This document shows positions 1-64,000 of a DNA stretch of 64,000 nucleotides, piece by piece (the first letter of the stretch is position 1; every line of letters starts with the position of its first letter). Made by a program: the position numbers and the translations under genes. This DNA is from an archaeon (lineage in GTDB: Archaea; EX4484-52; WAPT01). Location: contig JAPDKB010000002.1 in the NCBI GenBank assembly GCA_029258795.1, positions 172,192 through 236,191 on the forward strand. Reading direction: 5' to 3'. The notes beneath the pieces were generated by a model that saw nothing but the letters and a program-made list of their open reading frames with translations, made no database searches and was not told where the DNA came from.

Positions 1-10
1 CCTCCTTATC

Positions 11-23
11 TTTTTAAATTTTA
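11..23 (+). promoter_or_regulatory. TATA-box promoter of the EF-1A gene
   Basis: An A/T block of T-run, AAA and T-run lies about 65-75 nt before the EF-1A start codon. It is the same core as the block before the uS10 gene at 1389-1401, which suggests a shared strong promoter type for translation genes. Transcription should start near 42-45, leaving a leader of about 45 nt that carries the GGGTGA ribosome-binding site. Confidence 0.6.
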
Positions 24-87
24 TGCTTCAAATATGCCTTACCACAACTACCGTTAAAAAAACAAAGATTCTGAGGGTGATGTGATT

Positions 88-1362
88 ATGGCAAAAGAAA
101 AACCTCACATAAACCTTGTTACAATTGGGCACGTTGATCAGGGTAAATCCACCCTGATCGGAAGGTTGATGTACGACACAAACAGCATACCTGAAACAGA
201 AATGAGAAAGATTGAGGAGAAGGCGAAGGAGCTCAAAAAGGAGAGCTTCAAGTTCGCTTTCGTGATGGATAGATTGAAGGAAGAGAGAGAGCGTGGATTG
301 ACAATAGACATCATGCACCAGAAGTTCGAGACGGACAAGTATGAGTTCACAATAATCGATGCGCCGGGACACAGGGACTTCGTTAAGAACATGATTACAG
401 GAGCTAGCCAGGCAGATGCAGCGATACTGGTAGTGGGTGTGAAGGAAGGTGTGATGCCTCAAACAAAAGAGCACGTGTATCTGGTTAGAACTCTCGGTAT
501 AAATCAGATGATTGTGACAATAAACAAGATGGACGAGGTTAACTACGATGAGGGAGCTTACAACAAGACAAAGGAGGAAGTGGAGAAGCTGTTGAAGACA
601 GTGGGTTACGACACAAGCAAGATACCGTTCATACCAATTTCAGCATGGTACGGAGACAACGTTGCAAAGAAGAGCGACAAGACACCTTGGTATAATGGCC
701 CGACAGTAATAGAAGCGCTTGATACTCTGCAGCCACCAGAGCAGCCGATAGACAAGCCACTCAGAATACCCATACAGGACGTGTACTCCATAACCGGTGT
801 GGGTACAGTGCCTGTCGGAAGAGTGGAGACAGGTGTGCTGAAGGTTGGAGACAAAGTAGTTTTCATGCCTTCTGGCAAGACGGGAGAAGTTAAGAGTATA
901 GAGATGCACCACGAGCCGATTCAGGAAGCAAGACCTGGAGACAACATCGGTTTCAATGTAAGAGGTGTGGGTAAAGACGAGATAAAGAGAGGAGATGTCG
1001 CTGGTCACCCAGACAACCCACCGACAGTAGCTGAAGAGTTCACAGCACAGATCATAGTGTTGCAGCACCCGAGCGTCATAACAAAGGGCTATACTCCAGT
1101 GTTCCACATAAACACAGCACACGTTGCAGGTCAGATAGTGGAAATATTGAAGAAGATAGATCCAAGAACCGGAGAAGTGGTGGAAGAGAATCCGGACTTC
1201 ATAAAGCCAGGAGATGCGGCAGTGATAAAGGTCAAGCCACTCAAACCTGTGTGTATAGAGAAGCAGAGCGACTTCCCGAAGCTTGCGAAGTTCGCTATCA
1301 GAGACATGGGCATGACAGTGGCAGCAGGTATGTGTATCGACCTCGTGCCAGCGAAGGAGTAA
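88..1362 (+). CDS. tuf: Translation elongation factor EF-1 alpha (aEF1A)
   Basis: GTPase that carries aminoacyl-tRNA to the ribosomal A site. The P-loop GHVDQGKST is at about residues 14-22, DAPGH (G3) near 95 and NKMD (G4) near 152, followed by the two beta-barrel domains of EF-Tu/EF1A proteins. The 424-residue length is normal for archaea. The reading frame extends to a GTG at 82, but the ATG at 88 sits a proper distance after GGGTGA and starts the typical [12 protein letters not shown]-terminus. uS10 follows after about 90 nt with its own promoter, the usual archaeal EF1A-S10 pairing. Confidence 0.97.
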
Positions 1363-1388
1363 ATTTGGCTGGCATCCTTTCTTTTACC

Positions 1389-1401
1389 TTTTTAAATTTT
1401 T
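1389..1401 (+). promoter_or_regulatory. TATA-box promoter of uS10 and the ZIP transporter
   Basis: A TTTTTAAATTTTT block lies about 55-67 nt before the uS10 start and matches the EF-1A promoter core at 11-23. Expected initiation is near 1420, leaving a short leader with an AGGTGA ribosome-binding site at about 1443-1448. The ZIP gene starts only 26 nt after uS10 ends and is probably read from here as well. Confidence 0.55.
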
Positions 1402-1455
1402 CATACATGTTTAATATGCGTGTTTCAATTTCATGATTAGCTCAGGTGAGATATC

Positions 1456-1767
1456 ATGCAGATAGCCAGGGTCAAGCTCAGCAGTCCAGACCACCAGAAG
1501 GTGGATGAGGTATCAAGGCAAATAAAAGAGATAGCTGAAAAATTCGGAGCAGCTGTATCTGGACCAATTCCTCTACCCACCAAAAGATTGAGAATTGTGA
1601 CCAGAAAATCTCCTGTCGGGAGAGGAAGCGAAACATATGAAAGATGGGAGATGAGAATCCACAAAAGAGTTCTGGACATAACCGTTAACGATAGGGCCTT
1701 GAGGCACATAATGCGTGTTGAGGTGCCTGATGGCGTGCATGTGGAGATAGAACTCAGGGAGAAGTGA
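1456..1767 (+). CDS. rpsJ: 30S ribosomal protein uS10
   Basis: Small-subunit head protein of 103 residues, the usual archaeal size. The internal segment PIPLPTKRLRIVTRKSP followed by a KRVLDI-type segment is characteristic of uS10. A clear AGGTGA lies upstream of the ATG. It follows EF-1A, as in many archaea, and precedes a metal transporter on the same strand. Confidence 0.96.
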   Translation: MQIARVKLSSPDHQKVDEVSRQIKEIAEKFGAAVSGPIPLPTKRLRIVTRKSPVGRGSETYERWEMRIHKRVLDITVNDRALRHIMRVEVPDGVHVEIELREK

Positions 1768-1793
1768 TCATTTTTGTTATGAGGGGTGTGGTG

Positions 1794-2534
1794 ATGGAAA
1801 CCTTTACTTTGGTTCTTCTTTCAGCTGGTGTAGTTAGCCTTGTGGCGCTGGTTGGGGCTTTCACCCTTGTGCTGAGAGAAAGTGTGTTGCGCAAGCTGAT
1901 TTTCGCTCTTGTCGGGCTTGCTGCCGGTACGATGCTGGGCGGAGCGATCTTTCACCTTTTTCCAGAAGGTTTTCACGAGCTGGGTTATGATGTCGCTGCA
2001 AAGCTTTTCATAGCGGGTTTCGTGGCCTTCTTTATCTTGGAACGCGTGCTCTACTGGCATCACTGCCACGAGCGGGAGTGTGATGTGCACACCTTTTCCT
2101 ATCTCATCCTGATCGGAGACGCGATCCACAACTTTATCGATGGTGTCATAATCGCTGCAAGCTATCTGACCTCTATGGCAATTGGTTTTGTCTCCACAGT
2201 TGCCATAATAATGCACGAGATCCCGCAGGAGCTTGGAGATTTCGGTGTGCTTGTTTACGGGGGTTTCAGCAAAAGGAAAGCTCTACTCTACAACTTCATC
2301 TCGCAGCTTACAGCTTTAGCTGGAGCGACAACCGCTTACTTTATTTTTACAAAATCACAGGCGGCAATGGGCTTTCACACATACCTTCTTCCGTTTGCAG
2401 CCGGCGGATTCCTCTACATAGCCACAAGCGATTTAATTCCCGAGCTCCACAAGGAAAAGAATCTGAAGAAATCGCTTGTGGCCATGCTGCTTTTCCTTGC
2501 CGGGCTCGGGATGATGATGTTTCATGGGCATTGA
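1794..2534 (+). CDS. ZIP family divalent metal transporter
   Basis: Membrane importer, probably for zinc or another divalent metal. Several hydrophobic helices are visible. The metal-site motifs HNFIDG (fourth helix region) and HEIPQELGD (fifth) are intact, and an earlier HLFPEGFHELG and a His-rich HHCHE loop are present. The frame opens at a GTG at 1764, overlapping uS10, but the ATG at 1794 directly after GGGGTGTGGTG begins a plausible membrane N-terminus (METFTLVLL). That gives 246 residues. The link to EF-1A/uS10 is unusual and may reflect zinc supply to ribosomal proteins, but this is inference. Confidence 0.88.
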   Translation: METFTLVLLSAGVVSLVALVGAFTLVLRESVLRKLIFALVGLAAGTMLGGAIFHLFPEGFHELGYDVAAKLFIAGFVAFFILERVLYWHHCHERECDVHTFSYLILIGDAIHNFIDGVIIAASYLTSMAIGFVSTVAIIMHEIPQELGDFGVLVYGGFSKRKALLYNFISQLTALAGATTAYFIFTKSQAAMGFHTYLLPFAAGGFLYIATSDLIPELHKEKNLKKSLVAMLLFLAGLGMMMFHGH

Positions 2535-2537
2535 GAA

Positions 2538-3653
2538 TCAGTTCACTCTATCCATAACAACGATCGTGGCATCAAGATCATCGTAGTTGACCCACAGCTT
2601 TTTCTTTATTACGAATCCTTTCGGCTTTTTCAAAAACTTGAGATTACGTGAGGCGGTTATCATCACCACCCTTTCGCATCGCGAGCTTTCCACATTTCTC
2701 ATGAACTTGGCATAGAGTTTCGGGATGTTGACCTTTCTCATCCTCACACCGTACGGCAGGTCAACGCAGATGATCCTTGAACTCAGCGGTATTTTTGTGG
2801 CATCTCCGAGGTAAAAGCGGATCTTTGCATTGGCTTCCATGCTGTTGATTCTTGCTTTCCTCACCACCTCTCTGTTCCAGTCTGAAGCCGCTATGAATGC
2901 ATTAACCCGCTCCTCCTTCCAGCTTTCCTTAATCTCTTCGAGCTTCTCCTTGCTGAACCACCACAATCTCTCAAACCTGAAGCTTCTGTTTTTGTTCGGA
3001 ACTTTTGCAAGGTAATGATAGGCTTCTATCGGAATCATGCCTGTTCCACACATAGGATCGTGGAAGGTTTCGCTTTCCCCGTTTTTCAGGTTGCTCAACC
3101 TGACCATGCTGTGCGCTATCGTGCTCTTTAGAGAGGTGATGTGCACAAGCTTTCTGTACCATCGTTTATGGAGGGAATCTCCTGTGGTGTCTATTCCGAG
3201 CCAGAATAAGTTGTTGTGCACCCTCGCCATGAATCTGACATCTGGGTCTTTGAGATACACCTTAAGCCTCGTGCCTTTCTCTTTCAGGTAGGAATCTATG
3301 ATGGCCTGTCCAACAACCTTGCTGACATCAATGCTGGTGAAGTCGTGCTTCCCGGATCTTTTGGACACTACACCAAAGGTTTGGTTAGGGAGGACATACA
3401 GAGAGTAATCAACATCAAGGCACTTTTGATAGATGTCATCCAGCGTGCTGAACTCACAGCTCACAACCTCTATCATGATCCGGTGGATGGTTTTGGAAGC
3501 GTAGTTCAGCAGCATCACGTCTTCATCGCCGGCATTTTTTATTTCCAGCAGGCCCTTGTCCAGCTTTGCAGCCTTATATCCCAGCTCTACAAGCTCCTCA
3601 ATGCCGACCTCCTCAAGCCCGGGGTTGCAGGTGAGAAGGAGATCGTGCTTCAT
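2538..3653 (-). CDS. THUMP-domain RNA (guanine-N2) methyltransferase, Trm14/RlmL-like
   Basis: Predicted SAM-dependent RNA base methyltransferase of 371 residues. The N-terminal half (about 1-160) has the THUMP-type RNA-binding layout and begins with LLLTCNPGLEEVGIEEL. The C-terminal Rossmann domain has the SAM motif DPMCGTG near residue 199 and the catalytic motif DLPYG near 298. The LPYG form fits the Trm14/RlmL group better than the DPPYG of TrmG10, so m2G in tRNA, perhaps at position 6, is the likeliest product. It ends convergently with the ZIP gene. Confidence 0.85.
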   Translation of the reverse strand: MKHDLLLTCNPGLEEVGIEELVELGYKAAKLDKGLLEIKNAGDEDVMLLNYASKTIHRIMIEVVSCEFSTLDDIYQKCLDVDYSLYVLPNQTFGVVSKRSGKHDFTSIDVSKVVGQAIIDSYLKEKGTRLKVYLKDPDVRFMARVHNNLFWLGIDTTGDSLHKRWYRKLVHITSLKSTIAHSMVRLSNLKNGESETFHDPMCGTGMIPIEAYHYLAKVPNKNRSFRFERLWWFSKEKLEEIKESWKEERVNAFIAASDWNREVVRKARINSMEANAKIRFYLGDATKIPLSSRIICVDLPYGVRMRKVNIPKLYAKFMRNVESSRCERVVMITASRNLKFLKKPKGFVIKKKLWVNYDDLDATIVVMDRVN

Positions 3654-3676
3654 GCTTTAGAATTGCATGCGAATTT

Positions 3677-3895
3677 TTAAATCTCGCGCTTCTTCGCCCT
3701 AACTTTATTTGCAATGAAGGTGCCGATGAACGCGCCTATGAAAGCACCAAGAGCCCCGTAGCATGCAAAAGTTATGCTGACCGAACCTTTGGTGAGATAA
3801 CTGATCATGCACATCCCGGTAAACACACCTATTCCGTACACGAAACCCATCTTAATTGGTGACTGCCTGAAACCGCACTCCGACATCTTCCTCAT
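3677..3895 (-). CDS. Small hydrophobic membrane protein, unknown
   Basis: A 72-residue protein with two predicted membrane helices (about 15-38 and 42-63) separated by a short loop, and a basic C-terminus (NKVRAKKREI). A cysteine in the first helix (GMCMISY) and one in the second (ACYGAL) are notable. It lies 10 nt downstream of another membrane-anchored protein on the same strand and 23 nt upstream of the THUMP methyltransferase, so the three may form one transcript. The family is not recognised. The start is taken at the second of two adjacent start codons. Confidence 0.6.
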   Translation of the reverse strand: MRKMSECGFRQSPIKMGFVYGIGVFTGMCMISYLTKGSVSITFACYGALGAFIGAFIGTFIANKVRAKKREI

Positions 3896-3905
3896 CACAC
3901 CACAA

Positions 3906-4325
3906 TCACTCAGCTACGGGAACTCTGACTTCCCTCTGGTAGCACACCACCGCCTTTTGCTTTCCATCCGCTCTGACGAGAAAGACCGTGGTGTTAGCAA
4001 AGCTCCCGTTCAGGTAGCACACCACATCATTCCCTTTCAGCACGTTTTCGAAGCTGCAGATCACCTTTCCGGATGCTTCGGTCTTCACGTTGCTGAGGTT
4101 TGAGTTAGCACTTACGATTACAGCATTTCCCTCACATCTCGCCCAGAACGGCTCGGGCTTGTAGCCGTAATTTTCATGACCTGTCACGCGCTTCATCTCT
4201 ACATAAAAGCCAATAGCAGCAACCCCAATCAGAAAGACGCCGACGGCAAGCAAGAAAGCGCTGAACTTGGTGAGGTCGAGCTTTTTGCTCTGTGAAGCTC
4301 CCTTCGTTTGGTTTTTGGAGGGCAT
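3906..4325 (-). CDS. Membrane-anchored protein with small extracytoplasmic domain, unknown
   Basis: 139 residues: a basic N-terminal tail of about 24 residues rich in Lys, Ser and Gln, one membrane helix (about 25-46, FLLAVGVFLIGVAAIGFYV), and a roughly 90-residue soluble domain with four cysteines (CEG, CSF, CYL, CYQ) that could form two disulfides outside the cell. Two NxT/S sequons are visible. The positive tail before the helix suggests an N-in orientation. No family recognised. It is the first gene of a possible three-gene reverse-strand run. Confidence 0.6.
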   Translation of the reverse strand: MPSKNQTKGASQSKKLDLTKFSAFLLAVGVFLIGVAAIGFYVEMKRVTGHENYGYKPEPFWARCEGNAVIVSANSNLSNVKTEASGKVICSFENVLKGNDVVCYLNGSFANTTVFLVRADGKQKAVVCYQREVRVPVAE

Positions 4326-4399
4326 TTAATACACCATTCTTCAATAGCTAATACCTCGGGATAGGGACTCAAACATTTATTTTGGTGCCGAGGGGGGGA

Positions 4400-4448
4400 T
4401 TTCCTGCCACCAGAGCAGGAAGCGCGACGAAGCTTTGCTTCGGCGGCG
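4400..4448 (-). other. Non-canonical tRNA intron (49 nt) in the T-loop of tRNA-Met, position 59/60
   Basis: Between TTCGAA and T60 of the T-loop lie 49 extra nt. The ends pair with each other (GCCGCC with GGTGGC). With 3-nt bulges AAC and AAT and a 4-position central segment (TTCG opposite AGGA: two pairs, one wobble, one mismatch) the geometry is that of a relaxed BHB splice motif. Inside is a hairpin GAAGC-AAA-GCTTC. It matches the tRNA-Cys intron at 18424-18473 in position, architecture and about two thirds of its bases. Confidence 0.85.
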
Positions 4449-4470
4449 TTCGAACCCCCGACCTCCAGAT

Positions 4471-4544
4471 TTCTCAGCGCCGTAACACAAAATCATCGCT
4501 TGCTCATTACTCGGCAAACTCATCACTCATAAGCCAACACGGCT
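4471..4544 (-). other. Canonical tRNA-Met intron (74 nt), position 37/38
   Basis: A 74-nt insertion one base after the CAT anticodon. Outer helix CCAGA/TCTGG, 3-nt bulges TAA and AAA, central 4-bp helix CTCA/TGAG and an inner helix GCCGT/ACGGC (with a 2-nt bulge) form a BHB structure for the archaeal splicing endonuclease. Introns at this position are common in archaeal elongator tRNA-Met. Confidence 0.92.
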
Positions 4545-4667
4545 TATGAGTCTGGCGCTCTAACCAGCTGAGCTACCTCGGCACCGAACAAAAGCGTGGC
4601 TCCGTAACAGAATTTTTATCCGGCAAAATTTTATAAAAATTCACACGGCAGCTTCACAAAAACCTTC

Positions 4668-5861
4668 TTAGCGTCTTTCAAATTTTCTGGTGGCGGCTAC
4701 AAGCAGAACAGCTGCAACCAAGCTCATCACAGCTCCATACGCAAATGTTGCTCCAGCGGATACGGAGCTCCACAACACCCCAGCCACCATGCTCGCAGGA
4801 AGAGATGCAAGTCCAACAGTCGTGTGAAATGCTCCAAGAGCTGTGGCTTTAAGTTCAGGCGGAGCTATATCAGCTATCAGGGCACGCTGATTTCCGTCAA
4901 CTATGGCATAAACCACCCCGTAGAGCAGGAAAAGAAGAATGAATGCTGGAATGCTGGAGAGGGCATAAAAACCCAAACATACAGCTGAGAACAGCAGGTA
5001 GCCAAGGGAGATGACTTCACCCCTTCCGATCCTGTCGGAGAGAACTCCAAAGGGCACAGCAAAAAAGGTGTAGGAAACGTTGAAAATAATGTAAAACACC
5101 ACAGCCGTTATGGTGGCGTTCACAACACTAACGCTGTTCATGACCTTCATTATGAAGAACATGTAGCTGAAGTTCGCAAGGGCAAAAACTGTCATCGCAA
5201 CTACAACCCACCTAAGCTCGGGAGGCAGGCTTCTTAAAGCAAGTCCCAATTTTTCCACACCTTTTCCGCTTTTCACCCTTTCCTCTCTCACGAGCAGAAG
5301 GGGTATAAGCGATGCAAAGCTGAGCAAACCTGCCACGATCAGCACACTCCTAATTTCAAAGCTCATCCTCCACAATAAAAAGAGCGCTACGATCGAGCCA
5401 ACAACCGCCCCCAAGCTGTCCATGGCTCTATGAATTCCGAAACCCTCTCCTTTCCTCTTCGGCATCGATTCAGCTATTATCGCATCACGGGGAGCTGTCC
5501 TTATTCCCTTTCCAACACGCTCAGCGGAGCTGAAAAAAGCAACATGAACCCAGCTTTTGGAGAAGGGCAGGAGGAGCTTGAACACAGCCGAGATGAGATA
5601 GCCAGCGAACACTATCGGCTTCCTTCTGTTCCATCTGTCCGCAAGATATCCAGAGAATACCTTCAGCAAGCTGGAGATGCTGTCCCTCAACCCGCCAACC
5701 ACACCGAGAGCTACGCTCCCTCCACCAAGCGAGTTTATGAAAGCGGGGAGGAGTGGTGCTATCATATCGCTGCTCACATCGTTGAGAAAGCTGGTCATAC
5801 CCAGTGCATAGATGTTCCTCTTTTCCATTTGGCTGGCTGTTTTCCCGTCTTTCTTGCTCAT
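4668..5861 (-). CDS. Major facilitator superfamily transporter
   Basis: A 397-residue polytopic protein with about 12 hydrophobic helices. The MFS loop signature is visible between helices 2 and 3 as GYLADRWNRRKP, with a second-half copy near GVLSDRIGRG. Substrate cannot be read from sequence; drug/metabolite efflux-type MFS proteins are the nearest style. The ATG at 5861 (MSKKDGK) follows a GGGGAGTGAG site. An upstream GTG at 5870 would overlap the pyrophosphatase gene by 4 nt, so the two genes are tightly coupled either way. Confidence 0.85.
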   Translation of the reverse strand: MSKKDGKTASQMEKRNIYALGMTSFLNDVSSDMIAPLLPAFINSLGGGSVALGVVGGLRDSISSLLKVFSGYLADRWNRRKPIVFAGYLISAVFKLLLPFSKSWVHVAFFSSAERVGKGIRTAPRDAIIAESMPKRKGEGFGIHRAMDSLGAVVGSIVALFLLWRMSFEIRSVLIVAGLLSFASLIPLLLVREERVKSGKGVEKLGLALRSLPPELRWVVVAMTVFALANFSYMFFIMKVMNSVSVVNATITAVVFYIIFNVSYTFFAVPFGVLSDRIGRGEVISLGYLLFSAVCLGFYALSSIPAFILLFLLYGVVYAIVDGNQRALIADIAPPELKATALGAFHTTVGLASLPASMVAGVLWSSVSAGATFAYGAVMSLVAAVLLVAATRKFERR

Positions 5862-5866
5862 AGTTC

Positions 5867-6784
5867 TCACTCCCCGAACACCGTTTCAAGAGGGGGCACA
5901 ACCTGCTTCTTTCTCGACATCACTCCTTCAAGCCAAGCTTGGCCATTTTCAAACTTCACGTTAAAAGCTTTCTCAAATGGCTCGACATCATCCGCCACGA
6001 GCAGTGCTGTTGAGCCCTCCTTCATGATGTCCGTAACGAGCACAAGCACTGCAAAGAAACCCTCTTCCTCCTTCACTTTCTTCATCTCCTCCATGATCTC
6101 ATCCTTTCTGGAAAGCACTTCCTCGCCATCAACCACTTCCAGCTGGTCTATCAACACCCTTTTACCGGCGAATTCGTACACCTTGTAGTCATTATATATC
6201 AGATCACGAGCGCTTTTCTCACTCAGAGCAGATTTCGCCTTGAACATCTCTATACCCCACGCTTCCATGTTTTCCACGCCTGCGATCTCCGCAAGCTTCC
6301 TTGCCATCTCTTTATCCTCACTGGTGGTTGTGGGCGACTTGAAGATAACAGTGTCTGAAAGGATCGCGGAAAGCAGGATTCCTGCTATGTTTTCGGGCAT
6401 TTTAACTCCTTTCTGGAAGAATTTGTTTGCAATGATCGTGGCTGTGCTGCCCGCAGGAACTGTCAGGAAGTAGATGGGTCTGTCCCAGCCGAACTTGATC
6501 TTGTGGTGATCCACCACCTCCACTATGTTCGCCTGCTCTATATCATCGGCACTCTGATCAAACTCGTTGTGATCAACAAGCACAACATCTTTGTCAGCTG
6601 CGCTTTCAAGCAAAGGTGGAGCATCCATCTCAAATTTCTCGAGCACAAGCTTCGTTTCGTTATTTATCTCGCCAAGCCGGAAAGCTTTTGCCTCTTCCCC
6701 TATCACATTCTTGAGGTACGCGTACGCTATGGCCGAGCAGATGGAGTCCGTGTCCGGGCTTTTATGGCCGAAGACATGCAGCAT
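5867..6784 (-). CDS. ppaC: Manganese-dependent inorganic pyrophosphatase (DHH family)
   Basis: Hydrolyses pyrophosphate to phosphate in the cytoplasm. Family II motifs are present: GHKSPDTDSICSA near the N-terminus (metal ligands His and two Asp), LVDHNE, VVDHHK (the DHH motif) and a C-terminal DHHA2 domain. The 305-residue length is normal. The ATG at 6784 follows a strong GGAGGTGATG; an upstream in-frame start would place that site inside the gene. It is the promoter-proximal gene of a pair with the MFS transporter. Confidence 0.93.
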   Translation of the reverse strand: MLHVFGHKSPDTDSICSAIAYAYLKNVIGEEAKAFRLGEINNETKLVLEKFEMDAPPLLESAADKDVVLVDHNEFDQSADDIEQANIVEVVDHHKIKFGWDRPIYFLTVPAGSTATIIANKFFQKGVKMPENIAGILLSAILSDTVIFKSPTTTSEDKEMARKLAEIAGVENMEAWGIEMFKAKSALSEKSARDLIYNDYKVYEFAGKRVLIDQLEVVDGEEVLSRKDEIMEEMKKVKEEEGFFAVLVLVTDIMKEGSTALLVADDVEPFEKAFNVKFENGQAWLEGVMSRKKQVVPPLETVFGE

Positions 6785-6893
6785 AATATCATCACCTCCT
6801 TTCACATACGGGACTTAAAATTAAGCGTGCCTAAACTTTAAAACCGTAATCTTTATTTAGATCAAAGACCATTCTATTATCTCGGTGATGGAA

Positions 6894-7490
6894 ATGGCGG
6901 AGGAGGAAAGGGCAGAGACGGAAGACCTGATTAACTTTCTTGCTCGGGATATAGGGCAGAAGATAATGCAGTTATATGGAGGCAAACCGGAAAAGATAAG
7001 GAAGAAGCTTGGAGATCATGTTCATATTCTCGAGCTTCAGAATCGCCTCACATCTATAGTGCTCTTTACCATGGGTATGAAAGCTGCTGTCATGGGAGCA
7101 GGTCAAACCGTTGGGAGTGCAATGGCATCTTACATGACGCTATGCTGTGATGTTACGTCCAAAATGAAAAAGTTCCAGCAGGCAAAAACCCTGAAAGAAG
7201 CTAAGAACTCCGAGCTCATGAAAATGCTCAAGGAGCTCTTTGAGAAGACAGGATTGGGCATTCTGGATATGGAAGAATTCGAGAAAGATGAAAGGATTGT
7301 GCTCAGCATAGAGGAGTGTGTGGAAAGCGCAGGCCTTCCTAATGTCGGAAAGAAGGTCTGCTATTACATGTCCGGATATCTGGAGGGATTGTTCAGCGTC
7401 TTTCTCGGAAAGGAGGTGAAGTGCCGCGAGCTTAAATGTGTGGCGAAGGGCGATAAGAAATGCGTATTTGAAATCGAGATCCTGGAGTGA
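6894..7490 (+). CDS. V4R (4-vinyl reductase) domain protein
   Basis: Predicted small-molecule-sensing or ligand-binding protein of 198 residues. The C-terminal ~60 residues hold the V4R pattern: a CYYMSGYLEGLFSVFLG helix, then CRELKCVAKGDKKCVFEI with several cysteines that may bind a metal. The N-terminal half is helical. V4R domains occur in archaeal regulators and tetrapyrrole-related proteins. The ATG at 6894 lies just after GGTGATGGA; the ATG at 6888 is an alternative. It precedes the sulfur-uptake genes on the same strand, so a regulatory link is possible but unproven. Confidence 0.75.
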   Translation: MAEEERAETEDLINFLARDIGQKIMQLYGGKPEKIRKKLGDHVHILELQNRLTSIVLFTMGMKAAVMGAGQTVGSAMASYMTLCCDVTSKMKKFQQAKTLKEAKNSELMKMLKELFEKTGLGILDMEEFEKDERIVLSIEECVESAGLPNVGKKVCYYMSGYLEGLFSVFLGKEVKCRELKCVAKGDKKCVFEIEILE

Positions 7491-7517
7491 GGAGGGTTTC
7501 TTGAGATATAGGGATAT

Positions 7518-7528
7518 CTTTATATAGT
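7518..7528 (+). promoter_or_regulatory. TATA box of the tusA/yeeE-yedE operon, probably leaderless
   Basis: CTTTATATAGT is centred about 28 nt before the tusA ATG at 7551, with no Shine-Dalgarno between. Initiation would fall at or just before the start codon. Confidence 0.55.
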
Positions 7529-7550
7529 TTTTAACCCCCCATTTTAAAAC

Positions 7551-7769
7551 ATGGCGACGGTAATAGATGTGACGGGCAAAGTCTGTCCATATCCGGTCGT
7601 GGTGGCTCTTGACAAGCTCAGAGAGATCAGCAAAAAGGGCGGAACGCTCGAGATCATAACGGACGAGCCCTTGGCAACCAGAAGCGTACCTGACGAGGCA
7701 AAAAGGCTTGGATTCAGAGCAACTGTAGAAAGAGTGGACAAGGGATGGAAGATAGTGATAAAAAAGTGA
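7551..7769 (+). CDS. tusA: TusA/SirA-family sulfur carrier protein
   Basis: A 72-residue persulfide carrier. The diagnostic motif GKVCPYPVV holds the CPxP sulfur-carrying cysteine at about residue 12, followed by the two-layer alpha/beta fold with the EIITDEPLA segment. Directly downstream are two YeeE/YedE membrane genes; this pairing is well known for thiosulfate or other inorganic sulfur uptake feeding a TusA-type carrier. No ribosome-binding site is visible, consistent with a leaderless first gene. Confidence 0.93.
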   Translation: MATVIDVTGKVCPYPVVVALDKLREISKKGGTLEIITDEPLATRSVPDEAKRLGFRATVERVDKGWKIVIKK

Positions 7770-7780
7770 GGTGAGGATTG

Positions 7781-8203
7781 ATGGGGCTTAAGGAGTTCTC
7801 ATCCAAGGTCTGGGTTGGAGCAGTGCTCTTTTCGATCGTCAACGTCTTCATGTACTACAGCATCGGCAAGTTCTGGATCGGAGGGAGCAGCTTCCTGCCA
7901 CTGATCGGCAGTCAGGTACAGAAGTTCCTGTTTCCACTGGTGGTCAATGCAGGAGTGGTGGTTGGGACATTTCTGGCAGCGTTGCTCACGAGGGAGTTCA
8001 TAATAAGGAAGCCAACCTCTGACATAGTGAAGAGATCAATACTCGGTGGCTTCCTTATGGGTATAGGAGTTACATTAGCTCCAGGAACATGCTCCACACC
8101 GTTCGTCACAGGAATGCCAATGCTGGGAGTGAACTCCTTCCTGTCAGTGATCGGTATAGTGATTGGAGCATATATAGGATACAGATGGGTGGGTAGAAAA
8201 TGA
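7781..8203 (+). CDS. YeeE/YedE family sulfur transporter, first half
   Basis: A 140-residue membrane protein with about four helices. The conserved cysteine lies in GVTLAPGTCSTPFVTGMPMLG, the substrate-relay region of TsuA-type thiosulfate permeases. An ATG at 7781 follows GAGGTGAGGATTG. The stop overlaps the next gene's start by 4 nt (ATGA), so the two half-size proteins are translationally coupled and probably assemble into one transporter. Confidence 0.88.
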   Translation: MGLKEFSSKVWVGAVLFSIVNVFMYYSIGKFWIGGSSFLPLIGSQVQKFLFPLVVNAGVVVGTFLAALLTREFIIRKPTSDIVKRSILGGFLMGIGVTLAPGTCSTPFVTGMPMLGVNSFLSVIGIVIGAYIGYRWVGRK

Positions 8204-8724
8204 CGCTGGCACAACCAACTTTGCTATTGGGATTCCTGTTCGGCGTGGTCTTTGGTTTCATAGTGCAGAGAATGAGCTTCTGCGTTTCCACTGACCTGGC
8301 TCAGGCGTTTGCAGGAAACCCCAGGAGAATTCTGACGTGGCTCACGATAATTTTCATAATCACAGGAGCGGGATTCGTTTACCTCGGACCAAAAGCGGTT
8401 GGTCAGCTCAGGGGTTACGGAATCTACAACATAATTTCTGGGATTTTCTTTGGCGTGGGCATCGTACTCAGCGGTGGCTGCGTGCTTGGAACCCTCAGAA
8501 GGATGGGAGAGGGCTTTCTGCACTCATGGGTGGTCTTCGTTTCATGGCTTCCGGGAATGGCACTGGTGGTTTACGTCCTTAACCCGATATTGCAGGGTAC
8601 GTACCACATACCAGAAAAGATGCCGCTGCTTTCGGACGTGCTTCACATCAGCAACTGGGCAGCTTATGCGCTGGTAGCAGTTGTGCTGCTTGTGATGACC
8701 TGCTGGGCCTACAGAAAGAAGTAA
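8200..8724 (+). CDS. YeeE/YedE family sulfur transporter, second half
   Basis: A 174-residue protein with about five membrane helices. It has RMSFCVSTDLAQAF near the start and SGGCVLGTLRRMGEG in the middle; both cysteines sit where TsuA/YeeE proteins hold reactive thiols. Together with the preceding gene it makes the two halves that are one chain in TsuA. With TusA upstream the set predicts uptake of thiosulfate or a related sulfur species and transfer to a cytosolic persulfide carrier. Confidence 0.88.
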   Translation: MTLAQPTLLLGFLFGVVFGFIVQRMSFCVSTDLAQAFAGNPRRILTWLTIIFIITGAGFVYLGPKAVGQLRGYGIYNIISGIFFGVGIVLSGGCVLGTLRRMGEGFLHSWVVFVSWLPGMALVVYVLNPILQGTYHIPEKMPLLSDVLHISNWAAYALVAVVLLVMTCWAYRKK

Positions 8725-8761
8725 CAGCATTGCAGAAAAACAGTCGATTGGCACTTTTCTC

Positions 8762-9679
8762 TCATTTTATTTTTATTTCCATGAAATCCTCCGCAATTTT
8801 TGTGTTCGGAAATATCTCCTGCGCCTCCTTCAGCAGCTTCTCCACCGTGTACTTTCTGTTGTTGTTATCCTGCTGGTACCTCCGGCTTATGTGGGTCAGC
8901 ACAAGCATTTTCACATTCGCCTCTTTCGCAAGCATTGCCGCCTGCCTTGCTGTCATGTGGTAATACGTATGAGCTCTGTTCTCAAATTCGGAGCAGAAAG
9001 TACCATCGCATATCAGCACATCAGCATCCTTTACAGCTTTGACAAGCGATTTTCTGTAGCCAGTATCGCCGGTGTAAGCTATTTTTTTACCCTTCACAAC
9101 CTCCACAACATCTTCCGGCTTTATTCTCCTGCCTTTGAACAGTATCTCCTCTCCCTTTTTCAACTTGCCTATCAGCGGACCCGAAGTTAAGCCAAACTTT
9201 TTCGCTTTTTCCATGTTCGCTTTGATTTTATCCTTTTCCTGAAACACAAAGCCAAGGGAAGGAATGCCGTGGTAGGTTTTGAACGCCTCGATGTAATACC
9301 TGTCAAACTCCACTCTATCCCCTGGCTTGAGGTCTTCAGCTATAACCGCAAAACCCCTCTCAAAATAACCTATGCTCAGCAGCTTTTCAACGAACCCGAC
9401 AGTACCTTCCGGGCCGTAAATATAGAGCGGCTTCTTTCTTCCCTCCATGCTCATGGTCTGTATCAATCCGGGCAGCCCAGCGAAGTGATCAGCATGCCAG
9501 TGCGTGATGAACACGGCTTTTATCCTCATGAACTTGAGGTTCTTTATCATGAGCTGTCTTTGCGTGCCTTCTCCGCAATCAAACAGAAAGCGGTCTTCGT
9601 TGTACTTTATCAGGATGGCAGGTAAACCACGCTCTCTTGTTGGTATGCCGGCGCTCGTCCCAAGAAAATGGATGGTCAT
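8762..9679 (-). CDS. rnz: Ribonuclease Z (tRNA 3' endonuclease)
   Basis: Trims the 3' trailer of pre-tRNAs. This 305-residue metallo-beta-lactamase-fold enzyme has FLGTSAGIPT at the N-terminus, the metal motif HWHADHFAGLPG, AYTGDTGY, and a late HISRRY motif, all typical of RNase Z. The start ATG overlaps the HisS stop by one base (TGATG), so it is translated with HisS. All three tRNAs here already encode CCA. Confidence 0.95.
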   Translation of the reverse strand: MTIHFLGTSAGIPTRERGLPAILIKYNEDRFLFDCGEGTQRQLMIKNLKFMRIKAVFITHWHADHFAGLPGLIQTMSMEGRKKPLYIYGPEGTVGFVEKLLSIGYFERGFAVIAEDLKPGDRVEFDRYYIEAFKTYHGIPSLGFVFQEKDKIKANMEKAKKFGLTSGPLIGKLKKGEEILFKGRRIKPEDVVEVVKGKKIAYTGDTGYRKSLVKAVKDADVLICDGTFCSEFENRAHTYYHMTARQAAMLAKEANVKMLVLTHISRRYQQDNNNRKYTVEKLLKEAQEIFPNTKIAEDFMEIKIK

Positions 9680-10956
9680 CACAGCTCATCCACCTTAACC
9701 AGTTTTTCCTCCCCGCTTTCCATATCACGCACTTTAACTTTGCCTTCCTTAACCTCATCCGGCCCGACTATCACCACATATCTTGCACCTATTCTGTTCG
9801 CATGCTTCAGCTGCTTTGACAGGCTTCTGTCCATCAGCTCCATCTCGACAGCGTAGCCCTTACCTCTGAGCTTCGATGCTATGCTGGCACAGACATCCAT
9901 GAGCTGGGGAGTCACGAAAGCGATGAAGTAATCAGGACTGGTACTCACTTCAGGTAGCTTGCCCTCAGCTTTCAGCACCTCCATCAACCTTTCCACACCA
10001 CCGGCAAGCCCCACGGCAGGCATATCCTTACCATAAATTCCAACAAGCTCATCATACCTCCCGCCGCCAAAAATCGCGCTCCCCAGAGCTTTTCTGTTGG
10101 TTGCGTAAGCTTCAAACACTATTCCAGTATAATAATCGAGCCCTCTCACAATAGAAAGGTCGACCACGCAGTTTTCCAGCACGCGGAGAGCTTCCAGCGC
10201 ATCTCTCAGCTGCAAGAGTTCATCACATGCGGAATTGACATCCTTACTCTGCACTCTGCTCTTCACGGCTTCGACCACATCTTCGAACTCGCCTTTGAGG
10301 TCAAGAGCATCCAGCAGATCTTCAGCCTTCTCTCTCATTATTCCACGTCTTTCAAACTCATCCAGCAGCTCTTCCCGTTTCATTTTCTGTAACTTATCTA
10401 TGCACCGGAAAGCATCCAAAATTTTATCCCTCTCTATTCCGACAGCTTCCATCACCGCCTGCACAAGTTTCCTGCTACTCACCCTCACCTCAAAATCCAC
10501 ATCAAACGCTTTCAGCACATCACATCCTAGCGCTATGCATTCCGCATCCGCATAAACGCTTGCTGAGCCGAAAATTTCAGCATCCCACTGCCAGAATGCT
10601 CTGTAGCGTCCTTTTTGTGGAGCTTCATACCTGAACATGTCAGCAATGCAGAACCATCTTACGGGAGTGGGGTAAGCCGAGCCAGCAACCATTCTCGCCA
10701 TCCCAACGGTCAGATCAAACCTCAATCCGAGCTTCCTGCCGGCCTTGTCCTCAAAAGCGTAAATCTCTTTTTCTATCTCCTCTCCTGATTTGGCAGCCAG
10801 CGTTTCAAAGCTCTCTATTTTGGTGGGCTCCACCTCCTTAAACGAGTATCTTTTCATGATCTCTCTTATCGTGGAGAATATCGCCTGCCTCGCGGCCATC
10901 TCTTCCGGATAAATGTCCTTCATCCCTTTGGGTGGTTGAAACTTATCGGACGCCAT
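9679..10956 (-). CDS. hisS: Histidyl-tRNA synthetase
   Basis: Class II synthetase of 425 residues that charges tRNA-His. Motif 1 region PPKGMKDIYPEE, motif 2 around FRYEAPQKGRYRAFWQWDAEIFG, the histidine signature VRGLDYYTG, and motif 3 AVGLAGGVERL are visible, followed by the anticodon-binding domain. A TATTTAAAAATT element lies about 25 nt before the ATG with no Shine-Dalgarno, suggesting a leaderless transcript. It heads a two-gene operon with RNase Z. Confidence 0.97.
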   Translation of the reverse strand: MASDKFQPPKGMKDIYPEEMAARQAIFSTIREIMKRYSFKEVEPTKIESFETLAAKSGEEIEKEIYAFEDKAGRKLGLRFDLTVGMARMVAGSAYPTPVRWFCIADMFRYEAPQKGRYRAFWQWDAEIFGSASVYADAECIALGCDVLKAFDVDFEVRVSSRKLVQAVMEAVGIERDKILDAFRCIDKLQKMKREELLDEFERRGIMREKAEDLLDALDLKGEFEDVVEAVKSRVQSKDVNSACDELLQLRDALEALRVLENCVVDLSIVRGLDYYTGIVFEAYATNRKALGSAIFGGGRYDELVGIYGKDMPAVGLAGGVERLMEVLKAEGKLPEVSTSPDYFIAFVTPQLMDVCASIASKLRGKGYAVEMELMDRSLSKQLKHANRIGARYVVIVGPDEVKEGKVKVRDMESGEEKLVKVDEL

Positions 10957-10981
10957 GAAAGAGAATTAGCCATCAGAATTT

Positions 10982-11374
10982 TTAAATAAGTGATTTTGGG
11001 CCTTTTTCCTCCTTCATATTGCAGTAGATTTTGGTTTCGGGATAAATGTTCCTTATACTCGATATCAAAGATAGCGCTCTATAGGTGGCGTCGCTTCCTT
11101 CCTCATTAATCCTGATCACCAATTCTCCATCGTTACTGTAATAATCTCCTTTTAGGGAATATCTTTCGGGCTCAACCCCCAGAGAGGCAAGATAGTCCAT
11201 TGCCACTTTTTCAATTTCTTCCAAGGTTTTTTTAGGTCGAGACGCCCCACAGAAATGAATTTTTATCTCTCTACTGCCCTCAATTCTGTCAAACTCCTCA
11301 TTAACAACAACATGTTTCGGCTGACTTTTTACAATGTTCCTGTACAGTTGTTGGAAGGATGTTAGCATAACCAT
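10982..11374 (-). CDS. Unknown small protein (130 residues)
   Basis: I do not recognise this protein. It is soluble, mixed alpha/beta in composition, with an EIKIHFCGASRPKKTLEEIEK segment and several charged turns; no membrane helix. The frame is open upstream to 11425, but an AAATTAAAAATTC promoter-like element falls inside that extension at about 11400, some 27 nt before the ATG at 11374, favouring the shorter start. It is divergent from alaS and 25 nt upstream of hisS. Confidence 0.5.
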   Translation of the reverse strand: MVMLTSFQQLYRNIVKSQPKHVVVNEEFDRIEGSREIKIHFCGASRPKKTLEEIEKVAMDYLASLGVEPERYSLKGDYYSNDGELVIRINEEGSDATYRALSLISSIRNIYPETKIYCNMKEEKGPKSLI

Positions 11375-11489
11375 CCCTTCCAATTTTCTGGTGGGAATTT
11401 TTAATTTGTTGTGTTTATAGCTCATCCGTCAAGGAATACATAATCCCCATAACCAAAAATAAAAAGTTTCGCTCTCCAATTTTCTGAGC

Positions 11490-14192
11490 ATGGTCGTTGA
11501 TGAGAAAAAGATCAAGCAGGAGTTCAAGAAGAAAGCGCAGAAGACGCCTGAGAAATACTATCCTGCAGAATTCCTGAAAAGCGAGGGCTTTGTTAGAAAG
11601 CAGTGCAAGAAGTGCGGCACATTCTTCTGGAGTGTGGATGAAAGCAGAGAGATCTGTGATGATCCCAACTGCACCGGCTTCTATTCTTTTATAGGAAATA
11701 GTCCTTCTCCCGTGAAAATGGACTTCATAAAGGTCTGGAAAGAGTTTGCGAAGCTGTTTGAAAAGCTCGGCTACACACCCATAGCGAGATATCCGGTTGT
11801 TGCAAGGTGGAGGGATGACATGGATTTTGTGATAGCCAGCATAGCTGATTTCCAGCCGCATGTTGTGAGCGGTGAGGTTGAGCCTCCTGCAAATCCCCTT
11901 GTTGTTCCGCAGTTCTGTCTGCGCTTCACGGACATAGAAAACGTTGGTATAACGGGAAGGCATTACACGGGTTTCGTGATGATAGGGCAGCATGCCTTTG
12001 TGCCAGCAGAGCAATACGATCAGGAGAAGTATCTCGCGGACATATATGAATGGCTGAGAAGGGGTCTAAAGCTTCCGAAGGAGGAGATAGTTTTTCATGA
12101 GGATGCTTGGGCAGGCGGTGGAAACATGGGCCCGAGCATGGAGTTTTTCTCCCGCTCTCTGGAGATCGGGAATCAGGTCTACATGATGTTTGACATCAGA
12201 GATGGCACGATAAAGGAGCTGCCTATAAAAGTGCTCGACATGGGGATGGGGCAGGAAAGGTGTGCGTGGCTAACAACTGCTTCCGCCACCAGCTATGAGG
12301 CCAATATGCCGAAGGTGGTTGAGCTTCTTTACAGGCTTACCGGAGTTAAGCCGGAGCATGAAATTATCGAAAAATTCCTGCCTTATTCGGGCGTGCTGAA
12401 CGTGGATGAGTTGGAGGATGTTGAGAAAGCATGGCAGAGTGTAGCGAAAAAGATGGGCGTGGATGTTCAGCAGCTTAAAAGGGCAATTCTCCCTGCTGCA
12501 GCCATATATGCCATAGCAGACCACACAAGAAGCCTGCTCTTCGCTATAGGAGACGGTGCCCTGCCGTCCAACGTTGGTGGCGGCTACAATTTGCGTGTAA
12601 TTCTGCGCAGGGTTTTTGATTTGATGGACGAATACGGCTGGAGTTTTGATCTGGCAAAGGTGCTGGAAACTCATGCCTCCTACATGAAATCCCAGTACCC
12701 CGAGCTGATGGATGTGGTGGAGCACGTTGCCACGGTTTTTGAGGTTGAACGTAAAAAATACGATGCCACCAGAAAGATGGTGAAGAAAATAGTGGCGAAG
12801 CTGAAAGAAGAGAAGCTGGACGAAGAAAAACTCGTGGAGCTCTATGACAGCAAGGGCATCTCTCCGGAAATGCTGGTAAAAGAAGGTATCATAGAGAAGG
12901 TACCGAAGGACTTCTACACAAAGCTGGCTGAAAGGCATGAGAGGGCAAGAAGGAAAGAGCTTGAAAAGAAGGAGAAGGAAGTAAAGCTCGAGCTTAAAGG
13001 CGTGCCGCCAACTCAGATTCTTTACTATGATGATTACAGGCTTGTGGAATTTGAGGCTAAAGTTGTCAGGGTAGATGGAAACTTTGTGGTGCTGGACAGG
13101 ACCGCTTTTTACCCGACGAGCGGAGGTCAGCTTCACGATGTTGGGTGGCTTGATGGAGTGGAGGTTGTGAACGTATTCAAGGAGGGTAATCTAGTGGTGC
13201 ATGAGGTTAAAGATGGAGGCAAATTCAGGGAAGGGATGAAGGTCAGGGGCAAGATAGATGTGGAGCGAAGAGTGCGGCTTGCACAGCTGCATACCGCTAC
13301 ACACATAATAGGTGGCGCGTGCAGAAAGGTTGTAGGAAAGCATGTGTGGCAGGCAGGAGCGGAGAAAAGGCCGGAAAAGGCGAGGCTTGATATAACCCAT
13401 TACGAATCGCTGGATGAGAAAATGATAAGAAAGATTGAGGAGGAGGCGAACAGAATCGTGATGCTCAACATTCCGGTAGAGAGCTTGATGATAGAAAGGA
13501 ATGAAGCGGAAAAGAAATTCGGATTTGTGATCTATCAGGGCGGGGCCGTGCCGGGGAAGATACTCAGGATAGTCAAGATAGATGATTTCGATGTGCAGGC
13601 GTGCGGAGGAACGCACGTAAAAAGCACGGGTGAGGTTGGACCCATAAAGGTGGTGGGCACAACCAAAATTCAGGATGGTGTTGTCAGACTTGAGTTTGTA
13701 GCTGGTTTAAGTCTGCTTGACTACGTGAAGGAAATGGAATCGTATTTAAAGGAAAGTTGTTCGGTGCTTGAGGTAGCACCACAGCATCTTGCAAAAACCG
13801 TCAGAAGATTCTTTGAAGAGTGGAAGAAGCAGAAAAAGGAGATAGAAGTGCTGAGAAGCAAGCTTGATGAGGTGCTTGTGAGCAAAGCGAAACTGGAGAG
13901 AAAGGAGTTTGATGGTGTTACATGCATGTTCTCCAAGCTGGAGGACATGGAGCTGAAGGACGTGCTCAAATATGCTAGTGAGAAGGCAAAGGATGCTGAC
14001 GTTCCAATCTTGGTTGTCAGCGTGAAGGGTAAAGGTGCGCAGCTCGTAATCGCTTACAACAAGAACACATATGATAAAGCTAATGTGCTGAAAGAATGGG
14101 TGGAAAAGGAGCTACAGGTAAAGATGCGTGAGGGCAAGGATGTATTCGTGGGCGGGTGCGCTGCAGAGAAACTCAAGAGTAAGCTACTGTGA
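11490..14192 (+). CDS. alaS: Alanyl-tRNA synthetase, archaeal type
   Basis: A 900-residue class II synthetase. The N-terminal Cys-rich segment (KQCKKCGTFFW...CDDPNC), the catalytic core with WRDDMDFVIASIADFQPH, and the C-terminal editing domain with HTATH near residue 600 and CGGTH near 704 are all intact. The zinc-site segment before the core and the overall length fit archaeal AlaS. A TATA-like AAAAATAAAAAG about 27 nt before the ATG, with no ribosome-binding site, indicates a leaderless message. Confidence 0.97.
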   Translation: MVVDEKKIKQEFKKKAQKTPEKYYPAEFLKSEGFVRKQCKKCGTFFWSVDESREICDDPNCTGFYSFIGNSPSPVKMDFIKVWKEFAKLFEKLGYTPIARYPVVARWRDDMDFVIASIADFQPHVVSGEVEPPANPLVVPQFCLRFTDIENVGITGRHYTGFVMIGQHAFVPAEQYDQEKYLADIYEWLRRGLKLPKEEIVFHEDAWAGGGNMGPSMEFFSRSLEIGNQVYMMFDIRDGTIKELPIKVLDMGMGQERCAWLTTASATSYEANMPKVVELLYRLTGVKPEHEIIEKFLPYSGVLNVDELEDVEKAWQSVAKKMGVDVQQLKRAILPAAAIYAIADHTRSLLFAIGDGALPSNVGGGYNLRVILRRVFDLMDEYGWSFDLAKVLETHASYMKSQYPELMDVVEHVATVFEVERKKYDATRKMVKKIVAKLKEEKLDEEKLVELYDSKGISPEMLVKEGIIEKVPKDFYTKLAERHERARRKELEKKEKEVKLELKGVPPTQILYYDDYRLVEFEAKVVRVDGNFVVLDRTAFYPTSGGQLHDVGWLDGVEVVNVFKEGNLVVHEVKDGGKFREGMKVRGKIDVERRVRLAQLHTATHIIGGACRKVVGKHVWQAGAEKRPEKARLDITHYESLDEKMIRKIEEEANRIVMLNIPVESLMIERNEAEKKFGFVIYQGGAVPGKILRIVKIDDFDVQACGGTHVKSTGEVGPIKVVGTTKIQDGVVRLEFVAGLSLLDYVKEMESYLKESCSVLEVAPQHLAKTVRRFFEEWKKQKKEIEVLRSKLDEVLVSKAKLERKEFDGVTCMFSKLEDMELKDVLKYASEKAKDADVPILVVSVKGKGAQLVIAYNKNTYDKANVLKEWVEKELQVKMREGKDVFVGGCAAEKLKSKLL

Positions 14193-14255
14193 TTCCCCTT
14201 TTATCGGCAACCCAGACACACAATCTTTATCTGCTTTTTCACCCTTACATTCTTC

Positions 14256-14804
14256 ATGATGCTCTTCTTTCGCGTTTCTGAAGTGGGAAAATGCATGAGG
14301 TTCCTCTACTTTACCAGAGTGCTCGGGAGGCTTGAGGACATCTCCTCCAAGCCAGAAGTCGTGGAAGGCAAAACCCTACATGAGAACTTCCAGAACGAGT
14401 GGATCGAGCAGGTTGACAGCGAAGCTAAACAGGAAGAGGAAGCGATGTTCCTACATGACAAGTTCGTGGTGAGGGGTAAAGCTGACATAGTGAGCGGAGA
14501 TAAGGTCATAGAGATAAAGACCACAAATAAGCTGCCACCCAGACCATATGAGACCCATGTAAGGCAGCTTAATTTTTACCTCGGGCTTTTCAAGCTGGAG
14601 CACGGCTTACTGATTTACCTCCTGCGGAACGGAAACGGCAGGAGAGAGTTTGAGGTGGGCTTTGACGAAGGAATGTTTCTCAACGACCTCAGACGGTTCG
14701 AGAAACTTTACGAATGCCTCACTAGCTTCATAGTTCCGGAAAAGGAGCCATCGCCGCTCTGCAACTTCTGCGAGTACAGGTTCTTGTGTGATAGAATGAA
14801 ATAA
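14256..14804 (+). CDS. Cas4-like PD-(D/E)XK exonuclease, stand-alone
   Basis: Predicted Fe-S-dependent DNA exonuclease of 182 residues. The order of motifs matches the Cas4/RecB-nuclease family: an N-terminal cysteine (EVGKCMRFLYF), the core GKADIV then KVIEIKTTN (D, ExK), a YETHVRQLNFY motif, and a C-terminal cysteine cluster LCNFCEYRFLC for the iron-sulfur site. No CRISPR array or other cas genes occur in the window, so a general DNA-repair role is likelier. The second ATG at 14259 is an equally good start. Confidence 0.8.
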   Translation: MMLFFRVSEVGKCMRFLYFTRVLGRLEDISSKPEVVEGKTLHENFQNEWIEQVDSEAKQEEEAMFLHDKFVVRGKADIVSGDKVIEIKTTNKLPPRPYETHVRQLNFYLGLFKLEHGLLIYLLRNGNGRREFEVGFDEGMFLNDLRRFEKLYECLTSFIVPEKEPSPLCNFCEYRFLCDRMK

Positions 14805-14842
14805 TGGTTTGATTCTTAAAATTATGGAATAAACATGTTTGC

Positions 14843-15730
14843 ATGCATGAAAATTACGGATTTACATGCGCATACGACTTGTTAAGGGGAGGATATGATC
14901 CTCAAAGAAAAAATGAACTGGTAGCGGAACTGTATCGCGCTGAGAGTTCTTTTCTAAAAGATTTGGTGGATGAGTGGATCGCAGAGAAGGTTGTTGAGAG
15001 CAGGGAAAAGCTCGAAAAGGAAATCAATGAAATTTATGATGGTGTATGCACATCCTTACCGCCTGTGCTCACAACAAAAACTCACTGCAATGTTGTGCCC
15101 TACAGAATAGACATAAAACACAAGGGCGGTGTGCCTTGCCTATCACTTAGATTGGTTTCATGGTTTAAGGGGGATGAGGTGTATATTCAGCCAGCGGGGC
15201 TGTACGAGTTGGAGGTGTGTGGTGAGTTTCCACAGGAATTGGAAAATTATGAAATTGTGCTTCATTCCGAGGGTAGCATGATATCTCCATCAGCTTCGGT
15301 TTGCATTCCTCATAAAGATCTGGCGGAAAATGATAGAAAGCTTGTGGAAAATTTTGTGCAGCTTGTTCTGAGCTATTTTGGTCATGTTTATGAGGCAGAA
15401 AGAAAAATGGAAAGCTTGGAAAAGGATTTGGAGCTAATGGAGAAAGAACTTAACAAACTTTATGCTGATCCTGTGCTTTTTTATTCTCGAACGGATAACA
15501 GACCTGTGGGAATCCTCATTCCTCCCCATTTTACACACATAGTGGTTGGTGAGGATGTTCTTCCTACTTCCAACGGAAAAATTGCTGTTGAGGTTGATGG
15601 AAAGAGGCTTCAGAGAGCTTTACTGCTTTTAAGGGCGGAGGCCTTTGATAGAGCGGTGGTGCAGGAGGACTGGAGATGGGAGCCGTGGTACTGGTATGCT
15701 GAGGTGAAGGAAGGTACAGTTTTTCGCTGA
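14843..15730 (+). CDS. Unknown 295-residue protein
   Basis: Not recognised. Visible parts are a helical N-terminal region rich in Glu/Lys (about 40-80), a central beta-rich part with scattered cysteines, a predicted coiled-coil of about 30 residues (ERKMESLEKDLELMEKEL), and a C-terminal region with a Trp-rich stretch WRWEPWYWYAEV. No signal peptide or membrane helix. A TTAAAATTAT element about 25 nt upstream suggests leaderless expression. It lies between the Cas4-like gene and the CCA enzyme on the same strand. Confidence 0.65.
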   Translation: MHENYGFTCAYDLLRGGYDPQRKNELVAELYRAESSFLKDLVDEWIAEKVVESREKLEKEINEIYDGVCTSLPPVLTTKTHCNVVPYRIDIKHKGGVPCLSLRLVSWFKGDEVYIQPAGLYELEVCGEFPQELENYEIVLHSEGSMISPSASVCIPHKDLAENDRKLVENFVQLVLSYFGHVYEAERKMESLEKDLELMEKELNKLYADPVLFYSRTDNRPVGILIPPHFTHIVVGEDVLPTSNGKIAVEVDGKRLQRALLLLRAEAFDRAVVQEDWRWEPWYWYAEVKEGTVFR

Positions 15731-15786
15731 ATTAAAGAGCTGAGCAGTGGAAATAATAAATAGTAGTTTGCCAACATTACTTTTTC

Positions 15787-17190
15787 ATGAGGAAGGATGA
15801 AATGAGGAAAGTGCTTGCTCAAGCATTGAACCTTGTTAAACCGTCTGTCGAGGAAAAAAAGAAGGTGATGAAGCTTTTCGAGAAGATAAAAGAGTTTATA
15901 GAGCAGAATTACGGGCTGGAAGCTAGGTTAATGGGTTCTGTGGCCAAGGACACGTTTTTGAGGGGAGCAAGAGACCTGGACATCTTCGTGCTATTTCCGG
16001 TTGATGTGAGCAGGGAGGAGCTGGAGAAGAAGGGGCTTGAAATTGGAAGAGCGGTTTTCGAGCATTTTGGAGGAAAGGATGTCGTTGTTGCCTATGCCGA
16101 ACATCCGTACACGAGAGGTGTGATCGATGGTTTTGAGGTTGAAATCGTGCCAGCTTACAAGATAAAGGATGCGTCTCAGCTTAAGAGCGCGGTTGACAGG
16201 ACTCCATTTCACACGGATTACGTGCTCAAAAATTTAAGGAATCATGATGATGTCAGGCTGTTGAAAGCATTTTTGAAAGCGATAGGAGCGTACGGTTCTG
16301 ATCTCAAGACTGCTGGCTTTTCCGGCTACTTGTGTGAGGTGCTCATAATCCATTGCGGAGATTTTATTTCCCTGCTGGAAGCGTGTCAGAGATGGGGATG
16401 GCAGGAGATTATAGATCCCGCAGGCCATTACAGCAGGAAGGATTACTCCAAGCTCAGAAGGATGTTCAAAGGACAGCCGCTGATAGTTGTGGATCCCGTC
16501 GATCCCAAGAGAAACGTGGCTGCTGCGCTTTCTGCTGAGAAGCTCGCTTTATTCATTTACGCTGCCAGGAAGTTCATGGAAAAGCCATCCATTAAATTCT
16601 TCCAGCCCATCAAGATCAGAGTGAACAAGAAAGCGGAGCTGGAAAAGCTGAAAAAGGAGGGCAGGAAAGTTTACGCTCTTGTGTTGGAAAGGCCTGCCGG
16701 AGTGATGGACGACACTCTTTACCCGCAGTTGAAAAAACTCGCTGACAACATCAAAGCTTTTCTCGAGCACAACGAGTTTGTGGTGGAGGATACATGGATT
16801 TTCGGGGATGAGGAGGTCGGAGTTGGGTTTGAAGTGGTTGATGACAGGCTTCCATTGACGAGGATAATGAAGGGCCCGCGCATTTTCGATGATGTGAAGC
16901 ATCAGGAAAGGTTTGTGAGCAAGCACAAAGTTGTGTGGATCGGAGAGGGCGGGAGATTTTATGCGAGGGAAAAAAGGAAGTACAGAAACGTGAGGGAGCT
17001 CATCTCCTACCATCTCTCAGGCAGTTTTGAGGAGATAAGGCAGAAGGGTGTACCCAAACACATAGCGAGAAGCGTGACAGAGCATGGCTATCTCTTGTTC
17101 AAGAACGAGGAATTAAGAGAGGTGAAAAGCAGAGAGTTCTGGGAGGGGCTTGTCAAATTCAACCTGCGAAAGCTGGAAAGATTAGAGTAA
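15787..17190 (+). CDS. cca: CCA-adding enzyme, class I (tRNA nucleotidyltransferase)
   Basis: Adds or repairs the 3' CCA of tRNAs. This 467-residue protein shows the class I nucleotidyltransferase signature GSVAKDTFLRGARDLDIFVLFP (Gly-Ser, then DLD) at about residues 47-68, a third acidic residue in VEIVPAY, and the archaeal central and tail domains (ILKG-like VRLLKAFLKAIGAYGS). A TATA-like AATAATAAATAG lies about 27 nt upstream and no ribosome-binding site is seen. Its end overlaps the convergent permease gene by 9 nt. Confidence 0.95.
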   Translation: MRKDEMRKVLAQALNLVKPSVEEKKKVMKLFEKIKEFIEQNYGLEARLMGSVAKDTFLRGARDLDIFVLFPVDVSREELEKKGLEIGRAVFEHFGGKDVVVAYAEHPYTRGVIDGFEVEIVPAYKIKDASQLKSAVDRTPFHTDYVLKNLRNHDDVRLLKAFLKAIGAYGSDLKTAGFSGYLCEVLIIHCGDFISLLEACQRWGWQEIIDPAGHYSRKDYSKLRRMFKGQPLIVVDPVDPKRNVAAALSAEKLALFIYAARKFMEKPSIKFFQPIKIRVNKKAELEKLKKEGRKVYALVLERPAGVMDDTLYPQLKKLADNIKAFLEHNEFVVEDTWIFGDEEVGVGFEVVDDRLPLTRIMKGPRIFDDVKHQERFVSKHKVVWIGEGGRFYAREKRKYRNVRELISYHLSGSFEEIRQKGVPKHIARSVTEHGYLLFKNEELREVKSREFWEGLVKFNLRKLERLE

Positions 17191-18300
17191 AAGGGTGCAG
17201 GTCTCAGCCACCATGGCAAACAGTATCACCGCCATGCACAGCGCGTAGAGAATCTTCTCCATAACTTTCAGCTTTTCAACCCTCATAAGTGTGAACAGAA
17301 TGAACCCTATGGGTATTAGCACGCCGTAACAGGCGGCTATAGCAAGCAGCTGCGTAAAGCTGAAATTTCCCAGCCCCATAAACACGCTGACGAGAAGGAG
17401 CAGAATGGCTGACTCTCTCCTGAGCTTCAGATCACTTTCCATCATATCACACGCGGCAAGCGTTACCGCAATGGCTGATGTTGCTACTGCAAAAAACGCG
17501 AAGCTCACTCCAAGCACCTGCAGAACACCGCTGCTGAAGGATGTTGGTGCAATTTCATTGACTTCAGGCATCGAAGCCACAACAGCAAGCGAGAAGAGCA
17601 GGTAAATCAGAGCGGGAATTCCGAAGCCAAGCACAATAACGCTCCTGAAGTTCCTTTCAAGGTGCTCGTGCCTCAGCAGTTTGTACGCTTCGGGAATCAC
17701 CATGTGGGCATCCATCGCAAATAGTATGACCAGAAATGAAGTGAGTAGATTTCTCATTTCATTATCCGCGCTCCAGAAAAGCGGTACCTTTTCAACATTC
17801 CCGTTGGGAAGCAAAAGAACGATGAGAAGAAGGATAACTGTGACCATCATGAACGTTATGACGGATTCCAGCCTGCCGGTGCTTTTCAATCCCGTGATTA
17901 CGGGAAAAGTGCAGAGCAGAAATAACACCACAACTCCGTAGATGTTGCTCAACCCTACATGAGCAAAGAGCGAGCTGTAAGCGGTGAAATATGCCCCGAG
18001 CGTCGGCACAAAGAAAAGAAGAAGCGAAAGCACGACCACCCTCTTGCCTGTTTTTCCAAACCCGAGCTCCACCAGCTCTCCCAGATAAACCCGATCCACA
18101 TTTTTGAAATGCTGCATCAGCCTTTTGGTGGCGAGGGATGTAAGATAATATATCCAGAACGCGATGACTGCAAGCAGAATATAAGGCACAAGTCCGCTCT
18201 CCTTCAGGCGGGAGGGCAAACCCAAGATGCCAGCACCTATTACCGCTCCCACAAGAATTGATACGCTCTCCACATATGCTTCGCGTTTCCACAGAATCAT
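17182..18300 (-). CDS. Amino acid permease (APC superfamily, aromatic/hydroxy amino acid permease-like)
   Basis: A 372-residue membrane protein with about ten to eleven helices. The first helix has the diagnostic GAVIGAGILGLP, the substrate-binding unwound segment of the AAAP/HAAAP families. A TTAAAATAG element is upstream. Substrate cannot be assigned from sequence; tryptophan/tyrosine or serine/threonine permeases are the nearest types. It is convergent with the CCA-adding enzyme. Confidence 0.8.
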   Translation of the reverse strand: MILWKREAYVESVSILVGAVIGAGILGLPSRLKESGLVPYILLAVIAFWIYYLTSLATKRLMQHFKNVDRVYLGELVELGFGKTGKRVVVLSLLLFFVPTLGAYFTAYSSLFAHVGLSNIYGVVVLFLLCTFPVITGLKSTGRLESVITFMMVTVILLLIVLLLPNGNVEKVPLFWSADNEMRNLLTSFLVILFAMDAHMVIPEAYKLLRHEHLERNFRSVIVLGFGIPALIYLLFSLAVVASMPEVNEIAPTSFSSGVLQVLGVSFAFFAVATSAIAVTLAACDMMESDLKLRRESAILLLLVSVFMGLGNFSFTQLLAIAACYGVLIPIGFILFTLMRVEKLKVMEKILYALCMAVILFAMVAETCTLLL

Positions 18301-18363
18301 GATTTTATGGTTGACCCTTCAAAACTATTTTAAGATTTCGGTGGTATAATATAGCTACACCAC

Positions 18364-18490
18364 GCGGGGGTCGCCTAGCCTGGTTTGGCGTGGGACTGCA
18401 GATCCCATTTACCCGGGTTCGAATGCTGCGGAAGCAAAACTTCCTTGCATTTCCAGCTGTCCGCAGCTGAAAATCCCGGCCCCCGCTCCA
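18364..18490 (+). tRNA. tRNA-Cys (GCA) with a T-loop intron
   Basis: Removing 18424-18473 gives a standard cloverleaf of 74 nt plus encoded CCA (18488-18490): acceptor GCGGGGG/CCCCCGC, anticodon stem TGGGA/TCCCA around CTGCAGA (anticodon 18398-18400), T-stem CCGGG/CCCGG around TTCGAAT. There is no intron at 37/38. A CTATTTTAAGAT element at about 18326-18337 is at promoter distance; TATAATATA at 18345-18353 is an alternative. Confidence 0.95.
18424..18473 (+). other. Non-canonical tRNA intron (50 nt) in the T-loop of tRNA-Cys, position 59/60
   Basis: The junction forms a textbook hBHBh' splice motif: outer helix CCGGG/CCCGG (the T-stem), 3-nt bulge AAT, central 4-bp helix TTCG/TGAA, 3-nt bulge AAT, inner helix GCTGC/GCAGC. 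Cutting after the second base of each bulge yields exactly the intact T-loop TTCGAAT. Inside is a hairpin GGAAG-CAAAA-CTTCC. Position, length, hairpin and many bases match the tRNA-Met T-loop intron. Confidence 0.92.
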
Positions 18491-18543
18491 GAAAGATTTT
18501 TCTTTTGGCTCTAATACCCAAAAATGAAGAAAAAGAGGAGGTG

Positions 18544-18636
18544 TTACTTCCTCTTCTTGTGTCTCATTTTCTTCCTTCTTTTCTTCAGTTTGTGTTTCCT
18601 TATTTTTGCACGCTTCCTTTTCTTTCCCGATGGCAT
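18544..18636 (-). CDS. Very small basic protein resembling the AURKAIP1/COX24 (mS38-like) family
   Basis: A 30-residue ORF starting MPSGKKRKR; 20 of its 30 residues are Lys or Arg, and it ends MRHKKRK before TAA. The ATG is preceded by AGGGTG at a normal distance and lies 18 nt after the stop of the wHTH/coiled-coil gene on the same strand. From memory, bacterial AURKAIP1/COX24-domain mini-proteins, which are ribosome-associated basic peptides, share the MPSGKKRKR start and an HK.KKR...K.RHKK pattern. A ribosomal role is therefore inferred. The likeness cannot be confirmed here, and low-complexity basic peptides can resemble each other by chance. Confidence 0.6.
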   Translation of the reverse strand: MPSGKKRKRAKIRKHKLKKRRKKMRHKKRK

Positions 18637-18654
18637 TCCATGCACCCTGAAATC

Positions 18655-19407
18655 TCACTCAAGCTTTTTTAACAGCTTCCTTAAATTGAAATATTTTTTG
18701 TTTAACTTCTCGCTCTCTTTCTTGACCTCTATGAGCTTATCCTCGATTTCCCGCGCAACCTTCCCAACCTCATGTATTTCTTTCTTCTTTAGCGCTTTTG
18801 AGAGTTTTAGAATCACCTTGATTTCTTCTTCCAGTTTTTTCTTTTCTTTCTCGAACTCCTCTATCTCCTTTTCCATCCCTTCCAGAACTTCAGCTTTTTT
18901 CTTTATTATTTCGGAAACACTCTTTTCTTCTTTTTCCACTTCCTCCTCTTCCTTCACAACATTCTTCAGCTCTTTTTCAAGTTCAGCTTTCCTTTTCCTC
19001 AACTCTTCCAGCTCCCTCTCAACCTCTCTAACCTTCTCCAAGTCCTTATCCAGAACCTTCTCAAACTTCTCCATGACCTTTTTGAATTCCTTGATCCGTC
19101 TTTCCTTCGCTTTCAGCTCTTCCTTCAGAGTTCTTGCTTGTTTATTCACCCTCTCCCCAAGCTCCTTTACCTTCTTTTCACCCAGCTCTTCGGCTTCCTC
19201 AGAAAGGTAAAGATGGCACCTTCCCCTCGCATCATAATCGAGAACCATGAACCCCTCCCTGGCAAAAACCTTAGCCCACACTTCCACCGTCTTTTCAGGC
19301 ACATTGAGAATGGAAGCAGCAGATTCTATCGTTATGCCGGGATCATTTTTTACAAGCTCGATAAGCTTGTCAGCTTCCGTTTCAAGAAGCATGTTTTTAA
19401 ATTCCAT
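18655..19407 (-). CDS. Winged-helix protein with long coiled coil
   Basis: 250 residues. The first ~70 form a helix-turn-helix of the winged type (LIELVKNDPGITIESAASIL...VWAKVFAREGF...YLSEEAEEL); the remaining ~175 are an almost uninterrupted Lys/Glu-rich coiled coil. No membrane segment or signal. It could be a DNA-bridging or structural nucleoid protein. Start ATG follows GAGGTG. The 30-codon basic ORF lies immediately downstream, so the two are probably co-transcribed. Family name not known to me. Confidence 0.75.
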   Translation of the reverse strand: MEFKNMLLETEADKLIELVKNDPGITIESAASILNVPEKTVEVWAKVFAREGFMVLDYDARGRCHLYLSEEAEELGEKKVKELGERVNKQARTLKEELKAKERRIKEFKKVMEKFEKVLDKDLEKVREVERELEELRKRKAELEKELKNVVKEEEEVEKEEKSVSEIIKKKAEVLEGMEKEIEEFEKEKKKLEEEIKVILKLSKALKKKEIHEVGKVAREIEDKLIEVKKESEKLNKKYFNLRKLLKKLE

Positions 19408-19453
19408 GCCGACACCTCAACCTTTATATGAAGGCATGAATTAAAATATTTTT

Positions 19454-19888
19454 ATGTCTTCCGCAAATTTCCTTCATTTTCGCAAAAAATCGCAGTCCGC
19501 CACAGAATATCTTGTTGTGGTGAGCGTAGCGCTTGCACTCCTCTCTCCTCTTATCGTCATGGCTCAGCAAACCGTTTATGACCTCAACACCTCCATAAAT
19601 CTCATAGAGGCGAACAACGCTCTGACAAAGATAAAAAACGCTGCCGACAGGGTTTATGCTCAAGGGTATCCATCAAAGCTTAGCTTTATGGTTATCGTCC
19701 CAAACAGAATGGAGCGGATGTTCGTTGATGATCATGCGCTGATAATGGAACTTTCTTACAAGGATGCCCCATCCCATGTGGTTGAGTTCTTCGATTATGA
19801 TATTGTGCTGAGTGGAACTCCGGAAAAGGGGCTTAACAGGGTTACGGTGATGGCATACCAGAACTATGTGAATATAACTCTCGAATGA
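19454..19888 (+). CDS. Class III signal peptide (type IV pilin-like) protein
   Basis: 144 residues. The N-terminus FRKKSQSATEYLVVVSVALALL is a class III signal peptide: a basic stretch, predicted cleavage before QSATEYL, then a hydrophobic helix. Such signals are cut by archaeal prepilin peptidase (FppA/EppA type) and the helix forms the pilus core. The rest (about 100 residues) is the exposed domain. A CTTTATATGAAG element about 28 nt upstream suggests a leaderless start. First of five overlapping genes of similar type. Confidence 0.85.
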   Translation: MSSANFLHFRKKSQSATEYLVVVSVALALLSPLIVMAQQTVYDLNTSINLIEANNALTKIKNAADRVYAQGYPSKLSFMVIVPNRMERMFVDDHALIMELSYKDAPSHVVEFFDYDIVLSGTPEKGLNRVTVMAYQNYVNITLE

Positions 19889-19905
19889 TTTTGTTGGTGG
19901 ATCTC

Positions 19906-20310
19906 ATGCACAGGAATGGTGGTAAGAGGAGAGCGCAGGTTAGCATAGAGTTTCTGATGGTCATTGCATTCATGATAATGGCATTCAGCGTTTACTTTGC
20001 CTATCTGTCAGAAAGGAGTTTAAAGTACGCGGACATTGAAAAGAAGAGCACAGCGGAGTCCATAGCACATTATGTTGCGGAAACCCTCGATTCCGCGCTG
20101 CTTGTAGGGGATGGTTTTTCGAGAGTCGTGGAGCTACCACCAACAATTAAGGGCGAGGACTACTCTATTAACATCACGAACGGGCTGGTTATAGTAAGCT
20201 TCAATGAATACGTGGTGTACAGCCCCACACTCGTTAAAAGTATTGTTGGCACCATCAAACCCGGTAAAAACACGATTTCAAATGTGGGAGGGGTGATTCA
20301 TGTTGAGTAG
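19906..20310 (+). CDS. Class III signal peptide (type IV pilin-like) protein
   Basis: 134 residues from the ATG at 19906, which follows TTGGTGGATC; an upstream ATG at 19885 overlapping the previous stop is an alternative. The signal KRRAQVSIEFLMVIAFMIMA predicts cleavage before QVSIEFL and a hydrophobic core helix. The exposed part contains an NIT sequon. It overlaps the next gene by 11 nt. Confidence 0.85.
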   Translation: MHRNGGKRRAQVSIEFLMVIAFMIMAFSVYFAYLSERSLKYADIEKKSTAESIAHYVAETLDSALLVGDGFSRVVELPPTIKGEDYSINITNGLVIVSFNEYVVYSPTLVKSIVGTIKPGKNTISNVGGVIHVE

Positions 20311-20839
20311 TGATGCCGGGAACAGTTCAACAAGAAAGGCGCAGGTACTGCTGGAGGACTTCGTGATAAGCCTCATGGTTTTCACGATGGTGGTGGCAGC
20401 TGGGTTTAAGATGTACTACGCATCACAGGAGAGAGAATCGTGGAGCACAGAGCTTGAGCTCGAGTGGCACACCACGATGGCAGCGCTGGATTATCTGATA
20501 AAGGGTCAGGGAGTTCCCGCTGACTGGAACTACACCAATGTGGAAAGGGTGGGGCTTGCTACCAGAAGCCATGTGGTATCTGTTAACAAGTTCCTCCAGC
20601 TGATGAATTTGAGTTACGAAGATGCGAGAGCCAAGCTTGGAGTGGGAGGTTATGACTACTATCTGACATTAAAATACCTAAACGACACCGTAATGGAATG
20701 GAATGGAGAACAGCTTTATTTTGGTATGTCTCCTCCTCCAGATGCAAGAACCCTGAATGCGGGCAGGAGGTACGTTTATGTTGTTTATCCGGATGGAAGC
20801 AAAACGATCGGTATGGTTGAGTTGGGTGTGTGGAGATGA
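20300..20839 (+). CDS. Prepilin-like protein with class III-type signal
   Basis: 179 residues. STRKAQVLLEDFVISLMVFTMVV places a basic stretch, a likely cleavage site before QVLLEDF and a hydrophobic helix, as in the two preceding genes. The exposed domain has NYT, NLS and NDT sequons. GGGGTGATTC precedes the ATG, and the gene overlaps both neighbours, indicating translational coupling across the cluster. Confidence 0.8.
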   Translation: MLSSDAGNSSTRKAQVLLEDFVISLMVFTMVVAAGFKMYYASQERESWSTELELEWHTTMAALDYLIKGQGVPADWNYTNVERVGLATRSHVVSVNKFLQLMNLSYEDARAKLGVGGYDYYLTLKYLNDTVMEWNGEQLYFGMSPPPDARTLNAGRRYVYVVYPDGSKTIGMVELGVWR

Positions 20840-22785
20840 GGAGCAAGGCGTTTTTCCTCACGATGGACGCGCTAATAGCAGCGATAATAATTGGGATAGG
20901 GGCAATACTTGTTGTGCAATCAGATGCGGGTGTGCAGAGCGTGACCTCTTATAGTTACGAGAAAGCTCACTATCTGGCTGAGGATGCCATGACGATTCTG
21001 AGTTTAACAAAGTTAAAAGACCTGAACAGTAGTGTGATCAATTATCTGCTTTCCAACACCAACCTCACTCAGGAAGATCTTGAGAAAAAAGTGCTGGAGT
21101 GCCTGACAATTTTATGGGCTTATAACGAGAGTGAATTTGCAAGGTATCTTGCAAGTGTGGTGCTTGATCCCATCCTCCAATCTTCAGAGTACAACTACTC
21201 CCTCTATATTCAGGACTCCTTGGGTCATAGACATCTGATTTATGGAAGCGATACACCCTCAACAGCAAAATTCGTGGTAGCGTCATCTCGCGTGCTCTCT
21301 GGATACAAAGAAAATGCTTTGCCTCGTGGCTATATGGCAAGAGCTTTTCTGAGAAATCTGGAGAGGAATGAGACGCTTGTTGTGCCGATAGAGCCGGAGG
21401 GGGGTGCCGAAGGTTTGGATTCAGCTCTCACGATCTCCAAACTCTTCAGACTCAATGCCTCAAAAGTTTACAACGCCACAGTGCATCTTGCTCTCCATAT
21501 GGATGAGATTAACTGGGGCACAAGCAGAGCATACTTTAATGGAGTTGATGTAACGTCCAGAATAAAAGAGGTCAAAAGAAGAACCGATAGCTCTGGAGTG
21601 GCGTGGTATGGAACGATCGACATTACCGACATACTAAATCAGAGTATAGCTAATGGAGACGTATGGCATAACTTCACTTTTAAAGTTATAGGTACTGGAA
21701 AGTATAACCTTCATGTACACCCAGGTAGCAGAATAGAGGTTACATACAGATCTGCAGAGTTGAAAGAAATAAGTGAGGTGGTGGAAGAGAGAAGATATCT
21801 GGACTCTGTGATCTCAGAACCCGACAGATGGGGAAGTGGAAGTGGAGTCTGGGTTTTTGTTCCAATAAACTTACCAAAAGATGCAGAAATTATCAACGCA
21901 ACTTTATACTTGCGGGTTTACAATGTAACTGATACCGGATATTGGTGGTTTTGGTGGTGGGTTGATAGAGTTGATGTTATAGTATATTTTGACGATCAAG
22001 TTATATATCAAGATTCTTCTCCTTCCTCAAATCCATACGAATTAAGGATCGATCTCACCTCATACATAGAGTCCACTAATACTACTCACATCGTTCTGGC
22101 GGAATTTAATTGCAGAGAAGAGTCGGATTCTTATTATGGCGACAGACCAATTAAATTATATTCAAATCCCGAACTTGATCCTTTAAACTCATCATATCTT
22201 TATCTTAAGTACCGGTACTCTCCCCTGAGCAAGTATAAATTTGGGTACGTAATGGCATCAGGCACTTTACCGCTAAAGAATCCTGTTGATGAGGAATTTG
22301 CATGGTTAAGATGGATTGATGTAAATTTCACGAACATAAATCTGTACTCGAGCTACGTCCACCCAGTGGAATTTTACAGCACAACCTTCACCGCCACCGT
22401 TGATGAAGTCGATGTCTTTGAATCTCCTACGACTAGAGCTGTGCCATCTTCTATCTATATTGATCCATCCTACTACTCTAAAACCACCACTTCACGCTTG
22501 GAGGTTCGCGAAGAAAATTCATGGAACGATTACATCCACAACAGTACAATTTTGAGCTTCGAGTTTTTCATTCCATCTCAGGTACCCTATGGAGAAGTTT
22601 TTGATACGCAGGAGGAAGCTGTTGAAGATGCGCGAAGCCGGCTACTTGATTTGCTCAGCCCTTACTGCGGAAAGTACATAAATTGCTCGCCATCCAACAT
22701 AGCCAACTCAAGCCAGAATTTACCCATAGCCAACATACCATCCATGTATGGCCCGGTCATAGCAAAGCTGGAGGTGTGGAGATGA
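20836..22785 (+). CDS. Large prepilin-like surface protein
   Basis: 649 residues. RSKAFFLTMDALIAAIIIGIGAILVV is a prepilin-like N-terminus without the usual Gln at +1. The rest is a large exposed region rich in NxT/S sequons, with a repeated beta-sandwich style (two LYLRVYNVT/LHLALHMDEIN-type segments followed by YFDDQVIY or YFNGVDV turns). It could cap the pilus or act as an adhesin. The ATG at 20836 overlaps the previous stop and has GGTGTGTGGAG upstream. Confidence 0.75.
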   Translation: MRSKAFFLTMDALIAAIIIGIGAILVVQSDAGVQSVTSYSYEKAHYLAEDAMTILSLTKLKDLNSSVINYLLSNTNLTQEDLEKKVLECLTILWAYNESEFARYLASVVLDPILQSSEYNYSLYIQDSLGHRHLIYGSDTPSTAKFVVASSRVLSGYKENALPRGYMARAFLRNLERNETLVVPIEPEGGAEGLDSALTISKLFRLNASKVYNATVHLALHMDEINWGTSRAYFNGVDVTSRIKEVKRRTDSSGVAWYGTIDITDILNQSIANGDVWHNFTFKVIGTGKYNLHVHPGSRIEVTYRSAELKEISEVVEERRYLDSVISEPDRWGSGSGVWVFVPINLPKDAEIINATLYLRVYNVTDTGYWWFWWWVDRVDVIVYFDDQVIYQDSSPSSNPYELRIDLTSYIESTNTTHIVLAEFNCREESDSYYGDRPIKLYSNPELDPLNSSYLYLKYRYSPLSKYKFGYVMASGTLPLKNPVDEEFAWLRWIDVNFTNINLYSSYVHPVEFYSTTFTATVDEVDVFESPTTRAVPSSIYIDPSYYSKTTTSRLEVREENSWNDYIHNSTILSFEFFIPSQVPYGEVFDTQEEAVEDARSRLLDLLSPYCGKYINCSPSNIANSSQNLPIANIPSMYGPVIAKLEVWR

Positions 22786-23906
22786 AGAGCGGAAGGAAGG
22801 GCATCATCTATACTCTCTTCGCTATAGTTCTTATCTCCCTTTTAATGTTCTCGATAGCATTAAAAACAAAGCCCATCACAAGAGAAACCACCATAAACGA
22901 ACGTGCCAGAGTGGAGCAACTCCACTACTACGTGGAAGATGTAATGGCGGACATGGAAAGAGCAACGACAATATCGTTCAAGAGAGCGCTCGTGGCAATT
23001 ATAACTCAAGAGGTCTCGACCGGAAACTTTGTGAGTAATGTAACTGAGATAATTCCCGAAGTAACAGTTAATGGAACTCTTAACGGCACGGAGCTACCAT
23101 TTCTTCAGAATGAGACGCTTTCAGCATGGCAGGAAAAGATATCGACACTTCTTTCACGTTACCATTTTGTGCTCAATTCATCATCTAGCAATTTTGTAAT
23201 TGCTCTGAGTAATTACACAGAAGTAAAACTCAATATGAATTACAGCTTAAATATCCGCGACAACATCCTCCAAGCCAATTTGACGAAGCACAGCAACATG
23301 AGCACATCCATATCCATGGAAGGTGTGGAAGACCCATTCATAACGATCAACACCTTGGCCTACGTGCTCAACACTTTCAGAATGTGTCCTGCAATTGAAT
23401 CCTCAAGTTACAGCACATCAGATTTTTATGGTAAAGCTTACGTTGACATGTCAAGCACCGATTTTAGTCATGTTGGTGGAAAGGCATCCAAAGTTCTTGT
23501 TACAGATACGCTTGTGGGCAAATCAAATTACTCGGGTTTTGCTGGAGTGATAGTAGAAAATAACGAAATTCCGGCTGAATCAGTGGATTACGCTTCTGGC
23601 GTGAGTAATGCCGTATCCCTCATAAGGAACGCCAGTTATGTTATTAAACACGACTCGCTAATCTACCTTACAAATCTGACGGATGAGGACTGCACAAGTA
23701 ATGGAAACAGCTCATGTTATTTTCCCATGGATGGCGCGCCAACACTGCTTGACAGACTGGAAGGAAGAAATTACCACACCGCTATTTATGATCCAGCAGG
23801 AATTTTTGGCATAGGATCATACATCTGCAACTACAGGTTACCAGCAGAACTCAGAAAAAGCTCCAACCCCCTCGTACTGGATTATAAATACCTGCCTCTG
23901 TTGTGA
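22782..23906 (+). CDS. Prepilin-like membrane-anchored surface protein
   Basis: 374 residues. KSGRKGIIYTLFAIVLISLLMF resembles the N-terminus of the fourth gene of the cluster: a short basic stretch then one hydrophobic helix. The exposed region has many NxT/S sequons and paired cysteines (CTSNGNSSC). The ATG overlaps the previous stop (ATGA). This is the last gene of the five-gene pilin-like run; no pilus ATPase or platform protein is present in the window. Confidence 0.75.
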   Translation: MKSGRKGIIYTLFAIVLISLLMFSIALKTKPITRETTINERARVEQLHYYVEDVMADMERATTISFKRALVAIITQEVSTGNFVSNVTEIIPEVTVNGTLNGTELPFLQNETLSAWQEKISTLLSRYHFVLNSSSSNFVIALSNYTEVKLNMNYSLNIRDNILQANLTKHSNMSTSISMEGVEDPFITINTLAYVLNTFRMCPAIESSSYSTSDFYGKAYVDMSSTDFSHVGGKASKVLVTDTLVGKSNYSGFAGVIVENNEIPAESVDYASGVSNAVSLIRNASYVIKHDSLIYLTNLTDEDCTSNGNSSCYFPMDGAPTLLDRLEGRNYHTAIYDPAGIFGIGSYICNYRLPAELRKSSNPLVLDYKYLPLL

Positions 23907-23933
23907 AAAACCGGTTTTAGAATTAAAAAGCAG

Positions 23934-26900
23934 TTACTCGATCACCATGGGCGACTTATCCTTTAACTCAACAAGCCTGCCGTATAGCTTTCTTAACTTC
24001 TCCAGTTCAAATTTAAGCAAAGCATTCTCCTTTTCCAGAGCCCTCAATCTGGAGGCAAGAACACTCACCGCATCTTCATCCTCTTGCTCCTCTCTCTCCA
24101 CTTTCATAACCTCGGACGCCACACTTCTGAACTTACTTTCCAGATCCCTTTCAATCTTATCCATGATGATCGCGAATCTCCTCTCAACCTCATCTTCCAG
24201 CTTATCCAACCTATCGTTCACATAACTTTCCATCTTGTCAACTTTCAGCTCCTCCTCCTTGAAGTCCTCGAGAGCTTTTGACACCATAGCGTTTACTTCA
24301 TCAATAATTTCATCTCGCATCATTTTCAGGAAGTTGATTTCGCTCTGCATTTTTTGCAGATTTGAAGCTATCTGCTCCATTCTGGAGGAAAAACTATCAA
24401 TAGAGGATTTTATGAGATTGAACCTTTGCTCTACACTCTTTTCCATCATCATTTCCTTTTGTCTCAAATTTTCTATCTCACTCTGTTTTTCCTTTATCGC
24501 TGTCAGCGCATTCTCCATATCATTTACCGCTTTAATCAATTCCTCAATCACGCTCTTTATTTTTGCATCCGTAGACCCGGCAATTTCCTTGGGGAGGTTG
24601 GACATGCGACTTTCCAAGAACGAGATCTTATGTAAAAGCTCGGAATATTTCTTTTCCATGTTATTAATTTTAGCATCAAGTTCGGCTTCATCCTTTTTAA
24701 CTCCACCTTCAGCGAGAGCTCTTTCAAGTGCTGCGAGTTTCTTGTTTATTTCTGTGAGTCCCTTCTCCGCCTCTTCTTTAAACTTCGCAGATTCGTTAAC
24801 CTTCAACACCATCTTCCTCAACTCCTCCTGAAGGCTTGCAATTCTTTTATTTAATTGAGTATGTTCATCTTTATATTCTTTAAGAGACTCAAATTCCCTT
24901 CTCAACATTTGGTTTTCAGCTTGAAGTTTCGTAACGGCATCCTGTAAAGCTTTTATGGCATCTACATTTTCATCCAGCCTATCCACACTATCTTTCAGAT
25001 TGTCTAACTCCCTCACCTTAGATTTCATCTCGGAGAGCTCGTTAAGAATCGTTTCAACTTCATTCCTTACCTTCCCTATCTCCATTTCCATCAATTTCTG
25101 AGCACCACTCCCCGCATCCTCAATCTTGCTTTCCAGCATCTTTACAGCAACTCTTACCTCATCGATCTCCTCCTCAGCATCCTCTAACCTCTCCTTAAGC
25201 GATTTCAGCACTTTTTCAACATCACCCCTCTTTTCCTTTTCCAGAGTCTCAATTTTCATGGAGATGGAGTCCACATCCCTCCTTATACCTCTGACCTCGG
25301 TGTCCAGCAGATTAACATTCTTCAACATTTCTCCGTGTTCTTTCAGCTTTTCCCTGAGTTTTTCAATTTCCTCCTTGTCCTTTTTCTTTTCGATGTTCTT
25401 TTCGACATTCTCCATCCTTGTTTTTATTTCCTCAATTTTACGAGATAACAATTCAACATCTCTTTTAATAGGGTCAATTTCATCTCCAACTTCACTTTTT
25501 ATTTGCTCAAGTTCTTTCACATCCTTCTTTATGTTTTCCACAGCTTTCTCGACAACCTCGATCCGTTTCTTCATGCTTTCCATTCCAGCTGACAATTCCA
25601 CAACATCATTTTCAATTTCTTCAACAAGTGTGGAGGCTCGGGTTGATGTCTTTTCCACATCCTTGAACCTCTTTAGAACCTGTTTGTAGGATTTCACCAC
25701 ATGATTGGCATCCTGCTCAAGAATCTTCAGCTCGTCAAGCGCTCTTTCTAGTTCCTCAATTTTTCTTCTGAGCACTTCAAAATCACGGTTTTCCAATTTA
25801 TTAACTCTTCGAAAAACATTGTTTAATCCCGATTCAACACTTTCAACGGTTGAATGTATCTCATCAATATCTTTCTGAATTTTTGAAATTTTTTCTATGT
25901 TCTTTTTCATTTTATTAAGATTTTTCTCAACCTTTTCTGCTTTATCTTCGAAATTTTCACCCTTTTTCTCGTATTCCTCAAGTATTTTATTGAATTGTTC
26001 AACTTTTTTGGAAGCCTCGCGAATCTCTTTCCTGAGCGTTTCATAAGCATCCCAGAAATCATTCATCTTCTTCATCGCATCATTAAATTCCTTTTCAATA
26101 TGCTTCATTCTTTTTTCCATCTTCCCGATACTCGAGATATAATTCTCCAGTTCATCTATGCTGTGCTCAACTTCCTCGATACGTGATTTTAACCTCTCGT
26201 CCACCTTTTCCAGTTCCTCTTTACTTGCGTACTTTTCCTTTCTCAGCTCATCACCCAAGCCCTTGAGCGCGTCTTCAACAGCCATTAATCCAGCATCAAC
26301 GCGCGTGATCTCCCTTTCCAGTTCCTTGACTTTCCTGAAAACATCGTGTTCTTTACCGTGTACGCTTTCCTTCGATTGTTTTTCAATCTCTTCTATCCTC
26401 TTTTCAAGAACCTCTAGTTTGGGCTTCAGAGAAGATAAAGCGGCATCAACACGTTTTTGGAGTGCTTTCAGCTCTTCTTCCCCATGCTTTTCTTCCTTTT
26501 CATGCACGCTTTGCGAGATCTTACTTATATCCTCTTTAATCTTGAGAAAGTCCTTTTCCAGACTTTCCAGCTTACTCTCGAGTTTCTTTATTGTCTCTTT
26601 CTCTTCCCATTCTTCCTTTTTCGCCCCGGTAGGAGGTGATGTTTTTAATTTATTCAATTCCTGCTTGACATTCTCGAATTCCTTCCATATTCTCTTTTCC
26701 AGTTCCTCCAACCCTTTCGTATCTATTTGTTGTGGAGCAGCACTCCCACCTTTCAACTTACCTTCCAATAACTCTACCTTTAAAAGCAATTCCTTTTTTG
26801 TCTTCTCCATCTCGGACCTGAGAGCTTCAAGCGATGCCGATAAGTTTGCTAATTTTTCTTGATCAACGGATTTTGTTGCAGGTTGTGGTGCTGGGGTGGT

Positions 26901-27971
26901 AGCGCCGCTTGGTGGTTGGGTGGTTTGAGGTGATTGTGGGGATGGGAGTGTTTTCCTCACCATCTCGATCTCGGATTGTAATGAAGCTATCTTGGAAGTT
27001 AGCTCAGTCATCCTGGAACTTAGGCGAGTATACATATTTTTGAGCTCTTCAATTTGTCTTTGAGGCACCGCTGAAACTGCGGACGGTGGTTGTACAGTAG
27101 GTGTGGTGCTTGAAGCTGCTTTCGGAATCGAAGATGAAATCTTTGCAATATCACTAACCTTTCTTTCCAGCGCCTCCAGCCGTGACCTCAGCGCTGACAC
27201 CTCAACCTGAAGTTTAGTATCAACAGGCGCCGCAGGGGAAGAGGGGGTAACGGGCTTACCCGGAATCACTGTACCGGGTCTCAGTTTCAGAGCATTGACC
27301 TCCCTTTCCATGGCAGCAAGCCTTGCCTGCAGGGAGGTAAGCTGTGTTTTTATTGAGGTAATGAGAGCATCGGATGGTGCTGATGTTGGGGCAGTGGGTG
27401 ATGCTGCCGATGGAACCGCAGTTTTGTCAGCAGGTTTGGATGAGAGCTTTTGAATCTCCTGTTGAAATGCATCAATCCTTTTCTTTAGCTCTTCCAGGTC
27501 CTTAATTCGCACAGCTTCCTTTTCAACCTTTTCAAGCCTGCTTTTCAATTCTTCAACATTCTCGGTGAGTTTCTGGACTTCCTCAACATCAAGCTTTTCC
27601 AGAACATCCAGCTTTTTCAGGTTCTCCAGTGCAGAGAGTATGGCCTCAACGCTGTCCTGCATTTCCTTTATCTCATCCCGAAAAATCTCGATTTCTTCCG
27701 AGCCCTTCAACACGTCAAGCTTGAGCACGAGTTCATTGTTTTCCACATCATCCAACCGCTTCTCAATATCATCCAGCCGCTTGAGAAGTGTCTCAACTTT
27801 ACCCTTTTCGCTCTTTTGAGAAGCCTCTTTCTTTATATTCTCAAGCTCCTCATATAAGTTCTCCAGTTTCTGGTTAACATCCACACCGAGAAGCTCCATT
27901 TTGTTCTTGAGCTCTTCCAGTGAGTTTTCAACTTTTTTTATTCTTTTAGTGAGAACAGAATCATCACCCAT
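23934..27971 (-). CDS. Giant coiled-coil protein (1,345 residues)
   Basis: No signal peptide, membrane helix or globular domain is visible. The N-terminal ~160 residues, and most of the chain from about 380 to the end, are continuous heptad-type Lys/Glu/Leu sequence. Between them lie short coiled coils joined by four Pro/Ser/Thr/Ala-rich linkers (for example SAASPTAPTSAPSD and QSPQTTQPPSGATTPAPQP). The likely start is ATG at 27971 after GGTGGGATGG. Convergent with the pilin-like cluster. A cytoplasmic scaffold or filament is the natural inference; SMC or Rad50 is ruled out because no ATP-binding ends are present. Confidence 0.85.
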   Translation of the reverse strand: MGDDSVLTKRIKKVENSLEELKNKMELLGVDVNQKLENLYEELENIKKEASQKSEKGKVETLLKRLDDIEKRLDDVENNELVLKLDVLKGSEEIEIFRDEIKEMQDSVEAILSALENLKKLDVLEKLDVEEVQKLTENVEELKSRLEKVEKEAVRIKDLEELKKRIDAFQQEIQKLSSKPADKTAVPSAASPTAPTSAPSDALITSIKTQLTSLQARLAAMEREVNALKLRPGTVIPGKPVTPSSPAAPVDTKLQVEVSALRSRLEALERKVSDIAKISSSIPKAASSTTPTVQPPSAVSAVPQRQIEELKNMYTRLSSRMTELTSKIASLQSEIEMVRKTLPSPQSPQTTQPPSGATTPAPQPATKSVDQEKLANLSASLEALRSEMEKTKKELLLKVELLEGKLKGGSAAPQQIDTKGLEELEKRIWKEFENVKQELNKLKTSPPTGAKKEEWEEKETIKKLESKLESLEKDFLKIKEDISKISQSVHEKEEKHGEEELKALQKRVDAALSSLKPKLEVLEKRIEEIEKQSKESVHGKEHDVFRKVKELEREITRVDAGLMAVEDALKGLGDELRKEKYASKEELEKVDERLKSRIEEVEHSIDELENYISSIGKMEKRMKHIEKEFNDAMKKMNDFWDAYETLRKEIREASKKVEQFNKILEEYEKKGENFEDKAEKVEKNLNKMKKNIEKISKIQKDIDEIHSTVESVESGLNNVFRRVNKLENRDFEVLRRKIEELERALDELKILEQDANHVVKSYKQVLKRFKDVEKTSTRASTLVEEIENDVVELSAGMESMKKRIEVVEKAVENIKKDVKELEQIKSEVGDEIDPIKRDVELLSRKIEEIKTRMENVEKNIEKKKDKEEIEKLREKLKEHGEMLKNVNLLDTEVRGIRRDVDSISMKIETLEKEKRGDVEKVLKSLKERLEDAEEEIDEVRVAVKMLESKIEDAGSGAQKLMEMEIGKVRNEVETILNELSEMKSKVRELDNLKDSVDRLDENVDAIKALQDAVTKLQAENQMLRREFESLKEYKDEHTQLNKRIASLQEELRKMVLKVNESAKFKEEAEKGLTEINKKLAALERALAEGGVKKDEAELDAKINNMEKKYSELLHKISFLESRMSNLPKEIAGSTDAKIKSVIEELIKAVNDMENALTAIKEKQSEIENLRQKEMMMEKSVEQRFNLIKSSIDSFSSRMEQIASNLQKMQSEINFLKMMRDEIIDEVNAMVSKALEDFKEEELKVDKMESYVNDRLDKLEDEVERRFAIIMDKIERDLESKFRSVASEVMKVEREEQEDEDAVSVLASRLRALEKENALLKFELEKLRKLYGRLVELKDKSPMVIE

Positions 27972-28080
27972 AACCATCCCACCCATTAAAGCTTCAATTA
28001 AAAGTTTGAGAAAACCTGTATATAAAATTATACACATAGCGGATTAAATGGGGTGCGCCTGCTTTTTTCGCGTTTTCGTT

Positions 28081-28464
28081 TTATATAGCTTCAATTAACT
28101 TCAGCAAGCGTTCCGTCCTTTCTTTGAGATCCTCCGCAAACTTTTTCTTCAAATCATCAATATTTATTGCCTGGTAAACGTAGAATCTGCCTTTCTTGCC
28201 GCCAGTACAGCATCTCGCTTCCCTCTTAACGAATCCATCCTCATAAAGCTCAGCAAGAATTCTGCTCACCGTGGTTTTGTCCTTCCCCACAATGGATGAG
28301 AGCTCATCCACACACATACCTTTATCTTGCTTCATGAGTTCCAGAAGGCATGTTATCTCGGTATGGTTCAGGTTGTAGAATCTTTCCAGGAACTCAGATA
28401 AAGCATCATAATTAATACCTTTACTCTTTTTTTTCTGAGTTTTTCTTGTTGTTTTAGGTCCCAT
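28081..28464 (-). CDS. Winged helix-turn-helix transcriptional regulator
   Basis: 127 residues: a basic N-terminal tail, then a winged HTH (ITCLLELMKQDKGMCVDELSSIVGKDKTTVSRILAELYEDGFVKRE) and a wing with adjacent cysteines in RCCTGGKKGRFYVYQ, followed by a C-terminal helix. The cysteine pair could sense redox or metal. It is divergent from thioredoxin, and an inverted repeat (28497-28529) lies between the two genes, so regulation of thioredoxin and of itself is plausible. Confidence 0.8.
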   Translation of the reverse strand: MGPKTTRKTQKKKSKGINYDALSEFLERFYNLNHTEITCLLELMKQDKGMCVDELSSIVGKDKTTVSRILAELYEDGFVKREARCCTGGKKGRFYVYQAINIDDLKKKFAEDLKERTERLLKLIEAI

Positions 28465-28496
28465 ACTTTAGCTTCTTTTTGAACATCTATTTAAAG

Positions 28497-28529
28497 TTTT
28501 TGTATGAAATTGTAGATATCTTACAAAAA
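28497..28529. promoter_or_regulatory. Candidate operator: inverted repeat between the HTH regulator and thioredoxin
   Basis: TTTTTGTA (28497-28504) and TACAAAAA (28522-28529) form perfect 8-bp arms with a 17-nt spacer. The element begins just after a TATTTAAAG promoter-like block and ends 15 nt before the thioredoxin ATG, where binding would block initiation. The regulator encoded next to it is the obvious candidate ligand. Confidence 0.45.
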
Positions 28530-28544
28530 CAAAGGTGAGACTAC

Positions 28545-28874
28545 ATGGCAGGAAATGTCATCGAAATAAAAAACAAGGATGAGTTTGAAAAAGAAGTTTT
28601 GAAAGGAGATGCTCCAGTGGTGGTGGATTTTTGGGCAGAGTGGTGCATGCCATGCAGGATGATGGCTCCTGTGCTGGAGGAGCTTGCAACAGAGATGAAT
28701 GATGTGCGCTTCTTCAAGGTCAACGTGGATGAGGTGAGAGATGTTGCAATGGAGTATGGTATAATGAGCATACCGACTTTCATAGTTTTCAAAGGTGGGA
28801 AGGAAGCCGGCAGGATCGTGGGAGCAATGCCGAAGGATGTGTTCAGGAAGAAGTTGGAGGAATTGCTGCAGTGA
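28545..28874 (+). CDS. trxA: Thioredoxin with CMPC active site
   Basis: A 109-residue thioredoxin-fold dithiol protein. The active site reads FWAEWCMPCRMMAP, with Met-Pro in place of the usual Gly-Pro between the cysteines; the cis-proline segment SIPTF is intact. The substitution should alter redox potential or partner choice. AGGTGAG precedes the ATG. Divergent from a cysteine-bearing HTH regulator. Confidence 0.93.
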   Translation: MAGNVIEIKNKDEFEKEVLKGDAPVVVDFWAEWCMPCRMMAPVLEELATEMNDVRFFKVNVDEVRDVAMEYGIMSIPTFIVFKGGKEAGRIVGAMPKDVFRKKLEELLQ

Positions 28875-28948
28875 TATGGTTTAATTTTTAAAAGTGCACA
28901 CTCACAACTAATTCTTATTCAGCAGAATAAAACGAGCAGGTGGTGAAG

Positions 28949-29527
28949 ATGGCGGAAGAGGTTGTAATACTTGCGGGCGTGCCTGGAGCAGGGAAAACAA
29001 GCGTTGCGGAACTCGCAATTAAAGAAATGGGCGAGAAAGGGAAGGAATACAAGATAGTCAATTTTGGAGATGTACTCTTCGAGCTGATGAAGAAGGATGG
29101 TGTGGTGGAGCACAAGGATGAGATAAGGGCCAAGGTTGATCAGGCGACGTATGTGAAATACCAGAAAGCTGCTGCCGAAAAGATAGCACAGGAGGAAGGA
29201 AAGGTCATAGTCACCACCCACATGTCTCTCATGACACCGTCCGGATTTTATCCTGGACTGCCCACCTACGTGCTGGAAAGGCTAAAACCGAGCAGGATAA
29301 TCATAATTGAGGCTCCTCCCGAAGACATAAGAAAAAGGCAGGAGGAAGATACAACCAGAGTTAGGGGTTATGATTTTGAAAAGGACATTGAAACTTATCA
29401 GGAGTTCAACAGAATGTATGCTGTGGCTTATTCGGCTATGAGTGGAGCACGACTCAAAATAATCCAGAACCTGCAGGGGAAGCTGAAGGAAGCTGCTGAG
29501 GAGTTCGTCAGGGCGCTTGAATTGTGA
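28949..29527 (+). CDS. adkA: Adenylate kinase, archaeal type
   Basis: Interconverts AMP, ADP and ATP. The 192-residue sequence begins EVVILAGVPGAGKTSVAEL with a P-loop at about residues 10-18, and has the archaeal AdkA pattern (NFGDVLFELMKKDG, THMSLMTPSGFYPGLP, an Arg-rich lid REEDTTR-type segment) rather than the bacterial Adk. The ATG at 28949 follows AGGTGGTGA. A TTTAATTTTTAAA promoter-like block lies upstream. Confidence 0.95.
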   Translation: MAEEVVILAGVPGAGKTSVAELAIKEMGEKGKEYKIVNFGDVLFELMKKDGVVEHKDEIRAKVDQATYVKYQKAAAEKIAQEEGKVIVTTHMSLMTPSGFYPGLPTYVLERLKPSRIIIIEAPPEDIRKRQEEDTTRVRGYDFEKDIETYQEFNRMYAVAYSAMSGARLKIIQNLQGKLKEAAEEFVRALEL

Positions 29528-29548
29528 TGAGTGCTGGAGGTGGTTGTC

Positions 29549-30613
29549 ATGGCGGTTAAAGATTATGTGATTCAACTTTCCAACCTTCCGGGGGTTTCCG
29601 GTAGGGAGAAGGAGGTTAGAGAGTACATAAAGAAGGAGCTGGGAAAGTACTGCCAAAATGTTGAGGAGGACAGTTTGGGTAACGTTATCGCGAGAATCGG
29701 AAAGGGGGATTTCAAAATAATGGTTGCAGCGCACATGGATGAGATAGGTATGGCTGTAAAGTACATCGATGAGAAGGGATTCATCAAGTTCACAACAATA
29801 GGCGGCATTTTTGACCAGACGCTTCTCAACCAGAGGGTTGTGGTGCACACAAGGAAGGGGAAGATCGTGGGTGTGATTGGTTGCAAACCACCCCACTTGA
29901 TGAAGGATGAAGAAAGAAAGAAGGCCGTTGAAGTGGAGGACATGTTCATCGATGTTGGCGCTAAAGACAGGAAGAATGCGGAGAAGATGGGTATAGAGAT
30001 TGGCAACCCGGTAACCATCATGATTGAAGCGGTGGAGATGGCGAACAACAAGCTCACGGGTAAGGCGTTCGATAACAGGGTTGGTTGTGCTGTGCTGCTG
30101 GAGCTTGCAAAGAAGCTCAGCAGGAAGAAGCCAAAAGCCACAATATATTTCGTTGCAACAACCCAGGAAGAGGTGGGGCTGAAAGGAGCAAGGGTGGCAG
30201 CGTTCCGCATCAACCCAGATATTGCTCTCGCCATAGATACTTGTGTTGCGGGAGATCATCCTGGGGTGAAGGAGGAGGAAGCACCTGTCAAGATGGGTAA
30301 AGGTCCGGCAATAACTCTAATAGATGGTGGCGGCTACGGACTGATAGCCCCTGAAAAGCTGGTGGACGCTGTAAAAACCATAGCAGAAAAGAAAAAAATT
30401 CCGTATCAGCTGGAAGTTGCAGAAGGAGGCACCACCGATGCCACAATCATAAACCTTACCAGAGAGGGCATACCTGCCACCACCATCTCAATTCCAGCCA
30501 GATACATCCACAGCCCTGTGGAAATGATAGACATAAGTGACGCGGAAAATGCCGTCAAGCTGCTTGAGGCAGTGGTGGAAAATGCCGAGGAGCTGAAGAG
30601 AGCACTCAGTTAA
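29549..30613 (+). CDS. M42 family metallopeptidase (glutamyl aminopeptidase/endoglucanase family)
   Basis: A 354-residue dinuclear-metal peptidase that probably trims short peptides in the cytoplasm. Metal and catalytic motifs are visible: AAHMDEIGM (His, Asp), KAFDNRVGC (bridging Asp), TTQEEVGLKGA (Glu pair), AIDTCVAGD and the final His in ARYIHSPVE. The start is set at the ATG at 29549, which follows GGAGGTGGTTGTC; the frame opens at 29531. It lies 21 nt after adkA on the same strand. Confidence 0.92.
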   Translation: MAVKDYVIQLSNLPGVSGREKEVREYIKKELGKYCQNVEEDSLGNVIARIGKGDFKIMVAAHMDEIGMAVKYIDEKGFIKFTTIGGIFDQTLLNQRVVVHTRKGKIVGVIGCKPPHLMKDEERKKAVEVEDMFIDVGAKDRKNAEKMGIEIGNPVTIMIEAVEMANNKLTGKAFDNRVGCAVLLELAKKLSRKKPKATIYFVATTQEEVGLKGARVAAFRINPDIALAIDTCVAGDHPGVKEEEAPVKMGKGPAITLIDGGGYGLIAPEKLVDAVKTIAEKKKIPYQLEVAEGGTTDATIINLTREGIPATTISIPARYIHSPVEMIDISDAENAVKLLEAVVENAEELKRALS

Positions 30614-30620
30614 GCTTTGT

Positions 30621-31256
30621 TTACCTCAACACCGCAACGACCGTAGTTTTATCGTCTCTATAGCTCCTCTCCTTTTTCTCTGCAAGTTTCACAAGCTCCC
30701 TGCAGATATGAGAAGCTTCTCTCGCCTTGCTCACCACACTGGCGATATCTTCTGGCTTGAGAATCGAGCTTATTCCATCTGTGGCAAGCACCACAACATC
30801 TCCTTTCTCAAGCTCAACCTTTCTTTCATGCACCCTTATGTGCTCTTCTCCAATCGCCTGAAGCAGCACACCACCGCGCAAATCTTCAAGCGTGGTGAGC
30901 ATTTTCGCCTTCCCATCTCGTATCAGATAAGCCATGCTGTCTCCAACCCAGCAGAGCTCCGCAGCGTTGTTTTTTATCAGCATTGCGGTTATGGTCGTGT
31001 ATCCACACTCCCTCATCTTCCTCGCTCTGTTAACCAGCTGATTCACATGCAGAATGGCATCGCCTAACTTTCCGTACTTTCTGACCGCATCTGGCAGGAG
31101 CTTTCCAACAAGTCTGGCCGCTTCTCCTCCACCCGCGGGAATGGAAACACCGTCCATGACAGCATAAAGGTTGAGAGCAGCATCAACAACATAAGTGTCT
31201 TCATTCTCCATATGATCCTTGCCCTTGACGCTTATCGCTGCATGCTCGAGTATCAC
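30621..31256 (-). CDS. PP2C-family Ser/Thr protein phosphatase
   Basis: A compact 211-residue PPM phosphatase. ENEDTYVVD and AVMDGVSIPAGGGEAA give the first metal-binding aspartates, WVGDSMAYLI and LATDGISSIL the middle motifs, and YRDDKTTVVAVL the last. It is shorter than the ~240-250 residues usual in bacteria, lacking a flap insertion. The start is GTG; a TTTAAAT element about 27 nt before it supports a leaderless message. No protein kinase is encoded nearby. Confidence 0.88.
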   Translation of the reverse strand: MILEHAAISVKGKDHMENEDTYVVDAALNLYAVMDGVSIPAGGGEAARLVGKLLPDAVRKYGKLGDAILHVNQLVNRARKMRECGYTTITAMLIKNNAAELCWVGDSMAYLIRDGKAKMLTTLEDLRGGVLLQAIGEEHIRVHERKVELEKGDVVVLATDGISSILKPEDIASVVSKAREASHICRELVKLAEKKERSYRDDKTTVVAVLR

Positions 31257-31340
31257 AATTATTCATTCCGACTACACATCATTTAAATTTTAACTGCAAA
31301 AATGAAACATTAATCGCAATTTTCAAAGGATGTGGTGGGT

Positions 31341-31649
31341 ATGTCAAGTAAAAAAATTAAAAGCGTGGAAGAAATGATATCCATCCTGAAAAAGCATGAG
31401 AAACATCTAAGGGAGGAATATGGAGTCAAATCCATAGGCATCTTTGGATCTGCGGTTCGAGGAGAGCTGAAAGAAGATAGTGATATAGATGTTCTCGTGG
31501 AGTTCGAAAGCCCGATCAGCCTTTTCAAATTCTTGGAGCTTGAAGAGTACTTGGAGAAAATTCTGGGAAGAAAGGTTGATCTCGTCTCCAAAAAAGCTTT
31601 GAAACCGAACATCGGAAAACGAATCCTCAGAGAGGTAGTTTCCGTATGA
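31341..31649 (+). CDS. mntA: MntA-type nucleotidyltransferase (antitoxin)
   Basis: 102 residues. The minimal nucleotidyltransferase motif is GSAVRGELKEDSDID (GSx10DxD). In characterised HepT/MntA pairs this enzyme adds AMP to the HEPN toxin and silences it. The ATG at 31341 follows GATGTGGTGGGT. The end overlaps the HepT gene start by 4 nt (ATGA), the standard layout of this toxin-antitoxin type. Confidence 0.9.
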   Translation: MSSKKIKSVEEMISILKKHEKHLREEYGVKSIGIFGSAVRGELKEDSDIDVLVEFESPISLFKFLELEEYLEKILGRKVDLVSKKALKPNIGKRILREVVSV

Positions 31650-31990
31650 GTGATAGAACCTATAAAGATTATGTTCTTGATATACTCAATTCAATCGAGG
31701 AGATTGAGGAATTCATTAGAGGGATGGACTTCGAGGACTTCGTTAATGATAGAAAAACAATCAATGCTGTGCTGCGAAGCTTAGAAGTCATGGGTGAAGC
31801 TGCTAAAAAGATCCCAGAAGAAGTAAAAAAGAACCATTCATCAATCCCATGGAAACAGATGGCTGGGATGAGAGATAAACTAATCCACGAATATCACGGT
31901 GTAGATTTGGAGATTGTCTGGGAGGTGATAGATAAAGAAATCCCAGCTCTAAAACCTGAATTTGAAAAAATACTTGAAGAGATCGAATAA
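31646..31990 (+). CDS. hepT: HepT-family HEPN ribonuclease (toxin)
   Basis: A 114-residue DUF86/HepT protein. The ribonuclease motif RDKLIHEY (Rx4HxY) is intact at about residues 86-93, and the Tyr is the residue AMPylated by MntA in known pairs. An all-alpha fold is expected. Translationally coupled to mntA. Both partners are intact, so the module is likely functional. Confidence 0.9.
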   Translation: MSDRTYKDYVLDILNSIEEIEEFIRGMDFEDFVNDRKTINAVLRSLEVMGEAAKKIPEEVKKNHSSIPWKQMAGMRDKLIHEYHGVDLEIVWEVIDKEIPALKPEFEKILEEIE

Positions 31991-32000
31991 CCAAGAAAAG

Positions 32001-32735
32001 TTAAATCAGCCCTCTTCTCCGCATATTCCTCTCGACAAAAGGATAGGGCTCCAGGTATTCAAGCTCTATGTCGTGGAGGGAGAAGCCCGAAACTTTCAGA
32101 ATCTCAGCAAGTTTCTGAACATTTTCCATGCCGAAGACATCAAACATGACGGCAGGCCAAACTTTCACGTGAGATTCCTTTAGCTTCCTTAGAGCTTCGA
32201 TCTGCAGGTGGAAGTACTCGCCTTTTGCTCCTGAAATTCTCTCAAAACTCTCCTCATCCCAACCCTTGACAGAGATTCTGACCATGAGATTTCTCACGCC
32301 TGATAAGAGCTCGTGGACATCATCGCTTTGCCCTATCATGATTCCATTCGTCTCCAGGATGAACCGCGCTTTCTTTCCGCAGCTGCTGGCCACGCCATCC
32401 ACCACATTTACCACATGCACCGCACTTTTAACTCCAAGCACCGGCTCGGCTCCACTAATTCTGAAAAGAGCTCTGCCGTGCTTTTCCGCAAGCGCAACCA
32501 GCTTGGATGCAACGCCCTGAGAAGAGTAAAAGGCCCCGTGCTTCTCCGGATGAAGATTGCGATAATAGTTCCAGCAGTACGCACAAAGCAGGTTGCAGCC
32601 CATGGCATCGGCTGTGGCTATCCCTCCATAATACGGAGCGAATCTGAAGCGATAGTACTTCCTCCTTCCTCTCTCATCCATCACAATGCTCTCCACTTTT
32701 CTTGCCCTTTCCACCGGGTCAAACGGAATTAGCAT
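32001..32735 (-). CDS. Radical SAM protein, archaeal, unknown substrate
   Basis: 244 residues with the Fe-S/SAM motif CNLLCAYCWNYYRN (CxxxCxxC) near residue 46, an NVVDGVASSCGKKARFILETNG segment that is the strand-4 SAM-binding region, and a C-terminal part without extra cysteine clusters. The YCWN variant is seen in archaeal radical SAM proteins related to pyruvate formate-lyase activating enzymes. It follows CMP kinase after 12 nt, in a transcript with the RecJ-like gene. Confidence 0.8.
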   Translation of the reverse strand: MLIPFDPVERARKVESIVMDERGRRKYYRFRFAPYYGGIATADAMGCNLLCAYCWNYYRNLHPEKHGAFYSSQGVASKLVALAEKHGRALFRISGAEPVLGVKSAVHVVNVVDGVASSCGKKARFILETNGIMIGQSDDVHELLSGVRNLMVRISVKGWDEESFERISGAKGEYFHLQIEALRKLKESHVKVWPAVMFDVFGMENVQKLAEILKVSGFSLHDIELEYLEPYPFVERNMRRRGLI

Positions 32736-32747
32736 TTTTCCACCATC

Positions 32748-33344
32748 TCAAAACTCCGCCTTATCAAGTAACCCGCTTTTTTCCAGAAAGCAGATCACGA
32801 TCTCCTTAACCTTTTCAGCCGGGGCATGCTCCACATTGAGGACAAGGTCAAACACCTCCAGCTCTTTTCCCAGCGTGAATCCGTAGATTTTTTTGTAGAG
32901 CTCGACGTTCTCCCTGTCTCGCTTCTTAACATACTCCATAGCATCTTCCAAGCTTATGCCGTCTCTTCTGCTTATCCTCTCAGCCCTTGTTTTCTGGCTT
33001 GCCTGCAACCATATCTTTATCCCTTTTCCCCACACCCAAGGTAGCGCCCAGGACGTTATGGTGCAGTTGCCCTTTTTAGCCCTCTCTATGAGCATCTCAT
33101 CAAGTTTTTTATCAAAGTTAGGATCCTCCTTTCTTTTCCTCAGAAACTCCATACCTTCAGGAGTTTCCCACCAGTTTTCTGTTGGCTCGTAACCTTCCTG
33201 CCTCGCAATTTCCTTCAGCATGTCCCCTCCACACACGTAATCAATGCCGTAATGATCAGCAAGAGCTTTTGCAAGTGTGGATTTACCCACACCGGCCATT
33301 CCGCTTATGATGATGGGAGGGATAATTCTCTTTGTTTCACTCAC
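32748..33344 (-). CDS. cmk: Cytidylate kinase, archaeal type
   Basis: Phosphorylates CMP/dCMP. The P-loop ISGMAGVGKSTLAKAL is at about residues 11-26, followed by GGDMLKEIARQEG, the archaeal hallmark region. A lid RAERISRRDG and a C-terminal helix follow. Length about 198 residues. The frame begins with a GTG overlapping the RecJ-like stop by 4 nt (33353), but the GTG at 33344 is better placed after GGGGTGATC. Middle gene of a three-gene reverse-strand operon. Confidence 0.85.
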   Translation of the reverse strand: MSETKRIIPPIIISGMAGVGKSTLAKALADHYGIDYVCGGDMLKEIARQEGYEPTENWWETPEGMEFLRKRKEDPNFDKKLDEMLIERAKKGNCTITSWALPWVWGKGIKIWLQASQKTRAERISRRDGISLEDAMEYVKKRDRENVELYKKIYGFTLGKELEVFDLVLNVEHAPAEKVKEIVICFLEKSGLLDKAEF

Positions 33345-33349
33345 AATGA

Positions 33350-34912
33350 TCACCCCTCAGCAACCCTCTTTTTAACAGCTTCCTTTATCTTTTCATGCAT
33401 TTCCTCTTCTGCCCTGAAGCTGTATGCAACATCATGACCTCCCGGTTCAGCAATGCCCTCAATCTCCTCTTTCAGCATGTTCCCAAGCACATCCTTCGCA
33501 AAGAATTCTGATGCCTTACCCTCATCCACCCGCACTATAACATTCTCACCCACAAAACAGAAGAGAGCCACACTCTTACCTTTCTCTTCCTTCAGCTTTT
33601 CGAAGAGCAGCCCTGTGCTTCTTCCCGCAGGAGGATACTGCCATCCCTTCCCCTTGAGCTCGGAGAACGCCACAACAATGTCCTTTCCCTCCACAACTTC
33701 CAAGGATGATGACATCTCACCCATCCTGCTCTCGATCATGCTGCTGATGGTTGGGTAAAGAACATCCACCATTTCCTTAAACCTCTCATCCCTAAGCATT
33801 CTCTCCACAAACAAAACATCCAGCCTCGTGTTAAGAACCGTGATTACGTAATCAAGAACCCATCTCACCTTTTCCACAAATTCTTCCCCCCAGACCTCCT
33901 TAGCTTTTTCCACAATTTCCTCAGCCCTTTCTCCCTTGCTCTTATCCGCGATGACGGCTAGAGCGCAGATAAGCAAATCGTGTTCATCAGGATTATTGAC
34001 CAGCTCCAGCATTTCATAGAGAATCAAGGCGGTGTTCTCATTCTTATCTCCACCCCAGAGATAGGGGTTCAGGACAGAGTTCACAACATCTTCCACATTT
34101 TCGTCAGGAGGGTGGTGGTCAACCACCACAACTTTGAAACCATCGGCACGAGCCAGTTTTAGCGCATCAACATCATCTTTAGTTGAGCCGTTGTCAAGGA
34201 TGACAAGCACGGTATTTTCTGCTTCCCCTCCCAAACTCTGCATGTCCAGCAAAGCATCCTCAATAGTATAGGATGGCTTCCTCATCCCGAAAAACCTGAT
34301 TTGCGGAGATTTCACCTTCAGTTTTTTGCTCATTATTTCGACAAGCTTTCCGAATAAGAGCGCGGAGGCAACACCGTCAAGGTCAAGATGGTACTTGACA
34401 ACGAACATCTTGTTCTTTTCCACACATTCAAGCAGAACAGATATTGATTTTCTCAAAAGCTCCGCTTTTTTGCCTTCACACCCCCCTACAACGGAAGCCA
34501 TAATTTCATTCTTAACACTTTCTTTTCCTTTTTCCAGTTCCTCAAGAAATTTCTCCGCTTCCTCTTTGCTCGCTTTTTCAGCTCCGACCAGCACGAAGGA
34601 GGGAATGTTCTTTTTTTCATCCCAACCTTTCAGTATTTGAGCAACAATAACATCCCCCCTATTTATCTCCGGAAAAGCCCTGATGCCCCTGCCCTGAAAA
34701 GCCGCAGTCATGATACTGCCTGTGTTGTCCTCAAGCCGGAAGAGTGTGGGCCCCTTCGTCTCCCTCACAGAAACAACTTTAGCCACCACTGTATAGGTCT
34801 TTCCCAGTCCTTCGTCATTTTTCAAGGTCTCGATGGTGACCTTTTCTTGAGATTTTAAACTTTCCTTCGGCACAGAATCTTCGGGTTTTGACATATTGGG
34901 TTTGTTTTCCAT
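33350..34912 (-). CDS. OB-fold/DHH-family RecJ-like phosphoesterase
   Basis: 520 residues. An N-terminal OB-fold (about 20-105, VVAKVVSVRETKGPTLFRLEDNTG) is followed by a DHH domain with HLDLDGVASALLFGK (motif I), ILDNGSTKDD (motif II) and VVVDHHPPDE (DHH motif III), then a DHHA1-type C-terminus ending in GGHDVAYSFRA. Archaeal RecJ-like proteins of this kind are single-strand exonucleases, some acting with the replisome (GAN). The ATG at 34912 lies about 25-30 nt after a TTTAAAATTTTT block, so the longer upstream frame is not used. Confidence 0.82.
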   Translation of the reverse strand: MENKPNMSKPEDSVPKESLKSQEKVTIETLKNDEGLGKTYTVVAKVVSVRETKGPTLFRLEDNTGSIMTAAFQGRGIRAFPEINRGDVIVAQILKGWDEKKNIPSFVLVGAEKASKEEAEKFLEELEKGKESVKNEIMASVVGGCEGKKAELLRKSISVLLECVEKNKMFVVKYHLDLDGVASALLFGKLVEIMSKKLKVKSPQIRFFGMRKPSYTIEDALLDMQSLGGEAENTVLVILDNGSTKDDVDALKLARADGFKVVVVDHHPPDENVEDVVNSVLNPYLWGGDKNENTALILYEMLELVNNPDEHDLLICALAVIADKSKGERAEEIVEKAKEVWGEEFVEKVRWVLDYVITVLNTRLDVLFVERMLRDERFKEMVDVLYPTISSMIESRMGEMSSSLEVVEGKDIVVAFSELKGKGWQYPPAGRSTGLLFEKLKEEKGKSVALFCFVGENVIVRVDEGKASEFFAKDVLGNMLKEEIEGIAEPGGHDVAYSFRAEEEMHEKIKEAVKKRVAEG

Positions 34913-34946
34913 ACATAGTTTGGTTAGGTGAAAAATTTTAAAGAAA

Positions 34947-35807
34947 TCAGCTCCAGTCAGCCAGCGATTTTCTATGTTGCTCATCCTTACCTTCACTTCC
35001 TTCCACTACATCCTTCAGCTTGATCTCTTGAAAGTCCCGTGCGGCTATCGTTTTCACCCCCGTCTCTTCGGTTATACGCTTCGCAACCTCCCACGGCATA
35101 CTCCTGAGCATCTCCATGCCGAAATGCTGCAGCACCGCAAGCTTTGGCTTCGCATGCCTGATTATCTCAAGCGCATCCTCGCTATCCATGTGCTTCGAGA
35201 ATTCTACATCCTGCCCTTTGTACGGATTCTGGTTGAAAAGGCAGTTAAGGATAAGGACGTCACACCCCTTAAACTGGCTGCCGATGTTATCAAAATAAAT
35301 CGTGTCTCCAGTGTAACCAATCACATACTTATCGCTCTCTATCCTGAAACCCACCGCTTTAGGGTCTGTGTGTAGCGCTTTAGTGGCTGCAATTTTCACG
35401 TTCCCGACTTCCACTTCATCTCCAGCATTAACCACAAAATACTTCTCCAGCGCGTTCAGATGGTAGTCTGTTGTAATCCGTTCAACTCTTTTACCATTAT
35501 TCTCATAACCCTCAATGGCCGAAACGTTCCCGATGAGCACACCTCTCTTTTTGGTTATGCCGTTCGTCATAGCCTCTATCATAACGTTGGCATCATTGCA
35601 ATGATCTATGTGTGCATGCGAAACAAGCAACGCATTGAGTTTTCTCAGAGGCAGGTTATGTCTGGTGGCATGAACAAGCGCGCCGGGGCCGGGATCAATG
35701 TAGAGTCGGGTGTCATCCATCTCAATGTAAATTCCGCCTGTTGCTCTCAGCTGCGTTATCAGAACGAATCTTCCGCCACCCGTCCCCATGAACTTTATGA
35801 AGTCCAT
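34947..35807 (-). CDS. Metallo-beta-lactamase fold hydrolase
   Basis: 286 residues. The metal motif SHAHIDHCNDAN is at about residues 61-72, with GYTGDTIYFD and LQHFGMEML supplying later ligands. N-terminal FMGTGGGRFV resembles RNase Z and UlaG-type proteins. The substrate is unknown; a nuclease or phosphodiesterase is possible. A TTTTTAAAAC element about 27 nt before the ATG, with no ribosome-binding site, suggests a leaderless transcript. Confidence 0.8.
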   Translation of the reverse strand: MDFIKFMGTGGGRFVLITQLRATGGIYIEMDDTRLYIDPGPGALVHATRHNLPLRKLNALLVSHAHIDHCNDANVMIEAMTNGITKKRGVLIGNVSAIEGYENNGKRVERITTDYHLNALEKYFVVNAGDEVEVGNVKIAATKALHTDPKAVGFRIESDKYVIGYTGDTIYFDNIGSQFKGCDVLILNCLFNQNPYKGQDVEFSKHMDSEDALEIIRHAKPKLAVLQHFGMEMLRSMPWEVAKRITEETGVKTIAARDFQEIKLKDVVEGSEGKDEQHRKSLADWS

Positions 35808-35838
35808 GGGAGAAGATAGTGGTCAGTGTTTTAAAAAT

Positions 35839-36633
35839 TTATTCGGTCAGGGATTGCTTCAGAAACTCTCTGATGATCCATGCAACAGTCCTGCTTGAAA
35901 CGTGCGATTCCACCAGCGGGTTAAGCTCAACAACATCCATACCAGCGAGATTTTTAAAGCGCTTTATCACGGAAACAATGTCCTCAACTTTCAATCCAGC
36001 TGGAACCGGGTCAGCAACCCCCGGCATGATGGAAGGATCGAGCACATCAACATCCAAGCTGATGTAGGTCGGCATCTCAGCATCCAGCTCTTCCAGTTCC
36101 ACCAGCTTCAGCTCTTCCAGCCCGTTCATTTCCTCCCTCACACCCATGACGGCAATTTTAACGTTATTCAGTTCCGCTATCCTTTTCAGCACGGTTGCAT
36201 GGCTCAACTTCAGGCCCATATATTCATCGTAAGCATCGCCATGTGCGTCCATGAAAACGAGCTGCAAATTATCCAGCTTGCTGGCGAGAAATTTAACCAT
36301 ACCGTAAGTTATGGTGTGCTCTCCACCCAGCACGAGAAGCTTAGCATTGTTATTCTTACTCCATATCTCCTGAAGAACATCCTCCAACTTTTCCATCGTC
36401 TTCTCCACACTTCCGTGCACTACTACAACATCTCCTGCATCGTAAAGCGTATCAGCGATTCGCTCGTTCACATCCATAGAGAGCAGGGCTTTTCTGATCT
36501 CAAGCGGTGCAAGCCTCTGTCCCGGCAGCGTGGTTTCGGTGGTATCGAAGGGCACACCAAGAACGATAACCCTTGCGTTTTCTATATCTTCTCTCTCACT
36601 CACCAGAAAGTTTCTTGTGGTGTTGAGGAGCAT
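35839..36633 (-). CDS. speB: Agmatinase/arginase-family ureohydrolase
   Basis: 264 residues with all manganese-binding signatures: GGEHTITYG, DAHGDAYDEY and SLDVDVLDPSIMPGV. The short length and EHT variant fit archaeal agmatinase, which makes putrescine for polyamine synthesis; in archaea this also feeds hypusine formation on aIF5A, whose gene lies 1.1 kb away. Arginase or another ureohydrolase cannot be ruled out. The ATG has GAGGTGAGATC upstream. Confidence 0.85.
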   Translation of the reverse strand: MLLNTTRNFLVSEREDIENARVIVLGVPFDTTETTLPGQRLAPLEIRKALLSMDVNERIADTLYDAGDVVVVHGSVEKTMEKLEDVLQEIWSKNNNAKLLVLGGEHTITYGMVKFLASKLDNLQLVFMDAHGDAYDEYMGLKLSHATVLKRIAELNNVKIAVMGVREEMNGLEELKLVELEELDAEMPTYISLDVDVLDPSIMPGVADPVPAGLKVEDIVSVIKRFKNLAGMDVVELNPLVESHVSSRTVAWIIREFLKQSLTE

Positions 36634-36729
36634 GATCTCACCTCATTCACACTTTTCATTGAAAGTATTTTAAAATATTCACCATAAAATAATAAATCGA
36701 TGAGGTCGAATCGAGCCGGGTGATTGTGG

Positions 36730-36954
36730 TTGGCAAGGTTGGCGAGGTGCAGTTACAGGGATTGTAATGACAATGAAGGTGGCGTGTGTTTGTTTGACGG
36801 GTATTGCGGGAATCCCCAGAGATACACCGAATATTTCAGTGATGAGAGATATGTGAGAGAAATTCTTAACCGTGCCAGAGAGGAAAGAATGAAGAGAATA
36901 GAGGAAAACCTGAAGAAAAAGTACGGGGAAGAAATCGTAGGAAGCATACTTTAA
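36730..36954 (+). CDS. Small cysteine-containing protein, unknown
   Basis: About 74 residues from a TTG start at 36730, placed by the GGGTGAT just upstream. The N-terminal part holds four cysteines in CSYRDCNDNEGGVCLFDGYC, a likely zinc-binding site, followed by a Lys/Glu/Arg helix (EERMKRIEENLKKKYGEEI). No family recognised. It precedes pyrE by about 25 nt on the same strand, but a promoter-like block lies between them. Confidence 0.55.
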   Translation: MARLARCSYRDCNDNEGGVCLFDGYCGNPQRYTEYFSDERYVREILNRAREERMKRIEENLKKKYGEEIVGSIL

Positions 36955-36980
36955 AAATTTTCCGATTCCAACCTTGATAT

Positions 36981-37682
36981 ATGGGTGGAATGGATTTCGA
37001 CCAGCAGGCATTCAACGATTTCATCTTGGAGAACGGCATAGTTGGTTTTTTTGAGGAGCCGATAACTCTCAAATCCGGGAGGCTTTCTCACTTCTATGTC
37101 AACTGGAGAAATGTGACCGAAGACGTGTTTCTCATCGATCGGCTTGCCGATTTCATCATAAGCTTCGTGAGAAGCAAAGGGCTTAAAGCGGACTGCTTTT
37201 TTGGCGTGCCTGAAGGAGCAACCAAGACCGGTATAATAGTGCAGTACAAATGGGCCAAGATGAGCGAGAACTTCGGAAAGGGAAGTCACGTTCTTCCCAT
37301 GGGGCGAGGAAAGGTAAAGCAGCATGGCATGCCCAAAGACAGATTTTTTGTGGGGGCTCCGAAAGGCAGAGTGGTGGTGATAGAGGATGTCACCACGACC
37401 GGATCATCTCTGATAGAGTGGGTTAGCAAGCTGACGGAGCTTGATGCGGTGGATAGGGTAACTGCTATAGCACTCACAAACAGGATGGAAAGAAGGGATG
37501 ACGGGAAGAGCGTTGCTGAAGTGCTTGCTGAGATGAACGTGCAATATCACGCGATGAGTAACGCTGTAGAGCTGCTTCCACTCGCATTTCAGAGATGGAA
37601 AAGCGAGAAAAAAGAAGAAGTGGGCAGGAAAGTGGAGGAGTACTTCAAAACTTACGGATTGGAGGAATTGAAGCTGCTGTGA
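36981..37682 (+). CDS. pyrE: Orotate phosphoribosyltransferase-like protein
   Basis: Pyrimidine biosynthesis: transfers the phosphoribosyl group of PRPP to orotate. The PRPP motif VVVIEDVTTTGSSLIEW is at about residues 130-146, and FFEEPITLKSGRLSHFYVNWR matches the OPRT N-terminal motif. At 233 residues it is somewhat long, with a C-terminal helical tail. TTAAAAATTTT lies about 26 nt before the ATG at 36981, so leaderless; an ATG at 36990 is an alternative. Confidence 0.87.
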   Translation: MGGMDFDQQAFNDFILENGIVGFFEEPITLKSGRLSHFYVNWRNVTEDVFLIDRLADFIISFVRSKGLKADCFFGVPEGATKTGIIVQYKWAKMSENFGKGSHVLPMGRGKVKQHGMPKDRFFVGAPKGRVVVIEDVTTTGSSLIEWVSKLTELDAVDRVTAIALTNRMERRDDGKSVAEVLAEMNVQYHAMSNAVELLPLAFQRWKSEKKEEVGRKVEEYFKTYGLEELKLL

Positions 37683-37735
37683 ACCTCCTGTTATTTTGAA
37701 GTAACTAATGGAGATCTCTGAGTTTGTAGGGGTAA

Positions 37736-38137
37736 TTACTCGGACTTCTTCACCTTCACCAGCACCTTATCTCTGCCAGCCAGCACCCAGTATTCTGCTT
37801 CCGCTCCTTCCACCACATCATTCTTCAAATCTTCCGGTATGCGCAGCTCAAAAACCTCATAAGTCTCAAGGTCCATCAGCTGAGCCATATCACCCATTAC
37901 CGCCACGATCTGAGCTTTTCTCTTATCAACATTCGGGCTGGGTATTTTGGAATTTCCGGGAAGAGTAATTTCTCTCCTTCTACCATCAGCTATCCCTTCC
38001 GCTATTATCCTGCACTTAGCACTTCCGTGCTTTCCAGTGGAAGCTATCTTGAGGTCTATAACAACGCAGGGCACATTATCGATCATCACATATGTACCTT
38101 TTTTGGCCTGTTTTGCTTCTATCTGTTTCACATCCAT
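37736..38137 (-). CDS. eif5A: Translation initiation factor aIF5A
   Basis: A 133-residue factor that binds the ribosomal E site and relieves stalling. The hypusination loop STGKHGSAK contains the modified Lys near residue 36. The N-terminal SH3-like and C-terminal OB domains are both present. The frame runs upstream to 38428, but ATG at 38137 follows a strong GGAGGTGAT and gives the family N-terminus (MDVKQIEAK). An inverted repeat sits in the intergenic region shared with the divergent Nob1 gene. Confidence 0.95.
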   Translation of the reverse strand: MDVKQIEAKQAKKGTYVMIDNVPCVVIDLKIASTGKHGSAKCRIIAEGIADGRRREITLPGNSKIPSPNVDKRKAQIVAVMGDMAQLMDLETYEVFELRIPEDLKNDVVEGAEAEYWVLAGRDKVLVKVKKSE

Positions 38138-38169
38138 CAATATCACCTCCTGAAACAACAGCTGAAAAC

Positions 38170-38188
38170 ATATCGAGAATTTCGATAT
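38170..38188. promoter_or_regulatory. Inverted repeat between aIF5A and Nob1
   Basis: ATATCGA (38170-38176) and TCGATAT (38182-38188) are perfect 7-bp arms around a 5-nt centre. It lies about 33 nt upstream of the aIF5A start and about 20 nt before the Nob1 TATA block (CTTTATAAATATTT, about 38210-38223). It could be an operator acting on one or both divergent genes. Confidence 0.35.
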
Positions 38189-38242
38189 GAGAAAGTTCAC
38201 ACAGGAATCTTTATAAATATTTTTGGCGCGGAAGTTTGAGTT

Positions 38243-38761
38243 ATGCCTGAAAATGAAAAAGAACAAATAGTTCATGTTCTGGATACAAGCGTGTTCATCA
38301 AGCCAGAGGGGAGAAAGTTCAGTGATAAAGTGTGCGTAACCACCTATTCCGTGATGGATGAGCTTCAAAGCCTGGAGTCCAAGGTAGTGTTTGACATGTT
38401 TCTCAAGAAGGGTATGGCACTCATGCATCCTTCGGAGGAGAAAATGAAAGAAGTGGAGCGTGGTGTTGAAAAGTTAGGAGATAGGGTGAGTAAAGCAGAT
38501 GTTAGTGTTGTGGCACTTGCGCTCGAATTAAGAGAGAAAGGAAAAAATGTGGTGGTCGTTACTGATGACTACTCTGTCCAGAATCTTTGCTCTTTCTTCA
38601 AGATGGAGTTTACACCGGTAGCAACACAGGGGATAAGGGAAAGGGTGGAATGGGTGAAAAAGTGCATTTATTGCAACATTTCTGTGGAGGAAGATGAATG
38701 TCCGCGTTGCGGAATGCACGACTTTAGGTTCGTGCCCCGAAAAAAGAAGAGGTTAAAGTGA
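38243..38761 (+). CDS. nob1: Nob1-type ribosome maturation endonuclease
   Basis: 172 residues. A PIN domain (about 10-130) with acidic residues in VLDTSVFIKP, SKADVSVVALALE and VVTDDYSVQNL, then a zinc ribbon with CIYCN and CPRCGMH, the hallmark of Nob1, which cuts the 3' end of pre-16S rRNA. No ribosome-binding site; the TATA block about 27 nt upstream suggests a leaderless message. Its end overlaps the convergent flippase-like gene by 9 nt. Confidence 0.92.
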   Translation: MPENEKEQIVHVLDTSVFIKPEGRKFSDKVCVTTYSVMDELQSLESKVVFDMFLKKGMALMHPSEEKMKEVERGVEKLGDRVSKADVSVVALALELREKGKNVVVVTDDYSVQNLCSFFKMEFTPVATQGIRERVEWVKKCIYCNISVEEDECPRCGMHDFRFVPRKKKRLK

Positions 38762-39793
38762 ATGAGTACTGACCTTTCTGTTTAAGAGGTCAAATCTTTT
38801 GAATCCCAGGTAATACGAGCTGGCAACACCTATCAATGCGGGAACAAGAGTGTTTAGCATCCTATCTATCACCATCATTGCCGCAGCTATCTGGAGGGGA
38901 ACGCCCATCATTTTCAGCACGAGCATATATGCGCTTTCCACGACACCCATACCTGCTGGTGGTGAGGGAACGAGTGTTGACAGTACCACCACCACGAATA
39001 GCATAATCGCATGCTCTATTGAGAGATTTATGCCAAGAGCTAACATCACGAAATACAGGCGCAAAATTTCCAGAGCACGTATGAGGAAGGAATAGAAAAG
39101 ACCTTTCCAAGTTTTATCTAGCAGTATCTTCTTGAAAGAATGGGAGTATTCCTCCACAGTATCCTCCAGCTTTGATGCCCACTCGTCTATTTTATTCATG
39201 AGAGGTTTTATGTTTCTGAGGAAGCGGAATATGAACCTGAGGAGTTTTAGCGCCTTGTTCTTGTTTACCGAAATGTAGAGAGCAAGAATGGTGAGCATTA
39301 TTATGAACAGGATTGCTATCACTATCATTATTGTTCCCAACCATCCGAAGGAGTAAGCATGCAGTAGCATGACAAGCCCCAAAATTATGACCAGGAGGTA
39401 GCTTATAACATCATAAACGCGTTCTGCAACGATGGATGCAAAGCACTTGGATGGGCTGAGTTTTTCCACCTTGCTCAGGACATAAGCCCTTGCTGGTTCT
39501 CCGCCAGCTTGTGCACCCGGAGTTAGAGCATTGACAAGGAAACCGAGCGATGAAACCATATAGATGTTGGAGAATCTCGTGCCTTTACCCATGGAAGATA
39601 AGAGATATTTCCATCGCAAAGGATACAGTAATGATATTGAAAGCTGAAAGAAAAGCGCTATCAAAATCATTTTATGATTTGCAGCATTTATAGCGTGAGC
39701 TATTTCTCGAGGACCTGCTAGAAGGAGAAGAATACTTATTATTGCTATTCCTACAACAGCAGTCACCAGTGTGAACTTTCGCTTTCTATCCAT
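38753..39793 (-). CDS. Lysylphosphatidylglycerol synthase/flippase-like membrane protein (UPF0104)
   Basis: 346 residues with about eight membrane helices. The family signature region NALTPGAQAGGEPARAYVL is intact, and the later PSPPAGMGVVESAYM segment matches the second conserved block of the LPG-synthase TM/AglD-type family. In archaea such proteins are linked to lipid-carrier or glycosyl handling at the membrane. The ATG at 39793 follows GGAGATAC. Next to an AI-2E family gene upstream. Confidence 0.82.
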   Translation of the reverse strand: MDRKRKFTLVTAVVGIAIISILLLLAGPREIAHAINAANHKMILIALFFQLSISLLYPLRWKYLLSSMGKGTRFSNIYMVSSLGFLVNALTPGAQAGGEPARAYVLSKVEKLSPSKCFASIVAERVYDVISYLLVIILGLVMLLHAYSFGWLGTIMIVIAILFIIMLTILALYISVNKNKALKLLRFIFRFLRNIKPLMNKIDEWASKLEDTVEEYSHSFKKILLDKTWKGLFYSFLIRALEILRLYFVMLALGINLSIEHAIMLFVVVVLSTLVPSPPAGMGVVESAYMLVLKMMGVPLQIAAAMMVIDRMLNTLVPALIGVASSYYLGFKRFDLLNRKVSTHSL

Positions 39794-39851
39794 ATGTATC
39801 TCCTCAAGAGTAATATCTATGACCAACCTAAATAAAAGCATTACGGTTATG

Positions 39852-40889
39852 TTAGCTCTTCATATATTCTTTGACAACAGTTTCCACAATAACCAGAAGG
39901 AGGGGACCAATTAAGAAGCCTTTTATCCCAAAAACAACGGGTCCGCCAAAGAAACCGAGGATTACGGTGAGTGGGTGCACGTTTCCTGCTTTACCACACA
40001 GCACCGGACGTAAGAGAAGATCGGGGATGAGACTCAGAAACACAACCCCCAATATAAGCAAGATTATGGCCTGTTGTATCTCCCCCACATAAAATAAGTA
40101 AGCTGCTATACCTCCGTATATCATAGGAGTGTTCAGTATCGGAAGAAACGCAAAAATCCACGTTATCACAGCCATAAGTCCTGCATAGGGCACACCCACA
40201 AAATAGTATATGATTGCACTTAAAATCCCCACGATGGTTGAGATACCTATGTATGATACAAAAAGAACTCTGAAACTGTTGTCCAATCCCGTCACTATAC
40301 TTTCTATCACCCTTCGTTCTTCCTTTTCAAACTTTCTGCTCCACTTTAAAACAAGTTCTCTGAGCCGTTTACCATCTCTCAGGAAGTAGTACGTGGCAAA
40401 AAGGTAAACGAAAAAATCTATTATGATGTTGGGTATGTTCTTTATCCATGATGTTAGAGAAACTTGCACCTGTTCTACGAAATCAGATACGACACTCTGA
40501 AGTGTGGAGATAACTGATTGCGATCCGGGTATTTCAAGGTCTAAAGAGGAGACGTATGTGTTAAGCTTGAGAAGAAACGTGTTGATGTCGGCGGCAAACT
40601 GGTAGATTGTCATTATTATAGTATTCACACCACCGGCAAAACCACTTATCGCCCAGCCGATGGGTCCGAAGATCAGTATGATGACGATAAGGATGGAGAG
40701 ATTGTAGGATTTAAGATAGCGCTGTATGTAATTCACAAGCGGGTAGAAGGTGTAGGCAGTCACAGCTGCGAGCACGAGCGGAGTGGAGAACGGCCAGATT
40801 ATCCAGAGTCCAGCTAGAGCTATGAGAAAAACAAGAACTTTCTCAAATTCTATGATTGAGGGCTTATCAACATCTTTTTTTCTGCTCAT
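39852..40889 (-). CDS. AI-2E family transporter (UPF0118)
   Basis: 345 residues with about eight helices arranged as in the AI-2E exporter/PerM family: paired N-terminal helices, a long soluble segment (about 90-150), and a C-terminal set with FLPILNTPMIYGG and ILGFFGGPVVFGIKGFLIGP, the conserved C-terminal motif. Substrate unknown; some members are Na+/H+ antiporters. ATG at 40889; TTTATATAAG about 30 nt upstream. Confidence 0.87.
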   Translation of the reverse strand: MSRKKDVDKPSIIEFEKVLVFLIALAGLWIIWPFSTPLVLAAVTAYTFYPLVNYIQRYLKSYNLSILIVIILIFGPIGWAISGFAGGVNTIIMTIYQFAADINTFLLKLNTYVSSLDLEIPGSQSVISTLQSVVSDFVEQVQVSLTSWIKNIPNIIIDFFVYLFATYYFLRDGKRLRELVLKWSRKFEKEERRVIESIVTGLDNSFRVLFVSYIGISTIVGILSAIIYYFVGVPYAGLMAVITWIFAFLPILNTPMIYGGIAAYLFYVGEIQQAIILLILGVVFLSLIPDLLLRPVLCGKAGNVHPLTVILGFFGGPVVFGIKGFLIGPLLLVIVETVVKEYMKS

Positions 40890-40973
40890 ATTATTAGAAT
40901 ATCTGGCATGGCACACTTATATAAATTATGATAATTAGAGTTGGTAGAGTTCGTGCTTGTCATTTTATATTCT

Positions 40974-42140
40974 TCAATCTTTACTCTCTGATTCAACTTC
41001 AACTCGCTCACACCACCTTGCAAGCCGCATGAGGGCAAGCTTTTTCTCATTCTTTCCTATTTCAGCATTCTTTATTGCATCCTCCAGCAATTTTGCGGTT
41101 TTTTCCATCCTTCTCCGATTTACCTTGTACGGCACACCATCTTTCCCACCGTGGGCAAAGGAAAACTTTGCAGGGTCTTTCCAGCTGAGTTCCGTGCCGT
41201 AAACCAGCTGCGAGGTTAAAGCAAGTGCTCTTATTGTAGCTGCACCCACACCCTTCACTTCCAGAATTTCTTCAAATGAGGTGGGTTCGAGTTCCGCAAG
41301 ATTTTCAAATAGTTTTAAAGAACTCTTTTTGAGAGAGATGCTGAAGTGATCGGCAGGCATTGTCAGATGAGGCGCACCATATACCCTATCATTTGAATTA
41401 GAAGTGTAGTTCAAAAGAGAGTTTCTTGCATACATAACACTCCATTTAACGACTTTATGTTTGCCCTCATTTACGAGGTCAACACAGGCATTTCTCACCT
41501 CTCTATTTTCTCTGGATGTGAAGTCAAGGACACAATCACTTCTTTTTTCAGCACATATCGCGGTATGGGGCTCATCCACAAATCCCCTTTCTTGTGTTCT
41601 GTTATACACCCAGTGGTACCTTCTTGCATAATGTGCTGATGTGTTCATACCCTGCTGCACAACACACCACCTGCCATTTTTATCAAAAAGCATGACATGG
41701 TGGTAGAGTTCATAACTGTCCTGCACCGCAGCACTGTCCACTTTTGCACTCATTCTGCTGGTGTAAATGAGTCTTTCTATATCGCTGTCCCCGAGACCAA
41801 GCTCTTCGCCCCAGTTCCTTATTTCTTCTGGAGCTTTTCTGGACACCTTGCCTTTACCTCCCGCTACCTTCACCCCCATTTCTTCATCGTTATTCAGCGC
41901 TTCCTTCAAAGCACCACAGACAGTGGTTGTCACGCCCGAGCTGTGCCAGTCAAAGCCAAGTACATTACCCAATGCCTGAAACCAGAAGGGATCGGAAATC
42001 CTTCTCAAAAGCTCGGATGTACCGTATTCATGCACCACAGCACGAGCAATACTTCTAGCTAGAGGCACCATCCTGCTGAACAGCCATCTCGGGCATTTCC
42101 CGGTGTGTAAAGGAAGTTCAGCGATACCTGAACGTTGCAT
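40974..42140 (-). CDS. DUF763 family protein
   Basis: 388 residues beginning MQRSGIAELPLHTGKCPRWLFSRM, the family's conserved start; later blocks include a GGKGKVSRKAP segment and RMSAKVDSAAVQDSYELYHH. A helix-hairpin-helix-like EILEVKGVGAATIRALAL segment near the C-terminus suggests DNA binding. Function unknown in the family. A TTTTTTAAAC block about 28 nt before ATG 42140 marks its own promoter, so it need not be in the adhesin-ATPase operon upstream. Confidence 0.87.
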   Translation of the reverse strand: MQRSGIAELPLHTGKCPRWLFSRMVPLARSIARAVVHEYGTSELLRRISDPFWFQALGNVLGFDWHSSGVTTTVCGALKEALNNDEEMGVKVAGGKGKVSRKAPEEIRNWGEELGLGDSDIERLIYTSRMSAKVDSAAVQDSYELYHHVMLFDKNGRWCVVQQGMNTSAHYARRYHWVYNRTQERGFVDEPHTAICAEKRSDCVLDFTSRENREVRNACVDLVNEGKHKVVKWSVMYARNSLLNYTSNSNDRVYGAPHLTMPADHFSISLKKSSLKLFENLAELEPTSFEEILEVKGVGAATIRALALTSQLVYGTELSWKDPAKFSFAHGGKDGVPYKVNRRRMEKTAKLLEDAIKNAEIGKNEKKLALMRLARWCERVEVESESKD

Positions 42141-42203
42141 CAATGTCAATAATCTCGATACAAGTTTAAAAAATGTGGAACATAATCATACCGATAAAAA
42201 ATT

Positions 42204-43358
42204 TTACTTATTTGAGCTCAGAAGCTCCAGCATAGAAACTACATCTTTGAGAGCTTTCATGATCCTGGAGATTTCATCTTTTAATTCCTCATTTTCCTTT
42301 TTCAATATTTCCAGCTCTTCTTTCAACATCTCAACCTCAGGGAGCGGCTTTTTCTTGGTTTTTTCACCAGTATTTTCTACTTTTTTCAGTTTGCGCTCCA
42401 TTTCCTTCAACTTGTTTTTCAGGATGTTGACATCCTTCGTTGTGGCTTCAATTTTAACCTCAACACCTTCATCCAATGCAAGGGCTTTATTTACAGTTTT
42501 TGTTAAATCATCCTCTTTCTTTTCAAGGTCTTTCATACGTGAAGACATTTTATTCATCAAACTTTTAAGATGAGTTAGCTCTTTCTCTAGATTCTCCAGT
42601 TGTTTGGTGTCGTTAAGACCGCCGCTTTTAATCAGTTTATTAATCCCCTTTTTATCGACAATCTGAGCATGTTTCAGCATTACCTCGCTTCTTTCAATAA
42701 GTTCATCCATAATTTTAAGTTTGTTGTTTATATTTTCCAACAAATTATCAATTTCCTCTTTTTTAACGACCGATTTCAGATGCACTGTGTGTTTTTCCAC
42801 CACCTCTTTCAAACTTTCCAGTTCCGCGCTTATTTTCTTGATTTCCCGTTTCATCTCCAGAAATTCCCTGTATTTTTTCTCAATTTCTTCCAGCACAGCA
42901 ACGCTCTTCTCTGCGTTTATTTTCGTGGACGCTTCCAGTTTTTTGAGCACGCCGATATCGTCTTTCATCTCCTCATACAAACTCTTGACGACCTCGAGTC
43001 CTTTAAACTCCATCAATGTCTTCCTTATGTCTTTTATCTCGTCCACAACCCTCTTTATTATCTTTTCATTTTTCTCTATCATTTCTTTCAGAATATCCAT
43101 TTTATCCTCGACTTTACTTATTCTTGTGAGAATTTTCTCGGGCTCGACCTCCTTTGCTATGGCTTCCATTCTGTCGTACACCGCTTGCATCTCCGCCAAG
43201 TTTTTTTCATCTTCCAGCAGCATGCCACGAAGCTCCCCTATCTCTTCCCTTATCTCCGCGATCATTTCAGAAGTGGCTTTCCTCATCTCGTTCAGAGCTT
43301 CAATCTTGGCTTCCAGCTCTTCAACTTTGGCTTCCATTCCAAGTTCTTTTTCAGACAT
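42204..43358 (-). CDS. Coiled-coil protein coupled to the adhesin-ATPase gene
   Basis: 384 residues, almost entirely Lys/Glu-rich coiled coil from about 5 to the end, with short breaks near 230-245 and 330. No signal peptide or membrane segment, so cytoplasmic. The ATG lies inside the end of the 3,090-codon gene (8-nt overlap) and the preceding GTAGAGGAG doubles as its ribosome-binding site, so translation is coupled. This predicts a stable stoichiometric partner of the ATPase part, whose own tail is also helical. Confidence 0.85.
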   Translation of the reverse strand: MSEKELGMEAKVEELEAKIEALNEMRKATSEMIAEIREEIGELRGMLLEDEKNLAEMQAVYDRMEAIAKEVEPEKILTRISKVEDKMDILKEMIEKNEKIIKRVVDEIKDIRKTLMEFKGLEVVKSLYEEMKDDIGVLKKLEASTKINAEKSVAVLEEIEKKYREFLEMKREIKKISAELESLKEVVEKHTVHLKSVVKKEEIDNLLENINNKLKIMDELIERSEVMLKHAQIVDKKGINKLIKSGGLNDTKQLENLEKELTHLKSLMNKMSSRMKDLEKKEDDLTKTVNKALALDEGVEVKIEATTKDVNILKNKLKEMERKLKKVENTGEKTKKKPLPEVEMLKEELEILKKENEELKDEISRIMKALKDVVSMLELLSSNK

Positions 43359-46300
43359 GCTCCTCTACCTTGAACAAGCCAGCTTTCAACCTCTCCATCC
43401 TCTCCTTAATCCTCCTCAGCTCCTTAACATTCTTTTCAGCTGATGCCATCCTTATCTTCGGCTCAAGCGTTTCGAGCTCCATCTCAGCATCAAAGACATC
43501 CACGCCCTTGGCTTTCAAATCCACAACCTTGTCCTTCAGCTCTTCATACAGCTTTGAAAGGTAAATTGCTAAATCCTCAGCTGTCTCCACCCTTGCCTTT
43601 CCCACAAAGCTCTCAAGCTCCTCTTTGCTTATCTTTTCCTTTTTCAGAGCTTTTAAATCTATGCCATGAATTCTTGCTTTTTCAAAAGCGTTCTTTTCAA
43701 GAGAACTCAAATACAGCTCGACCATCTCAAATCTGCCCTGAGCCAGCTTGGAATCAGCAAGCTTTAATTCTGTCTCAAGCTCAAAAACATCTATACCCTT
43801 AGCTTTCAGAAGCTTCACGATCATCCTTATCCTCTCAAGCTTCTTGTCATAAGCCACATATTTGGCCAGCTCCTCATCGCTCAGCCTTGTAACCTGATGG
43901 AGTATCGGTCTAAACTCAACAAAGTATGGCCTCCCTCTATTGTACTCGCTGAAAACAAGCATTCCTGTTCCAACTCCAGCTTTAACAACGCTTGCCATGT
44001 ATATGTCGCCATACTTCATTCTTACCCTTTCCAGATCGTTCTCATACCTTGTTCTGAACTGTATTTCCATTCCAATGTTCGCTCTTATCTCTCCAACGAA
44101 ATCGCTCAGAACTTGGGAAATCAACATGAGACCTATTCCCCATTTCCTGAATTCCCTTGTTGCTTTCTCTATGGCAAGGAAACCCTTGCCGGTTCCTCCG
44201 AATTTTGGAAGCAATCTGTGCACCTCATCAAAGATAAGAGCAGCTTTCAGCTCATGACTTTCCTCCATGTTGGAGTTGAATATTGAGCTTATGAAGTTTA
44301 CAACGAAGTCCTCAATTTCCTTGTGGCTGAGCTTGTTCAGCACGAAGATAGTTATCCTTCCTTTTTGAGAGAGAAGCTCCTTTACATCGACCTTTTCGTA
44401 AGCGTCTTCAACCACCTTTATTTTTCCCGCAAAACCCCTCGCATCCTCCTTCTTCATTCCGAATTCCTTGTATTTCTTGAGCATGAAATCTTCCTTGCAT
44501 TTCCTTAAGAAGCCCGTCCACTGGGCCGTTGGATCAAAGACTATCACGCTCTTTCCTTTGAGCAGGAGTTCTTCAGCCATCACCATGGCTGAGATGGTTT
44601 TGCCCGAGCCGGTTGCTCCTGCTATCATAACATGCGTGGATAGATGGTTTGGATGGATGAATGCCCTTATTGCTTTGCCGGCTATGTTTCCTATGAAGAG
44701 GGAGGAGGTTGTGGGTTTTGGGAGGTGGTGAACATCTATGGGTGTGTCCATCTTTTTCTTAGCGAGTTTTCTTCTCCTCTGCCAGTAGAAGTAGGTAGCT
44801 CCAGCTATCACGCCACTCATCTGCATGAGTATCGCGAGCTCTTTAACTTTCAGGCCGAGAGGAGTTTTCTTTTCAAGGAAAGGAACACCAACCTCTACGT
44901 ACTGCATTGCCGTAGCCTGCAACGGTCTCGATGCAGAGATGTAACTTGCTGTTGCTTTAACCATGTACTTCTTTTTCTCCAAGTTTTCCGGAATCTTCAG
45001 AGTGAGTATTTTTGTTAAGCTGGTTTCCACAGCCATCGTTTCAGTCTTTGCCGCAACAGTTTCCAGCGTGTCCGGATCCACAAGCTCTATCGTTACGTTT
45101 GCATCCACTCTTTTCGTTTTTCCTAAATTGAAGAGCTCAACCTGAACTTTCAGCGTGTCTCCGGGATCAACAGCGTCCTGCAGGAGGTTTATTTTCATGT
45201 CCATCAGTTCTTCCGGCTTCTGGAGAACTTTGATTGTTATCGGTACGGTTGTGCTCTGGTTCTCAGCGGAGATTTTCAGCACACCCGTGTAGGTGCGTGT
45301 TTCAGCATCCTCCGGTATATCGAATTCAACTATGAAGTATCCTTCTCTTTTTGCATCGACTCTAATTAACGGACTGTATAGCTTTGCCAAGGGAATAACA
45401 TCACCATATATCGTGGCCACGAATTCCGCTTGTTTGTCCAGAAGGTTGAACACGTAAATATTCTTCATGGTTTTCTCGCCCTGATAAAGCGTGAGGTCTA
45501 TGGATTGTGTCTGCACAACGAAATCCTTCTTTCCAAGTTTTTCCAGAAGCTTTTCGATCAGCTCCTCCTCATCTAGCTCGTTGACAACAGTAGTTCCACC
45601 CCCAGAACTCACAACCTTTGGCTGCGGAGCCGGACAGTCAGCGGGACAATTATACGGACTCTCACCGTATTCACAAACGCCGTTACCGCATATAGCTGAA
45701 ATCTCTGATTCGGGCTCAGCCAACACAAGCAGCGGGTCACTTTCGTTCAGATCGATCCGCACCTCTGCTCTTGCATAGTTTATGGTTGGCGTGATCATGG
45801 TGAAGTTGCTCTCGCAGATACCGCTCTCCACAGAATAATTGGTGCACTTGTACACAGCAAGATGAGATAAATCTGAGACTTGATCGAGGTATGGAAGAAC
45901 GTTGAATACTATAGTGATGTTTTTGAGAGGGATGTCTGTATTGTACATTATTGCCCTGTATCTTGCCTTCACTCCAGTTAGTGGTACGAGCTTCGGATTC
46001 AGTTCCGTTATCTCGAGAATGCTGTCGTTTGTCAAGTTCGCATCATTCACCATTATTTCTTCATAGGGGGAGATGGCTTCAATATCGTAAAGTCCCTGCT
46101 TGACATTGACAACCTTGGTGTTGGTAATGGTGAAATTGTAAAAGACAAAATTGGCATTACTTTTCTTCATCACTACCTGTGTCTGGTTTGGTGATATTAT
46201 GGCGAGGGTTATGAGTGGTGTATCCCTCACCCAGACAGAAACACTGGCGTTGTTGCCGGTTGAGTCGAAAGCTGTGTAAGCTATCTGATAATCTCCGCTC

Positions 46301-49300
46301 TCATTCAAATAGTAATTTCCCAGTTTCCAAACGTCTTTGGTGGAGTTGTAGGAGAGTGTGAGTTTCTCCTCTGCTCCAGAAGGATAAGTTATGGTTGCGT
46401 CGACTCCACTGACTCCTACATTATCTTTAACTTTCACCTCCGCGCTCAGAATTCCATCTTTCACGGTTTCATTGGTTGAAGTTATGGATGGGGGGGTTAT
46501 GTCCTTGTAATGGATTGAGTTTACGGCTGTTGCTCTAACAGTAAATCCGTAAACATTATACGTGGCAACCACGGTCAAATTGTGGAATTTTCCATCCTCA
46601 ACCTCTGGAAGAACACATTCCATGTTCCAGTAGCCTACGGAATAAGAAACAGTGGAAGTGCATTCCTCATTATCAACATAAACATGGAATTCAGAATCAG
46701 AGCTTATTGGATTGTTGGCAAGGGTGAATGAAACGTTCACTTTTATGATTTCGTTTGCGAGCATGTTGGTGTAGGGGTCGGTTTGTGAGGGAGAGATTAC
46801 GTTTAATTCAGCCTCATAAACATCCATCACAACTTTAACTTTCATGATCTGATTGTAGTTCACTTCCTGGATGGTGATGTTTCCTTCATAATGGTTTGCA
46901 GAGGGTATTTTGTTCCATGAGAGGAGAAGGGAGTAGTTGTTCTGCTTAGCCAAGCTTGTTGATGTTTCGTTTATGGAGAGCACGTCGGTTATGTTGCCCT
47001 CGAGAGAAAAGTAGAATTTGAGCTGCACATTACCCAGATTCTTTATGAGCAGTGCTCTATTTCCACTCATGTTTGCAACGGCCGGGATGTTGAGCTGCGT
47101 TGCATTTATCTCCCACGAACTGTCTTCTGGAATGCTTACCTCCATGGTTTTTTCGTCACACATTTCGGGTGTGCAAGCACGCAAAGCAGGTATGTACGTG
47201 CCCGGAGCAAAGCCAGCTGGAAGCTCTATCCTTACTGTCACGTTTCCTGACGCTCCAGGAGAGAGAGATGTTATAGTCGAGGGAACGAAATGCACGTATG
47301 GGCACAGGCCTGGCTGGTATGCACAAGCGAATGTTACGTTTTCCGCGTTGTCGTTGCCCTGGGATTCCACAAGGATCCATCCTAGCATGGTGGCATTGTG
47401 CCGGGCGGTCACAGACTGAGACATGCTCGTTATGTTTACTATCCTGGTTGGCGTAACATTGATTAAGACAGGGTCAGAGGAGACCTTGTCATAAAACGAC
47501 GGGTTGGGGTTGAGCCATTCAACATACGGCTGGATAGCATATGTCGAGGGCGGCGTGCCATTTGTTATATATAGAGAGAGCAAGCAGTCCATGCTTTCAT
47601 TTGGAGCAATCTGAGCACGAGCACATTTCCCAACACTCCACGATGTCCCCGGTGGGGGGCTTGCTGTTACGTTGATATTGTAAGCGTTGACGTTACCCTC
47701 ATTGGTAACATTCAGTAATACGGATATCGACCTCCCCTCGAGGAGGCTGACATTGTCAACCCTGACATTGGTTGTTGCCGGGGTTATGGAGAGCCTTGTC
47801 CTCTCAAGAGCCTCAAAAGAAAAGCTTTCAGAGCTGCATTTCGAGCCAGAATCGCACGCCACGAGCTCTCCAGTATACACCCCCCCGACATCTGGAGTAT
47901 AGACACAAGAGTGGTAGCCGTCTGGAATAGAGGGCGATTGCTCGCAAACAATCTCGGTCACCGTCCCGTTCGGATGGGTAACCTTCATTTTTATCAAGGA
48001 GAGCATGTCCTGGTCGTCATCAAAACGGGCTGTTACGACCTGCTGGGTTCCTATCTCTATCATCTCCTTATAGGCGAGGTCCGAAATGTACGGGGGCATG
48101 TCCAGGTATGTCATATAGAGAGGAGCACTCCTCTCTTGTGGCAATGCCGTGCTGTTCCGGAAGGTTATGTTGGTCGCGTAAGTGGTCGCTAGATAGCTGC
48201 CCTCCTGGAAAAAGTCAATCCTCTTCTCTTCCTGTTCTTCTAGGTAGACATGGGAAGGATTATAGACTGTGCCATTATAATACTTGTCTATGATCATTAT
48301 TTTCGGATCCTGTCTTGTTGGATTGGCATAGCCTGCTATGTCCTCGTAGGTTATCGTGAAGTTGAGCGGCACGTTTCCCGTGTTCCTGATGATTATGTAG
48401 CCTGCAGAGCCGTTGGTGTTGAGAGGGAAAGTAAGGTTCAAGAACGGAGCTTGGGTGCTGTTGGGATAGAACACTTTGATGGAGTAGGTTGTGTTGACAG
48501 GAACCTGAATGTTTACGGGCAGTATTTTTATTCTTTCATCAAACTTTCCGAGGTTTGCACTTATGTTTATCTCTCCTGTGTAGTTTCCTGGTGGAAATCC
48601 AGCAGGAAGGGTTATGGTTATGCATGTTGTTTTGCTCTCTTCCGGATAGATCACGCTGAAGTAGGAGGGAGAGATGCTCACGGTTTGGGATGGGAGTGTT
48701 TTTGCGGTGTAGTTTATCCAGACATCATAGAGTTCAGCGTTGCCGGTATTGTTTATGAGTATTACGTATGTTCTTGATGTTCCGTGTTCCATGGTGTCGT
48801 TTATGGCGGTGATGTTGGGAGTTATCTCGGGATTTCCGACAACGTGTACATTCTGCTGGTTGGAGTATACAAAGGATTCGGAATTCTCATTATTATTCCA
48901 TATCAACTTGTAAACCTGCTTGTAAGTTGCTGGAGAGGTTCCCGCGGGTATGGTCATGTAAAATGTTATGTTTATTGCTGTTTCGGGTGGAACATCCGGG
49001 ATGAGTGTTGTGTTTGTTACATTGAACGATCCAGAGTACCTTTCAACTCTTATATTCCTCATAGTTGCTCTGCCAGTATTGTTTATCGTCATGTTGAAAC
49101 TCACAATCTTGTCTTGTGTTGTAGAGACATTGTAGACCACAATATCGTAAGCTTTCAGGGTGGCTGTTGTGGTTTTCTCGTCAAAAAAGTATTCGAACGC
49201 ATCATCGTGTGGGAAGTAAAGAGCGGTCTCATTTTCAACGTGCACAACAACAGTAAGATTTCCCCCCCTCTGCTCACACCCGTAGGACGGGTCTCCAAAG

Positions 49301-52300
49301 GAGAACGTTAATGTGCAGTTTCCAAGGCCAAAGCAGTTTTTGGAAACACTCCCTATCTTCACTGTGAAGTTTCCGTGCAATGGCTGGCCATTTGTTGCGT
49401 TAATATAGTTTCCAGCCGTTATTGTGTAGATTGAGCAGTCGTCATCCGAAACAAAATCAGGAACTATGACATAGTCTTTGGTGAAATTGGCCGGCCACCT
49501 GACTTTCAAAATTGTGGAGTTTTTCCCATCAATTCCGTTGGGGTCTGTTAGATTAACCCTGACAACGTAGTCTCCTGCTTCCAGAGGAGCGTGGAACGCA
49601 TACTTATAGTGACCGGAAGTATTCGTGAAGACCAAAGCTTTTTTCACTTCTGCGGACTTGAAGTTTGCCGGATCGGCAAGCTTGTAGACCCTCACATAAT
49701 CAATATACAACCTGTCTGCCCTGTTGTCCGTCCACTGTCCTTGCGAAAAGAACAGTTTTTTGGGATTGGAATGATAGTTCGGAAAGTTAACCGAAAACGA
49801 GTTTACCTCGTCATAATACGTAACTGTCGGTGCAAAATAAAGCCTTTCAGTCCTCCACTCACCCGGGACCACAGTCCATGGAGAATAGCCCATATCCACT
49901 GCATTTCCACTATCATCCACTTCGTATATCACATGCCTATAGTCCGAAGTATCTGTGTAGAAAGATGTGAGCACGGCCAACCCACTGTACACTGCTGGAT
50001 TTGCAACTACTGGGCTCATCATGTCCGCATTTTCAACAAGAGCAAATTTAGTGTATTCGGGGGTGGAATCCAAAATTTTCCATCTGTATTCCACAATTAT
50101 TCCCGTGGTGAACGTTTTTTTGCTCAATATCCTGTCGGAATCAGCAATCCCGAGCTTCCCGCCAAGCGAGAGATATCCGTTCTCCACCGTAAGGTTCAGA
50201 CCGGAATAACTGTCCCATTTGGTTGTGTTAAGGACAGAGCAATCGAACCCATCAAAAAACTCGAACACTCTCTCTGGATCGTGGTAGCCGCTCCATGTGG
50301 CAAGCGGATCGCCATAAGCGATGTTGATACCAGTAGAGCCGCTGCTCACATTGATCCAGATCACTGCGGTTTGGTTTGAGTAGTCCCACTCTTCTATCCA
50401 GAAATAAAGCTGGTTTCCGTTCTGGTCGAAAACTCGGATGTCTTCTCCTGTGCTTTTGACCCTATTCCAGAAGTTGTTGTTCGTGGCGGATATTTCTACA
50501 TCCCCCATTACATTGTAAACGGTCCAGTTTGTTCCGTTAATGACTATCCTGTAGTTTGCACTCTCTGATAGAGCGTTGGTTAGTGAGAAACCCATTTGTT
50601 CGGGCCAGGTTTCAGTGTTAGGGTTAATGATCTGATCATCTATCCAGATGAAAGCGGGGTTGTTGGAGACAGGACTGTTATCCTCATATATTGCTCTTCC
50701 GTAAACCAACACACTCTGGTTTGGAAGTGTAAAGGTAACGTTTTCGTAGGTGGTGATAGATATATTTCTCACACGATAAGTATAATTGGTATTTAGAACA
50801 CTACCTTTTATCCCATTGGCTGATACACCAGAAACATTAGCCAAGAAACTATAATGGCCGGTAATTGAAGGAGCAGTGCCAACAGTCTCGTTGGTTTGCC
50901 ATGTTCCATCACTGATATGCACAAGAGTGTAGTTCTTCCCGTCCACCTCTAACTGGAAGCTTCCGGATGTGACATCAAAATAATTCGTGCCGTTGAACTC
51001 TCTTATCTCCACGGTAAGGTTGTAGCCTTCTCCCGGATTAAGGATATTGTCAAACTCTCCGTGCTCGTCCAGCAAGTTGAACCGGTCAAAAGTGAGATTT
51101 CTAACATCAAAAATGATGGATTTCTTGGCATTTCTCGCGTCCCAGACCGCGGTGATGTTGTGCACGCCCAAACTTGTGGGAGCTGTGAACGTGTAGGAGT
51201 AAACCAGAGCTTCATCGGACACTGTTTTACCAATAACAACACCATCAAGCAGGATGGTCACGTTCTGGTTTGGTGCTGCTAACACGTCAGAACAAACATA
51301 ATAAGAAGACAAGGTCTGGTTGGTCAAATAACCACAATATCTCGTTTCACCAGATATCGTCAGGGAATCCCCAGGATTCACCACCAGATCAATATCATTC
51401 AGAAAACCCGATATAGTAGTAGCCACAAACACCGAACCATTATCACCATGTTCGTATCCTGTTCCTCCTTTAGCTTCTATACTCCCATCAAACAGGAACT
51501 GACTGGCATAAATGGCTATTCTTCCTCCTGATCCTCCTCCGCCATCGTAATCAATATTTCCTCCATCGCCACCATCAGCATGTATCGTTCCATTTCCTTC
51601 CATCTTATTTACCACGATAAGAATAGAACCTCCCGATCCTCCTCCCGCTCCTTGCTTAGGAGAATCACCTTCCGTTCCACCATTCCCTCCGTTTGCAGAT
51701 AAGGTTCCATTTATGATGAAAATGTTCGTGACGTTCAGGAATATCATCCCCCCTCCATATCCTCCTTTAGCACCTTGAGCATTACCTCCTCCTGATCCAA
51801 AATCAGTTGGCCATGAATAAGAACCGTATGGAGAGCCGACAGAGTCCCATCCATAACCATCTCCTCCATATCCTCCGTATCCAGCTCCTCCACCACCCCT
51901 CGAGGTATCACTTCCGTAACTCGCTCCAGCACCTGGACCCTGCTCATTAGGATAACCCTTCCCACTGGCATCAATAACCCCTCCCGCATAAACTGTTAAA
52001 TTCTGTGCTGTTATGTTGACATTCCCCAAAATTTTCCCTCCGCTTTCGATTATGATCTCCTTGAAGTTTAAGATGGCTATTTCAAGCGGGTTTGTGGTCA
52101 GAACTCCGGCACTCTGGATTACAAGAGTTCCAGAACCAGATATCACTGTGTTGTTCGGAATGGTGTAAGTACTGTTGACATAACACGTGGTGGAATAATT
52201 TCCGGAGTCGCAGATGTGTACAATCACTGTTGTTGTGTTTTCCCCATAATTTCCGCTTGTATCTGTTATGTTAACTTTAATTGTATGAGTTCCCACTGTT

Positions 52301-52623
52301 AGCGAGCTTATTGTATAATTATAGTTACCATTCGAATCTGTGGTTGCTGTCCCACTCAATGAACTATCCACATAAACATAGACATCTGTGTTGTTTACTC
52401 CAGTTCCATTAGAATATAATGCCTGCCCGGAAATTGTTACAGTTTCTTCCGGTTTGTAAGCCGGTTTATCTAGGTTTATAGTAATGTTAATGGACGAGCC
52501 CTCCGTCTGGGCTGTGGCTGGAATGGAAGCATGGATGAAAATTGCAAGAAGCGAGAAAATGGTGAGCAGTGCCAAGTATTTCGTGCTTGCTCTTATCATT
52601 GCCTTTGGGCTATACTCTCTCAT
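43351..52623 (-). CDS. Giant cell-surface protein fused through one membrane helix to a HerA/FtsK-type ATPase
   Basis: 3,090 residues. Domain order: signal peptide (about 1-39, TIFSLLAIFIHASIPATAQ); Ig-like domain (to ~135); glycine-rich beta-helix-like repeats (about 200-390); DUF2341-like (about 690-790, RVFDQNGNQLYFWIEEWDYS) followed by a LamG-like sandwich; many NEW3/CARDB-like domains with dozens of NxT/S sequons; a CGNGVCEYGESPYNCPADC motif near 2320; one membrane helix (about 2593-2612) followed by QRRRKLAKKK; then cytoplasmic ATPase with Walker A GATGSGKT near 2670, Walker B ALIFDEVHRLLP near 2795, GIGLMLISQ, and a helical tail. AGGAGGT precedes the ATG. The frame is open throughout. 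Confidence 0.9.
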   Translation of the reverse strand: MREYSPKAMIRASTKYLALLTIFSLLAIFIHASIPATAQTEGSSINITINLDKPAYKPEETVTISGQALYSNGTGVNNTDVYVYVDSSLSGTATTDSNGNYNYTISSLTVGTHTIKVNITDTSGNYGENTTTVIVHICDSGNYSTTCYVNSTYTIPNNTVISGSGTLVIQSAGVLTTNPLEIAILNFKEIIIESGGKILGNVNITAQNLTVYAGGVIDASGKGYPNEQGPGAGASYGSDTSRGGGGAGYGGYGGDGYGWDSVGSPYGSYSWPTDFGSGGGNAQGAKGGYGGGMIFLNVTNIFIINGTLSANGGNGGTEGDSPKQGAGGGSGGSILIVVNKMEGNGTIHADGGDGGNIDYDGGGGSGGRIAIYASQFLFDGSIEAKGGTGYEHGDNGSVFVATTISGFLNDIDLVVNPGDSLTISGETRYCGYLTNQTLSSYYVCSDVLAAPNQNVTILLDGVVIGKTVSDEALVYSYTFTAPTSLGVHNITAVWDARNAKKSIIFDVRNLTFDRFNLLDEHGEFDNILNPGEGYNLTVEIREFNGTNYFDVTSGSFQLEVDGKNYTLVHISDGTWQTNETVGTAPSITGHYSFLANVSGVSANGIKGSVLNTNYTYRVRNISITTYENVTFTLPNQSVLVYGRAIYEDNSPVSNNPAFIWIDDQIINPNTETWPEQMGFSLTNALSESANYRIVINGTNWTVYNVMGDVEISATNNNFWNRVKSTGEDIRVFDQNGNQLYFWIEEWDYSNQTAVIWINVSSGSTGINIAYGDPLATWSGYHDPERVFEFFDGFDCSVLNTTKWDSYSGLNLTVENGYLSLGGKLGIADSDRILSKKTFTTGIIVEYRWKILDSTPEYTKFALVENADMMSPVVANPAVYSGLAVLTSFYTDTSDYRHVIYEVDDSGNAVDMGYSPWTVVPGEWRTERLYFAPTVTYYDEVNSFSVNFPNYHSNPKKLFFSQGQWTDNRADRLYIDYVRVYKLADPANFKSAEVKKALVFTNTSGHYKYAFHAPLEAGDYVVRVNLTDPNGIDGKNSTILKVRWPANFTKDYVIVPDFVSDDDCSIYTITAGNYINATNGQPLHGNFTVKIGSVSKNCFGLGNCTLTFSFGDPSYGCEQRGGNLTVVVHVENETALYFPHDDAFEYFFDEKTTTATLKAYDIVVYNVSTTQDKIVSFNMTINNTGRATMRNIRVERYSGSFNVTNTTLIPDVPPETAINITFYMTIPAGTSPATYKQVYKLIWNNNENSESFVYSNQQNVHVVGNPEITPNITAINDTMEHGTSRTYVILINNTGNAELYDVWINYTAKTLPSQTVSISPSYFSVIYPEESKTTCITITLPAGFPPGNYTGEINISANLGKFDERIKILPVNIQVPVNTTYSIKVFYPNSTQAPFLNLTFPLNTNGSAGYIIIRNTGNVPLNFTITYEDIAGYANPTRQDPKIMIIDKYYNGTVYNPSHVYLEEQEEKRIDFFQEGSYLATTYATNITFRNSTALPQERSAPLYMTYLDMPPYISDLAYKEMIEIGTQQVVTARFDDDQDMLSLIKMKVTHPNGTVTEIVCEQSPSIPDGYHSCVYTPDVGGVYTGELVACDSGSKCSSESFSFEALERTRLSITPATTNVRVDNVSLLEGRSISVLLNVTNEGNVNAYNINVTASPPPGTSWSVGKCARAQIAPNESMDCLLSLYITNGTPPSTYAIQPYVEWLNPNPSFYDKVSSDPVLINVTPTRIVNITSMSQSVTARHNATMLGWILVESQGNDNAENVTFACAYQPGLCPYVHFVPSTITSLSPGASGNVTVRIELPAGFAPGTYIPALRACTPEMCDEKTMEVSIPEDSSWEINATQLNIPAVANMSGNRALLIKNLGNVQLKFYFSLEGNITDVLSINETSTSLAKQNNYSLLLSWNKIPSANHYEGNITIQEVNYNQIMKVKVVMDVYEAELNVISPSQTDPYTNMLANEIIKVNVSFTLANNPISSDSEFHVYVDNEECTSTVSYSVGYWNMECVLPEVEDGKFHNLTVVATYNVYGFTVRATAVNSIHYKDITPPSITSTNETVKDGILSAEVKVKDNVGVSGVDATITYPSGAEEKLTLSYNSTKDVWKLGNYYLNESGDYQIAYTAFDSTGNNASVSVWVRDTPLITLAIISPNQTQVVMKKSNANFVFYNFTITNTKVVNVKQGLYDIEAISPYEEIMVNDANLTNDSILEITELNPKLVPLTGVKARYRAIMYNTDIPLKNITIVFNVLPYLDQVSDLSHLAVYKCTNYSVESGICESNFTMITPTINYARAEVRIDLNESDPLLVLAEPESEISAICGNGVCEYGESPYNCPADCPAPQPKVVSSGGGTTVVNELDEEELIEKLLEKLGKKDFVVQTQSIDLTLYQGEKTMKNIYVFNLLDKQAEFVATIYGDVIPLAKLYSPLIRVDAKREGYFIVEFDIPEDAETRTYTGVLKISAENQSTTVPITIKVLQKPEELMDMKINLLQDAVDPGDTLKVQVELFNLGKTKRVDANVTIELVDPDTLETVAAKTETMAVETSLTKILTLKIPENLEKKKYMVKATASYISASRPLQATAMQYVEVGVPFLEKKTPLGLKVKELAILMQMSGVIAGATYFYWQRRRKLAKKKMDTPIDVHHLPKPTTSSLFIGNIAGKAIRAFIHPNHLSTHVMIAGATGSGKTISAMVMAEELLLKGKSVIVFDPTAQWTGFLRKCKEDFMLKKYKEFGMKKEDARGFAGKIKVVEDAYEKVDVKELLSQKGRITIFVLNKLSHKEIEDFVVNFISSIFNSNMEESHELKAALIFDEVHRLLPKFGGTGKGFLAIEKATREFRKWGIGLMLISQVLSDFVGEIRANIGMEIQFRTRYENDLERVRMKYGDIYMASVVKAGVGTGMLVFSEYNRGRPYFVEFRPILHQVTRLSDEELAKYVAYDKKLERIRMIVKLLKAKGIDVFELETELKLADSKLAQGRFEMVELYLSSLEKNAFEKARIHGIDLKALKKEKISKEELESFVGKARVETAEDLAIYLSKLYEELKDKVVDLKAKGVDVFDAEMELETLEPKIRMASAEKNVKELRRIKERMERLKAGLFKVEEHV

Positions 52624-52682
52624 ACATACCTCCTGAAAAAAATCATGAGTTGTTGATATGTTAAGATATTTTCCGAAGAAAA

Positions 52683-52692
52683 ACTATATATT
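52683..52692 (-). promoter_or_regulatory. TATA box of the adhesin-ATPase operon
   Basis: On the reverse strand AAATATATAG lies about 60-70 nt before the ATG at 52623. Initiation near 52660 would leave a leader of about 36 nt with the AGGAGGT ribosome-binding site. Confidence 0.5.
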
Positions 52693-52701
52693 TCTTAACC
52701 G

Positions 52702-52729
52702 ACTCAAATCGGGTCGATTTCAACTGAGT
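52702..52729. promoter_or_regulatory. Nested inverted repeat upstream of the adhesin-ATPase promoter
   Basis: An inner palindrome AAATCG-GGT-CGATTT (52706-52720) is flanked by ACTCA (52702-52706) and TGAGT (52725-52729), also inverted. It abuts the promoter on its upstream (BRE) side, a usual site for archaeal regulators. The rest of 52624-52936 holds only this promoter region and no gene. Confidence 0.4.
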
Positions 52730-52936
52730 GGGCAAAATCCTTAAGAACGGAATCGCTTCGTCAGCTTTTTACACAGGATTCGATAAGCAAAAAACTTCTT
52801 GCCCCTGTATGTATTCAAAACCACAGCAACCACCCTTTATCCCAGCGGGAGTTTGAGATTCTGTACGGAAATTCGGTTGGTGAACAAAAACAATATAAGC
52901 GGGGTTTGTTCAGAAAAATTTTTCGAGGTGATCGCC

Positions 52937-53571
52937 ATGAAAACCAGACCCCGCTGTGAATGTTGTTACTCACAAAACATTATAAAGTTTGGCACAAGAA
53001 AGACCAAAAGAAGAGGAAAGATTCAGAGATATAAATGCGAGGACTGCAATAAAACCTTCACAATAAATGACGGATTCAAGCACAACATTGTGACACATAT
53101 ACTATATTCTGTGGAAAGAACACTAAAGCATTGCTGCTTTGCACATGGATGAGCTTTCCATAAAGATGAAGAAAAGCTATTATTGTCTCTTCGATTCTTT
53201 TGACAAGCAAAGCAGATTTGCTGTGCTTTATTTATCAAGCTCAAGAAATGCTGATTCTGCTTTTAGCCTTGTCAAGCTCAGCCCTTTAGCAAATGAGATA
53301 ATAACCGATGGATTGGAGAGTTATCATAAAGCTCTGCTGAAATATTTTTCATCCAGCCCGAGAGAATATTTCAGAAAGCATAAGGTTTGTAAAACTGAGC
53401 TTAAATGGCTTAACAATCCTATTGAAAGATTTCAGTCAACCTTGTGTAGATTTCTTTACTTCAGCTGAGCTTAATGGTGAGAACATATTGTTTATTCCTT
53501 TGCTTTGGATTTATTATAACTTCGTGAGAGTCCATTCAGCTATTGGATCAACTCCTGCTGAGAGAGCTTAG
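52937..53571 (+). pseudogene. Degraded DDE transposase (IS6-like), with internal deletion and frameshift
   Basis: The start (after GAGGTGATC) encodes a zinc-ribbon CCYSQNIIKFG...RYKCEDCNKTF typical of archaeal IS6-like transposases. The HTH region is missing: the frame ends at 53152. A second frame from about 53139 resumes with the catalytic domain (HMDELSIKMK, then ITDGLESYHKALL, then NNPIERFQS), holding the D, D and E positions. A third frame from about 53460 gives the C-terminal YNFVRVHSAIGSTPAERA. At least two lesions, so inactive. No convincing terminal inverted repeats were found. Confidence 0.8.
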
Positions 53572-53740
53572 CTCATAGCTTATCCTAGCTGGGTTGGGAA
53601 TGAAAAGGAAAGGCTGTTGTATCTGATCGAACCTTGAATTCTAGCTTTGGATGGATTTTTGTGAGGTTACCAACTGGAAATTCCTACAGAACATCTCGAC
53701 CGAACCATTATAAATTTTCTCTTTCATAATAAAAAAATTA

Positions 53741-54628
53741 ATGATAGCGTTAGATATCGGCGGGACAAAAACCACCGTACTCTTTTCTGACAAAGATAAG
53801 TTGCTCGAGTTCGAAAAGAAATACGGAGAAATAATAAAGGAGTCAAACAAAAAACAAAAATACTGTGTGATTCCAACATTTTTCAAGGAATCAAGAGAAA
53901 AGTTCGATGAGTTCTTCTCATTCTTAAAATCACTGGATAACGAAATAATCTCGACCTTCCCCGGAATAATAAGGATGGAAAAGGTTGAGGGGGAGTGGAA
54001 ATTCCGGCTTTATTCCAAGAGATTTCCATTCATGATAGGAGAGTACGTGGATGTTAACTTTGCAGTCAACGATGTTTACGCTTTTGCTTACCATCACGCC
54101 AAAAAGTTCTTCAAGGATGCTTACAATCGAAGAAAATCCATTCTGGTAATTCAAATAGGCACTGGAGTGAACGCGATTCACATGAACTACTACGATTACA
54201 AAGAGCTTCTCATCCTTGACAAAATATTTGAGGCAGGACACATCACTATGAGGCAGAATGACGGCAAATGTTTCTGCGGGAGAAAAGGGTGTGCCGAGCT
54301 TTTCATCTCCGGCAGATACTTGGAGAAGCTTGGTGGTGGAGACCCTGCAGCTGTGTTCAGAGATGAAGCACTGAAAAAGAAGTTTTACGAGAACCTCGCA
54401 AGCTATCTCAGCTCGCTGGTGATCCTAACGGCTCCTAACAAAATTGTGTTTGGTGGCAGCGTCGCTAAAAGTTTAGATACGGTGCTAATTCACAAGTTAG
54501 TGGAGGACAGATTTCCTCATTTCAAAATTCATCTGAACATAGAGTACGAGAAGGACCATTCGCGTTTATCTAATTTGAGGGGATTGTGCGATCTTTATCA
54601 TAGGTATAAAAAAGGTTTCTTGTCATAG
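53741..54628 (+). CDS. ROK-family sugar kinase-like protein
   Basis: 295 residues. The N-terminal phosphate motif MIALDIGGTKTTVLF, the NDVYAFA segment supplying the catalytic Asp, and the zinc motif CFCGRKGCAELFISG of ROK proteins are present; the second glycine-rich motif is QIGTGVNAI. It resembles ROK glucokinase/N-acetylhexosamine kinases, but the sugar is unknown. ATTATAAATTTT about 28 nt before the ATG suggests a leaderless message. Base composition is more AT-rich than the core genes. Confidence 0.78.
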   Translation: MIALDIGGTKTTVLFSDKDKLLEFEKKYGEIIKESNKKQKYCVIPTFFKESREKFDEFFSFLKSLDNEIISTFPGIIRMEKVEGEWKFRLYSKRFPFMIGEYVDVNFAVNDVYAFAYHHAKKFFKDAYNRRKSILVIQIGTGVNAIHMNYYDYKELLILDKIFEAGHITMRQNDGKCFCGRKGCAELFISGRYLEKLGGGDPAAVFRDEALKKKFYENLASYLSSLVILTAPNKIVFGGSVAKSLDTVLIHKLVEDRFPHFKIHLNIEYEKDHSRLSNLRGLCDLYHRYKKGFLS

Positions 54629-54740
54629 AATAACCTAATTTTTGTAAAAATTTTTTCAAAAAAATTTGTTAAAATTATATGAAAAATTCAACAATATTAC
54701 CGAAAATTTTATATATTTGTTTTAATCAAAATCTCTACCT

Positions 54741-55406
54741 ATGAAATATCTTGAGACATCGATAGTTTTAGACCTCGATGGGTGTCTTTATCCAAAGCGT
54801 TACGAAGTAGAATTACAGGAAAAATATGAATACCCGCTCCTTCGCGAATTTCTAGAGGATCGTGCTGGATTAAACTTCGAATCTAACGAAGAAATAAGGA
54901 ATTGGATAGAGAGACTAAAAGTAATTCATGGAATTTACGCTCACGAACTTGCTATTGCTCGCGAGCTAGGAATAGATGTAAATAAAATCATTCAGGATGT
55001 ATTTTATCAAATACCTGTTGAAAGGGTCATAAGGAAAGACAGAGAATTATCCGAACTTTTGGAACAGATTAAAAATCGCTACAAGGTCACTCTATTTACG
55101 GAGAGACAGGATAAATACCTTACTTCCAGAGTGTTAAACGCTTTAGGTTTGGATTTAGATTATTTCGACGATGTTAGTACGAGGGCAGAGAGACTGAAGG
55201 TCGGAGATCCGTCTAAATATAATCCTGCTGTGCATAAATACGTGTTCCGAGAGCACAAAGATGCCCATTATTTTGAAGATAATCCAGCATATCTTGAAAT
55301 AGCAAAACGTGCTGTGAGCGTCAATGGTAATAAAATAACACCAGTGCCTGTAAAGGATGATTTAAAGGAAAAACTGAATGCTTATATAACTCAAACTCTT
55401 AGTTAA
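54741..55406 (+). CDS. HAD-superfamily hydrolase, unknown substrate
   Basis: 221 residues. HAD motif I is VLDLDGCLYP, motif II VTLFTERQ, and motif IV AHYFEDNPAYLEIA with the acidic pair. The cap is a helical C1 type after the first motif, as in pyrimidine 5'-nucleotidase-like members. Strongly AT-rich with a TTTTATATATTT element upstream and a 110-nt AT-rich spacer before it. Likely part of the acquired patch. It ends 3 nt before a convergent small ORF. Confidence 0.7.
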   Translation: MKYLETSIVLDLDGCLYPKRYEVELQEKYEYPLLREFLEDRAGLNFESNEEIRNWIERLKVIHGIYAHELAIARELGIDVNKIIQDVFYQIPVERVIRKDRELSELLEQIKNRYKVTLFTERQDKYLTSRVLNALGLDLDYFDDVSTRAERLKVGDPSKYNPAVHKYVFREHKDAHYFEDNPAYLEIAKRAVSVNGNKITPVPVKDDLKEKLNAYITQTLS

Positions 55407-55409
55407 GAA

Positions 55410-55583
55410 TTAGAGTTTTCTTGCAACAGCGACGTGTATGTGAAATTCAGTTATGTCAATGCCTTGCTCATTGTTATTTTCTTTAATAACCCCCAACCCA
55501 CCTATTAGTTCCTTACCATTATTGGAAGATGCTTGCGAAACGGATGTATGCTTGACTATCTCATATTTTTCTAGTTCAAACAT
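55410..55583 (-). CDS. Small ORF (57 residues) downstream of a dead methyltransferase
   Basis: An intact frame, too short for most callers, beginning MFELEKYEIVKHTSV and ending FHIHVAVARKL. The ATG overlaps the last codons of the methyltransferase pseudogene, so it was probably its translationally coupled partner. The composition is protein-like. No family recognised. Whether it is still expressed is uncertain because the gene upstream is broken. Confidence 0.4.
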   Translation of the reverse strand: MFELEKYEIVKHTSVSQASSNNGKELIGGLGVIKENNNEQGIDITEFHIHVAVARKL

Positions 55584-56333
55584 ATTTTTTTAATGCTTTT
55601 TCAAATTCTTTCGTAAAAATTTTATTTAATAAATGCATTTTCCTTCTTTTAGTCAAATATGCAATTTCTTTGGCAATTCTTTTATGGGTTATCTCTACAT
55701 TACATGAAAAATAAAAACTAGCAGCTTTTTCGGGGTTTTCAATCCAAATTCACATGCCACTAACATCATTGGAGATAGCGAGGTCCTTTATTTTTTGATA
55801 TTTACTCTCGGGAATTAAAACAACACCCCGGTATTCGTCCTTAATCGCTGGTGCCAGTATACACCCTTCTCTCACAAGAGATTTTAGAACAAAAGTTGGA
55901 AATACCTCCACATCCAAAAAGTGAATAAATTTTCTGCCTTGCCGCAGGATGCGATAAATTTCTTCCACGGCGGTTTTTATATCCATATTATCAATACAAC
56001 TCAAGCCAATGACATAATCGAACACTTCATTTTTGAAAGGAAGTGTGGTGACATCCCCACATATAACCGCGGGTATGGTGCTGTGACGATATTTTGATCT
56101 TTTACACATCTCATACGAATGATCAATACACACTACTTCATTGTTTTCTAGAAAATGGGCGATATTTATTCAACAATTCCATTAAACATCCTTCTCCACC
56201 CTCCTATTTACAAGACTTTCGCATGTGAACGTTCTACATGGTTCTCCAATATTTCGCGAATCAGAACACCTTCTTGAGGCTTGAAAATTTTTCTGTATTC
56301 GTATATATGTTTGTATGGAGATTTATCGTCCAT
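55576..56333 (-). pseudogene. SAM-dependent methyltransferase pseudogene with several lesions
   Basis: Reading from ATG 56333 gives MDDKSPYKHIYEYRKIF, then a class I methyltransferase N-terminus interrupted by TAA at 56208-56210 just before motif I (K-V-L-stop-I-G-G). A frameshift near 56200 continues as GEGCLMELLNK, another near 56168 restores LENNEVVCIDHSYEM (motif II), followed by GDVTTLPFKNEVFDYVIGLSC (motif IV). A TGA at 55750 is followed in frame by 58 more sense codons to 55576. The intact gene would have had about 250 residues. Confidence 0.8.
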
Positions 56334-56392
56334 ATTTGTCAAGAAACATCTGTCGCAAAAGTTTTAAAACTAGTTTGTAGTCTAATCTGAAC

Positions 56393-57229
56393 ATGCCGCT
56401 GCTCACACCATTTGACCCGTGGAAGTTCAAGCTCTGCACCTGCCCGCCAAAGCTCTCCTTCAACCCCTATACAGGATGCGCTCATCATTGCCTTTACTGC
56501 TACGCCACCTACATTCCCCGCTTCTGGGAGGTGAGGGAGAAGAAGGACCTGCTGAAGCGGCTTGAAAAGGAGCTTGAGAAACTGCCTGCCGGAGCCATCA
56601 TATCCATGTCCAACAGCTCGGACCCTTACCCTCCCGTGGAGAGGGAGAAAGGACTGACGAGAAAGTGCATCGAGCTCATGAAGGAGCACGGCGTCAAACT
56701 GCTCGTTGTCACGAAAAGCGATATTGTAGCCAGAGATGCTGATCTGCTGGCAGAGATGAGGGCTGCTGTTGCCATGACCATAACCGGCAGAACAGCCCAG
56801 CAGCTTGAGGTGAACGCTCCGTCAATGGAGAAGAGGATAAAAGCGCTGAAAGTTCTGCACGAGGCAGGAGTGCCTGCAATTCTACGACTTGATCCTCTCC
56901 TTCCCTGGGCGGATGAAAGAGAGTGGATGGAGGTGATCGAGTCCTGCAGTTTCGTTGACCACGTCGTGACCTCAACTCTAAAGCTGAAAAAAGATGCGTA
57001 TTCCAGAATAATTCTTCACCATCCCGAGCTGAAAGAAACGCTGGAAGAACTTTACATAAAGCGCGGCCAAAGAATCAGCTCCTACTTCTACCTACCGAAA
57101 GAGCTGCGTGTTGAAATGTTGAAGAAGGTGGAAGCAAAATGCAACGAGCTCGGCATAAGCTGCGCTTTTTGTAGAGAGGGTGTGGCTTTCAAGGCAAGGA
57201 GCTGTGATGGGAGTCATCTGCTTAAATAA
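56393..57229 (+). CDS. Radical SAM protein, spore photoproduct lyase-like (COG1533 type)
   Basis: 278 residues. The N-terminal part has NPYTGCAHHCLYCYATYIPRF with the CxxxCxxC iron-sulfur motif, preceded by CTCPPKLSF. The C-terminal half contains extra cysteines (CNELGISCAFCREG) that may hold a second cluster. The substrate is unknown in this subgroup; DNA photoproduct repair is known only for the bacterial spore enzyme. TTTTAAAAC about 26 nt before the ATG, with no ribosome-binding site. Confidence 0.83.
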   Translation: MPLLTPFDPWKFKLCTCPPKLSFNPYTGCAHHCLYCYATYIPRFWEVREKKDLLKRLEKELEKLPAGAIISMSNSSDPYPPVEREKGLTRKCIELMKEHGVKLLVVTKSDIVARDADLLAEMRAAVAMTITGRTAQQLEVNAPSMEKRIKALKVLHEAGVPAILRLDPLLPWADEREWMEVIESCSFVDHVVTSTLKLKKDAYSRIILHHPELKETLEELYIKRGQRISSYFYLPKELRVEMLKKVEAKCNELGISCAFCREGVAFKARSCDGSHLLK

Positions 57230-57255
57230 GCAATGAGCGCCGCAAAACCCTTCCA

Positions 57256-57585
57256 TCACTCTAGAGGTTGAAGGGGCTCGTAGAGCTTTCTCATTTCTTC
57301 GAAATCCCTCTCCCGAATTATATGGATCTCAACGAACGGGTTGTCCTCACATGCCTTACGCAGTTCATCGTACAGCTTCCATCTCTTATCCCACATTTTA
57401 GCCGGGATCACAACCAGCACGTCCAGATCGCTGGAAGGCAATGAGCTTCCGCGCACCCTCGAGCCAAAGAGATAGCATCTCAGCCCGTGCTTATGACACA
57501 CGCGCTTTATGTTCTTAAGATAAGTATTCAGGTTTTTCTCAAATTTTTCTCTTTCCTCCTTCACTATATCCAACACTCTAGGCAT
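57256..57585 (-). CDS. Nucleotidyltransferase domain protein (MNT family), stand-alone
   Basis: 109 residues. LFGSRVRGSSLPSSDLDVLVV is the GSx10DxD nucleotidyltransferase motif, and VEIHIIRERDFEE follows with the third acidic position. No HEPN partner lies next to it. It starts 13 nt downstream of the porB stop on the same strand (ATG 57585 after GTGTGAGG), so it may be transcribed with the POR operon. Confidence 0.82.
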   Translation of the reverse strand: MPRVLDIVKEEREKFEKNLNTYLKNIKRVCHKHGLRCYLFGSRVRGSSLPSSDLDVLVVIPAKMWDKRWKLYDELRKACEDNPFVEIHIIRERDFEEMRKLYEPLQPLE

Positions 57586-57597
57586 CCTCACACTACT

Positions 57598-58506
57598 TCA
57601 CACAAGCTTCGGCAAATCTATCCCTTCTTTCTCCACCTTTTCCATCATCTCCCAGTGTTCCCTCACGTGCCTCTCCACCATCTCAATTATATCCTTCCTG
57701 CCAAGAAGGTGTTTAAACCTGCCCTGCAGCTTGAAGTACTCCTCCACGGGCTTGAATTCCTTTGGCTTGTAATTTATCTTCAGCTTTCCTTCCTCCACCT
57801 CGTAGAGCATCCACAAGCCCGTTTCGACGGCAAGCTTTGCCACTTTTATCGTTTTGCTCGGATCAACGTGCCATCCTATCGGACACGGTGAGTAGATATG
57901 GATCAATCTTGTCCCGCCCTCCATCTCATAAGCTTTTCTGACCTTGGCCTGCAGGTCGGCCCAGAACGCAGGATTGGCTGTTGCCACATACTTTGCGCGG
58001 TGCATGACCGCTATCATCGCTATGTTCTTCTTCCACTCCTGCTTGCCGGGAATTTTCTTGCCAGCAGGACTCGTGGTGGTTGAAGCACCGAAAGGTGTGC
58101 CTCCGCTCCTCTGCAGTCCGGTGTTGCTGTAAGCTTCTGTATCGTAAACTATGATGATTATATCCTCCCCCCTCTCCAGAGCGCCAGAAACAGCTCCGAA
58201 CCCTATGTCTATCATACCTCCGTCTCCACCCATGGCAACAACTCTGGTGTGATTGTTGCCCTGAGCTTTCAGCGCTCTTTTAACACCCGTAGCAACGGAA
58301 GCCGCGTTTTCAAACACAACGTGAATCCACGGCACCTTGAAGGACGTTTCGGGATAAGGGGTGGTTGTAACTTCCATACAGCCCGTGGCCTGACATATTA
58401 TCACATCATCGCCCAGCGCTTCAAGAACGTGCCTGAAAACTATGGCTGATCCGCATCCTGCACAGGTTCTGTGTCCGGGTGCAAACTGCCTTAGCCCTAT
58501 CCCCAT
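57598..58506 (-). CDS. porB: Pyruvate:ferredoxin oxidoreductase beta subunit
   Basis: 302 residues. Binds thiamine diphosphate: AMGGDGGMIDIGFGAVSG carries the GDG-type motif, and the conserved cysteines CAGCGSA and CQATGCM (with one further C) hold the proximal Fe-S cluster. YDTEAYSNTGLQRSGGTPFGA is a hallmark of archaeal PorB. GGAGGTG precedes the ATG. Last of the four operon genes. Confidence 0.96.
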   Translation of the reverse strand: MGIGLRQFAPGHRTCAGCGSAIVFRHVLEALGDDVIICQATGCMEVTTTPYPETSFKVPWIHVVFENAASVATGVKRALKAQGNNHTRVVAMGGDGGMIDIGFGAVSGALERGEDIIIIVYDTEAYSNTGLQRSGGTPFGASTTTSPAGKKIPGKQEWKKNIAMIAVMHRAKYVATANPAFWADLQAKVRKAYEMEGGTRLIHIYSPCPIGWHVDPSKTIKVAKLAVETGLWMLYEVEEGKLKINYKPKEFKPVEEYFKLQGRFKHLLGRKDIIEMVERHVREHWEMMEKVEKEGIDLPKLV

Positions 58507-58524
58507 TCTTCAGCACCTCCAGCT

Positions 58525-59691
58525 TCAATATGATGAGCTGACCTCGCTTCCATCCACAATTTCCACATGACCGCTCTTAACCGTCCTCGCTTTTTCAACC
58601 ACATAATTCAGCGTTGCCTTGTTAACATCCACCCCTCCGAGCCCCACAACAAAATCCACCACTTTTGGCTTGTCTTTTTCATCGTAAAGCGCGTCCCTAA
58701 CCTCCAGGTACACCGCCCCCGCATTACCCAAAGATATGTTTCTGTCGAGCACAACCACAGCATCCCTATCTTTCAGCACCTCTACAATTTCATCCTTCGG
58801 GAAGGGCCTGAAGGTTCTTATGCGTACAAGACACACATCTTTCAGCTCGTCCTTATCGATCATGTCTTTTATCGTGCCGCATACCGACCCCATGGCAACC
58901 AGAGCAATGCTACCATCTCCGTAAACCTCCAGCAGCCCATCCCCGTATACTCTACCGAATTGTTTGGCATAGATATCATGCACCTCTTTAATCACTTTCT
59001 TTGAATTCCAAACAGCTTCAGCCAGCTGCTTCCTCAATCTTGCATAATCAGCCGGAAAGCCGAGAGGACCCATAGTTAACGGCTTTTTAGGATCGAGCTT
59101 GTAAGGGTAGTTGAACTTGCCCAGGAATTTGTGCACCTTTGACTTCGGAGGAATCTCAACCGGCTCGTAAACGTGAGTCAAATAAAACCCGTCCATGCAC
59201 ACCATGACTGGCAGAAGCACGTTCTTATTCTCCGCAATTTTATATGCCTGCACGACACTATCCACAACCTCCTGCACGCTCTCGCAGTATATCTGGATCC
59301 ATCCAGAGTCGCGTTCAGCAATGCTGTCCTGATGGTCATTCCATATGTTTATCGGAGCGGAAAGTGCTCTGTTGGCTATCACCATAACAAGTGGCAAGCG
59401 CATGCCAGCTGCAGCAAAAACAACCTCATGCATTAGCGCTAAGCCCTGCGAGCTTGTTGCGGTGAAGCTTCTTGCTCCGGCTGCAGTAGCGCCAAGAATG
59501 GCCGAGATGGCTGAGAACTCAGCTTCCACATTAACGAACTCGCAATCAATCAGGCCATCAGCATGCATTTTGGCAAGCTCCTGCACTATGTGTGTCTGGG
59601 GAGTGATGGGATAAGCTGCAATAACTTTAACATCGCAGTTAGCAACAATCCTCGCTACAGCCTGACTGCCTTCCATAACCTCTCTTGCCAT
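58525..59691 (-). CDS. porA: Pyruvate:ferredoxin oxidoreductase alpha subunit
   Basis: 388 residues. AYPITPQTHIVQELAKM, ATSSQGLALMHEVVF and RALSAPINIWNDHQD are the diagnostic blocks of PorA. The ATG at 59691 (MAREVMEGS) follows GGTGATG; the frame extends upstream to 59724 across the end of porD, which is not used. The enzyme splits pyruvate to acetyl-CoA and CO2 with reduced ferredoxin, and can run in reverse. Confidence 0.96.
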   Translation of the reverse strand: MAREVMEGSQAVARIVANCDVKVIAAYPITPQTHIVQELAKMHADGLIDCEFVNVEAEFSAISAILGATAAGARSFTATSSQGLALMHEVVFAAAGMRLPLVMVIANRALSAPINIWNDHQDSIAERDSGWIQIYCESVQEVVDSVVQAYKIAENKNVLLPVMVCMDGFYLTHVYEPVEIPPKSKVHKFLGKFNYPYKLDPKKPLTMGPLGFPADYARLRKQLAEAVWNSKKVIKEVHDIYAKQFGRVYGDGLLEVYGDGSIALVAMGSVCGTIKDMIDKDELKDVCLVRIRTFRPFPKDEIVEVLKDRDAVVVLDRNISLGNAGAVYLEVRDALYDEKDKPKVVDFVVGLGGVDVNKATLNYVVEKARTVKSGHVEIVDGSEVSSSY

Positions 59692-59704
59692 GATCACATC
59701 ACCG

Positions 59705-59992
59705 TCATTTCGATTCCACGACACTGCTTATGGCCTTGAACGGGCACTCCTCCATGCAGATCAGACAGCCCTTGCAGTAATCGTAATCGATGGTGCATTT
59801 GGGTTTGTCGTATCCCTTAACTTTTTTTATCGTTATACACCCTTCCGGACAGAACTTCTCGCAGATGCCGCAGCCGGTGCACTTTTCCAGATCCACCACG
59901 GGTCTGAAGGTGCGCCAGCTTCCGGTTTTATTCCTTGCGGTGCTTCCAACATCGATTATTATTCCACCCGGAAGGTCCTTTGTTTTCGGCAT
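59705..59992 (-). CDS. porD: Pyruvate:ferredoxin oxidoreductase delta subunit (2[4Fe-4S] ferredoxin)
   Basis: 95 residues with two CxxCxxCxxxC motifs: CTGCGICEKFCPEGC and CKGCLICMEECP, carrying two [4Fe-4S] clusters that pass electrons to ferredoxin. GAGGTG precedes the ATG. It lies 9 nt after porG. Confidence 0.95.
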   Translation of the reverse strand: MPKTKDLPGGIIIDVGSTARNKTGSWRTFRPVVDLEKCTGCGICEKFCPEGCITIKKVKGYDKPKCTIDYDYCKGCLICMEECPFKAISSVVESK

Positions 59993-60001
59993 GAAAACAC
60001 C

Positions 60002-60553
60002 TCAGTTTTTCATGGATTTGTATATGGTTTCGGTTGCCTTTTTGTTCAGTTTGGCCACCTCTGGCTTTGAGGCGAACATTTCATCTATTGCTTTTTTAAG
60101 ACCGTTCAAGCTCACCAGTCCCGAAATCGATGCAAAAGCTCCGAGCATTATCACATTGACGAATGGTTTTCCGATTATTTTGAGAGCTATGTTCGTGGCA
60201 TCTACATGATGAATGTTGATTCCTTTCGCACTCTTAAGCTTATCAGGTGCATGGGTGGAATTGACTATAACCGTGCCACCTTCCTTAACCCTGCTTATAA
60301 CATCCACGTTATCCAGCAATGCAGCATCAAGCACGAGCAGGTAGTCGGCATGATAAACCTGCTGCCTGAGCTTTATTTGCTCATCACTTATCCTGCAGAA
60401 GGAAAAGACAGGAGCACCTCGTCTCTCCACACCGAAGAATGGAAATGCCTGTGATTCTTTTCCATCATGGAAAGCTGCCTTCGCAAGAACGTATGCGGAA
60501 GTTACGGCACCCTGACCTCCTCTACCCAGAACGGTTATCTCGTGCATTGTCAT
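60002..60553 (-). CDS. porG: Pyruvate:ferredoxin oxidoreductase gamma subunit
   Basis: 183 residues, starting ITVLGRGGQGAVTSAYVLAKAAF, the diagnostic gamma-subunit motif. First gene of the porG-porD-porA-porB operon, the common archaeal order. A TTTATTAAC element about 29 nt before the ATG is a likely promoter. The C-terminus carries KKAIDEMFASKPEVAKLN. Confidence 0.95.
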   Translation of the reverse strand: MTMHEITVLGRGGQGAVTSAYVLAKAAFHDGKESQAFPFFGVERRGAPVFSFCRISDEQIKLRQQVYHADYLLVLDAALLDNVDVISRVKEGGTVIVNSTHAPDKLKSAKGINIHHVDATNIALKIIGKPFVNVIMLGAFASISGLVSLNGLKKAIDEMFASKPEVAKLNKKATETIYKSMKN

Positions 60554-60586
60554 GTCATAGAATAAAGTACGAGGTAGTTAATAAAG

Positions 60587-60781
60587 TTAACGTCGTCCCT
60601 CCACAATCTGCCCAACAATCTCGATCGGTTTTTTCGCATCTTCCACTGCTGCTTTACAGTCATCTCTGGATATATTGAACTCAAGACCGTAAAGTATCTC
60701 ATGCCTTTCCAACCGGTACGCGTCCATGGCAATCTCTTCTTGAAGCAATCCTCTAACTTCATTCCACCACCGGGAGCTCAC
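60587..60781 (-). CDS. Small HEPN-like partner of the wHTH-nucleotidyltransferase
   Basis: 64 residues from a GTG that overlaps the preceding gene by 23 nt. RWWNEVRGLLQEEIAMDAYRLERHEILYGLEF resembles the N-terminal part of HEPN or DUF86-like partners often found after nucleotidyltransferases, but no Rx4-6H motif is visible, so it is short or incomplete. Another frame of similar length (60550-60762) overlaps and is less likely. Confidence 0.45.
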   Translation of the reverse strand: MSSRWWNEVRGLLQEEIAMDAYRLERHEILYGLEFNISRDDCKAAVEDAKKPIEIVGQIVEGRR

Positions 60782-61316
60782 CGTAGAGGGGTAAGCCGTA
60801 GGTTATTACCTCTCTATAAAAGGGTGTGTTTTCCTTGTATACTTTTTTCCATTCACCCCAGCTCATCCAGATCAATTGTATCTTCCGGTTTATTTTTCCT
60901 TCGAATAGTGAAATGTCTTTTAGAATTTTATCATTTCTCTTCCCCCCAATGACAAGCAAGTCGATGTCACTCTCTGCGGAGTCCAAACCTTTTGCAGCAG
61001 AGCCGTAGAGGATGATGCAGTAGAGAGCAGGTACTTCCTTCTTAAGAAATTTCAATAATCCCGATTTTTCTATTTTCCACACAGTATAGGCTACCTTGGT
61101 ATACCGGAAGGAAACATTCTCAACATTGGCCCTCAATATCCTCATTCTTCCCCTAAACTCTTCCACAAGCAATTCCTCACGGACAAGAACATCGACAAGC
61201 TTTTTAAGAAATGACGGAGAAATCTCTAACTTCCTTGCAAGCTCCCGTACATAAACCTCTTCATATGGATGATCAAAAAAATAGCCGAGCACTTTCCACA
61301 GATTCTCGCTGAACAT
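60759..61316 (-). CDS. Winged-helix/nucleotidyltransferase fusion regulator
   Basis: 185 residues. An N-terminal winged helix (about 5-70, FFDHPYEEVYVRELARKLEISPSFLKKLVDVL) is joined to an MNT-type nucleotidyltransferase domain with YGSAAKGLDSAESDIDLLVIGG (GSx10DxD). Such fusions form archaeal HEPN/MNT modules that may be self-regulating. A perfect 23-nt palindrome (61370-61392) lies directly upstream of its promoter. TTTATATTG is about 25-30 nt before the ATG, so the message is probably leaderless. Confidence 0.82.
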   Translation of the reverse strand: MFSENLWKVLGYFFDHPYEEVYVRELARKLEISPSFLKKLVDVLVREELLVEEFRGRMRILRANVENVSFRYTKVAYTVWKIEKSGLLKFLKKEVPALYCIILYGSAAKGLDSAESDIDLLVIGGKRNDKILKDISLFEGKINRKIQLIWMSWGEWKKVYKENTPFYREVITYGLPLYGELPVVE

Positions 61317-61369
61317 ACAATGTTTCTATTTTTCAAACAATATAAATTTTTGTTCTCATTTCACGAACA

Positions 61370-61392
61370 AATGTTCTCAATTTGAGAACATT
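61370..61392. promoter_or_regulatory. Perfect palindrome upstream of the wHTH-nucleotidyltransferase gene
   Basis: Arms AATGTTCTCAA and TTGAGAACATT (11 bp each, one-base centre). More TTGTTC/GAACAA half-sites flank it (TTGTTC near 61350, GAACAA at 61365-61370, TTGTTCT near 61400). It sits about 20 bp upstream of the TATA block. Autoregulation by the encoded winged-helix protein is the simplest reading. It lies between this gene and tRNA-Ile. Confidence 0.6.
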
Positions 61393-61436
61393 CGGGTCCT
61401 TGTTCTGTTGAAATTGGATTCCGAAAAAGAGAACGG

Positions 61437-61514
61437 TGGTGGTCCGGGGGAGATTTGAACTCCCGACCTCCCGCTTATCAGGCGGGCGCTCCGACCAGGC
61501 TAAGCTACCGGACC
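61437..61514 (-). tRNA. tRNA-Ile (GAT)
   Basis: Acceptor GGTCCGG/CCGGACC, anticodon loop CTGATAA (anticodon 61477-61479), T-stem GGGAG/CTCCC around TTCAAAT, discriminator A at 61440 and encoded CCA at 61437-61439. No intron at 37/38 or in the T-loop, unlike the other two tRNAs here. Confidence 0.96.
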
Positions 61515-61571
61515 ATGGAGAAGATGGAGCACACAGATAAGATATTGGCGGGAGCTTTTTAAATTTTCTCA

Positions 61572-62273
61572 TTACGCCCGTTCCAGAACGGCTTTTCCTG
61601 GTTTTAAAGCGGGCTCATCCCGGCAGCGTCTCACGAGCTCCATGCGTATTGGCGGTTCTTCTTTCAGCTCCACGGCGGCACCTATCAAACCATCGTGCGG
61701 AGCATAGTCATTACCTATAAAACATTCGCAATCATCGAGCTTTATCCTTTCGTGGTGTGGGAGCTTAACGCGCAGGAAACTTTCAAGAGCAGATTCGGGA
61801 TCGGGATCGCAGCTCACGAACTCCAAAATGTCAGCGCAAGATAGCTGTGAAAGCACAACTCCCATCACCGTGGGTTCAACAGCGTAGAGACCATAAATCT
61901 CTATCTCGAGAGAGGGACGTGTGTGGCGAGGAGTTTCGATTTCTATGTGGAGTTTTGGTTTGTGTCCGTATTTCAATATGGGGTTTGCGTGATCCTTGGG
62001 GTAAAGGTTGATATCCACGCTGCAGTGCTCGTCATAATCTTTTTTGGAAGAAAGATAAAAGCTCTCGATCTCGCTCGCAATCAATTCCGTCATTTCATCC
62101 CTCGATTTCTTTCTGGAAATGCTACCGAGATAGGAGGATGTGGTGCCGAACTCTCGCGTGGATACCACCGCAAGGAAATTATCACAACCGGCAGAGCGCG
62201 CCCTTTCAGCGAATTCATCGAACACGTTATCCACGGTTTCCTGAAGAAAAAGCGTTCTGTAGTGCTCGCGCAT
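61572..62273 (-). CDS. Unknown 233-residue soluble protein
   Basis: Not recognised. Mixed alpha/beta composition with a central beta-rich part (LHIEIETPRHTRPSLEIEIYGLYAVEPT) and acidic helices; no signal or membrane helix. The ATG at 62273 follows GAGGTG; a GTG at 62279 is possible. It ends 57 nt before tRNA-Ile on the same strand. The 62274-62499 gap upstream holds the divergent promoters for this gene and the surface protein. Confidence 0.65.
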   Translation of the reverse strand: MREHYRTLFLQETVDNVFDEFAERARSAGCDNFLAVVSTREFGTTSSYLGSISRKKSRDEMTELIASEIESFYLSSKKDYDEHCSVDINLYPKDHANPILKYGHKPKLHIEIETPRHTRPSLEIEIYGLYAVEPTVMGVVLSQLSCADILEFVSCDPDPESALESFLRVKLPHHERIKLDDCECFIGNDYAPHDGLIGAAVELKEEPPIRMELVRRCRDEPALKPGKAVLERA

Positions 62274-62499
62274 TCGCACACCTCAAAACCGTTGAATCAG
62301 ACATGGGAGGCGAGCTCATCGCAAAGTGCTCGCGTCACCTCCTCCTCATCATCTAATAATTGTTTTTGTTGGGATATTTAAAAAGATTAAACGTTTAGAA
62401 TCCCGCTTCTGTAAAAATTTTGTAAAATGTGTTGTACGAGTGTTATATGAAAAAGTTAATATATGGGATGTTTCTTAATAGTGATAGGAGGGTGATCAA

Positions 62500-64000
62500 A
62501 TGGATACCAGAGCTTTCATTCTGTTTGGATTGATGTTCCTGTCCTTATCCGGAATTGTTATTATCGCTTCCCACAACGCCGCTTTCTTTAAAAACATAAC
62601 CGGACATCTGTTGAGGGAGCTGGCTTCAGGTTCAACTTTAGTGGTAAATCAAACATCTCCAGCGTGCACGACGGGGGATGCTTACTTCTCAACCATACAG
62701 GCTGCTCTCAATGCAGCAGTTAATGGCGACACCATTATTGTTTGCCCTGGAACATACACGGAAAACGTGGATGTAAATGTGTCTGTTGAAATACGCTCTT
62801 ACTCCCAGAACCCCAAAGACACGATAGTGAACGCTTCCAACTCCGGAGACCATGTTTTTAACGTAACGGCAGACAACGTTACAATCCTCGGATTTACTGT
62901 AACGGGAGGAGACACTGTGGATGAAGAAATAGCAGCGATATACATCTACAACTCAAGTTATTGCAAAATCGAGAATGTGAACATATCAAAAAATTATTAC
63001 GGAATTCATGTTGATCATTCCAGTAACACCACTATACTCGATAGCATCATCTCGGGCACGTTCTTTGGTGGTATCTACCTTGATCATTCCAGTAACAACA
63101 CTATCATGAACAACACTTTTGTATCAACCGGGTTGTGGGTGGATGAATCTTTCAACAACACGGTCATCAACAATACGGTTAATGGAAAGCCCCTCGTTTA
63201 TCTAGAGGGCGTATCAGACTATGTTGTGGAAGAAAATGCAGGTCAGGTTATTGCCATCAACTCAAACAATATAACGGTGCAAAACCAAAATCTCTGCTCC
63301 ACAAATGTGGGCATAGAGTTCTGGAACATCAACAACAGTAGGATAGTGAACAACACCATCTCTAATAGCAAATTCGGAGTCTACCTTAAGTTCTCATCTT
63401 ACAATAGCATCCTGAACAATGATGTTTCTAATGGATTAGGTGGTATTGCTCTCATAAACTCAACAGATAATCTAGTTATGAAAAACAATATCTCACAAAA
63501 CTTAGTGGGAATTTTGCCTAAAAATTCGACCAACAATGTAATTTATCTCAACAACTTTGCCAATCGACTTGATGAGGTTCAGTCCGAAAATTCAAGAGAT
63601 ATATGGTATTCCCCCCATAAATTTGTTTACAAGTACAACGGGAGTCAATACAGAAACTATATTGGAAACTACTGGAGTGATTATAACGGGAATGATGCTG
63701 ATGGAGATGGAATTGGGGATACTTCTTATTCAATCGATAAGAATAATACGGACATCTTTCCTTTAGTGCAGCCGTGGGAGAACTACCTCTTGCTTTGGAA
63801 CGGCACGGCGGTGCTGGTGGTAAATCAAACCTCTCCCGCATGCCAAGCATCATCTCCGGAAGGATTGTACTATTCAACCATACAGGATGCGGTCAACGCT
63901 GCAATTGATGGTGACACCATTATTGTTTGCCCTGGAACATACACGGAAAACGTGGATGTAAATGTGTCTGTTGAAATACGCTCTTACTCCCAGAACCCCA
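62500..64000 (+). CDS. Secreted beta-helix surface protein (partial, runs off the window)
   Basis: 501 residues visible, frame open to the window end. A signal-anchor (FILFGLMFLSLSGIVIIAS) is followed by a pectate-lyase/NosD-type right-handed beta-helix: DTIIVCPGTYTENV, then repeated NNT-rich coils (SSNNTIMNNTF, NISQNLVGI) and a GNYWSDYNGNDADGDGIGDTSYSID segment typical of archaeal surface PbH1 proteins. At 63818 a second copy begins (VVNQTSPAC), 1,185 nt after the first. AGGAGGGTGAT precedes the ATG. Probably a cell-envelope or adhesin protein. Confidence 0.85.
   Translation, partial: MDTRAFILFGLMFLSLSGIVIIASHNAAFFKNITGHLLRELASGSTLVVNQTSPACTTGDAYFSTIQAALNAAVNGDTIIVCPGTYTENVDVNVSVEIRSYSQNPKDTIVNASNSGDHVFNVTADNVTILGFTVTGGDTVDEEIAAIYIYNSSYCKIENVNISKNYYGIHVDHSSNTTILDSIISGTFFGGIYLDHSSNNTIMNNTFVSTGLWVDESFNNTVINNTVNGKPLVYLEGVSDYVVEENAGQVIAINSNNITVQNQNLCSTNVGIEFWNINNSRIVNNTISNSKFGVYLKFSSYNSILNNDVSNGLGGIALINSTDNLVMKNNISQNLVGILPKNSTNNVIYLNNFANRLDEVQSENSRDIWYSPHKFVYKYNGSQYRNYIGNYWSDYNGNDADGDGIGDTSYSIDKNNTDIFPLVQPWENYLLLWNGTAVLVVNQTSPACQASSPEGLYYSTIQDAVNAAIDGDTIIVCPGTYTENVDVNVSVEIRSYSQNP
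62635..64000 (+). repeat. Internal tandem repeat unit of the beta-helix protein (about 395 codons)
   Basis: The stretch starting near 62635 recurs from about 63818, offset 1,185 nt (395 codons). Within the second copy 63913-64000 is identical to 62728-62815 (88 nt) while neighbouring codons differ. The second copy is cut by the window end, so the copy number is unknown. Confidence 0.85.

What the first reader, a model, noticed from the sequence alone, without database searches (positions are those of the whole stretch)
43351..52623. Single polypeptide joining a ~2,550-residue surface adhesin to a cytoplasmic HerA/FtsK-type ATPase
One uninterrupted 3,090-codon frame carries a signal peptide, glycine-rich and Ig/NEW3-like ectodomains, one membrane helix with a basic stop-transfer, and then a full P-loop NTPase (GATGSGKT, IFDEVHRLLP, GIGLMLISQ) of the HerA/VirB4/FtsK type with a helical tail. 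Such ATPases normally form soluble or membrane-linked hexameric DNA or protein pumps; a huge extracellular receptor on the same chain would tie outside contact to a motor inside. Cell-contact sensing, DNA or protein transfer, or envelope anchoring are possible. This may be an undescribed system.
Basis: partly seen in the sequence, partly recalled or inferred. Interest (0 to 1): 0.88.

Follow-up and report, generated by a model that had tools for sequence, protein, structure and literature searches.

The report
Giant archaeal adhesin with internal motor
A tiny, probably host-dependent archaeon makes a 3,090-residue surface protein whose outside part looks like a long adhesive fibre and whose inside part is a HerA/VirB4-type motor; such proteins are already known from related archaea ("SPEARE" proteins), but here they turn out to be widespread and paired with a dedicated, co-evolving coiled-coil partner that the two papers read here do not describe.

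Summary
ORF 43351-52623(-) is one 3,090-aa frame: signal peptide, about 2,550-residue Ig/NEW3/DUF2341 ectodomain, one membrane helix, HerA/VirB4-class ATPase, helical tail. It is not an assembly artefact: two same-genus assemblies and dozens of other archaeal genomes carry the same fusion. The architecture is not undescribed. It belongs to the DPANN giant surface proteins called SPEARE (Hamm 2019) and re-read as membrane-anchored VirB4/TraG-like ATPases (PMC10266531). I matched it directly to three published members (BNXNv_0298, SVXNc_0300, SG9 SPEARE-3). What I did not find in those papers: (1) the next gene (42204-43358), overlapping by 8 nt, encodes a coiled-coil protein with a nearly gapless 210-residue core; the core occurs in 54 of 57 genomes that carry the ATPase and co-diverges with it (tree-distance r=0.93; swapping in-genome paralogues breaks it). 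(2) The family has at least three paralogous motor-partner clades; the window lies in a different clade from the nanohaloarchaeal proteins. (3) The published VirB4 N-terminal domain, and VirB6, were not detected, so "part of a type IV secretion system" is weakly based. Most likely a cell-contact adhesin anchored to a hexameric translocase; cargo and direction unknown.

The parts
43351..52623 (-). Giant adhesin-ATPase gene, 3,090 aa (SPEARE-type family)
52628..52634 (-). AGGAGGT Shine-Dalgarno 4 nt before the ATG; TATA-like AAATATATAG at about 52693-52684 (inference)
   Evidence: read directly
52507..52623 (-). Signal peptide, residues about 1-39 (hydrophobic core YLALLTIFSLLAIFI; no SignalP run)
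   Evidence: hydropathy
44848..52506 (-). Ectodomain, residues about 40-2592: Ig, Gly-rich region 135-420, DUF2341 726-805, NEW3 array, 28 Cys, 96 N-X-S/T sequons
50209..50448 (-). DUF2341 domain, residues 726-805, followed by a beta-rich region to about 1010 of unproven fold
44848..47526 (-). Membrane-proximal base of the ectodomain, residues 1700-2592; homologous and at the same place before the membrane helix in nearly all relatives, published giants included
44758..44847 (-). Transmembrane helix, residues 2593-2622, with the basic RRRKLAKKK at its cytoplasmic end
   Evidence: model; relatives
43879..44757 (-). HerA/VirB4-class ATPase, residues 2623-2915 (Walker A GATGSGKT 2669-2676; Walker B/catalytic D2799 E2800; invariant REFRKWG)
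43354..43878 (-). Cytoplasmic helical tail, residues 2916-3090 (long-tail type, clade A)
42204..43358 (-). Partner gene: 384-aa coiled-coil protein without signal peptide or membrane helix; its ATG overlaps the giant's end by 8 nt (ATGTCTGA)
42714..43343 (-). Conserved, nearly gapless 210-residue core of the partner (residues 6-215; invariant R44, P73)

Best explanation
The window gene is a member of the DPANN giant membrane-anchored surface proteins (SPEARE family). SHOWN by sequence or model: a single chain with an exported, sequon-rich adhesin-type ectodomain, one membrane helix and a cytoplasmic ATPase of the HerA/VirB4 class with its catalytic motifs conserved; a coupled downstream gene for a coiled-coil protein whose core is inherited with, and diverges with, its own motor across archaeal lineages. 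INFERRED: the ATPase forms a hexamer at the membrane like its relatives, so up to six adhesin fibres ring one pore; the fibres bind a host or neighbour cell; the co-evolved coiled-coil protein docks on the cytoplasmic face as scaffold, gate or adaptor; ATP hydrolysis then moves a polymer across the membrane at the contact site. All 31 aligned members match the archaeal DNA-import ATPase CedD (below its cut-off) and HerA models, so DNA uptake is my first guess for the cargo (about 0.35), effector export second (about 0.2), no transported cargo third. The cleavage of ectodomain from cytoplasmic part inferred from gel fractions in a relative (PMC6642349) may apply here too.
For: Membership: window residues 2541-2976 align at 39.6% identity, E 5e-95, with the C-terminus of an ORF of exactly 8,880 aa in a 1,046,959-bp genome, both values published for Ca. 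Nanohalovita BNXNv; the family profile finds the 9,409-aa SVXNc_0300 in a 948,351-bp genome (E 1e-184), a 3,315-aa ORF equal in length to SG9 SPEARE-3 (E 8e-151) and an 8,573-aa ORF near SPEARE-1. Ectodomain base conserved as well. ATPase. Topology. Partner: homologous across lineages, near-gapless core with two invariant residues, found in G006, which was left out of the alignment that built the model; in 54 of 57 genomes with the ATPase among 297, and within 6 kb downstream on the same strand at 60 of 81 ATPase matches, some of the rest lying near contig ends; mirror-tree r 0.934, 0 of 2,000 permutations, dropping to 0.60-0.73 when paralogues inside one genome are swapped. Ectodomain diverges faster (57-58% identity) than the ATPase (85%) between sister species, as expected of a contact surface. 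CedD as a membrane-anchored DNA-import ATPase.
Against: No experiment here or in the papers read shows ATPase activity, hexamers, cargo or binding. CedD/HerA matches cover mainly the P-loop and lie far below the NCBIfam equivalog cut-offs. No channel protein was identified. The HerA fold also serves non-transport roles (DNA repair, phage defence). Mini versions of 600-770 aa exist that can hardly be long-range adhesins, so adhesion may be an add-on. Co-divergence of adjacent genes can partly reflect joint inheritance rather than contact.
Confidence: 0.62

Rival explanations
1. It is part of a type IV secretion system that injects effectors into the host (the 2023 proposal): the ATPase is a VirB4/TraG and the fibre a secretion 'straw'.
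For: Published proposal; VirB4 fold match Z 23.2 and TrwB 19.8; weak TraC, TraD and VirB4 model matches; a second ATPase of the same family adjacent in BNXNv, SVXNc and SG9.
Against: The VirB4 N-terminal domain PF03135 claimed for BNXNv_0297 was not found (E<=0.1), nor in six genomes incl. BNXNv at E<=1, while the control Caulobacter matched; VirB6/TrbL PF04610 absent in the same six. The second ATPase reads as signal peptide + short ectodomain + membrane helix + same ATPase, a miniature of the giant.
Confidence: 0.2
2. The ATPase is an anchor, sensor or turnover motor rather than a pump: hexamerisation clusters fibres and binding outside is signalled through ATP state to the coiled-coil partner, or the motor extracts and renews fibres.
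For: Coiled-coil partner without enzymatic domain, strict pairing, ectodomain length varying from very short to about 11,700 residues on a constant motor.
Against: Invariant Walker and arginine-rich motifs and HerA/VirB4/Ced kinship suggest a translocase.
Confidence: 0.25
3. Assembly join or chance long ORF.
For: None beyond unusual length.
Against: Same fusion in independent assemblies and in single-contig genomes of published size.
Confidence: 0.01

Closest known systems
SPEARE / giant surface proteins of Nanohaloarchaeota (SVXNc_0300, BNXNv_0298, SG9 SPEARE-1 and -3)
   Same: Signal peptide, huge Ig-type ectodomain, single membrane helix near the C-terminus, same ATPase by profile, conserved membrane-proximal base
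   Different: 3,090 aa instead of 8,000-9,400; other clade (long helical tail); NEW3/DUF2341-rich ectodomain; no tandem second ATPase gene in this genome; partner gene directly adjacent
CedB/CedD archaeal DNA-import ATPases
   Same: Membrane-anchored HerA/VirB4-class ATPase; CedD is among the most consistent NCBIfam matches of the family (31 of 31 members)
   Different: No giant ectodomain; far below the equivalog cut-off; Ced partners not found or not tested
HerA helicase/translocase
   Same: ATPase fold, Z 26.0 over 250 residues at 2.6 A
   Different: Membrane helix and ectodomain in front of the ATPase; the genome has separate, distant HerA-like matches on contig C3
VirB4 / VirD4(TrwB) of type IV secretion systems
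   Same: Fold and motifs, Z 23.2 and 19.8
   Different: No VirB4 N-domain; no VirB6 detected

Membership tests
SPEARE / DPANN giant membrane-anchored surface proteins | Homologous cytoplasmic ATPase region (the most conserved part) | tested here: met
   39.6% identity, E 5e-95 to BNXNv_0298; profile E 1e-184 SVXNc_0300, 8e-151 SG9 3,315-aa ORF
SPEARE / DPANN giant membrane-anchored surface proteins | Most of the chain extracytoplasmic, signal peptide, one membrane helix toward the C-terminus | tested here: met
   Hydropathy, model helix 2593-2622, sequon and Cys partition; no SignalP/TMHMM available
SPEARE / DPANN giant membrane-anchored surface proteins | Multiple adhesion-type domains | tested here: met
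   Ig-like, NEW3 (four stretches) and DUF2341
SPEARE / DPANN giant membrane-anchored surface proteins | At least one laminin-G domain (Hamm 2019) | tested here: inconclusive
   No LamG match; beta-rich region after DUF2341 modelled at pLDDT 44 only
SPEARE / DPANN giant membrane-anchored surface proteins | C-terminal coiled-coil/helical tip (2023 paper) | tested here: met
   Helical tail 2916-3090, pLDDT mostly above 75
Type IV secretion VirB4 | VirB4 N-terminal domain PF03135 | tested here: not met
   Absent from the window genome and five relatives at E<=1 with a working control; absent from BNXNv_0297 at E<=0.1
Type IV secretion VirB4 | Co-encoded VirB6/TrbL channel | tested here: not met
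   PF04610 absent in six genomes; sequence profiles could miss divergent channels
HerA helicase | HerA-type P-loop ATPase fold | tested here: met
   DUF87 in 31 of 31 members; 4d2i Z 26.0
HerA helicase | Soluble protein with N-terminal HAS barrel, partner of NurA | tested here: not met
   Membrane helix directly precedes the ATPase in the model; NurA not searched
Ced DNA import | Full-length match to the CedD or CedB equivalog | tested here: not met
   CedD 46 bits against a cut-off of 600 for the window domain
Ced DNA import | CedA-type channel in the genome | not tested
   No search made

The most novel reading that the evidence does not exclude
The membrane-anchored motor and its coiled-coil partner are a dedicated two-protein contact machine, present as at least three paralogous pairs in DPANN archaea, that moves macromolecules (perhaps DNA inward) across the membrane without type IV secretion components.
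Probability: 0.4. Interest if true: 0.78.

Novelty: new member of a known kind. Interest (0 to 1): 0.55.

Why it matters
How DPANN archaea exchange material with their hosts is an open question. This protein family is a leading candidate, and the survey gives it a defined minimal unit (motor + 210-residue coiled-coil core), a wide distribution (57 of 297 archaeal genomes searched), and weakens the main sequence argument for calling it a type IV secretion system. The soluble partner and ATPase domain are small enough to express and test, unlike the giant ectodomain.

Tried and rejected
Assembly artefact: rejected. Type III restriction-enzyme reading of the cytoplasmic domain: ResIII matches are weaker than DUF87 and HerA_C and the fold is HerA. 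Partner as archaellum FlaC: only 20 bits, below cut-off, not shared by other members. Partner against PDB: generic coiled coils only. A third conserved operon gene: 176-208-aa genes in some loci are homologous only within one genus. Laminin-G test by structure: model too poor, so no fold search made. SPEARE-named literature beyond the two key papers: one mention of small SPEARE-like genes. Collection scan of genome contigs with a single sequence returned only the two genus orthologues.

Full report
OBSERVATION. The frame 43351-52623(-) is open over 3,090 codons with a clear ribosome-binding site. Pfam finds an N-terminal Ig-type domain (below cut-off), DUF2341, several NEW3 domains and, at 2643-2740, DUF87/HerA. 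An AlphaFold2 model of residues 2541-3090 built on 31 natural sequences (pLDDT 88) shows a strand-rich membrane-proximal end, one 30-residue helix (2593-2622), a P-loop ATPase and a long helical tail. Its best structural matches are HerA (4d2i, Z 26.0, 250 residues, 2.6 A), VirB4 (Z 23.2), TrwB (19.8) and FtsK (18.2). N-X-S/T sequons partition perfectly: 96 outside (36 expected by shuffling), none inside; most relatives tested show the same enrichment, G046 being an exception. The signal peptide and helix rest on hydropathy and the model, not on dedicated predictors.

NOT AN ARTEFACT. Two same-genus assemblies, deposited as 'DPANN group archaeon', carry the same fusion, cut only by contig ends. 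In the 34 genomes held for the window's phylum, 23 carry the ATPase, and 7 of 7 that are at least 90% complete and at most 5% contaminated. Across 297 archaeal genomes, 57 do. Open frames that hold the ATPase reach 12,145 codons.

WHAT IT IS. The literature library holds two key descriptions. Hamm et al. 2019 (PMC6642349) named giant 'SPEARE' proteins of Nanohaloarchaeota and noted similar cytoplasmic parts in other DPANN lineages. A 2023 paper (PMC10266531) corrected the cytoplasmic domain to a VirB4/TraG-like ATPase behind a membrane helix. I tested membership directly. All share the window's ATPase with E from 1e-95 to 1e-184, and the membrane-proximal ectodomain too. The window gene is therefore a member of that family. 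One published criterion, a laminin-G domain, stayed inconclusive.

WHAT IS NEW. First, the partner. The gene after the giant overlaps it by 8 nt and encodes a 384-aa coiled-coil protein. Genes in the same place in other lineages encode proteins that vary from 303 to over 1,100 aa but share a nearly gapless 210-residue core with two invariant residues. The core model is found in 61 of 297 genomes, 54 of them among the 57 with the ATPase. In BNXNv, SVXNc and SG9 it follows the second, smaller ATPase gene. No Pfam family is specific to it. Trees of motor and partner agree (distance r 0.934); exchanging partners between paralogous pairs within G028, G015 or G004 lowers r to 0.60-0.73, so pairing follows the motor and not just the species. 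Neither paper mentions this gene in the passages searched.

Second, the family contains at least three motor-partner clades in the trees; several genomes carry two or three. The window is in the long-tail clade, away from the nanohaloarchaeal protein BNXNv_0298.

Third, the type IV secretion argument. The 2023 paper based it in part on a VirB4 N-terminal domain (PF03135) in BNXNv_0297. I could not reproduce this: hmmscan finds DUF87 and HerA_C but not PF03135 in that 628-aa protein, and none of six genomes including BNXNv encodes PF03135 at E<=1, while the control Caulobacter matched. VirB6/TrbL is also undetected. The 628-aa protein looks like a miniature of the giant: signal peptide, short ectodomain, membrane helix, same ATPase. 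A more sensitive comparison may have led to the published claim, so this is a failed reproduction at sequence-profile level, not a disproof.

MECHANISM. Established: architecture, topology signals, conserved catalytic motifs, partner co-inheritance. Inferred: hexamer, host contact, translocation. The family's most consistent curated matches are CedD and HerA (31 of 31 members each); CedD is a membrane-anchored archaeal ATPase essential for DNA import. I therefore favour a contact-site translocase, with DNA uptake as the first cargo guess, over effector secretion or a pure anchor or sensor, but the differences in support are small. Faster divergence of the ectodomain (57-58% identity against 85% for the ATPase between sister species) fits a surface facing a variable partner.

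VERDICT.

Noticed in passing
window 52799-53468 (+): Two adjacent short ORFs just upstream of the giant gene; the second matches a DDE_Tnp_IS240 transposase domain, so probably a broken insertion sequence.
   Followed up: partly
window 23934-28037 (-): 1,367-aa protein that is almost wholly coiled coil, with generic SMC/Rad50-like matches; not matched by the partner-core model.
   Followed up: no
L035:14416-16299 (-): BNXNv_0297, published as a VirB4 with PF03135, lacks a detectable PF03135 and looks like a miniature of the giant protein.
   Followed up: yes
L113:5374-7209 (-); L109:7650-9287 (+); L110:3559-5151 (-): Partner proteins in these genomes begin with a Cys-containing, zinc-ribbon-like segment (for example CIICGKDLKDEKGSVCDSC) before the conserved core.
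   Followed up: no
L043 and L044 (G006 giant, 10,910 aa): Ectodomain built of about 500-residue units, with Ig, mid-region and DUF2341 domains similar to single copies in the window protein.
   Followed up: partly
L069/L070, L047, L046, L058, L050: In clade C loci a third gene downstream encodes a surface protein (about 1,970 aa where complete) with ectodomain similarity to the giants.
   Followed up: no
L110:5186-15133 (-): The 3,315-aa SG9 ORF has its membrane helix and ATPase at the C-terminus here, whereas the 2019 paper describes the 3,315-aa protein as reversed.
   Followed up: no
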